Below are positions 1 to 33,705 of a stretch of 33,705 nucleotides of DNA, piece by piece. Position 1 is the first letter of the stretch. Each line of letters starts with the position of its first letter. Made by a program: the position numbers and the translations under genes. The DNA is from Oscillochloris sp. ZM17-4 (GTDB lineage: Bacteria; Chloroflexota; Chloroflexia; Chloroflexales; Chloroflexaceae). Under the pieces are notes generated by a model. The model saw only the letters and a list, made by a program, of their open reading frames with translations, made no database searches and was not told the origin of the DNA. The DNA lies in contig NZ_JAIEWN010000034.1 in assembly GCF_019599295.1 (NCBI RefSeq), forward strand, positions 1 through 33,705, written 5' to 3'.

Positions 1-2755
1 TCGCGGCCAGCAGCGCCCGCTGCGGGTCGCGGCTCTCGCCCGAGCCGACCTCGCCCGGCGGGGTCAGAGCGAAGTCTTCGCCACCCTCTTTCAGGTTCAT
101 CCGGCGCGTCTCCTGGTCCTTCAGCCGGTAGTGGGTCAGCTTCACACCCGAGAGGTCGATCTCCTCGCTCAGCCGGTCGGTCGCCAGCAGCGGGACGAGC
201 AGCCGGTAGAACATCGCCCGCTTCTCCAGGTCGGTGTCGCCGTAGTTGATGATCTGCGAGAGGAAGTCGTACAGCCGCACGAAGCTCGCCAGGTCTTTAC
301 GCACGATCTCCAGCTCGTCCAGACCCTTCTTATCCTTGGCGTCGCGGGCCTCGCGCCAGCGCACCCGGAAGCGCTCGACCGCCGGGGCCAACCCGGCCTG
401 CAACGCGGCCTGCTTGCCCTTGGGGTCGAGGTAGACCTTCACGAAGGTCTCGATCTCGGACTCCGTGTAGAGCCGTGTGTCGTCGAGCTTGGCCTGGAGC
501 GTGTGGATGAGGTTGGGGTCGGTGACGCCGGCCAGCTCGGCGCGCTTGTAGTAGGGCTTGAAGGCGGCCAGGATGTCGTTGGGGTCGTTGACGAAGTCCA
601 GCACGTAGGTGGCGTCTTTGCCCGGCGCGACCCGGTTCAGCCGCGAGAGGGTCTGCACGGCGGTGATGCCGTCCAGCCGCTTGTCCACGTACATCGCGCA
701 GAGCAGCGGCTGGTCGAATCCAGTCTGGTATTTGTTGGCGACGATCAGCACCTGGTAGTCGTCGCCCTTGAAGGCATCGCGGATGTCGCGCCCTTTCAGG
801 CCGGGGTTCATACTGTGCTCGCTGAAGGGGCTTGGCCCGCTCTCCAGGTCGCTCACCTCGCCGGAGAAGGCCACCAGCGCCGCCAGGCCGGCGTAGCCCT
901 GCTGGCGGATGTAGGCGTCAATGGCCAGTTTGTAGCGCACCGCCTCCTTGCGCGAGCCGGTGACGACCATCGCTTTGGCGTGGCCATCCAGCAGCCGCTG
1001 CACGTTCTCGCGGAAGTGCTCGACGATGATCTGGACCTTCTGGCTGATGTTGTAGGGGTGCAGGCGCACCCAGCGCATCAGGCCCTTCATCGCCGCCGCC
1101 TGATCGACCTCGCTCTGGTCGTACTCCTGGCCGTTGTGGGCCAGCCGGAAGGCCAGCCGGTAGGGCGTATAGTTCACGAGCACGTCGAGGATGTAGCCCT
1201 CCTCGATCGCCTGCTGCATGCTGTAGATGTGGAAGGCGACGGGCATGTTGTCGTCGGCCGGCGGGCGACCGGAGTCGGGCCGCCGCCCGAAACGCAGCAG
1301 GGTCTTGGCCTTGGGCGTCGCGGTGAAGGCGAAGAAGCTGATGTTCGGGTGGCTCGCCCGGTCTTCCATCTCGGCCAGCAGCACATCCTCGGCGCTAACC
1401 TCCTCGCCTTCCTGGATCTGCTCGGCTGAGAGCACCTTGCTCAACGCGCTGGCCGCCGAGCCGGTCTGCGAGGAGTGGGCCTCGTCGGCGATCACCGCGA
1501 AGCGGCGTGTGCGCAGGCTGCCCTGCGTGCGGATGGCCTCCAGGGCGAAGGGAAAGGTCTGCAAGGTCACGATGATGATCGGGGTGCGATCGAGCAGGGC
1601 CTTGGCGAGTTGCTCGGACTTCACGCCGGCCTTGCTCTCGATTTTGGCTACCACGCCGGTCTTATGCTCGAACTGGTAGATCGTCTCCTGGAGCTGGGCG
1701 TCGAGCACGGTGCGATCGGTGACGACGATCACGGAGTCGAAGATTTTGGCGTCTTGCGCGTCGTGTAGGCTGGAGAGGCGGTGGGCCAGCCAGGCGATCG
1801 AGTTGGACTTGCCCGAGCCGGCCGAGTGCTGGATGAGGTAGCTCTGGCCCGGCCCCTCGGCCCGCGCCGCGCCCACCAGCGCGCGCACCGCGTCCCACTG
1901 GTGGTAGCGCGGGAAGATCAATGCCTCCTTGACCACCGTGCGCCCCTGCGCGTCCTCGGCGGGCGTCTGCTCCAGGTGGGCGAAGTTGGCCAGGATGTCG
2001 AGCAGGCTGGCCCGCTCTAGCACGCGCTCCCAGAGGTAGCTGGTGCGGTAGCCGGCCTCGTTGGTCGGGTTGCCCGCGCCGCCATCATTGCCCAGGTTGA
2101 AGGGCAGGAAGCGCGTGGCCTTGCCCTCCAGCCGGGTGGTCATCCAGATCTCGTCGGTGCTGACTGCGAAGTGGACGAGGGCGCGGCGCTTGAACTGGAG
2201 CAGCGGCTCGTCGCGGTTGGTGGCCGGGTCGCGCGGCGGTCGGTCCTGGCGGTACTGGGTGATGGCGTCGCGCACGCTCTGGGTGAAGTCGGTCTTCAGC
2301 TCGGCGGCGGCCACCGGCACGCCGTTGACGAAGAAGGCCAGGTCAAGCGAGTCCTTGGCCGCGTTGAGGCTATAGCGCAGCTGGCGCACCACCCGACAGC
2401 GAACCTTGGCGTGGCGGGCCAATGTGGTCGGGTTAAGGCCTTGGGCCGGCTGGAACTGGCACATCTCGAAGCGAGCGCTGACGTGCTTGAAGCCGCGCCG
2501 CAGCACGGCCAGGGCACCGTCCTTGTCGAGCACCTCGGCCAGCCGTTTGAGCACGACCTTGCCGGTGTCGCCGTTGTGCAGGCGGCCCAGCTTGGCCAGC
2601 TCGGTCGGCTGGGTCTCTTCCAGCCAGCCCAGCACGTCCTCGGGGTAGAGCGCCAGCTCACGGTCGTAGCCGTCGCTGCGGCCCTCCAGCCAGCCGTTGG
2701 CCGTCAGGTGGGCCACAACCTCATCCTCGAAGGTGCGCTCGCGATGTTTGGTCAT
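1..2755 (-). CDS. hsdR: Type I restriction endonuclease subunit R (HsdR), 3' end cut by window edge
   Basis: Minus-strand reading frame beginning with ATG at 2755 (MTKHRERTFEDEV) and open to base 1, about 918 residues; HsdR proteins are usually about 1000-1100 residues, so the C-terminus lies outside. HsdR is the ATP-dependent DNA translocase and nuclease of the type I restriction complex. Seen: an N-terminal nuclease region with the E-x-K motif (AELKTDF, E152/K154), a Walker A motif (SAGSGKS, K316), a DEAH box (ADEAH, D424-H427) and later helicase motifs including TGFDQPLLCAMYVD and QTLSRLNR. No stop or frameshift was seen. It is separated from hsdS and hsdM by a secreted-protein gene and a plus-strand toxin-antitoxin pair, which is unusual for an hsd operon, so it may have its own promoter in 2756-2873. 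The identity is secure; activity cannot be judged without the C-terminus. Confidence 0.95.
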   Translation of the reverse strand, partial: MTKHRERTFEDEVVAHLTANGWLEGRSDGYDRELALYPEDVLGWLEETQPTELAKLGRLHNGDTGKVVLKRLAEVLDKDGALAVLRRGFKHVSARFEMCQFQPAQGLNPTTLARHAKVRCRVVRQLRYSLNAAKDSLDLAFFVNGVPVAAAELKTDFTQSVRDAITQYRQDRPPRDPATNRDEPLLQFKRRALVHFAVSTDEIWMTTRLEGKATRFLPFNLGNDGGAGNPTNEAGYRTSYLWERVLERASLLDILANFAHLEQTPAEDAQGRTVVKEALIFPRYHQWDAVRALVGAARAEGPGQSYLIQHSAGSGKSNSIAWLAHRLSSLHDAQDAKIFDSVIVVTDRTVLDAQLQETIYQFEHKTGVVAKIESKAGVKSEQLAKALLDRTPIIIVTLQTFPFALEAIRTQGSLRTRRFAVIADEAHSSQTGSAASALSKVLSAEQIQEGEEVSAEDVLLAEMEDRASHPNISFFAFTATPKAKTLLRFGRRPDSGRPPADDNMPVAFHIYSMQQAIEEGYILDVLVNYTPYRLAFRLAHNGQEYDQSEVDQAAAMKGLMRWVRLHPYNISQKVQIIVEHFRENVQRLLDGHAKAMVVTGSRKEAVRYKLAIDAYIRQQGYAGLAALVAFSGEVSDLESGPSPFSEHSMNPGLKGRDIRDAFKGDDYQVLIVANKYQTGFDQPLLCAMYVDKRLDGITAVQTLSRLNRVAPGKDATYVLDFVNDPNDILAAFKPYYKRAELAGVTDPNLIHTLQAKLDDTRLYTESEIETFVKVYLDPKGKQAALQAGLAPAVERFRVRWREARDAKDKKGLDELEIVRKDLASFVRLYDFLSQIINYGDTDLEKRAMFYRLLVPLLATDRLSEEIDLSGVKLTHYRLKDQETRRMNLKEGGEDFALTPPGEVGSGESRDPQRALLAA

Positions 2756-2773
2756 CAGGCCCTCACCCCCTGG

Positions 2774-2803
2774 CCCCCTCTCCCGCTGCGGCGGGAGAGG
2801 GGG
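2774..2803. repeat. REP-like GC-rich hairpin upstream of hsdR
   Basis: A perfect 13-bp inverted repeat (CCCCCTCTCCCGC and its complement) closes a TGCG tetraloop. It sits in the divergent gap between hsdR and the antitoxin, 19 bases upstream of the hsdR start. Hairpins of the form CCCTCTCCC-N-GGGAGAGGG are common dispersed intergenic repeats in many GC-rich bacteria, which is from general knowledge. It has no T tract, so a terminator role is doubtful; in hsdR mRNA it could hinder translation. Confidence 0.6.
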
Positions 2804-2834
2804 GACGCGATACAACTGTATGTGCTGCGCGATG

Positions 2835-2843
2835 TGGTATGAT
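2835..2843 (+). promoter_or_regulatory. Candidate extended -10 promoter of the toxin-antitoxin operon
   Basis: TGGTATGAT matches an extended -10 element (TGnTATAAT with one change), 31 bases upstream of the antitoxin ATG. No convincing -35 hexamer lies 17 bp upstream, which is tolerable for extended -10 promoters. A strong Shine-Dalgarno sequence (AAAGGAGG, 2859-2866) follows. Confidence 0.4.
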
Positions 2844-2873
2844 TCTGTCCATCGTCTGAAAGGAGGCCCGTCG

Positions 2874-3098
2874 ATGACGGCTGTAACCCTGCGTGAGATC
2901 GATGAGCGCCTGCGGCAGCTGCCGCCCGAGAAGCTCGCCGTGGTCTACGACTTCATCTCTTACTTGATCGAGCGTGACGCCGCTGCGCTACTGGCACAGG
3001 CCGAGCCGGATGCCCGCGATTCGGCCCTCGCCAGCGAGCCGGTGCTGCGCCGCGATTGGGATCGCCCCGAGGAGGATGCCGCGTGGGCGCATTTGTAA
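2874..3098 (+). CDS. Antitoxin (DUF2281/VapB-like) of a MazF/PemK-type pair
   Basis: A 74-residue protein starting at ATG 2874, chosen because AAAGGAGG lies 7 bases upstream; a longer open frame extends further 5' but has no ribosome site. The N-terminal half (LREIDERLRQLPPEKLAVVYDF) resembles DUF2281-type antitoxin N-termini. The tail (RRDWDRPEEDAAWAHL) is the acidic, tryptophan-containing end typical of antitoxins paired with MazF/PemK toxins. It overlaps the toxin gene by 16 bases and is presumably the first gene of a two-gene operon, neutralising the toxin by binding through its C-terminus (known for the family). Its exact family is less sure than its role. Confidence 0.8.
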   Translation: MTAVTLREIDERLRQLPPEKLAVVYDFISYLIERDAAALLAQAEPDARDSALASEPVLRRDWDRPEEDAAWAHL

Positions 3099-3415
3099 AA
3101 GGCGATGTTGTCGTCGTGCCCTTCCCCTTCTCCGACCTCAGCGCCAGCAAGCGCCGCCCGGCCCTCGTGCTGGCCGACCTTAGCGGCGATGATGTGATCC
3201 TTTGCCAGATCACCAGCCAGGCCGCCCGCGACCGCTACGCCATCCCGCTACTTGACGCCGACTTCGCCGAGGGCGGGCTGCGCCAGGCCAGCCACATCCG
3301 CCCAAACCGTCTCTTTACCGCCGACAGCGCCCTCATCCTCTACCGCGCCGGCCACATCAGCGACGCCAAGGGCGCTGAGGTGATCGCGGCCATTCTGGCG
3401 ATCCTCCAGTCATAA
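3083..3415 (+). CDS. MazF/PemK-family toxin (mRNA interferase)
   Basis: The protein is 110 residues when started at GTG 3083, which has GAGGAGG 8 bases upstream and overlaps the antitoxin by 16 bases. The ATG at 3056 would give a longer overlap without a good ribosome site. MazF/PemK toxins are small ribosome-independent endoribonucleases with an SH3-like barrel. Seen: GDVVVVPFPFSDLSASKRRPALVL, the classical N-terminal strand pair with the family's R-P-x-L-V segment, followed by VILCQITSQ and a C-terminal helix (GAEVIAAILAIL). The pair is inserted between hsdR and the secreted-protein gene on the opposite strand, a typical place for an addiction module in a defence island. Confidence 0.9.
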   Translation: MGAFVKGDVVVVPFPFSDLSASKRRPALVLADLSGDDVILCQITSQAARDRYAIPLLDADFAEGGLRQASHIRPNRLFTADSALILYRAGHISDAKGAEVIAAILAILQS

Positions 3416-3431
3416 CATTGCGGTCATTCAT

Positions 3432-6179
3432 TTAGCGCCTGATAAGCGGTAGGTAGACGTGAGCGAGCGGCGGCGGCGCGGCGACCTGCCCGCCCGGCGC
3501 AAGCGTCGTCGCGGTCGTACCATCGCCGGGCAGACTCCCGACCTGCGTGGTGGTCACGGTGGCGTCGAGCGCCTTTGTTCCAGCATTCGTCACCGTAAAG
3601 GCACCATCCGTTCCGATCGCGAAAGTGGAAGCCACACCATCACCATTGGTGACGCAGGCCCCATACTGGCGGCTGTTCTCCGCCGAGACCTCGTCGGTCA
3701 GCGTCTGGCAGTAGCTCCCGTCGGTCGCGGGCGTGAAAGTGGTGGCGCGCGGCGTGCCCTGGATGACCAGGCTGTCGTTCTGGCCACCACTCAGCGATGC
3801 GCCGCCCAGGGTCATGGCTGACCCGTCGCCGAAGGCGGTCAGCGTATAGGGCTCCGTCGCGGCGGCGAGGGTCGTCTGGAGGCCGGCGGCGGGCTGCACG
3901 GTCACGGTGTAGGTCTGGCCGGCGGGCAGATAGTAGGCCTCCGGCGAGGTGGCGTTGGGCTGGTCTGGGTTGAAGCTGAAGTTGACCAGCCGCAGCGCGC
4001 CGGAGATCTCCTGGGTCGCGTCGAGCGCATTCGGGCCGATCTGGTGGCCCTGGCTATCGGTGATCAGCAGGTCAGCGTTCCCATCAATTCCTAGCGTGAT
4101 TCCGCTGTCGTTCGCAGCCAGCGGTGCTGTTGTGGCCTGTGGCAGACCGACGAAGGCTGGGTAGAGCATATTCACCGGCACGTAGGAGAGATGGGCGTTC
4201 CCTGACCAGGTCGTGCCTGCCCACAGCTCATATTGCCAGGTATTCAGGCCGAGATCCACGCTAAGTTGACGGGTCGTGACACCTGGCCAGTTCGGGTCGT
4301 AGATCGATATCGTGCCGGTATTCCCAACCTGCTGGGTGCCATAGGCGACAACCGCGTGACCCGCCCCAGGCACAGAGAAGACCAGGATCGCCACATTGCC
4401 AGCCTGGGTGATCTGCTGGATGGCGCTGAAGGTCTGGGCCGGGGTGTCGCGGCTATGCCGTGAAAGCCACGCTTGGATCTGCACGCTCTGCTGGCGGCCC
4501 TGGTAGAGGAAGATATAGTCCTTCACATTGCTCTGGCCAACGTGTACAGCGCCGCTTATTACCGGGGGCAGATCGCCAATCTGGGTGAAGCGCCGGTAGT
4601 AAGGATTGAGGATCTGTTGCTCTGTCGTATCGTTCAAGTCGAGGTAGCGCAACGTGCTCACCGCCGCCATCCCGAAGCAGTCGCCGCCGCCGACCCCGCG
4701 ATAGGTCTGGCTGCGGAAGTAGGTCTGCGCACCCAGGCGAGGCTGTCCGTTCGGCAGCTCCATGCTGTTGGCCGGGAAGGTGCGCTTAAAGATATCCCAG
4801 CTCGCGCCGGGGATGGTGTCGCCAGGGGTGTAGCCAAAGTTGTAGAAGGTCTTTGCGTAGTTGAAGCCGTCGAGGGTAGGGTCGTAGGTGCCCTTGAGGT
4901 TGATATGGGCTGTGTCGCTATTTACGCCGCCGACACTGTTGCTGACCCGTACCCAATAGGCGGTATCGACGCTCAGGGACGGCGTGGTGAATGTGCGCGC
5001 CGTCGCGCCAGCGACTGGTTTGCTCGTGTCGCCGCTGATACCCTCGTACCACTGGTAGCTGAACGGCGCGGTGCCCAATCCAACTATCACGTCGAGCATC
5101 ACCGTGGTACCGGGGCGGATGCGCTGGTTGAGGGGTTGTTCGCTGATAGTCAGCGGTGAGCCCTGGCCCTCGCTATAGCGTTGCAAAGTGCCATACGTTG
5201 CTACATAAATAAGGCCGGAAGTCGATGGGTCGATTGCTAGTGACGTTATGGAATTTGCCACAAAGCCGCCGTAGGCGCTCCAGGTGGCGCCTCCATCTGT
5301 GCTGCGATAAACAGTAGATGATCGATCGACAGCATAGAGTGTTGAGGGGGTACTCGGGTCAAAATGAACCGATACCACCTCGCCCGTGATGCCCTGGGAG
5401 GAGGACGACCAGGTCCCGCCACCATCGGCGCTCCGGTAGGCTCCCAGCTCCGTGGCGGCAAAGATAATGTCTGGATTTGTCGGGTGAAACGCGAGTTGCG
5501 AAATCTTCGGGGCGCCAGGTAGCGCTATTGACGGCCCCCATGTCGTACCACCATCAGTGCTGCTCTGAATAATGCCATACCATCCACCAACAATGATACG
5601 AGTTGGTAGGGTTGGATGAACGGCAATATCATTGGCTGCTGCATTCGCTCCTACCTGAGACCAGCTTGCGCCGCCATCTTGAGTACGGTAAATGAGGCCA
5701 GCGCTTAGTACATAGGCTGTCTGTGAGTTTGCGGCCTCGATATCGGTATGCCCTCCTTCGGGAAGCACTGCTCCGTCAGCGCGACTCCAGGTCGTACCGC
5801 CATCAATGCTGCGAACCACGAACGGTTGCCCCCATACGATGTTGGTATTGTAGAGGGTGAGGGGTTGTGTCGGCGCTGATATGAGTTGGGTCGATCCACT
5901 CTGGCCGGTGTTTAGATGCGACCACGTTGCGCCACTATCGATCGAGCGGTACACACCGTCATCCGCTCCTACTATAAGGGTCGATGAGTTGTGTGGGTCA
6001 ACAATAACCGTTTTGATATTTGTCGCTGGCGTCTTGATCGCTGTCCAATTGCCTGTCGCTCGCACCTGGGTTGGCCATGCTGGCGTGGTTAAAAGCAGCG
6101 CACATATGAGGAACAGCATGTTGTTGCGAAATTGTGCGGCAAGCCGAAATGTCTGAAGACTGTTCTTCCAGATAGGCAT
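3432..6179 (-). CDS. Secreted BNR-repeat / Ig-like / papain-fold cysteine peptidase-like protein with YLPL tail
   Basis: A 915-residue protein; ATG 6179 has GAGAGG about 10 bases upstream. A signal peptide is visible (hydrophobic MLFLICALLLTTPAW then PTQVRA), so it is exported. Residues ~45-330 contain six Asp-box (BNR) motifs of the form S-x-D-x-G-x-T-W, as in sialidase/sortilin-like beta-propellers. An Ig-like domain follows (~345-430, ending WVRVSNSVGG). Residues ~440-680 look like a papain/C39-type peptidase fold: GGDCFGMA (C501), GHAVVAYG (H608) and YDPNW (D628) would form a Cys-His-Asp triad. The last residues are VYLPLIRR, a C-terminal pattern I associate with exported Chloroflexota proteins. 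It lies between hsdS and hsdR but has no evident link to restriction. The peptidase assignment is inferred from motifs; substrate unknown. Confidence 0.75.
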   Translation of the reverse strand: MPIWKNSLQTFRLAAQFRNNMLFLICALLLTTPAWPTQVRATGNWTAIKTPATNIKTVIVDPHNSSTLIVGADDGVYRSIDSGATWSHLNTGQSGSTQLISAPTQPLTLYNTNIVWGQPFVVRSIDGGTTWSRADGAVLPEGGHTDIEAANSQTAYVLSAGLIYRTQDGGASWSQVGANAAANDIAVHPTLPTRIIVGGWYGIIQSSTDGGTTWGPSIALPGAPKISQLAFHPTNPDIIFAATELGAYRSADGGGTWSSSSQGITGEVVSVHFDPSTPSTLYAVDRSSTVYRSTDGGATWSAYGGFVANSITSLAIDPSTSGLIYVATYGTLQRYSEGQGSPLTISEQPLNQRIRPGTTVMLDVIVGLGTAPFSYQWYEGISGDTSKPVAGATARTFTTPSLSVDTAYWVRVSNSVGGVNSDTAHINLKGTYDPTLDGFNYAKTFYNFGYTPGDTIPGASWDIFKRTFPANSMELPNGQPRLGAQTYFRSQTYRGVGGGDCFGMAAVSTLRYLDLNDTTEQQILNPYYRRFTQIGDLPPVISGAVHVGQSNVKDYIFLYQGRQQSVQIQAWLSRHSRDTPAQTFSAIQQITQAGNVAILVFSVPGAGHAVVAYGTQQVGNTGTISIYDPNWPGVTTRQLSVDLGLNTWQYELWAGTTWSGNAHLSYVPVNMLYPAFVGLPQATTAPLAANDSGITLGIDGNADLLITDSQGHQIGPNALDATQEISGALRLVNFSFNPDQPNATSPEAYYLPAGQTYTVTVQPAAGLQTTLAAATEPYTLTAFGDGSAMTLGGASLSGGQNDSLVIQGTPRATTFTPATDGSYCQTLTDEVSAENSRQYGACVTNGDGVASTFAIGTDGAFTVTNAGTKALDATVTTTQVGSLPGDGTTATTLAPGGQVAAPPPLAHVYLPLIRR

Positions 6180-6285
6180 GGTCTGACCTCTCAGGTTAGT
6201 AATGCTATTTCGCCTTTGACTGCACCTCGATCCACTCCTGGTTATTCCCTATCAGCGCTGCGGCCAATATCTCGCGCAGAGCCTC

Positions 6286-7626
6286 TCAGCGCGCCCAGGC
6301 GCCGTTGTCGCGATACCCCCGCACGTCGATCTGCCCCGTGACCGCCGCCGCCACCAGCGCCGTGCGGTGCTCGCGCAGCACGGCGATCATCTCCTGCGCC
6401 TTGGCGATCAGGGTGTCGATGTGGGTGGTTTCTCGATCTAGATAGTCTGCAATCACCGTCTGTTCGGAAATCGGAGGTAGTGTAATGTACTGTTCCTTTA
6501 TGTCTTCTGCATGTACATTATGATTGGCACCTCCGTGAAGTGATCTCAGAAGTCCTTCTTGAAAATTCTGCGACTTAAATGAGTACCTTAGGAACTCAGT
6601 ATACGCATTAAACCTGAAACGTATTAAGTATGAAGCAAATACTGATCGTTCAGGATATTGGACTATGCCGAATCGCCCGATAGTTCCGCTGCGTGCAAAT
6701 AAGAAATCGCCCTGACCAACACCGAAGGCACCTTCATTATCCGGTGTCACCTGAACAAAAGGCATGTTGCTAAAGTTAATATTGGCAAAGTCGTCAATAT
6801 CTGTAATTCTTATAAGTTTCACGCCCTCGTCTATATATGATTGCTCAGTATAATATCCTTGCTTATGTTCAATAGTAATTCTTCGTGTCTTTAATACCTC
6901 CCAATGCGCCGGCACCTCCCCAAGCCACGGCACGCCGCTGTCCCGCATCGGCGCGGCGGGGTCGAGGCCCTTCGTCACGACGTGGCTGATCAGCGCGCGG
7001 CGCTTCTCCTGGAGCGTCGCGATCAGCGCCTCCTGCTTCGCCACCAGCGCGTCGATCCGAGCCGTCTCCGCGTCGAGGAAGGCGGCGATGGCGCGCTGCT
7101 CGGCGAGGGGAGGCAAGGCAATTGCAAAATTCTCAATAAAATCCGCAGGTACCCGTTTTTGCCCACCTGCTCCATACATTGCAGCTTCGCCTTGCTCATG
7201 GAAACCTGATGAGCGCGTTAGATGAAACATGAAAGCGGCATCTATCTCCGGCCCAGCGCGTAGGACATGCAGCTCAGTGGTGCCTAATCCGATCCCATTG
7301 TGGAGGTTTCGGCAAAGCGCCCCTTTACCATTCTCAAAACAGGGGGTGATTTTTGCTACCAGTACATCATGATCTCGAAAATAGGTGTACCCCCCTCCAA
7401 CATCGGCGAGTGCGCGTAGCTCGGACGCTTGAAGACTCCCATCCTCGCCAATAGCTTCCATTGGCACGAAGGAGACAAGGGTATCGCCGGGGATCGACTG
7501 TGTTTCCGACCGAAGAGGGTTGATCTGGCAGACACGTCGCAGCCGTTTTGCATTCCAATGGGCAGGGATGTCTCTCAGCCACTCAATGCCTGTGTCACGG
7601 TATTCCGGGTAGCGCGGGTAGCTCAT
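6286..7626 (-). CDS. hsdS: Type I restriction specificity subunit (HsdS)
   Basis: A 446-residue protein with the usual two target-recognition domains (TRDs). Each half opens with the same kind of segment (GIEWLRDIPAHW near residue 14; GVPWLGEVPAHW near 232). Each TRD is followed by a conserved spacer helix beginning PPLAEQRAIAAFLD (~172) or PPISEQTVIADYLD (~387). HsdS binds the bipartite DNA target and bridges HsdM and HsdR. The ATG at 7626 overlaps the stop of the TOPRIM gene as ATGA, indicating translational coupling. Bases ~6440-6900, encoding TRD2, are visibly richer in A+T than the rest, suggesting a recently exchanged recognition domain. The following 106-base gap to the secreted-protein gene has no clear terminator. 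Confidence 0.94.
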   Translation of the reverse strand: MSYPRYPEYRDTGIEWLRDIPAHWNAKRLRRVCQINPLRSETQSIPGDTLVSFVPMEAIGEDGSLQASELRALADVGGGYTYFRDHDVLVAKITPCFENGKGALCRNLHNGIGLGTTELHVLRAGPEIDAAFMFHLTRSSGFHEQGEAAMYGAGGQKRVPADFIENFAIALPPLAEQRAIAAFLDAETARIDALVAKQEALIATLQEKRRALISHVVTKGLDPAAPMRDSGVPWLGEVPAHWEVLKTRRITIEHKQGYYTEQSYIDEGVKLIRITDIDDFANINFSNMPFVQVTPDNEGAFGVGQGDFLFARSGTIGRFGIVQYPERSVFASYLIRFRFNAYTEFLRYSFKSQNFQEGLLRSLHGGANHNVHAEDIKEQYITLPPISEQTVIADYLDRETTHIDTLIAKAQEMIAVLREHRTALVAAAVTGQIDVRGYRDNGAWAR

Positions 7627-8279
7627 GCCTGCACCTCCTGGGCGGCGCGCAGCGCGGCGATGGCGGCGGCGGTATCATCGCGCAGGCGACGCCAGGCCGC
7701 TAGCTGCTCCAGGGAGCCACCGAGCGGCAGTTCCTCAATCAGCTGCTGGCGACGCTGGCCCATACTCTGCCTGAAGCTCCTGAGGCGCTTGCCGGCTAGC
7801 GGCTGGGCGGCGGTCAGCAGCGCGGCCTCCAGGCGCTCCTTCGGGCGGCTGGTCTGCTCGATCCGGTTGAGCGGGGGCAGATTCAGTGGCTCGCGCCCAT
7901 TGGGTCGGCCCGCCACCCGGCGGATCGCCGCCTCGTCCGTCAGCAGCCACGCCTCGGTCTCGTGGATCGGCACCACTGCAACATGCGCCAGATTGATCGC
8001 GCTCGCGGCCACCGCCCGCATAATCTCGCTGTGGCGTGGCTCAGGATCATCATTGTCGGCATCGCGGTGAACAAAATAGAGGTTGGCCAACGGATTCAGA
8101 CGATGCGCCGCGCGTAGCCGCAGCACCATGTTGTGACCGACCGGCACCTCTAGACGCGCGAAAGGCGGCACCGATCCGCTCGCCTCAGTGGCGCCGACCT
8201 GGATGCAGAGGTTTGCCAAGTGCTCCACGAGCCCATGCTCGGTGGTGCCCTCACCGATCAAGAGAAACTGCACGCGCAT
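7623..8279 (-). CDS. DUF4276-like TOPRIM protein, partner of the adjacent ATPase
   Basis: A 218-residue protein. The N-terminus FLLIGEGTTEHG holds the single glutamate (E10) and YFVHRDADNDD the D-x-D (D73, D75) of a TOPRIM-type metal site; IHETEAWLL (~105-113) is a segment typical of DUF4276 proteins. TOPRIM proteins of this kind are predicted nucleases that act with an ABC/SMC-type ATPase, as in OLD-family and PARIS-type defence pairs (established for those families, inferred here). Its start directly follows the stop of the ATPase gene (8280) and its stop overlaps the hsdS start by 4 bases, so it is firmly inside the hsd operon. PARIS AriB belongs to a different DUF (DUF4435), so this is related in plan and not a confirmed member. 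Confidence 0.82.
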   Translation of the reverse strand: MRVQFLLIGEGTTEHGLVEHLANLCIQVGATEASGSVPPFARLEVPVGHNMVLRLRAAHRLNPLANLYFVHRDADNDDPEPRHSEIMRAVAASAINLAHVAVVPIHETEAWLLTDEAAIRRVAGRPNGREPLNLPPLNRIEQTSRPKERLEAALLTAAQPLAGKRLRSFRQSMGQRRQQLIEELPLGGSLEQLAAWRRLRDDTAAAIAALRAAQEVQA

Positions 8280-9734
8280 CTAGCCTAACCCTTCGACAAG
8301 CGCATCGAGCTCAAAGTCTGGAAGCTTTAACTGGGCGTTCTCCGGTGCCGCGAGGTAGTCGATAATCGTGCTTAGGCTAATCGCCGCCCGATCCTGGCGT
8401 GCGCGCCATGTGCCATTAAGCGGGCGAAAGCGCAGCGTTCGCACTGCCGCACCGTCCTCGCCACGTATCTTTACCTCCTGAGCGAAAAGAAGATTATCGG
8501 GGTGCTGCAGCTGGACGAAGGCGGGTGAATGTGTCGCGAGGATGACCTGGCGCAGCGGGTTCTCTGCGCCTGATGCCTCACGTGGATCGACCGCGAGTGC
8601 CTGGAGCAGCGCGGTCATCTCGCCCATGCGCGCCGGGTGGATGCCATTTTCCGGCTCCTCAATGCAGATCAGCCCATGCGCCTCCGGGTCAGCTGCGAGC
8701 ACCGCCAGAGTCAGAAAGCGCAGTGTGCCGTCCGACAGCGCAGCCGCCGGCAGGCGTACGCCGCTACGCTCCTGGGCCACAACCGTCAACATCTGGCGCA
8801 CGTCATCAACCTCAACCTCAATTGAACTGATCGGGACGAGCCGGGCCAGCCGATTCGCAATATCGGCATAGATATTGGCGGCGTCATCCCCTGCCTTCTG
8901 GGCCCGGGTTGCCAGACGGTAAAGGGTTGCCGGAATGTGGCCGCCGGCCCCCGTGATCGCCGCCGGTGTTTGGAAGCGATCTGAGCGGCGCATGGCCGAT
9001 GGCTCTAGAGCCAGGAAGAGCCAGCTCTGCATCTCACGGCGCGCCGCGAGGATCGTTGGGGTGGTAGAGGTGTTTGATGTGCCGACAATCGTTCGCGGCG
9101 CGCTGCTGGCAGGCGCAACTTGGCCAGGGCCACGCGATCCTCCGTCCTGGTGGACGAGAATCTCGGTCTGGCCGTCAGACGCCTGCTTTGTTGAAATATA
9201 CCCCGAGTGCTTTCTGCGCTTATTCTTTACCACCGCTGAGCGAAAGAGCTGCGCACTGTGTGGAAATCTGAGCCTACTCGCCGCCTCGCCCTCGGTAATG
9301 TAATTGAGGTGTTCGGCCAGCAGCACGAGGCGACCGAGGGCGCCGTGCTGATCCGGCGGCTCATAGCCTATCTGCACTTCATAGCGCAGAAACGTGGAAG
9401 AAGCCTCAGTGGAGCGCCCAAAGTCGTCGCGCACCAGCGGGTCGACGATCATCTCAGCAGCTATAGAAAAGTGCAGTTCTTCATGATTACGGGCCACACT
9501 TTGCGTATCACGATAAAAGAGATCGCGCAGATCTCCGGTCTCAATATCGCCGTCACGGACACGCAGGGCAGCCTCTACAAGCGTATGGTCTGCCAGTAAC
9601 GCAAGAAAGCGAATGGCATCAAAGAGATTCGACTTGCCGACACTATTAGGGCCGGCAATACATGTCAGCGGGCCAAAATCGACGGTGACACCTATCAGGT
9701 TTTTAAATCCATCTACTTCGAGACGTGTCAACAT
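8280..9734 (-). CDS. AAA (OLD/RloA/AriA-like) ATPase in the hsd operon
   Basis: A 484-residue protein starting at ATG 9734 with AAGGA 8 bases upstream. Seen: the N-terminal MLTRLEVDGFKNL strand typical of SMC/RecF-like ATPases, Walker A GPNSVGKS (28-35), a signature-like region AAALSDGTLRFLTLA, Walker B LICIEEPENGIHP (E359/E360) and a switch histidine in ATHSPAFVQL. It lacks a C-terminal TOPRIM domain; that activity is supplied by the separate gene immediately downstream, with no gap. This split resembles two-gene OLD-like systems and the restriction-linked rlo genes described in type I loci. The gene lies 43 bases downstream of hsdM and is probably co-transcribed with it. Family is secure; the role (phage sensing or back-up abortive defence) is inference. 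Confidence 0.88.
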   Translation of the reverse strand: MLTRLEVDGFKNLIGVTVDFGPLTCIAGPNSVGKSNLFDAIRFLALLADHTLVEAALRVRDGDIETGDLRDLFYRDTQSVARNHEELHFSIAAEMIVDPLVRDDFGRSTEASSTFLRYEVQIGYEPPDQHGALGRLVLLAEHLNYITEGEAASRLRFPHSAQLFRSAVVKNKRRKHSGYISTKQASDGQTEILVHQDGGSRGPGQVAPASSAPRTIVGTSNTSTTPTILAARREMQSWLFLALEPSAMRRSDRFQTPAAITGAGGHIPATLYRLATRAQKAGDDAANIYADIANRLARLVPISSIEVEVDDVRQMLTVVAQERSGVRLPAAALSDGTLRFLTLAVLAADPEAHGLICIEEPENGIHPARMGEMTALLQALAVDPREASGAENPLRQVILATHSPAFVQLQHPDNLLFAQEVKIRGEDGAAVRTLRFRPLNGTWRARQDRAAISLSTIIDYLAAPENAQLKLPDFELDALVEGLG

Positions 9735-9777
9735 AGCGATAGTCCTTATGTAGTGCCTGCTGGGGGCTACTGCTATT

Positions 9778-11520
9778 CTACTTGTTTCTCGTCATCGGCT
9801 CCTTGACGATCGCGCCCAGCAGCTCGGTGATCTCCGCGCCGAGGCGCTGGAGGTCGGCGTCGATGGCCTCCAGCGGGCGCGGCGGGGTGTAGGCGTAGAA
9901 GTGGCGGGTGAAGGGGATTTCGTAGCCCACCTTGGTCTTCTCCCCGTCCACCCAGGCGTCGGGCACGTGCGGCAGCACCTCGCGGGCCACGTAGGCGTCC
10001 ACGTCATCCTTCAGCGGCACGTTCTCGGTGTCGCGCAGGCTGCTGTCGGCCTTCGGCTGGCCCTTGCGGTCGCGTTCAGGCTTGCCCTTGGCGTCATATA
10101 GCGGGCGCTCGACCGTGATCGTGCGGTAGCCGAAGTCGTCGTTGTCGAAGATTCTGCTGTGCTCGCCCGCCTCGAAGACCCCGTAGAGCTTCACGATCCG
10201 CTCGATGTCGGCCTCGCCCAGCTCCTTGCGCTTGCTGCCCAGGCTCTTGCGCATCTTCACAAAGAAGCTCGCCGCGTTGATCAGCTGGATCTTGCCCCTG
10301 CGCTCGGGGGCCTTGTGGTTGCTCAGCACCCAGATATAGGTGGCGATGCCGGTGTTGTAGAACATGTCGGTGGGCAGGGCGACAATCGCCTCCAGCCAGT
10401 CGTTCTCGATCACCCAGCGCCGGATCTCGCTCTCGCCGCTGCCCGCGCCGCCGGTGAAGAGCGGCGAGCCGTTCAGCACGATCGCCACCCGGCTGCCACC
10501 CTCCTTCGCCGGGCGCATCTTGCTCAGCAGGTGCATCAGGAAGAGCAGGCTGCCATCGGAGACCCGCGGCAGACCGGGGCCGAAGCGGCCGTCGTGGCCC
10601 TTCTGCTTATGCTCTTTGCGCACCGCGTCCTCGACCTTCTTCCACTCGACGCCGAAGGGCGGGTTGGAGAGCATATAGTCGAATCGCTGGCCGGCGTGGC
10701 CATCGTGCGAGAGCGTATTCCCGCAGATGATCCGGTCTACCTCATAGCCCTTGATCAGCATATCGGCCTTGCAGATCGCGTAGCTCTCCTCGTTCAGCTC
10801 CTGGCCGAAGATGCTCAGCCGGGCATCGGGGTTCATTGCGTGCAGGTGCTCTTCGGCCACCGCGAGCATGCCGCCGGTGCCGGCCGCCGGGTCGTAGATG
10901 CTGCGCACCACGCCGGGCTTGCTCAGATTTATATCGTCGGGAGTGAACAGCAGATCGACCATCAGCCGGATCACCTCGCGCGGCGTGAAGTGCTCTCCAG
11001 CGGTCTCGTTCGAGAGCTCGGCGAAGCGGCGGATCAGCTCCTCGAACATCATGCCCATGCTCTCGTTGGAGACCGCTGCCAGGCTGAGGTCGATCGCGGC
11101 GAAGCGGCCGACCACCTGGTAGAGCAGGTTGGCCCCGTCGAGCTTGGCGAGCTGCTTCTCAAACTCATAGCGCTCGAAGATATCGCGCACGTTGGGACTG
11201 AAGCCGGCCACATAGTCGAGCAGGTTCGCCTTGATGCCGTTGGCGTCGCCCAGGAGCGTGGGGAAGTCGAACTTCGAGGCGTTATAGAAGCTGTAGCCCG
11301 CCGCGCGGGCGAGGAAGAGACTCACGTCGAGGCCGCTGTCCTTGCGCTTCGCGTGCTCGGCCAGCACCGCGCCCTTGGTCTGCGCGAGCACCCCGTCGAG
11401 GCGGCGCAGCAGGGTGAAGGGCAAGATCACCTTGCCGTAGTCGGACTGCTTATAGTCGCCGCGCAGCAGCTCGGCGATCGCCCAGACCAGGCCGGCATTG
11501 GCGGTAGGGGTAGAAGTCAC
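9778..11520 (-). CDS. hsdM: Type I restriction-modification DNA methyltransferase (HsdM)
   Basis: A protein of 580 residues if started at GTG 11520, which has GAAGGA 6-7 bases upstream and gives the usual HsdM N-terminus ([28 protein letters not shown]). The open frame reaches 11685, but the added proline/alanine-rich segment looks non-coding. HsdM makes N6-methyladenine using S-adenosylmethionine. Seen: N-terminal helical HsdM_N domain, SAM-binding motif DPAAGTGG (D210-G217) and catalytic NPPF (N286-F289). It is the first gene of the minus-strand operon hsdM, ATPase, TOPRIM, hsdS. All key residues are present, so it is probably active. Confidence 0.95.
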
Positions 11521-12057
11521 AGTGAATCCTTCAGACAATGCAGCGGCGCGGGGCGCAGGAACGCCTCGAAGAGAAGATATGGCGGCAGGGGGCGGGCGGC
11601 ATGGCGCAGCGGCGTGAGCGGACGGGAGATCATTGGCGGCCCCTGGCGGCAGTGGCGCCGGCGCGGCATTGCGCGGGCGCTGCACTGGGCCGGGCCAGGA
11701 GCACCTTGCGGGGGGCGCATGGGGGTGCTACAATAGCCAAGCACAGCACAAACGAATATCGTGTGACAGAACCCACTCACAGCTTGCCGGCGTCGGGTGG
11801 GTTTTGTGTTGCTGGCGACAAGTATAGCACGTCCACGCCACCGATTACCAGTGAACGGATCTTTAGAAACGACAACACAGACATATAAGCAGTTCCTCAA
11901 TGTATACCTGCATCCAAGAGTGTGCTGTTGTCTGTCGCCCACATATGCTATGCTGTGCGTACACAGCGAAGCGATACAAAGCGCATGTGAATCGCATGTG
12001 GCGCTGTAGCTAAACCACGTCGCACACGAACGTCCACAACAAGAAAGGATGGCTCAA
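11521..12057. other. Intergenic region between divergent hsdM and the Phd-type antitoxin
   Basis: No credible gene was found. The stretch must carry the hsdM promoter (minus) and the antitoxin promoter (plus). A weak stem (AACCCAC at 11770-11776 with GTGGGTT at 11797-11803) is followed by TTTTGTGTT and could be a poor terminator reading rightwards. The right third is less GC-rich and holds the operator-like palindrome listed separately. Confidence 0.5.
11952..11967. promoter_or_regulatory. Operator-like palindrome upstream of the Phd-type antitoxin
   Basis: GCTGTG-CGTA-CACAGC is a perfect 6-bp-arm palindrome about 90 bases before the antitoxin start. It directly follows TATGCT (11946-11951), a possible -10 element. 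A direct repeat CGCATGTG occurs twice just downstream (near 11983 and 11995). Phd/YefM antitoxins repress their own promoters by binding palindromes, so this is a reasonable candidate, but only by position. Confidence 0.35.
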
Positions 12058-12411
12058 ATGCCGACCCGAGCAAACCTGAACCTGAATGTCGATCTCCAAC
12101 GAGGCGTCGTTCCCATCTCCAAGGCGGCATCATCGTTGGCGGCGCTGATCAAGCGCGCCAACACAACTGGCCAGCCGGTCATCGTGACGCAGAAGGGATA
12201 TCCGACCGGGGTGCTGCTCCCGATCGGGATGTTCAGCGCCCTGAAGGACATGGTCGAGCATCAGGGTGAGCCGGAGCCGACGTTTGAGCCAGAGACCGCT
12301 GACGCGATCGGGGATGCGCTGGGCGCGTACGAATCACCACCTGCCGTCGAGGACGCCGCGCCGCAGGAGACCACCGCCCTGAAGCAGCGGCGGCGCAAGC
12401 GTACCGAGTAA
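12058..12411 (+). CDS. Orphan Phd/YefM-family antitoxin-like protein
   Basis: A 117-residue protein. ATG 12058 is preferred to ATG 12049 because AAGAAAGGA lies at a proper distance only for the former. Residues ~18-60 (VPISKAASSLAALIKRAN, then GQPVIVTQKGYPTGVLLP) match the Phd/YefM DNA-binding fold: 'SKAxxxLxxLI', then a strand reading 'PVIVTQxGxPxGVLL'. The C-terminal half is acidic and proline-rich, ending in a basic QRRRKR stretch, unlike short antitoxins. No RelE/Doc-type toxin follows; a strong terminator closes the gene 45 bases downstream. It is therefore a solitary regulator or an antitoxin that lost its toxin. Family fairly sure, role open. Confidence 0.75.
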   Translation: MPTRANLNLNVDLQRGVVPISKAASSLAALIKRANTTGQPVIVTQKGYPTGVLLPIGMFSALKDMVEHQGEPEPTFEPETADAIGDALGAYESPPAVEDAAPQETTALKQRRRKRTE

Positions 12412-12455
12412 ACCGAGGTCGTCGCCTAACTACCATCACTTCGGCCGCAGATCAC

Positions 12456-12494
12456 ACGCGCCGCCCACACGGGCCGGCGCGTTTTGCATTTTTT
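12456..12494 (+). terminator. Rho-independent terminator after the Phd-type antitoxin
   Basis: An ACGCGCCG/CGGCGCGT stem is continued by CCC/GGG around an ACAC loop with one bulged C. It is followed by TTTTGCATTTTTT. It lies 44 bases past the antitoxin stop, in the right orientation. Confidence 0.8.
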
Positions 12495-12548
12495 GGCGAC
12501 GGATACGTACGGGGGAAGGCACGGGAAGCGAGTTCGCAGACCCCTTTT

Positions 12549-12606
12549 ATATGCGAAGTTAGCCCTCACCCACACCGCAGTGCCAGGCCATGCCGACTTC
12601 GCATAT
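12549..12606. repeat. 11-bp inverted repeat, 36-bp spacer
   Basis: ATATGCGAAGT at 12549-12559 is exactly complementary to ACTTCGCATAT at 12596-12606. A third related GCGCATATGATCG occurs near 12646. This could be a regulator site or the ends of a small element; no gene inside. Confidence 0.5.
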
Positions 12607-12863
12607 GATAGGGAGTGCCCCCTTTTTCGAGGTCGTTCCAGCTGCGCATATGATCGACACCTGGAGCGCGCATGCCAACACCAATCACGCGGGGGGAATC
12701 GGGGGCGAACTCAGCCCCCCGATAGGCACATCACACAGTTTGACAACGAAAAGCAGTGTCGCGACGAGAGGCGCAAGGGGTGCGGTGCTATAGAGGATGT
12801 CTGCCTCCGGCCACTGCGCGGTGTAAACGCGGTGTGGGCGCGGCCAATGTGTAAAGAGTTTGT

Positions 12864-12953
12864 GCCAGGGATGCCCAGGCGGCTTTGGGGATGCCCGGAG
12901 CATGTGCCTGCTGATGCCTTGGGCATCCTTAAAACTGCCTGGGCATCCCTGGC
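12864..12953. repeat. Nested perfect inverted repeat
   Basis: GCCAGGGATGCCCAGGC (12864-12880) is a perfect complement of 12937-12953. Between them lies a second pair, GGATGCCC (12889-12896) and GGGCATCC (12921-12928), so four copies of a GGATGCCC-like word are arranged forward, forward, reverse, reverse. The structure could form a long hairpin or cruciform. No coding function is evident. Confidence 0.75.
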
Positions 12954-13025
12954 GATGACAGCAAGCAATGCCCCCGGCTGCCCGACAGTTGCCAGAATTC
13001 GCTTCCGTGACCGGGCACAGAATCA

Positions 13026-13063
13026 GCACGCCCTGGCGCGATACAGATCGCGCCAGGGCGTGC
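13026..13063 (-). terminator. Very stable hairpin at the 3' end of the minus-strand unknown operon
   Basis: A perfect 17-bp stem (GCACGCCCTGGCGCGAT and complement) closes a 4-base loop. It ends 17 bases beyond the stop codon at 13080 of the minus-strand gene. It has no T tract, so it may act as an mRNA 3'-end stabiliser or a factor-dependent terminator. Confidence 0.55.
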
Positions 13064-13079
13064 GAGGGTTTGGATCGGG

Positions 13080-13595
13080 TCAGCGGGAGAGGAGTGTCAG
13101 GCAATGATCGAGTGTTCCCTTCTCCAGCATGCGTCCGGCCTCATAGGCTCGCCACTCGTTGGAGTCGAGGCCCTGCCCGGTCACCGCGAGCCAGCGATAT
13201 GCAAATTCACGCCCGATTGCGCGCTGGATCTGCTGGAGCCGGCGGCTATCCGGCGCCACCCAGAGCGGGAGCGGGGCCAACCCGAGTTTTGCCCGACGTC
13301 AGACATCAGGCGAAGGGTACCAGGAGGCGCGACGGCGCAGGCCCTCCGGAGGGATACCGTCATCAAGCTCGATCATCAGCGTGGTGCGATGATAGATTTC
13401 CTCACGGAGAATCGTCGGCATCCAGGGGATCGCGCCGGCTGGCATAATATCTGCCGCATCCACCCACTGATGGATCGTTACGAGCGCCTCGGCCCGGCCC
13501 ACGGCCCGTTCGGGGTTGATCGCGGGCTCGCGGCCGACGTAGAGGCCGGCCAGCTGCGGCGTGCCGTGGTAGATCGCGAGCAGCACCGCTTTCAT
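13080..13595 (-). pseudogene. Unknown protein, interrupted by an in-frame TGA
   Basis: ATG 13595 overlaps the upstream gene's stop as ATGA, and the frame reads 99 residues (MKAVLLAIYHGTPQLAGLYV...WYPSPDV) to a TGA at 13299-13301. The same frame then stays open for another ~72 residues (RRAKLGLAPLPLW...LTLLSR) to 13080, where a strong hairpin follows. One open frame across a single stop suggests a nonsense mutation in a ~171-residue gene; two separate genes (second from TTG 13280) or readthrough are less likely alternatives. I recognise no family. The upstream neighbours also show decay, which supports the pseudogene view. Confidence 0.45.
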
Positions 13596-14125
13596 GCCGC
13601 CCACAAGCGCACGCGGGAAGCGCCGCGCAGGATCGCGAAGCGGGCCATGACGATGAGATCCTCCAGTTCAATGTGGAGAAACCCCTCGGTGAGATATGAG
13701 TCGTCAAAGGGCATCGCGCTGCTGGCGGCTGCGACGGCCGCAACGAGCGCAGGGTCAGTCGGTGTGTCAGCTGGCCCAAGCGCATCGTAGAGCGCCTGGA
13801 GCGCGTGCAGCATCACGACGGGTGTCGTCCATGCGCGCTCCCGCACGGCGTGGCACGCGGCGATTGCTGCCTGGGCCGATTCCAGGATTGCCGCCGGGAT
13901 CGCCGCCAGATCTGCGCGCTGCGTGAACACATACTCCAGGGCCGCATCGATATCGCCCAGATCGTCGTCCGCGACCTGGAGCAGCGGCGTCAGATCCAGG
14001 GCCAGGACGCGGGCCAGTGCCTGGGTGATCGCCGGCTCCGCGAGCCAGCAGGCCGTTCCATTCGTGCATCGCCAGGTGCCCAGTGGCGGCAAATGCGTAT
14101 CATCTTGAAGAAACAGCGCGCGCAT
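13592..14125 (-). CDS. Hypothetical protein in a decaying three-gene operon
   Basis: A 177-residue, alanine- and leucine-rich, mostly helical-looking protein (MRALFLQDDTHLPPLGTWRC...). ATG 14125 has GAGAAG about 8 bases upstream. It follows the truncated metallophosphoesterase by 9 bases and overlaps the next gene by 4 bases, so the three were one transcription unit. No motif or signal peptide was recognised. Coding is supported by operon geometry and absence of stops, not by homology. Confidence 0.5.
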   Translation of the reverse strand: MRALFLQDDTHLPPLGTWRCTNGTACWLAEPAITQALARVLALDLTPLLQVADDDLGDIDAALEYVFTQRADLAAIPAAILESAQAAIAACHAVRERAWTTPVVMLHALQALYDALGPADTPTDPALVAAVAAASSAMPFDDSYLTEGFLHIELEDLIVMARFAILRGASRVRLWAA

Positions 14126-14134
14126 CGCGTCTTC

Positions 14135-14268
14135 TCACAGATCGATCACGAGCGGCGGGTTGATCGGCTCGTCGTGGCGCGTGCAGCTGCTGGCATTGAG
14201 GAACGTCGTTCCCCCGTCGGTCATCCGGCCATAGCCCTCATGAATGTGGCCATAGATGGGGTGATCGT
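14135..14268 (-). pseudogene. C-terminal remnant of a metallophosphoesterase
   Basis: The minus frame ending at TGA 14135-14137 reads IYGHIHEGYGRMTDGGTTFL, then NASSCTRHDEPINPPLVIDL. The GHIHEGYG metal-binding motif and the 'NASxC...NPPLVIDL' ending are typical of calcineurin-like phosphoesterase C-termini. Upstream of about 14268 the similarity ends and an in-frame stop appears (PYRNISRKK preceded by TAA). The N-terminal ~75% with the other metal ligands is missing, so this is a 5'-truncated gene. It was once the first gene of the operon that continues to 13080. Confidence 0.6.
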
Positions 14269-14502
14269 ACTTTTTTCGGGAAATGTTCCGGTAGGGTTAA
14301 AAGCGTTAAAGAAGCTTTTAGCGCATTGGGACGCCTTTTGTAGCGAATACGCCCTATCTCGGTTCTGTTCCGTCTCGTCGGCCGGTGTTACTTCGTCGTA
14401 GAATCATGGACGCAGAATCAGCGTCTTTCGCGTCCTGCATACCTGCTACCGCGTATCCTCGTCCTCATGGTCGGCTGCGGTCGCTCCGCGCAGCGGCCGG
14501 CG

Positions 14503-14590
14503 CTAGCGCAGATCCCAGGATGGCGTCGGCTGAAACTGGTAGCGGCCGAGCAGATTGATGTGCGCCCAGCCCATGTGTGATGCCCCCCTC
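14503..14590 (-). pseudogene. Probable C-terminal remnant of a Tn3-family transposase
   Basis: The minus frame ending at TAG 14503 contains SHMGWAHINLLGRYQF. This resembles the 'SPxxWxHINLxGRYEF' ending of Tn3-family transposases, recognised from memory only. Upstream residues do not continue the similarity. It lies next to the truncated phosphoesterase, so a transposon event may have created both breakpoints. Confidence 0.4.
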
Positions 14591-14626
14591 ATCCACCGCA
14601 AAATCCTTTTCCATTGCCCCCAACAT

Positions 14627-14645
14627 GTCAACGGGAAGTCAACGG
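14627..14645 (+). promoter_or_regulatory. Tandem GTCAACGG direct repeat, 11-bp period, upstream of the response regulator
   Basis: GTCAACGG at 14627-14634 is repeated exactly at 14638-14645, one helical turn apart. It is followed by a GATACT -10-like hexamer at 14653-14658. OmpR/PhoB-family regulators bind such 11-bp-spaced tandem half-sites, so autoregulation is likely. Confidence 0.5.
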
Positions 14646-14713
14646 CGGGGTCGATACTCTTCCATGTGGCGACCATCAGGGATGGTTTTACTGGTATGCC
14701 CATGGAGGTTTGT

Positions 14714-15517
14714 GTGTCCAAGAGGAATCAGTCGCTCCTGGCGATTGCACCGCGCTCCGTTGTCTTGCCGCCCGTATCAGCCCGGATCCTGATCGTCGAT
14801 GATGACGCCTCAGTCCAGCAGGTTCTTGCCCAAAGCCTTGCGCGCGCCGGCTACACGCCAGTGCTGGCAGGAAGCGGCGCGGAAGCGATACTGCAGTTCC
14901 GTAACCGCCCGCCCGCGCTGGTGCTGCTCGACCTGATGCTGCCGGATAGCGACGGGCTGTCCGTGTGTCGGTCGCTCCGCGCAGAAAGCGCGGTGCCAAT
15001 CCTCATCCTCTCAGCACTCGGCGGCGAGTCCGAGCAGGTGGCTCTCTTCGATGCGGGTGCCGACGATTATCTGGTCAAGCCGGCGCGGCGCGAGGAACTG
15101 CTCGCACGCATCCGTCGCGCATTGGCCCGGAGCGCGGCCCTCACCGCTACACCCCCGACGGTCTATCAGCTTGGCACGGTGCGCATTGATCTGCGCCGGC
15201 ATCAGGCCTGGCGGGACGATGCGCCGCTGCCATTGTCGCCAAGCGAGTGGACGCTGCTGCTGGCGCTGGCCCAGGCGTCCACACATGTGCAGACCGTGGC
15301 GCAGCTGTGCGAGCAGCTCTGGCCCGATGATCCAAAGCGTGATGGTGTGGCCCTCCACCCGGTGGTCACACGGCTGCGCTCCAAGCTTGGCGAGGCGCTC
15401 ACCATCACCAATGTACGGGGCGTCGGCTATCGTCTGGACGTTCCTGCTTCCTCATCGCGTGGCCGTATGAGCGGCAGCCTGTCTCGTGTGCGGCTCACGC
15501 GATCTCAGGTCGCCTGA
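14714..15517 (+). CDS. Orphan OmpR/PhoB-family response regulator
   Basis: A 267-residue protein. GTG 14714 is chosen because GGAGGT (14704-14709) is placed correctly only for it; in-frame ATGs at 14696 and 14702 have none. A 23-residue N-terminal extension precedes the receiver domain: acidic pocket D29-D31 (ILIVDDD), phosphoacceptor D73 (LVLLDLMLPD), S100 and K122 (LVKPA). The C-terminal winged helix (~155-255) includes LSPSEWTLLLAL, VVTRLRSKLGE and RGVGYRLDV. No histidine kinase is adjacent. Tandem 11-bp-period repeats occur upstream of this gene and between it and the giant YD-repeat gene, suggesting it controls itself and that gene. Confidence 0.92.
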   Translation: MSKRNQSLLAIAPRSVVLPPVSARILIVDDDASVQQVLAQSLARAGYTPVLAGSGAEAILQFRNRPPALVLLDLMLPDSDGLSVCRSLRAESAVPILILSALGGESEQVALFDAGADDYLVKPARREELLARIRRALARSAALTATPPTVYQLGTVRIDLRRHQAWRDDAPLPLSPSEWTLLLALAQASTHVQTVAQLCEQLWPDDPKRDGVALHPVVTRLRSKLGEALTITNVRGVGYRLDVPASSSRGRMSGSLSRVRLTRSQVA

Positions 15518-15522
15518 GGTGC

Positions 15523-15539
15523 CTTAACGCACGCTTAAC
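15523..15539 (+). promoter_or_regulatory. Tandem CTTAAC direct repeat, 11-bp period, upstream of the YD-repeat gene
   Basis: CTTAAC at 15523-15528 recurs at 15534-15539. The shared T(C/T)AAC core and the 11-bp spacing match the repeat upstream of the response regulator. It precedes the candidate promoter at 15555-15583. Confidence 0.45.
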
Positions 15540-15583
15540 ACAATTGATCGTCAATTGTCAGTCTTTCCTGCCATCCATACGCT
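15540..15583 (+). promoter_or_regulatory. Candidate promoter and palindrome for the YD-repeat gene
   Basis: A perfect palindrome ACAATTGA-TCG-TCAATTGT (15540-15558) overlaps TTGTCA (15555-15560). With a 17-base spacer this is followed by TACGCT (15578-15583). The -35 is good and the -10 poor, as expected for an activator-dependent promoter. The hairpin could alternatively end the regulator transcript, but no T tract follows. Confidence 0.35.
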
Positions 15584-15706
15584 GAAAGTGTGGTACTATC
15601 TGCCTCGGCCTTTGCCCGTTATTTGCCCGGATATATACGCGGACGAATCGAGGAGCGCGGATTGACCCGCGATCGTCTCCGATTTCACATTCTTTCGGGA
15701 GTTCCT

Positions 15707-18700
15707 ATGCGGCGCACTGTCACCCTGCGTTCCTGGTCGGTCGTCCTGCTGTTCAGCATCCTGAGTAGCCTTATCCCTCCGACGACACCGTCCGTCGCAG
15801 CCGCGACCACGCCACTGGTCTTCCCTCCCGCTGCTGCTCTTCCCACGATTCCCGCGACCCGGCCCCTGCCTGCGTCCAGCGTGCGCCCGCCGGATTCGTT
15901 CCGGCCCAACGGCGCCGAGATGTCGCTTCCGACAACGCTGGCCGCACAGACTGAGTCGCTCTATGATCCGATCCCCGCGGAGAGTGTGAATCTCGCCGCT
16001 AACAAACGCGCAACCGCGAGCTCCTATGCTTCTGTTTTTTTTGGTGGGCTCCCGCGCTATGCGAATGACCATAGCTTCTATTCTGGCTGGCAATCGGATA
16101 ACGAACAGGGGAACACGCCCTAGTGGCAAGTTGATCTTGGTCAGGTCTATGTCGTTGACCAGGTATATTTTGAAGAGGGATATTATTTGCGTGATGGATG
16201 TTATTACCAGTACAATTTTACTCTAGATACTAGTACTGATGGAGTTACGTGGAGCACAGTGGCGAGTGGGCAGACCGATGGGAGCATAGATGTCACCTTT
16301 TCAGACACCCCAATCGCCACCCGATATCTCCGCGCGACATTTACCACGCCCGGGATCTTGAGCGGCGCGCATGCTGCCGAGTGCGTTCAGGATAATAACC
16401 CGGCGCAGTTAGACTTCGTTAGTTTGACGTATGTGGCTGTGTACGGCATCCAGAAGATGCTTCCTGGCCAAGAGTCGGCAAACGAGGCATGCCCGTGTAA
16501 CACTAACACCGCGCCTGATACCAAGACCCCGGTCAACACGCGCAGCGGCGCATACTGGTATCGCACCACCGATCTGACCGTCCCATCGCCTGGCCCAACC
16601 CTCGCCTGGAGTCGCACCTACCTCAGCCAGAGCATTACCGAGACGACGGATCTCCTTGGTCCTGGCTGGAATTTGCTCTATACGACGCGGTTAATCACCG
16701 AAACAATGCCCGGCGGTGAGCCAGGCATTGCAACCATCATAACACCGGAGGGCAATCGCTTCCGGTTCCAGGATATGGGATTCGCTGATGGCTACCAGGG
16801 CGAGTTCCTGGCCTTCCCCGGCGTCTATAGCTCGCTCGTGCGAGGTACAGCGACATATACGCAGACCTTGCCCGATCAGACCCAACGCGTGTTTGCCACA
16901 GACACGGGTCGCTTGACATCCACTATCGATCCGCAGGGGCGTGCGCTAACCGTGGCGTACACTGTTGATGGACGCCTCAGCCGCATCGAAGACGCCCAGA
17001 ACAGCCAGCGATTTCTTGAACTGACCTACAATCCGGCGAACACTCGGATTGCGACCGTCTCCGATGGGCAGCGTACCATCAGCTACACCTACGACACGGC
17101 TGGCGATCTGACCACCTTCTCCGATGTCATGCAGCGGCCGACGGTCTACACGTATCAGGATCACCTTCTGACGGACATCGAAAATGCTGCGGGTCAGGTT
17201 GTTGAGCACATGGTCTATGACAGCTATACACCGCAGGGGCGGGTTACCTCCCAGGTGCTTGGTGATGGCTCGCAGCAGGCCTTTGCTTACTTCCCAGCGA
17301 CGACGGTGATTACAACGACCGGAGCCGATCAGCAGCCGCAGGTGCAGTATATCCGCTATGCGGAGGATGATACCGTTCGCGCGATTATCCAGGATGGGGT
17401 GACGACCAGCGGGGTGCAGTTTGATGCTGCGTTCGCGCCCGCAACGCTCACGGACGGCAATGGGCATGTGACTGAACGCACCTCGAATACCGTTGGGCAA
17501 CCGACCTCCGTCACCAATGCGCTCAATGAAACGACGTTCATCGACTACTGGGAAAATGGACAGCCCTGGCTGATTACCGGCGCAGATGGCCAGCAAACGG
17601 AGATTCTGTATACCGATGACAACAACATCCAGCAGGTGACAACCCAGCGGGTTCCCGGTGTCTCCGACGGCTTCACCACATACTATACGTATACAAATAC
17701 GTTCCTGACCGAGCAGCGCGATCCCACGGGCGCGGTGACGCACTGGGATCGTAATGCCAGCGGGCAGGTGCTCACCGTGACGCTGGGCCTTAATGCGCCG
17801 TCCCTGGCGCAGACGACCGCCTATGGCTATGATGCGCTTGGCCGCGTGGTGACGACCACGGTGGGCGTGGGCACCAGCCAGGAGCGCACCGATGTCACCC
17901 AGTACAATGATGACAACACAGTGGCAGCGACGATTCAGCACTACGTGAATGGCGTCTTCGACGCGAATGCTCCCGACGAGGATCTGATCACGACCTACGG
18001 CTACGATATGCTGGGGCGACCAATTTGGGTGCGCGATGTGCAGGGGCACTATAGCGCTACGCACTATAACAACGCTGGACAGGTCGACTGGACGGCCCAG
18101 AACCTCACCGGTTATAGCGGGGGGACGAGTCTGCCGTCCGCTCCACCAGCCTTCGCACCGACTCAGCCTGATGCGAACGCCGTCACCTTCTACGCCTATG
18201 ACGGCCTCGGGCGCACGAGCCTAATCACACAGACGGGCATCCTCACCGGCACCTTTACCCCTACCACCCACACCTTCAGCAGCGCCACCACGCGCACGAC
18301 GTTGACCGAGTACGACACGCTCAGCCGACCGATCACCGTCACGCTGAACTACCAGCCCGGCGTGCTGGCCGGGCCGGATGTGAATGTCCAGATGCTGACT
18401 CTGTACGATGCGGCAGGGAATGTGATCTGGCAGCGCGACGCGCTCGGGCGCTGGGCCCACACCGCGTATGACGCGCTCAACCGGCCGATCACGGTCACGC
18501 TCAACTATGAGAATGGCGACCCGCTGACCATCGACAGCGCCAACACGAGCTGGGCGACCCTGACCGACACCGATGTGATCCAGGTGACGGCGTACCGACC
18601 CGATGGGCAGGTGGACTCCACCATCGACCACTATGTCGATGGCAGCTTCACTCCGTCTGAACCCGACCGCGACCGCACGACCGCCTATCAGTATGACGAC

Positions 18701-21700
18701 CTTGGGCGCCCGACTGCGACCATTCGCAATTACGTCGATGGGGTGTCGTCGACCAGCGAGGCCGACACCGATCTGATCCAGACCACGGCGTATGATGCGC
18801 TGGGCCGGGTGCAGGGCAGCCAGGACGCGCTCGGACGCTGGGTCAGCCAGCAGTACGACGCGCTCAGCCGGGTGACCACGACGATCCAGAACTGTCGCGA
18901 CGGCAGCGGGCCAGCGGCCACCGGCTGTACCGCATTCAGCGCAAGCACGCCTGACCGCAACGTGCCGAGCACAACCCATTACGACGCGCTCGGCCGCGCC
19001 TTCGAGCGCGTGGACGTGCTCGGCCACGCGACCCGCAGCAGCTACAACATCCTCGGCCGCACGACGACGACGACGCGCAACTATGTCAGCGGCGGCCCGA
19101 CCGATAGCGACACCAATATCACCACCAGCCAGACCTACGACGCGCTCGGGCGCGTGCTGACGCAGACCGATGCGCTTGGCGTGGCCACCAGCCAGACCTA
19201 CGACGCGCTCGGGCGGGTGATCACTGCCACCGATGGTGCGCAGCGCGTGTCGCATATGGGTTATGACGGGAGCGGCGCGCAACGTTGGAGCGAGACCCCC
19301 GACGGGCGCTTCACCGTGTCCCTGGTCGATGGCCTGGGTCGGGTGACGACGACCATCCAGAACTATCAGGATGGTGTGATTGGTGTCAACGAGCCAGTCG
19401 ATCAGGATCTGATCACGCGCAGCGTGTACGATGTGGCCGGGCGGCGGGTGGCGACGATCGACCCTGAGGGCCGCGAGACGCGCTTCACCTACGACCTGAA
19501 TGATCAGCTCCTGACGGTGACGGAGAACGCTACCGATGGTGCCTGCGCGCTCCCGCCCTGTAACGTGACGACCAGCTACGCCTACGACCGGGCCGGCAAC
19601 CGGGTCAGCATCACCGACGCGAACAGCCACACGCGCAGCTTCGCCTACGACGCGGCCGACCGTCAGGTCTCCGAGACCGACGCCCTAAATCAGACGACGG
19701 CCTACCAGTACGACCGCCTTGGCCGCATGATCGGCAAAGACGACCCGCGTGGCAGCGCCTACGATGTCACCTATAGCTACGATGCGTTGGATCGGCCGAT
19801 CGGGATCGCCGCGCCACAGCTGAGCGGGGCGATCTCCATGGGCTATGATGCGCTGGGGCGGCGCACCAGCCTGAGTGACGGCACTGGCACCACCAGCTTC
19901 AGCTACGATGATGCCGGGCGGGTGATCGGGGTGACCGCGCCGACGACCGGGAGTGTCGGCTATGCGTACAACGCGCTGGGCCAGCGCACCAGCCTGACCT
20001 ACCCCGACAGCAGCACGATCGGCTACACCTACTGGGACGACGGCCAGCTCAAGGACGTGCTACAGGGGACAACCACGCTGGCTAGCTACGTGTACGACCC
20101 GGTCGGCCGGCTCGAGAGCGTGACCCGGGCCAATGGGGCGGTCACCAGCTATGGCTACGACGGCGCCGACCGGCTGACCGACTTGAGCACGCTGGCCGGA
20201 AGCGATGCGGTCAGTCAATATCACTACACGCTCAATCGCCAGGGTCTGCGAACTGAGATTCAAGAAGGGTTTGCTGATGGGGCGACGGTGACGCCGACCG
20301 ATACGGCTACGCCGGTTGCCAGCCCGACCAACACCGCCACACCGACCGATACGGCTACGCCGGTTGCCAGCCCGACCAACACCGCCACACCGACGACAAC
20401 ATCGAGTGGGGTACTGGATGACTTCAATCGCGCGAATGGTTCAGTTGGCGGTCAGTGGGATGGGGATACTGGCTCGTTCCAGATCAACACGAATCAGCTC
20501 CAGAATACGAGTAGTGGTGACCTCTTCTGGGCCACCTCATTTGGGGCAGCCCAAAAGGTTGAGGTGACGCTGAGCAGTCTGGATAGCAGTAGCGATGAGA
20601 TCGACCTGAATCTGAGTGCGCAAGACACCAGCGGTTGTAACCTGCTTGAGGTTTGGTACGATCCCGGGGCCGGTTGGGTGATGGTGAGTAGCTGCATGAC
20701 GGCTGGAGGCTGGGTGCAGCAGGGCACAACCATCCCGGCGAGCTTCACGAGTGGGGACCGGTTCGGGGCGCAGGTGGACGCGAGCGGGGTGGTGACGGTC
20801 TTCAAGAATGGGGTGAGCATCGGCAGTCGTACGGTGAATGGAAGCTGGCCGTATATCGGGCAGGGCGGCCGGATTGGGCTCACGATAGTTGGCGGCAATA
20901 ACCGCTTCGATGATTTCGATGGTGGAACGCTAGGAAGTGCCAGCCCGACACCCACCAATACGAGCACGCCCACGGCGACCAATACGGCCACGCCGGTTGC
21001 CAGCCCAACCAACACCGCCACACCGACCAACACCGTCACGCCGGTTGCCAGCCTGACCAACACCGCCACACCGACCAACACCGCCACACCGACCAACACC
21101 GCCACGGCGGTTGCCAGCCCAACGAACACCCCGACGGCGACTTCGAGTAGCGTGCTCGACGACTTCAATCGTGCGAATGGAGCTGTTGGGGGTTCGTGGG
21201 TTGGGAATACGGCTGGCTACAACATCTACAACCAGCAACTGCGGAAAGACTACAACGTCAACACCTACATTTATTGGCCGACTCAGTTTGGGGTAAATCA
21301 GCAAGCATCGGTGACGTTAAGCAGTATCGATACCAGTGGTTCGGACATCAATCTGCTACTCAAGAGTGTGAGCACAGTCAGCAGTTGCGGCGTGCTTGGG
21401 ATCGGCTACGATCCCGCAGAAGATGTGGCATGGGTATGGACCTGTGACTGGTCGGAGGGCTGGCAGCAGCAGGGGAGCGACATCGCGGTACACTTTGCCG
21501 ATGGCGACCGGCTGGGGGCAGAGGCCTACGCCGATGGCACGGTAGTGGTGCGTAAGAACGGCGCCGTGATCGGCCAGGTGCAGATCACGAGCAACTGGGC
21601 TTATGTATCGAGCAGCGGCTATATCGGGCTGTCGACGAACGGCGGCGAGCAGTTGTTCGACGACTTCGATGGCGGCTCGCTCAGCGGGGGTAGCTCATCG

Positions 21701-23338
21701 CTTGCGGTCGCCGCTGCGTCGGACGCGCCGGCATCAGCCGTGCGCGATGGCGCGGTCTACCTGCCGCTGGTGCGAGGCGGAGAAGGCGCAGCGAGGGTCA
21801 CACGGCCTGCCATGAACGTGCTCTCGCAGACGCTCACTACGACCCGCACGATCACCTACGCCTACGACGGCCTCGCGCGCCTCACCGGCGCCGTCGAAAC
21901 CGGCGCGACGACGAACAGCTACGCCTACACCTACGACCTGGCGGGCAACCGGACCAGCGCGACGGCCAACGGCGTCACGACGAGCCAGAGCTTCAACGCA
22001 GCGAACCAGGTGGTCGGCTGGAGCTACGACGCGGCGGGGAACCTGCTTAGCGACGGGACCACTACATATACCTATGACGCGCTGGGCCGCACGCTGACCC
22101 AGGGCAGCACCAGCTACACATACAACGGCGATGGCGTGCTGGTTGCGGCCGGGGCGACCCACTACGCCCAAGACCTCGCCTCCTCGCTGAGCCAGATCCT
22201 CAACGACGGCAGCGCCAATTACGTCTACGGGCTTGATCGGCTCGCAAGCAGCACCGGGACGTGGTATCTTGGCGACGCCCTCGGCTCCGTGCGCCAGACG
22301 CTGGACGCCAGCGGCGCCGTGCTCAACGCCGCCAGCTACGACCCCTGGGGCCAGCCGGTTTCGGGGACGATCGCGCCGTTTGGGTTTACGGGGGAGGTGC
22401 AGGACGATCAGGGGATGGTGTATCTGCGGGCGCGGTGGTATGATCCCGGCAGCGGCACATTTACATCGCGTGATAGCTTCGCGGGGTGGCCGGAGCAACC
22501 TGCGAGCCTCCAATACTATCAGTACGCCGCCAATGACCCGGCCCTGCTCAGCGATCCCAGCGGACAGTGCGCCGCCTACCATAACCAGGAATGTAGCCTC
22601 GTGCGAACCTGGTCCGAGTTCGAGGACATGTTCGGCCCACCGGTCTTTATCTACCCGCGCGCACCCGCCGAGTCGGCCCAGTCCCCACAGTGGCGCCGAC
22701 CGAGTCCGCGCCAGGTGGCCGAGTGGGCGGCGGCGTATGATGTCGTCAGTCACGACCCCCGGTTTGCGATGGGCGCCTACCCTGTTGAGAGCGATCTGTT
22801 TGGGCAGGCCGAGGTGTTCGCCACCTACTTCCTGGGCTTCTCACTGCTCAATCCCAACTCGCCCTATGTGCAGGGCTTGCAGGCTGAACTGGACTGCCTT
22901 GATACAAAACTGAGCGACGGCACGGCATCGCAGGACGATGTGGTGCGGCGCATCGGCATCCTGGGCACGCTGGGCCTCCTCGTCGGGCAGGACTACTTCG
23001 GCCCGGATAAGGGAGGAAATACGGGTGGCGGCGGAAGGAGTTACACTTTTTCTCTTGCAGAAGAAGCTGACGGGTTTAGAATCGTTACAGGCAATGGTCC
23101 AAGGGGGGGGATTCGATTCATTAGCGAAGAGACAATTGAGGGTGATACCCTCTATATGCGTCGCTTTGATATCGAAGGACCAGGAGCAGGCTCTATGGGT
23201 CGCGCCGAAATAAACAGCTTCGCTAGTGAGTATGGCAAGCTACGTGGTGTTGGCACGGTAGTCATAGAGGGGGGGCGCCGCACTACTGGCAAATACAAGG
23301 GCCAAATCCCGAGACCCTGGGTAGTAAAGGTAAAATAG
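15707..23338 (+). CDS. Giant secreted F5/8C + YD-repeat (Rhs-like) polymorphic toxin, broken by an in-frame TAG
   Basis: One frame of 2543 residues from ATG 15707 (CGGGAG just upstream), interrupted only by TAG at 16121 (codon 139). Order: signal peptide ([20 protein letters not shown]); F5/8C discoidin-like domain (~94-250); DUF6531-like start ([13 protein letters not shown], ~278); YD repeats to ~1520; Thr/Pro-rich linker; two copies of a ~180-residue jelly-roll-like domain (DDFNRAN...FDDFDGG) separated by a second Thr/Pro linker; an internal VYLPLVRG; Rhs core ending at DPSG (2283-2286); and a 257-residue variable tip. The tip has a Gly-rich hinge (GGNTGGGG) and a final ~99-residue payload ending [12 protein letters not shown], then [11 protein letters not shown], whose family I do not recognise. 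Rhs proteins shield a C-terminal toxin inside a YD-repeat shell. The gene after it fits an immunity role. If the TAG is real, a shorter product lacking a signal peptide could start near 16187. Confidence 0.88.
16121..16123 (+). other. In-frame amber codon at a conserved tryptophan
   Basis: The codons read AAC ACG CCC TAG TGG CAA GTT GAT CTT GGT, giving NTP-stop-WQVDLG. F5/8C domains usually have WWQVDLG here, so TAG most simply replaces TGG (Trp). The frame is intact on both sides. Confidence 0.85.
20297..20392 (+). repeat. Two perfect 48-bp tandem repeats encoding a Thr/Pro-rich linker
   Basis: The unit encodes [16 protein letters not shown] and occurs as exact adjacent copies at 20297-20344 and 20345-20392. 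It forms an extended linker between the YD repeats and the first jelly-roll-like domain. It will expand or contract by slippage. Confidence 0.9.
20939..21145 (+). repeat. Degenerate Thr/Pro-rich repeat array (second linker)
   Basis: Imperfect copies of the same TNTATP/PVASPTN-coding units join the two jelly-roll-like domains. ACCAACACCGCCACACCG recurs several times. All copies keep the reading frame. Confidence 0.85.
21839..22564 (+). repeat. Rhs-core recombination segment, copy 1 (in the main gene)
   Basis: This segment, from the codons for [11 protein letters not shown] to DPSG, is homologous to 23603-24352. The first 35 bases are identical in the two copies. Such shared cores allow the toxin tip to be swapped by homologous recombination. 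Confidence 0.85.
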
Positions 23339-23339
23339 T

Positions 23340-23567
23340 ATGCCAGCCGTGATACTTTTCGGGTGGAAGGAAGGTTTGAGAAAAGTCTCTCTCACCGAAC
23401 TCCTCCATCATCAAGCAGGTCTCTCTCTGCGTGGTGCTAAGGATGCGGTGGATCGATTACTTGATGGAGAGCCCGTCAGTATTCCTTGCGACTCTTTGGC
23501 AGACGCAGAATCTTTAGCGCACGCAGCTACTATTCTAGGTGCCGTCTGTGAAGTATCTTCCCACTAA
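23340..23567 (+). CDS. Putative immunity protein with an L7/L12-C-terminal-like pattern
   Basis: A 75-residue cytosolic protein whose ATG lies one base after the toxin stop codon, the normal place for an immunity gene. The sequence SLTELLHHQAGLSLRGAKDAV, then VSIPCDSLADAESLAHAATI and LGAVCEV, follows the pattern of the ribosomal L7/L12 C-terminal domain: 'ixxxtGLgLkeAKdlVd', 'V......A......l...GA.veV'. This suggests the same alpha/beta fold reused as an inhibitor. Its base composition matches the AT-richer toxin payload just upstream, so the two probably moved together. Fold and role are both inferred. Confidence 0.65.
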   Translation: MPAVILFGWKEGLRKVSLTELLHHQAGLSLRGAKDAVDRLLDGEPVSIPCDSLADAESLAHAATILGAVCEVSSH

Positions 23568-23578
23568 ATTCGACTTTA

Positions 23579-24892
23579 TTGTCTCCCTCCCTCAACTGGG
23601 CGACGACCCGCACGATCACCTACGCCTACGACGGCCTGAGCCGCCTGACCGGCGCCACCGAGGCCGGCGCGACCAGCAATAGCTACGCCTACAGCTACGA
23701 TCTGGCCGGCAACCGCACCAGCGCGACGATCAATGGCGTCACGACGAGCCGGAGCTACAACGTAGCCAACCAGGTACAAGGCTGGAGCTACGATAACGCG
23801 GGCAACCTGCTGAGCGACGGCACGACGACGTACACCTACGACGCGCTGGGCCGCACGCTGACCCAGGGCAGCACCAGCTACAGCTACAACGGCGACGGCG
23901 TGCTGGTGCAGGCTGGGGCGACCCACTACACCCAGGACCTCGCATCCCCGCTCAGCCAGATCCTCAGCGACCCCTCGACGGGGCTCGGGGCAGGCGGCAG
24001 CGCGAACTACCTCTACGGCCTGGACCGCCTGGCCAGCAGCGCCGGCGCCTGGTACCTCGGCGACGCGCTGGGCTCCGTGCGCCAGACGCTCAATGCCAGC
24101 GGCGCGGTGCTGAGCACCGCCAGCTACGACCCCTGGGGCACGCCGACTTCGGGGATGATCGCGCCGTTTGGGTTTACCGGTGAACTGCAGGATAGCGCCG
24201 GGCAGGTGTATTTGCGGGCCAGGTGGTACAATGCGACCCACGGCACATTTACATCACGCGACCCATTTGAAGGCTACCTCACCCGCCCCGGTTCGCTTCA
24301 CCCCTACCACTACGTCTACCAGAATCCCATCCTCTGGACCGATCCCACTGGCTATGACATGGATGCGATGTCCTATTTCCTGTGGGGCATTGTGGCGCAG
24401 TTTGCCTACAATAACGGGAATCTGGTGCCCGAGGCGCGCGCGAAGCTGGCACCTACTTCGTGCGAGCCCTTCCCGATGATGGTGGGGCGGCACGTTGGTA
24501 ATATTGCCACCACGCTGCAGGGTCTGGCCGAGATCACGGCTGGGAGCGGGGGGATGGCAGGTGGCGGCGGGCTCTGTATCACCGGGGTTGGCTGCCTCGC
24601 CGGCGCGCCTCTCGCGGTGGCCAGTGCCGCAGTAGCTGCGCATGGGGTTGCGGTGGTTGGCCAGGCAGGCGCGAGCGAGATTGAGCTGATTGTTTATACC
24701 ATTATGGGAGGTGGTGGCGGAAATAGGGGACCTGGCTTACCGGCGAATCCCGACATTCAATGGATTAAGGATAAACATTCGCAATCAGGCCAACATCGTC
24801 AGGAACATAAGAGCTATTTTTACGATGATCTGACAGATGCAGATTATCGAGATATGTTTGAGGCAGCTAGCGAGGGTAGTGGCTCAATTTAG
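23579..24892 (+). CDS. Orphan Rhs-tip cassette (YD-repeat core plus alternative toxin C-terminus)
   Basis: A 437-codon frame with no signal peptide, no ribosome site and only a TTG near its beginning. Similarity to the main Rhs gene starts abruptly at [12 protein letters not shown] and runs to DPTG (24341-24352), then diverges. The new tip has a hydrophobic glycine/alanine-rich stretch (GLCITGVGCLAGAPLAVASA), a poly-Gly hinge (MGGGGGNRG) and a short payload (HSQSGQHRQEHKSYFYDD...). Only ~55 residues follow the hinge, and the frame ends nine bases inside the convergent XRE gene, so the toxin may be truncated. No immunity gene follows. It is best read as a silent replacement module of the type described for rhs loci, expressed only after recombination with the main gene. 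Confidence 0.75.
   Translation: MSPSLNWATTRTITYAYDGLSRLTGATEAGATSNSYAYSYDLAGNRTSATINGVTTSRSYNVANQVQGWSYDNAGNLLSDGTTTYTYDALGRTLTQGSTSYSYNGDGVLVQAGATHYTQDLASPLSQILSDPSTGLGAGGSANYLYGLDRLASSAGAWYLGDALGSVRQTLNASGAVLSTASYDPWGTPTSGMIAPFGFTGELQDSAGQVYLRARWYNATHGTFTSRDPFEGYLTRPGSLHPYHYVYQNPILWTDPTGYDMDAMSYFLWGIVAQFAYNNGNLVPEARAKLAPTSCEPFPMMVGRHVGNIATTLQGLAEITAGSGGMAGGGGLCITGVGCLAGAPLAVASAAVAAHGVAVVGQAGASEIELIVYTIMGGGGGNRGPGLPANPDIQWIKDKHSQSGQHRQEHKSYFYDDLTDADYRDMFEAASEGSGSI
23603..24352 (+). repeat. Rhs-core recombination segment, copy 2 (in the orphan cassette)
   Basis: Counterpart of 21839-22564. It begins with the identical 35-base block and stays closely similar at protein level to the DPxG junction. 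It contains a short insertion, DPSTGLGAGG, absent from the main copy. Confidence 0.85.
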
Positions 24893-25156
24893 AATGGCAG
24901 CACGCTCGCGATTATTTGGGTCAAACTCCAGGACATCATTCGTCGTTACCGGGCGTCCAAGCGCCTCAGAGTAGAATGAGCAGAGGCCCGCCAAGGTATC
25001 AAAGTCGATTCTCTCCGTGCGGGCATTCTCAATCTTGCTCATCTGCGCACGCGAGATGCCGACTCGGCCTGCCACCTCCTCGATCGTTACCGACCGTCCA
25101 ATGCGCTGTGCATAGTCCATTCGAAGTTGCCGCGCACGTGAGATGATCTTTGCCAC
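24884..25156 (-). CDS. XRE/Cro-type helix-turn-helix transcriptional regulator
   Basis: A 90-residue protein from GTG 25156, which has GGAGG 6 bases upstream. VTIEEVAGRVGISRAQMSKIEN is a classical Cro/CI helix-turn-helix with the 'S..QMSKIEN' recognition helix. A C-terminal ~35 residues may mediate dimerisation. Its 3' end overlaps the end of the orphan Rhs cassette by 9 bases, convergently. It has a good promoter and flanking operator-like repeats, so it probably represses itself and the divergent small gene. A link to the DGR locus downstream is possible but only positional. Confidence 0.85.
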   Translation of the reverse strand: MAKIISRARQLRMDYAQRIGRSVTIEEVAGRVGISRAQMSKIENARTERIDFDTLAGLCSFYSEALGRPVTTNDVLEFDPNNRERAAILN

Positions 25157-25187
25157 TAGTACCTCCGTCCCTTCGTCGTTGCTACGT

Positions 25188-25217
25188 ATCTTAGCACATC
25201 CCTTTTAATCCTGTCAA
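25188..25217 (-). promoter_or_regulatory. Sigma-70-type promoter of the XRE regulator
   Basis: On the minus strand, TTGACA (25217-25212) is separated by 18 bases from TAAGAT (25193-25188), which is preceded by TGC and so forms an extended -10. The start codon follows 31 bases later. Confidence 0.65.
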
Positions 25218-25219
25218 CT

Positions 25220-25327
25220 ATAGATTACATTACATTGATCTAGATCATCATTCCAGGATCAATGCTTGAGACTCTGCATTTAATAATATACACTATAGCC
25301 GATAAATTGATAACAATAGATTACATT
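25220..25327. promoter_or_regulatory. Operator-like repeats in the divergent promoter region
   Basis: ATAGATTACATT occurs exactly at 25220-25231 and 25316-25327, 96 bp apart. A perfect palindrome TGATCTAGATCA lies at 25236-25247. The first repeat abuts the -35 of the regulator promoter. The region is strikingly AT-rich for this window. The XRE protein is the obvious candidate binder. Confidence 0.5.
25266..25294 (+). promoter_or_regulatory. Candidate rightward promoter
   Basis: TTGAGA (25266-25271), a 17-base spacer, then TACACT (25289-25294). It would drive the small ORF at 25345 and perhaps the DGR genes beyond, from between the two operator repeats. Confidence 0.4.
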
Positions 25328-25344
25328 GCCACGAAGATCACCCG

Positions 25345-25599
25345 ATGACCACTACTTGCGCCTACCGCCTCACCCGCATCGCCAACGACCTGGAGCTACT
25401 GGCGAGCGCCAACCGCCGCCAGATCACCATGGCACTGCGCGACGAGGCGATGGCGGCGGCCATGGAGCGCGCGGAGCTGCTCGCGCTGTTCCGAACGACC
25501 CCGGCGCAGGCGTGGGGCGGCTGGGCGATTGAGTCGGCCTCAGCGCGCGGTCACGCATCGCATGTGGTGGCGTGTGACCGCCTACAGGACGGAGTCTGA
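25345..25599 (+). CDS. Hypothetical small protein, divergent from the XRE regulator
   Basis: An 84-residue frame (MTTTCAYRLTRIANDLELLA...) starting at ATG 25345 with only a weak GAAG upstream. It is helical-looking in its first 50 residues (LRDEAMAAAMERAELLALF). No family recognised. Position behind a plausible promoter and next to a divergent regulator supports it; the weak ribosome site and short length count against it. The 161 bases from it to the first NACHT gene hold no recognisable signal. Confidence 0.4.
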   Translation: MTTTCAYRLTRIANDLELLASANRRQITMALRDEAMAAAMERAELLALFRTTPAQAWGGWAIESASARGHASHVVACDRLQDGV

Positions 25600-25760
25600 T
25601 TGTTCTCCGACATGTGCGCCGCAGCGACACGCACACCCGTAATAGCGATCCGAACACACCCACGCATGCTATACTGCCCGCAGAGTCACGAGCGCCCGCC
25701 AGGTCTGGCCGTTGTGCGCTTGGACGCGCACGGTCGTAGCGCATTTCCATCGTACCACCT

Positions 25761-28700
25761 ATGCCAGAAGACACCGCCGCCCACATCGCCCGCCTCCAGG
25801 CCGAGATTGCCGCCCTGCGTCTGGCCCTGCAACCCCTAGCAGCCCTGCCGGATCTGGCAGCGCCTTTCCGGCAGCAGCTCGCCGCGAAGGAGGCGGATCT
25901 CGCCGCGCTGGGCGGCGCTGCGCCCCCGTCGCCCCAGGTCAGCTTTGACAGCGCGCAGATGGGCGATGTGTCGATGGGAGACATCGCCGGTCACGATGTG
26001 ATCGGCCAGCAGATCACAGGCGAGGCCAACGTCGGCGCGGCGGTGGCCGGCAATGTCGAGCGCAACCTGTTCGCCGGCGAGACCCACGGCAACAACTTCG
26101 CCGAGGTGATCAACATCTACGCCGCAGGCGGCGCGGCACCCCCAGCCGACTATGAGGGTGCGCTGCGGCGCTACCTCGACGACCTCTACGCCTGCCATGC
26201 CACCCTCGACCTGCGCGGAATCGATGAGCAGCGCCCTGTCGAGATCCCGCTGACCGACCTCTACATCTCGCTGACTCTGCGCGAGCCGGCCCTGGCCACC
26301 CTGCGCGGCCCCGGCGCGGTGCGCCGCTTCATGGGCACCTCGGGAGAACCTGCACCTGAAGCAGCATCCGCCCTGTTTGATGCGGAAAAGGCGGAGGAGC
26401 GCACCGTCGATTGGCCCGAGGCGCTGCGCGGCCACCCGCGCATCGCGGTGGTGGGCCGGCCGGGCAGTGGCAAGACCACCCTGCTGCACTACACGGCGGT
26501 GCGCCTTGCTGAAATTCTCGCCCGCGACGAGAATGAGCGCCTCGCCGATCTGGGCCTTGACCGGCCGCTGGTGCCGATCCTGCTCCCCCTCCGCGATCTC
26601 GGCACCTATCTCCCCGAGTACAGCGCGCGTGAGCGCAGCGGCAACAACCCGCGCCTGCTGCTCGATGGCCTGACGAGCTTCTATCAGGGCCGCAGCCTCG
26701 ACCTGCCCGCCGACTTCTTCCAACGGCTCTGCGAGGAGGGCCGCGCCATCCTCCTGCTCGACGGTCTCGACGAGGTCTCGCGCACCGATGATCGCGAGAT
26801 CGTCAGCGGGATCGTGCGCGAGTTCGCCCGGCGCTACCCGCGCTGCCGCTATGTCGTCACCGCGCGGGTCGCCGCCTACACCGGCGCGGCCGAGGTCGGC
26901 GCGGGATTCACGATCTGTACTGTGGACGACCTCGCCGACGCGCAGCAGCAGCGTTTCATCGCCAACTGGAGCGCCTGTGTCCACCGGCTGATGCACCCGA
27001 AGGCCAGCCGCGCGACCGTGGAGCGGCTGGCGACCATGTTCAACGACGGGCTCTGGACGGCGATCCGCGAGAACCAGGGCGTCGGTCGGCTGGCGCCCAA
27101 CCCGCTGCTGCTGACCGTGATCGCAATCGTCTACTTTGATCGCCAGGATCTGCCCGAAAACCGCGCCCAGCTCTACGAGGAGTGTGTGACCGTGCTGCTG
27201 CGCGGCGGTCGCGGCAAGGTCGATCCGTCCGGCAAGGAGCGCGCGGCCCTGCTCATGAGCTTAGAGGCCCGGCGGGAGCTGCTGGCGGCGATGGCCTACC
27301 AGATGCACCTGGGCGGCGAGCAGCACAAGCTGGTCGGTCGCGACGACCTGGAGCAGCGCATCGCCGCCTACCTCGGCCCGCGCTCGACGGACGAGCGCGA
27401 GGCCGCCGACCTGGCCCGCGCCTTTCTCAAGGAACTGCCGGTGCATATCGGCCTGCTCGACGAGGTGGAGCAGCACCGCTTCGGCTTCAGCCACCTCTCC
27501 TTCCAGGAGTTCCTGGCCGCCCGCTACATCGCCGAGCAGCGTGAGGCGGTGTGGGACGAGCTGCTCGACCGCTACCAGGAGAGCTGGTGGCGCGAGGTGA
27601 TCGTGCTCTGTGCCGGGCACATGAGCCAGGAGCGCAGCTGGCTCTTTCTGGGAAAGCTGATTACGCGCGGCGAGACGCCCGCCGCGCGGGCGGCGGCGCT
27701 CGATCTGGCCACGAGCGCCCTGCTGGAGCTGGAGCGCTTCAAGGGCCAGGGGCCGATCCGCGGCCAGATCCGCGACGAGGCGCTGCGCATCCTGGAGCTA
27801 CAGCCAGCCGAGGCCTCCCCTGCCGCCGCTCGGGTGCGCTGTGGTGCGGTGCTGGCCCGCGTGGGCGACCCGCGCCCCGGCGTGTGCGACCTGCCGCCGC
27901 TGATGGTGCAGATTGACGGTGGCGGCTTTGTGATCGGGATGTCCGCAGAGGAAGTTACGGACTTCACTGAGCAGTATCTCGCTGAGTATCGTGAGGCGGG
28001 AAACACCATCGACGATGATTTGGATCGCAATCTGCGCAACCATTTCCAGGGATGGGTCAATACCGTACCGGTTGCGGTTCCGCCCTTCGAGCTGGCGCGC
28101 TACCCTGTGACCAATGCCCAATTCAAACTGTTTGTCGATGCGGGTGGCTACGACCCAGCTGCGGGCTGGTGGAGTGAACCCGGTCGAGCCTGGTTGCACG
28201 AGCCCTTGCCAGAGCGCAAACAGGATGGATGGGTACGCCGCAGCGCAAAAGATGCCCCAGAGTTTTGGGATGATCCAGATGTGGGGGTTGTGCGGCCGAA
28301 TCATCCTGTGCTTGGGGTAAGTTGGTATGAGGTGACGGCGTTCTGTGCTTGGCTGACCGAGTGCCAGAAGGATGCGTATTGTTACCGGCTCCCGAGTGAG
28401 TCTGAATGGGAATTCGCGGCGCGAGGAACCGAGGCTCGCCCGTATGCTTGGGGTGATGCAGCACCTGATAATGAGCGGGCAAACTTTCGACAGAACGCGG
28501 GTTATACCTCAGCGGTCGGCTGCTTCCCCGCTGGAGCGACGTCAGGAACTGGCTTGCTGGACATGGCCGGGAATGTCTGGGAGTGGACGCGCAGCGTGTA
28601 CCAGCCCTATCCCTACAACCCGACCGATGGGCGCGAGGACGGAACAGAACCGGCGCAAAAATACTTTACACTCCGCGGTGGCGCCTGGGTCAATCCGCCG

Positions 28701-28805
28701 ATCCTCCTGCGCGCGGCCAACCGTCACGGCGTCACGCCTGTCGGTCTCAGCAATGATGTTGGGTTTCGGCTTGCCCGGCACCTCAAAACTGTAAAGCCTT
28801 TATGA
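25761..28805 (+). CDS. NACHT NTPase with C-terminal FGE-like domain; DGR variable protein 1
   Basis: 1014 residues from ATG 25761 (no clear ribosome site). Order: N-terminal coiled-coil-like helix (~5-50); a Gly/Asp-rich repetitive segment (MGDVSMGDIAGHDV...VGAAVAGNV, ~65-120) that may be a small beta-solenoid; NACHT domain with Walker A GRPGSGKT (232-239) and Walker [12 protein letters not shown] (D334, D337, E338); the HLSFQEFLAARYIAE segment (~577) common after NACHT modules; then an FGE-sulfatase/C-type-lectin domain (~707-1010; [42 protein letters not shown]). The catalytic cysteines of true formylglycine-generating enzymes are absent from the RGGAW segment, so the domain should bind, not catalyse. 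Its last 41 codons are the diversified region. STAND NTPases switch to an oligomeric signalling state on ligand binding (family knowledge). No effector domain was recognised. Confidence 0.9.
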   Translation: MPEDTAAHIARLQAEIAALRLALQPLAALPDLAAPFRQQLAAKEADLAALGGAAPPSPQVSFDSAQMGDVSMGDIAGHDVIGQQITGEANVGAAVAGNVERNLFAGETHGNNFAEVINIYAAGGAAPPADYEGALRRYLDDLYACHATLDLRGIDEQRPVEIPLTDLYISLTLREPALATLRGPGAVRRFMGTSGEPAPEAASALFDAEKAEERTVDWPEALRGHPRIAVVGRPGSGKTTLLHYTAVRLAEILARDENERLADLGLDRPLVPILLPLRDLGTYLPEYSARERSGNNPRLLLDGLTSFYQGRSLDLPADFFQRLCEEGRAILLLDGLDEVSRTDDREIVSGIVREFARRYPRCRYVVTARVAAYTGAAEVGAGFTICTVDDLADAQQQRFIANWSACVHRLMHPKASRATVERLATMFNDGLWTAIRENQGVGRLAPNPLLLTVIAIVYFDRQDLPENRAQLYEECVTVLLRGGRGKVDPSGKERAALLMSLEARRELLAAMAYQMHLGGEQHKLVGRDDLEQRIAAYLGPRSTDEREAADLARAFLKELPVHIGLLDEVEQHRFGFSHLSFQEFLAARYIAEQREAVWDELLDRYQESWWREVIVLCAGHMSQERSWLFLGKLITRGETPAARAAALDLATSALLELERFKGQGPIRGQIRDEALRILELQPAEASPAAARVRCGAVLARVGDPRPGVCDLPPLMVQIDGGGFVIGMSAEEVTDFTEQYLAEYREAGNTIDDDLDRNLRNHFQGWVNTVPVAVPPFELARYPVTNAQFKLFVDAGGYDPAAGWWSEPGRAWLHEPLPERKQDGWVRRSAKDAPEFWDDPDVGVVRPNHPVLGVSWYEVTAFCAWLTECQKDAYCYRLPSESEWEFAARGTEARPYAWGDAAPDNERANFRQNAGYTSAVGCFPAGATSGTGLLDMAGNVWEWTRSVYQPYPYNPTDGREDGTEPAQKYFTLRGGAWVNPPILLRAANRHGVTPVGLSNDVGFRLARHLKTVKPL
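28674..28796 (+). repeat. DGR variable region VR1 (end of variable protein 1)
   Basis: 123 bases aligning without gaps to VR2 at 32196-32318. The flanks (RGGAW and [13 protein letters not shown]) are constant. The 23 codons between them hold 12 amino-acid differences, seven with C conserved in the third position (for example GTC/AAC, CTC/AAC, GGC/TAC, GTC/TAC). Confidence 0.85.
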
Positions 28806-28919
28806 CGTGTTCTGTGTCCTGTATTTCGGCGTCAGTACAGGCGTGTCGCTGCTCCCGCTTCGGATAGCGCAGTACAGCCCCGTCTGAGCGAGCGTAGCGA
28901 GCGAATCGCGATTTTTTCA
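28797..28919 (+). repeat. Conserved block after VR1 (copy 1 of IMH-adjacent repeat)
   Basis: Nearly identical to 32319-32442. It includes a fully shared ~40-base run after the stop codon and ends in GATTTTTTC. CCTGTA (28818-28823) can pair with TACAGG (28836-28841). DGR variable regions are followed by a homing-initiation site and often a hairpin, so this is the likely place for it. Confidence 0.7.
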
Positions 28920-28993
28920 CCACTGAGACACTGAGGACGTGAGGCACTGAGTTGTCGGCGGTTCAGTGCCTCACCCCCTCAGCGCCTCAGTGG
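28920..28993. repeat. 31-bp imperfect inverted repeat between the two NACHT genes
   Basis: Arms 28920-28950 and 28963-28993 match at 27 of 31 positions around a 12-base loop. Each arm is itself built from CACTGAG-like heptamers. It is absent after the second NACHT gene. It may be a dispersed palindromic repeat or a terminator-like barrier. Confidence 0.75.
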
Positions 28994-29045
28994 TTCTGGT
29001 GGTCTGTGGCATTGTGGCGAATGACCTATATTCCGGGAGATGCCC

Positions 29046-32000
29046 GTGAGCGATGATCTCGCAGCCCGCCTCACCCGCCTGCGCCGGAAGCTCGCCAATG
29101 AGACCGACCCCGAGGAGCGGGCGGATCTCGCGGCGGCGATCGAGGCGCTGGAGCAGAAGATTACGGCCCAAGTCAACCTCGCCGGTGCCCAGACGGGCGA
29201 TGTCTCTGTGGGCGATGTGGCCGGCGGCGACATTACCTCGGTCGAGCGACAGACGAACCAGACAATCAGCGGGAAGGCCCACGTCGGCGCGGCGGTGGCG
29301 GGCGATGTCCACGGCGACGTGAACATCACTATTGAAACGACCGGCCCGACCCTGAGCGACGAGGAGCGCCAGCTACTTGACCGCTATCTGCCGGCCATCC
29401 AGCAGAAGTATTGCCACCTGATGCTGCGTAACCGGGTCGCCCCCGAGCGCACCGGCAACGATGAGCGCGTCGTCCCCGAGCTGTACCTCGAAGAGGTCTA
29501 CACGACCCTCACCACCGACGGCCCGGCGCGGATCGTGGCCGAGGCCGAGCTTACGACGGCTGACCTGCGGAAGCGCCTCGCCGAGCTTCAGGAGCAGCCA
29601 GCCACCCCCGACCAGGTTGAGCCGCAGGATGTGCGCGCCCTGGTCTATCGCCCGCTCACCCGCCGCACACCTGCGAAGGGCCGCGGTGCCCCGGCGCGCG
29701 ATGACCTCGACGGCGCGGCGGAGGCGGCCTGGTCGCGCGGCCTGCTGCCCGACGATACCTCGGCCCGCGCCCGCTTCCAGGTGCGCGAGACCCGGCCCGA
29801 GCTGGCGGTAGAGGCGCTGGCCCCGCAGGCGCTGGCCCCGCAGGCGCGGATCGTGCTCCTCGGCGGCCCCGGCAGCGGCAAGTCCACCGTGCTGCGCTAT
29901 GTGGCCCTGCTCCTGGCCCAGTCCCTCGCACACGACACGCCCCCACGCCTGCCCGGCTGGGGCGCGGCCCGCATCCCCTTCTTCATCCCCCTGGGCACGC
30001 TGAATGCGCAGCTTGATCAGACCGATGCCGCCGACGCCCTGATCGCCGCGCTGCTGGCCGAGCTGGGCGGCACCGGCGATCTGCTGCCCACGGCGCAGGT
30101 GCGCCGGCTGCTCTTCGGCATGCTCCCGCGCACCATCCTGCTGCTCGACGGGCTCGACGAGCTGTCGGCGGAGGCACGCCCCGGCCAGCCGACCGACCCG
30201 CGCAGCCGGGTGATCGCCGCGATCCGGCAGATCGCCCGCGACTACCCGGACACCGTGATCGTCGTCACCTCGCGCGAACGCCCCTACCGCGCGCCGCGCA
30301 TCTTCCCCGCCGACGAGGGCTGGCAGACGCGGGTGGTGCAGCCCTTCGCCCGTGGCCAGGTGCGGGGCTTCCTCCAGCGCTGGTACGCGGCCATGGCCCG
30401 CGTCGGCGAGACGGGGGTGAGCGACGCGGGGGCGGCGCTGGCCGCCGCCGATCTCGGCGATCAGCTCGACGCCCAGCCGGCGTTGCTCCAGTCGATTGCC
30501 GCGACCGACCATGCCGACGGGCCGCAGCCGCCGACCTCGCCCCTGCTGCTCACCATGCTGGCCATCCTGCACTACAACCTCGGCGGCGAGCGCCTGCCGA
30601 CCGAGCGCGCGCGGATCTACGAGCAGCTGGTGGTGCTGCTGCTGCACCGCTGGGAGCCGCGCCGCAGCGACCCCTTTGTGAAGGGGCGCGACCTGGTGAG
30701 CCGGCTGAAAGACCCCCAGGGCACGCGCGATGACGAGCTGCCGGATCTGAAGGGGGCCGACGACCTGCGCAGCGTGCTGCACGAGGTGGCCTTCACGACC
30801 CACCGCGACGCGCCGGACGGCGAGAGCCGGGGCGTGATCGACGGCGACCGGCTCTTTGGCACCCTCAAGCGCTTCTTCTGGCATACCCACCGCTGTGAGG
30901 AGGCCCAGGCGACGGCGAAGGCCCAGCTCTTCCTGGCCGCCCTGAAGGATGAGGCCGGGCTGTTGGTGCCGCGTGACGAGCAGACCTACCAGTTCCCGCA
31001 CCTGACCTTCCAGGAGTATCTGGCGGCATGCCACCTGGCCGAGCACGAGGAGGGCGAGCAGGAGGCCTACGCCTGCTGGCAGGGGAAGGACGGCGACCGC
31101 TGGCGCGAGGTGATTCTGCTGATGATGGGGTGCCTGCGTCGCCAGCGCAATGGCGTGCGGGTGGGCCGTCCCTGGCTCACCGACTGGCTGCTCGACACAA
31201 GCCGAGCGAAGACCCCAGCCCAGGCCCAGCGCGACGCCCTGCTGGCCGCCGATTGCTACCGCGATTTGGGCGGGCGGGCGGCGCTCACCCGCTACAGCGA
31301 GGGGATTGAGGCGGCGCTGCGTACCGCGCTCGCCGCGATCTTCGTTCCCGTTGTGGTACCTGCGGGCCTCGCCGCCGCTGACCGTGTGCGCGCTGGGGCC
31401 ATCCTGGCCGAGCTTGGCGACCCGCGCCCCGGCGTGTGCGACCTGCCGCCGCCGATGGTGGTGATCCAAGGCGGCAGCTTTGTGATTGGGAGTAGCCATG
31501 AAGAGGCGCAGCGTGCCAACGAGCAATATGAGCAGCAGTATGGCCGGAAGATAGATGTCGCTTCCCGTGAGATCAATAATCAATCGGTGGCTGTGGCTAC
31601 CTTTGAAGTAGCCCGTTACCCCGTCACAAATGCCCAGTTCGAGCAGTTTATTGATGCTGAGGGTTACAACCTGGACGCGCCCTGGTGGGATGTGGCTGGA
31701 CGTGCGTGGCTGGCCCGCGATGATCAGGCGACCAAAGGACTCGAGTCTTGGCAGCAACGCACGACCAAGCAACAGCCCAGCTATTGGGATAACCCGCGCT
31801 TCGGCATCGCCCGCCCGAACTACCCGGTGGTGGGGGTGAGTTGGTATGAGGCAGCCGCGTTCTGCCGCTGGCTAACAGATCACCACCTGAACGACGGCTA
31901 CACCTACCGCCTGCCCAGCGAGGCGGAGTGGGAGTACGCAGCGCGGGGAAGCGCGCGCCGCACCTACCCCTGGGGCGATCCCGAGCCAGACAACGAGCGT

Positions 32001-32327
32001 GCTAATTTCGATGGGCAGTACAATGGCACATCTGCCGTCGGCTGCTTTCCGGCTGGGGCGACGCTGGGAACCGGGCTGCTCGACATGGCCGGGAATGTCT
32101 GGGAGTGGACGCGCAGCGCATATCAGTCCTATCCCTACGACCCGAGCGATGGGCGTGAAGACGGGGCGGAACCAGCGCAAAAACACTTTACAATTCGCGG
32201 TGGCGCCTGGAACAATCGCCCGATCAACCTGCGCGCGGCCTTCCGTGACTACTACACGCCCGGCCTCCTCAATCGGAATGTTGGTTTTCGGCTTGCCCGG
32301 CACCTCAAAACTGTAAAGCTTTTATGA
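29046..32327 (+). CDS. NACHT NTPase with C-terminal FGE-like domain; DGR variable protein 2
   Basis: 1093 residues from GTG 29046, preferred because GGGAG (29035-29039) is 6 bases upstream; ATG 29040 in the same frame touches that site. Layout parallels protein 1: N-terminal helix, Gly/Asp-rich segment ([14 protein letters not shown], with VGAAVAG shared), NACHT with Walker A GGPGSGKS (273-280) and Walker [12 protein letters not shown] (D368, D371, E372), [15 protein letters not shown], and an FGE-like domain from ~798 ([42 protein letters not shown]). The linker between the Gly/Asp segment and NACHT is longer and unrelated in detail. The C-terminal domain is much more similar to protein 1 than the NACHT part, as expected if the 3' end is duplicated or homogenised. 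No catalytic FGE cysteines. Predicted hypervariable sensor. Confidence 0.9.
32196..32318 (+). repeat. DGR variable region VR2 (end of variable protein 2)
   Basis: Encodes [20 protein letters not shown], then [21 protein letters not shown]. The same length as VR1, with AAC still present at positions where VR1 has GTC or CTC. It therefore probably stays closer to the template at those codons. Confidence 0.85.
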
Positions 32328-32442
32328 CGTGTTCTGTGTCCTGTATTTCGGCGTCAGTACAGAAATATCGATGCTCCCACTTCGGATAGCGCGGTACAAC
32401 CCCGTCTGAGCGAGCGCAGCGAGCGAATCGCAGATTTTTTCT
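32319..32442 (+). repeat. Conserved block after VR2 (copy 2 of IMH-adjacent repeat)
   Basis: Counterpart of 28797-28919, with the same post-stop 40-base run and a CTGTA/TACAG pairing (32341-32345 with 32358-32362). It ends in GATTTTTTC, 10 bases before the reverse transcriptase start. Confidence 0.7.
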
Positions 32443-32451
32443 GGGGGACCG

Positions 32452-33528
32452 GTGAAGACCTACAAGCATCTCTTCGACCAGGTCTGCAGCTTCGATAACC
32501 TCTGGCACGCCTTCCACCAGGCTCGTAAGGGCAAGCGCAGCAAGGCGGCGGTGGCGACCTTCGCGTACCACCTGGAGCGCAACCTGCTCAGCCTGGAGCG
32601 CGAGCTGCGCGACGGCAGCTACCAGCCCGGCGGCTACCGCCACTTCTACATCCACGAGCCGAAGCGGCGCAAGATCAGCGCCGCGCCCTTCCGCGACCGG
32701 GTGGTTCACCACGCCCTCTGCAACGTGATCGAGCCCATCTTCGAGTGCCGCTTCAGCGACGCATCCTTTGCCTGCCGGGTGGGCAAGGGCACCCACCGCG
32801 CGCTCGACCGCGCCCAGGCTCTCGCCCGGCGCTACCGCTATGTCTTGCAGGGCGACGTGGTTCAATTCTTCCCATCAATCGATCACCAGGTGCTGCGTGG
32901 CCTGCTGGCCCGGCGCATCGCCGACCCGCAGGTGCTGGCGCTGATCGACCGCATCCTCGACAGCGGCGCGGGCGTGCTGGCCAGCGAGTACACCCCGCAG
33001 TGGTTCCCCGGCGACGACCTGTTCACGCCCAGCGAGCGCCCGCGCGGCCTGCCGATCGGCAACCTGACCTCGCAGTTCTGGGGCAATGTCTACTTGAACG
33101 AGCTGGACACCTTCGTGGCCCAGGAGCTGCGCAGCAGCGCCTACGTGCGCTACGCCGATGACTGGCTGCTCTTCAGTGACGATAAGCCTCAGTTGCACGC
33201 CTGGCGCGCGCGGATCGAGGCGTTCCTCGCCCGCCTGCGCCTGGTGCTGCACGACCGCAAAACCCAGATCTACCCGGTCGCCACGGGCATGCCCTTTCTC
33301 GGCTTCCGGCTCTACCCGGCCTACCGTCGGCTCAAGCGACCAAACGTGATGCGCTTCAAGCGGCGCATGCGGCGGCTGTTTGCGACCTACGCCAACGGCG
33401 AGATCCCAATGGATCGCATCCAGACAAGCATCGACGGCTGGGTTGGGCACGCCCGCCACGGCAGCACCTACCGGCTGCGCCAGCAGCTGCTCGGCGGTCT
33501 GGTCGTACCCCGGCGAGGCGAGGCATGA
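32452..33528 (+). CDS. DGR reverse transcriptase
   Basis: 358 residues from GTG 32452 (GGGGG just upstream). Seen: motif A GDVVQFFPSID (D135), the domain-4 motif LPIGNLTSQFWGN (I202-Q208) and motif C YADD (234-237). Most bacterial reverse transcriptases have QGxxxSP in domain 4; [I/L/V]GxxxSQ is the hallmark of DGR enzymes and is tied to low fidelity at template adenines (established for the family). No maturase or endonuclease domain follows, against a group II intron, and there is no retron-like context. The C-terminal ~80 residues are basic (RRLKRPNVMRFKRRMRRLF). Its stop overlaps the avd start as ATGA, so the two are co-translated. It copies a template RNA and returns mutated cDNA to VR1/VR2. 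Confidence 0.95.
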   Translation: MKTYKHLFDQVCSFDNLWHAFHQARKGKRSKAAVATFAYHLERNLLSLERELRDGSYQPGGYRHFYIHEPKRRKISAAPFRDRVVHHALCNVIEPIFECRFSDASFACRVGKGTHRALDRAQALARRYRYVLQGDVVQFFPSIDHQVLRGLLARRIADPQVLALIDRILDSGAGVLASEYTPQWFPGDDLFTPSERPRGLPIGNLTSQFWGNVYLNELDTFVAQELRSSAYVRYADDWLLFSDDKPQLHAWRARIEAFLARLRLVLHDRKTQIYPVATGMPFLGFRLYPAYRRLKRPNVMRFKRRMRRLFATYANGEIPMDRIQTSIDGWVGHARHGSTYRLRQQLLGGLVVPRRGEA

Positions 33529-33705
33529 GCTTCGAGCCCTCGCCGATCTTCGCCAAGACCTACGACCTGCTGGCCTGGCTGATCCCGCTGACCATGCAGT
33601 TCCCCAAGAGCCATCGCTTCGTGCTGGCCCTGCGCGTGCAGGACGCCGCCCTCGACTTCCACGAGCTGCTGATTGGCGCAGGCAAGAGCCAGCGCGGCGA
33701 GCGGC
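33525..33705 (+). CDS. avd: DGR accessory variability determinant (Avd), cut by window edge
   Basis: Starts at ATG 33525, overlapping the reverse transcriptase stop by 4 bases; 60 residues are visible. PSPIFAKTYDLLAWLIPLT, then FPKSHRFVLALRVQDAALDF and HELLIGA, matches the four-helix-bundle Avd/bAvd family: 'PIFxKxYDLxxWL', 'FPKxxRFxL', 'LDxxELLI'. Avd forms a basic barrel that binds the template RNA and the reverse transcriptase and is needed for mutagenic cDNA synthesis (family knowledge). The remaining ~60 residues and probably the template repeat lie beyond the window. Confidence 0.88.
   Translation, partial: MSFEPSPIFAKTYDLLAWLIPLTMQFPKSHRFVLALRVQDAALDFHELLIGAGKSQRGER

Follow-up and report, generated by a model that had tools for sequence, protein, structure and literature searches.

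An ATPase-TOPRIM gene pair of the HEC-01 kind within a type I restriction-modification operon of Oscillochloris sp. ZM17-4, probably an autonomous module carried as cargo

In the phototrophic bacterium Oscillochloris sp. ZM17-4, an ATPase gene and a TOPRIM gene lie between hsdM and hsdS of a type I restriction-modification (R-M) operon, where they probably act as an autonomous anti-phage module of two genes, of the HEC-01 type (Hma-embedded candidate 01 in PADLOC, reportedly from a 2024 preprint by Payne et al.), carried as cargo in the hsdM-hsdS junction. Within the window (the whole stretch of 33,705 nucleotides analyzed, from contig NZ_JAIEWN010000034.1), the minus strand reads hsdM, OLD/SMC-type ATPase, DUF4276-like TOPRIM, hsdS and then hsdR. 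The N6-adenine methyltransferase subunit gene hsdM occupies an open reading frame at 9778 to 11685 (Pfam N6_Mtase 211.5 bits, HsdM_N 75.4 bits; PADLOC MTase_I 892 bits), inside which comparison with orthologues points to a GTG near 11520 as the likely start, and it ends 43 bases before the ATPase gene (8280 to 9734, 484 amino acids). The TOPRIM gene (7623 to 8279, 218 amino acids) follows with a spacing of 0 bases and overlaps the specificity gene hsdS (6286 to 7626; Pfam Methylase_S 64.9 bits, PADLOC Specificity_I 403 bits) by 4 bases. The initial annotation had described a split ATPase/TOPRIM pair amid a type I R-M operon, and its coordinates and both junctions proved exact. A reading frame for the restriction subunit HsdR at 2 to 2815 of the same strand (HSDR_N, SWI2_SNF2 and T1R_D3-like domains), its 3′ part cut off by the contig start, was absent from that account; with it, HsdM, HsdS and HsdR are all recognized. 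The idea that the pair substitutes for a missing HsdR was rejected because hsdR lies downstream. A promoter scan returned one site against 2.3 expected.

Both genes match the HEC-01 models over nearly their full length and in adjacent position. The ATPase matched HEC-01A (PDLC04184) with 315 bits (E = 2.2e-94; residues 1-463, model 1-459 of 464), Pfam AAA_21 with 91.8 bits and, by profile comparison, the OLD structure 6p74 (E = 8e-11); its structure model (mean pLDDT 72) retrieved Septu PtuA and the SMC and Rad50 heads in Foldseek. Residues 28-36 (9627 to 9653, minus strand), which we take to be the Walker A motif, include K34, present in 76 of 80 aligned rows with gaps in the other 4, and residues 357-364 (8643 to 8666, minus strand), presumably the Walker B region, hold E359 and E360, invariant in 80/80 rows. 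The TOPRIM protein matched HEC-01B (PDLC04210) with 82 bits (E = 1e-23; residues 7-213, model 8-215 of 217); its score against Pfam DUF4276 (25.8 bits) falls under the curated cut-off of 30.2. It carries a conserved acidic set of the form E/D...DxD: in an alignment of 81 rows (the window and the best 80 of 206 loci), position 10 is D or E in 79 rows and a gap in 2, while D73, D/E75 and E109 are kept in 81/81, the TOPRIM-type DxD motif (D73, D75) lying at 8055 to 8063 on the minus strand. These motif positions fit a TOPRIM domain and the protein is a predicted nuclease. Structure was less specific: a Foldseek search with the TOPRIM model (mean pLDDT 85) returned zero matches at E ≤ 0.001, fold searches retrieved a mixture of Rossmann-like folds that included OLD TOPRIM domains (AriB was not among the matches listed, which speaks neither for nor against a likeness), and the model aligned with the OLD TOPRIM structures 6njx and 6nk8 at Z = 6.3 (164 and 172 residues, respectively), a score that many unrelated folds equaled or exceeded. 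A PDB sequence search with the TOPRIM protein gave no convincing relative, and a literature search for DUF4276 found no paper. The identities proposed initially, an OLD-like ATPase and a DUF4276-like TOPRIM protein, agree with the family matches and with the motif residues kept, and by sequence the pair is a member of the already listed HEC-01 candidate kind, distinguished by its embedding in a type I R-M operon.

To establish where relatives occur, 80 TOPRIM-anchored loci (the best 80 of 206) were surveyed. An ATPase reading frame adjoined the TOPRIM gene in 79 of these best 80 of 206; in L188, only a C-terminal stretch of the ATPase was recognized. Hsd homologues were recognized in 4 of the 80 loci, three belonging to the window's own clade and one to Myxococcales, and none was recognized in the covered flank of the other 76 (58 of 79 loci had ≥1.5 kb on both sides); the count of four is a lower bound because phmmer missed the hsdR of locus L059, which was visible only by Pfam. 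Homologues of the pair were thus found mostly outside recognizable R-M loci, an outcome that the initial annotation had named as speaking against its own reading. Whether such pairs recur inside hsd operons had been raised at the outset, and type I genes are indeed met again in the genome of a member of Myxococcales (L142), where a pair of the HEC-01 kind stands beside them, and in L059, where the pair of a remote family member directly precedes hsdR and hsdS. A further HEC-01-type pair lies between brxC and pglX in a BREX locus (L260). Among 35 loci of the window's phylum, 12 of which gave no match to the window-family TOPRIM model, type I genes were nearby in the window and in L059. A whole-genome N6_Mtase search of 8 of the 80 genomes found nothing inside the locus stretches, as placed by an inferred correspondence between contig numbers and record suffixes. 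Several candidate neighbors were set aside: in L122, L124, L133 and L134, those of HsdM or HsdS size turned out to be MFS transporters and glycosyl hydrolases, and neither a ResIII helicase lacking HSDR_N with a −4 overlap (L161) nor a 1,436-amino-acid protein without a Pfam match (L141) was scored as R-M.

Two relatives, G400 (L100) and G411 (L101, where hsdS is split over two reading frames), share both the four-gene order and the exact 0 and −4 junctions, which is more than chance, and in L119 ATPase, TOPRIM and hsdS run out to the ends of a 3-kb contig. That this arrangement is conserved across the window, G400, G411 and, as far as its contig reaches, L119 counts against the cargo reading. 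The closest relative is in Candidatus Oscillochloris fontis (L047, identical to L117), in which an intact pair stands among housekeeping genes, its neighbors including gltX, genes for an amylase and an alpha/beta hydrolase, and one of Mur-ligase type. At the DNA level, similarity to the window covers 7611-9750, i.e., the ATPase and TOPRIM genes; no hsd remnant was found in 19.9 kb at the O. fontis locus, which is without the window's R-M system, and the best HsdM match in O. fontis was 37% identical. Embedded pairs in some close relatives share 67-82% protein identity with this solo copy, which branches within the hsd-embedded clade. Identities between loci also differ by gene: for hsdM, the window and L100 are closer (85.9%) than L100 and L101 (80.3%), whereas the order is reversed for the ATPase (73.3 versus 84.1%) and the TOPRIM gene (72.8 versus 82.0%). 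Judged by these identities, the pair and hsdM have different histories; site counts for an hsdM quartet with L103 as outgroup left it unresolved (47 versus 45 sites). The hsdM-hsdS junction is found without the pair in L102, of the same hsdM subfamily, and in the remoter subfamilies of L104-L107 and L268.

A passenger role for the pair is therefore more probable than a built-in guard function, because relatives of the pair mostly sit elsewhere and it can stand alone. As an autonomous module, the OLD-type ABC ATPase would sense an infection cue and license the TOPRIM nuclease, which would probably cut phage or host nucleic acid. The pair is probably transcribed with the hsd operon, and the ATGA overlap may couple TOPRIM translationally to hsdS; pair and R-M system would then act in parallel. 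The embedded and the solo O. fontis copies offer a natural comparison for asking whether a defense gene embedded in a restriction operon is part of the system or a passenger.

The initial annotation had suggested that the pair guards the R-M complex or depends on it. Such a guard would resemble PrrC or PARIS, with the type I complex holding the pair inactive or primed and the pair firing once a phage anti-restriction protein inhibits that complex. Precedent exists, since PrrC is described as encoded within a type IC operon and freed on phage block (PMC3874165, PMC3710099) and PARIS as an OLD-ABC protein with a TOPRIM protein (PMC12839542), and the genes stay linked through the TOPRIM-hsdS overlap. 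The evidence supports neither guarding nor dependence, however, and we consider a guard unlikely: 76 of the best 80 loci are without recognized Hsd in the covered flank, the nearest relative is an intact solo copy, the histories of pair and hsdM are discordant, and a Pfam scan found no HEPN or PrrC domain. The suggested likeness to PARIS (AriA-AriB) holds for the combination of an OLD-type ATPase with a separate TOPRIM protein; AriB, the PARIS nuclease, was absent among the 12 PADLOC matches at E ≤ 0.01, which also counts against a guard, and the ATPase scored 91.5 bits against AriA, far below the 315 against HEC-01A. That the pair is a neutral insertion without function, in the course of decay, is very improbable. 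Broken copies do occur in relatives, one with an ATPase piece adjoining a TOPRIM tail (L266, G375) and one in which the ATPase is in two pieces and TOPRIM gave no match (L267, G302), but the window copy is intact with complete motifs, and among four copies, all free of stops, pairwise dN/dS (NG86) was well under 1 (ATPase: 0.07-0.09; TOPRIM: 0.08-0.22), at dS values that are high (0.95-2.8 for most copy pairs).

A closer rival comes from MADS, reportedly described by Maestri et al. in 2024. On this account, the mark of self would be set or read by HsdM-HsdS, with the ATPase-TOPRIM pair as an effector of the same complex, an alternative or partner to HsdR. The window resembles the MADS core mad2-mad3-mad4-mad5 in having methyltransferase, ATPase, small TOPRIM-like protein and HsdS in that order, a match in order only, together with a homologous ATPase. 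All three loci above the MAD3 cut-off have the order methyltransferase-ATPase-MAD4-MAD5 (HsdS); by hhalign (E = 4e-37), homology between the families of the window ATPase and of MAD3 extends over most of their length; and the TOPRIM and MAD4-like families match weakly (probability 69.8%, E = 4e-5), with ExExW and PKE motifs common to both. The junctions kept in the embedded clade and the recurrent contact with methyltransferase systems (L142, L059, L260) point the same way, and the MADS order, homologous ATPase and type I/BREX contacts all count against the cargo reading. However, the window falls far under the MADS cut-offs (MAD2: 54.4 of 720 bits; MAD3: 130.8 of 420 bits), no PADLOC match to mad4 was found in it at E ≤ 0.01, no kinase was found by Pfam among the 7 reading frames scanned, hsdR lies nearby, the intact solo copy exists in O. 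fontis and some MAD3/MAD4-like pairs have no methyltransferase match in the covered flank; an integrated role of this kind is conceivable but doubtful. About equally tentative is a broader proposal, that methyltransferase-specificity operons are functional slots that have recruited ATPase-TOPRIM modules more than once because the modules use the methyltransferase complex as a self/non-self sensor, in which case the window would hold a minimal MADS-like system still with HsdR. The recruitments cited for it are the type I clade of the Oscillochloris group, MADS, the type I genes of L142 and L059 and the BREX locus L260. The link of a HEC-01 candidate to the MADS core by gene order and homologous ATPase suggests a direct test of the role of MAD3-MAD4.

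Other defense or uncharacterized genes are embedded in type I R-M loci, as is the window pair: PrrC in EcoprrI, rloA-rloB in Campylobacter, TgvAB and DarTG2 (PMC3874165, PMC3710099, PMC2928727, PMC11411939, PMC12255303). They belong to other protein families, RloA and RloB presumably so. The same domain pairing in a methyltransferase system is described for BREX loci with TOPRIM-linked OLD-ABC modules (PMC12839542), where the host system is BREX rather than type I R-M. Gabija was rejected, the ATPase and TOPRIM being two separate genes and not a fusion, and one UvrD query for its helicase had no match within 1-19900 of the window (L055). No TOPRIM relative was confirmed on viral contigs. Viewed from the ATPase, pairing is looser, with a TOPRIM match missing in 6 of 17 Myxococcota loci, and ATPase relatives occur on mobile elements in one phage record and four plasmid records.

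Re-examination of the open reading frames upheld the coordinates and gene junctions that the initial annotation had given for the ATPase/TOPRIM pair. On the minus strand, hsdM (9778-11685) is followed by the ATPase gene (8280-9734), the TOPRIM gene (7623-8279) and hsdS (6286-7626), and a 915-aa BNR/Ig-repeat protein (3432-6179) is encoded between hsdS and hsdR. A PemK/MazF-type toxin gene (3056-3415, plus strand), preceded by a small ORF, lies between the repeat protein and hsdR, which is truncated by the contig start, the window being the initial 33.7 kb of contig C111 from a 6.69-Mb genome. A gene similar to that of the repeat protein also follows hsdS in a relative (L101, 616-3399).

The window ATPase is an OLD/SMC-head ABC ATPase: it matched Pfam AAA_21 and, in a profile search, OLD (6p74), and a fold search with its model (mean pLDDT 72) returned Septu PtuA, SMC and Rad50 heads. 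Its partner was DUF4276-like (Pfam, 25.8 bits, under the curated cut-off), and PADLOC HEC-01 models covered both proteins at nearly full length. Across 80 rows of the ATPase alignment, K34 was conserved in 76 (4 gaps) and E359-E360 in all 80; across 81 TOPRIM rows, position 10 was D or E in 79 (2 gaps), while D73, D/E75 and E109 were present in every row. Fold searches with the TOPRIM protein model (mean pLDDT 85) did not single out TOPRIM nucleases, so the TOPRIM assignment rests on motifs and families. Together, these matches and the conserved acidic set bear out the earlier identification of an OLD-like ATPase paired with a DUF4276-like TOPRIM protein.

A TOPRIM-profile scan of the species-genome collection confirmed 206 relatives, the best 80 of which were retained as loci. 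Among these best 80 of 206, an ATPase ORF adjoined the TOPRIM gene in 79 (at L188, nothing of the ATPase was recognised except a C-terminal stretch), and Hsd homologues were recognised in at least four: three labelled Oscillochloris (L118, L119 and L120) and one from Myxococcales (L142), ordered hsdM-hsdS-ATPase-TOPRIM (HsdM 541 bits; HsdS 288 bits). In the other 76 loci the flank examined showed no recognised Hsd homologue, and the proposed tie of the pair to restriction-modification (R-M) was not supported. Hsd detection used phmmer with a few Hsd queries, which missed the hsdR of L059, so these counts are lower bounds; several contigs were also short (≥1.5 kb on both sides in 58 of 79). Among co-directional neighbors within 200 bases, Pfam N6_Mtase was found in 2 of 29 upstream proteins and Methylase_S in 2 of 36 downstream ones (for L142 the hsdS frame was taken, so its hsdM is not among them); the other families, among those listed (25 of 52 and 25 of 64), were varied, including MFS, aminotransferase, IMPDH, tRNA synthetase, UvrD and ResIII. 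An N6_Mtase search of 8 of the 80 whole genomes found none within the fetched locus stretches, assuming that contig numbering matches record suffixes. Within the window's phylum, 35 loci had any HEC-01B match (23 also matched our TOPRIM model; 12, mostly weak, did not), and type I genes lay close to the pair in the window and L059. The latter (841-6376), a weak and remote family member, carries an ATPase/TOPRIM-type pair with an hsdR-type gene about 55 bases past the TOPRIM-side ORF; hsdS comes after hsdR, and some 7 kb separate hsdM from the ATPase. An ATPase-anchored search of 235 Myxococcota genomes gave 18 matches, one being L142; type I genes were recognised beside the ATPase in none of the 17 others, which were fetched. 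A TOPRIM match was present in 11 of these 17 and absent nearby in six (L252, L256, L257, L258, L259 and L263), where another effector may replace the TOPRIM protein. In one Myxococcota genome (L260, 1-9346), the pair is part of a BREX locus, flanked by brxC (1768 bits) on one side and pglX (1439 bits) on the other. A second, different HEC-01A-like ATPase lies downstream of the pair in L142 (10572-11993).

HsdM orthologues at 80-87% identity were found in four relatives among 61 genomes searched, and in the same four among 158 genomes of the class. Genomes G400 and G411 share the window's four-gene order exactly (junctions 0 and -4), with hsdS split over two ORFs in G411. The pair is absent from G412, where hsdM is followed by about 350 bases and the start of hsdS; this spacer (L102, 618-977) carries MITE-like 26-nt inverted repeats 252 nt apart. 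In G347 a different small ORF lies downstream of hsdM, where the contig ends, and L119 reads ATPase-TOPRIM-hsdS as far as its contig ends. Remoter hsdM and hsdS genes directly overlap in L104-L107 and L268, and in L109 (8309-12552; Oscillochloris-group genome G288) the gene after a remoter hsdM, overlapping it by 4 bases, encodes a 703-aa GmrSD-type protein in place of HsdS. A decayed copy, with an ATPase piece adjoining a TOPRIM tail, occurs in G375 (L266, 969-1583).

Identity of hsdM was higher between the window and L100 (from G400) than between L100 and L101 (from G411) (85.9 versus 80.3%), whereas the reverse held for the ATPase (73.3 versus 84.1%) and TOPRIM (72.8 versus 82.0%) genes. 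Synonymous divergence between the window and L100 agreed (hsdM, 0.53; ATPase, 1.55; TOPRIM, 0.95). Site counts for the pair favored L100 with L101 (139 versus 38 and 30); those for hsdM favored the window with L100 when L102 was the outgroup (62 versus 41 and 22) and no grouping with L103 (window with L100, 45 versus 47 and 19), and the hsdM tree joined L101 and L102 (support 95). From these discordant sequence comparisons, exchange or insertion probably affected the pair independently of hsdM, a history that speaks, not decisively, against obligate co-adaptation of the two. The Candidatus Oscillochloris fontis pair (ATPase 82% and TOPRIM 76% identical to the window's) is intact without a window-type R-M system. 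DNA similarity to the window covers the pair's two genes; among the neighbors are gltX, a Mur-ligase-type gene and genes for an amylase and an alpha/beta hydrolase. The 19.9 kb examined there showed no hsd remnant, and the best HsdM match in that genome was 37% identical. Trees of the ATPase (support 93), of the TOPRIM protein (97, differently arranged) and of both jointly (76) place this solo copy within the clade whose pairs lie between hsdM and hsdS. It has therefore probably moved out of an hsd operon, unless that one site received pairs at least twice. Pairwise dN/dS of the pair genes was 0.07-0.22, with high dS and values that are not branch-specific.

On balance, we favor the pair being an autonomous HEC-01-type defense carried as cargo in the R-M operon. 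The ATPase would sense an infection cue and license the putative TOPRIM nuclease against its presumed target; the operon would supply expression and location, with pair and R-M probably working in parallel. A PrrC- or PARIS-like guard of restriction seems improbable beside the intact solo copy. Integration of the pair with HsdM-HsdS in the manner of MADS is also unlikely, if marginally less so: the type I context of L059 counts slightly toward it and slightly against autonomy. The MAD3 model exceeded its cut-off in 3 of 398 Pseudomonadota genomes (E ≤ 1e-30 in 14), and all three loci were ordered methyltransferase, MAD3 ATPase, MAD4, MAD5 (PADLOC mad4, 27.5, 50.8 and 56.7 bits; mad5, 135, 74.7 and 112 bits). 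In L213, mad6 comes next after the core, and the methyltransferase's best PADLOC model was type II, with mad2 second. The window ATPase family aligned with the MAD3 family over most of its length (E = 4e-37), and the TOPRIM family weakly with MAD4-like families (probability 69.8%, E = 4e-5, ExExW motif in common). Window and MADS thus have the same kind of module in the same place in the gene order, but the window is not MADS by model score, and some MAD3/MAD4-like pairs had no methyltransferase match in the flank examined. That methyltransferase-specificity operons are functional slots, repeatedly recruiting ATPase-TOPRIM modules for which the methyltransferase complex would serve as self/non-self sensor, is likewise doubtful, though made slightly more likely by the L059 type I genes.

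Published work describes defense or uncharacterised genes within type I loci, namely PrrC, TgvAB, DarTG2 and rloA-rloB (PMC3874165, PMC3710099, PMC2928727, PMC11411939, PMC12255303), and TOPRIM-linked OLD-ABC modules in BREX (PMC12839542), so the window's arrangement belongs to an already described kind. What is useful here is the contrast between embedded and solo pairs among close relatives, and the connection of the pair to MADS gene order. Elsewhere in the survey, a UvrD-like helicase lies about 74 bases past HEC-01-type ATPase and TOPRIM genes in L131 (8574-12915; GajB model, 87 bits) and L146 (8571-12899), an arrangement that looks like a split Gabija. The window also contains internal duplications (21839-24261 and 27812-32441; about 78-80% identity) within and between large ORFs, for example 28293-28918 versus 31812-32441.
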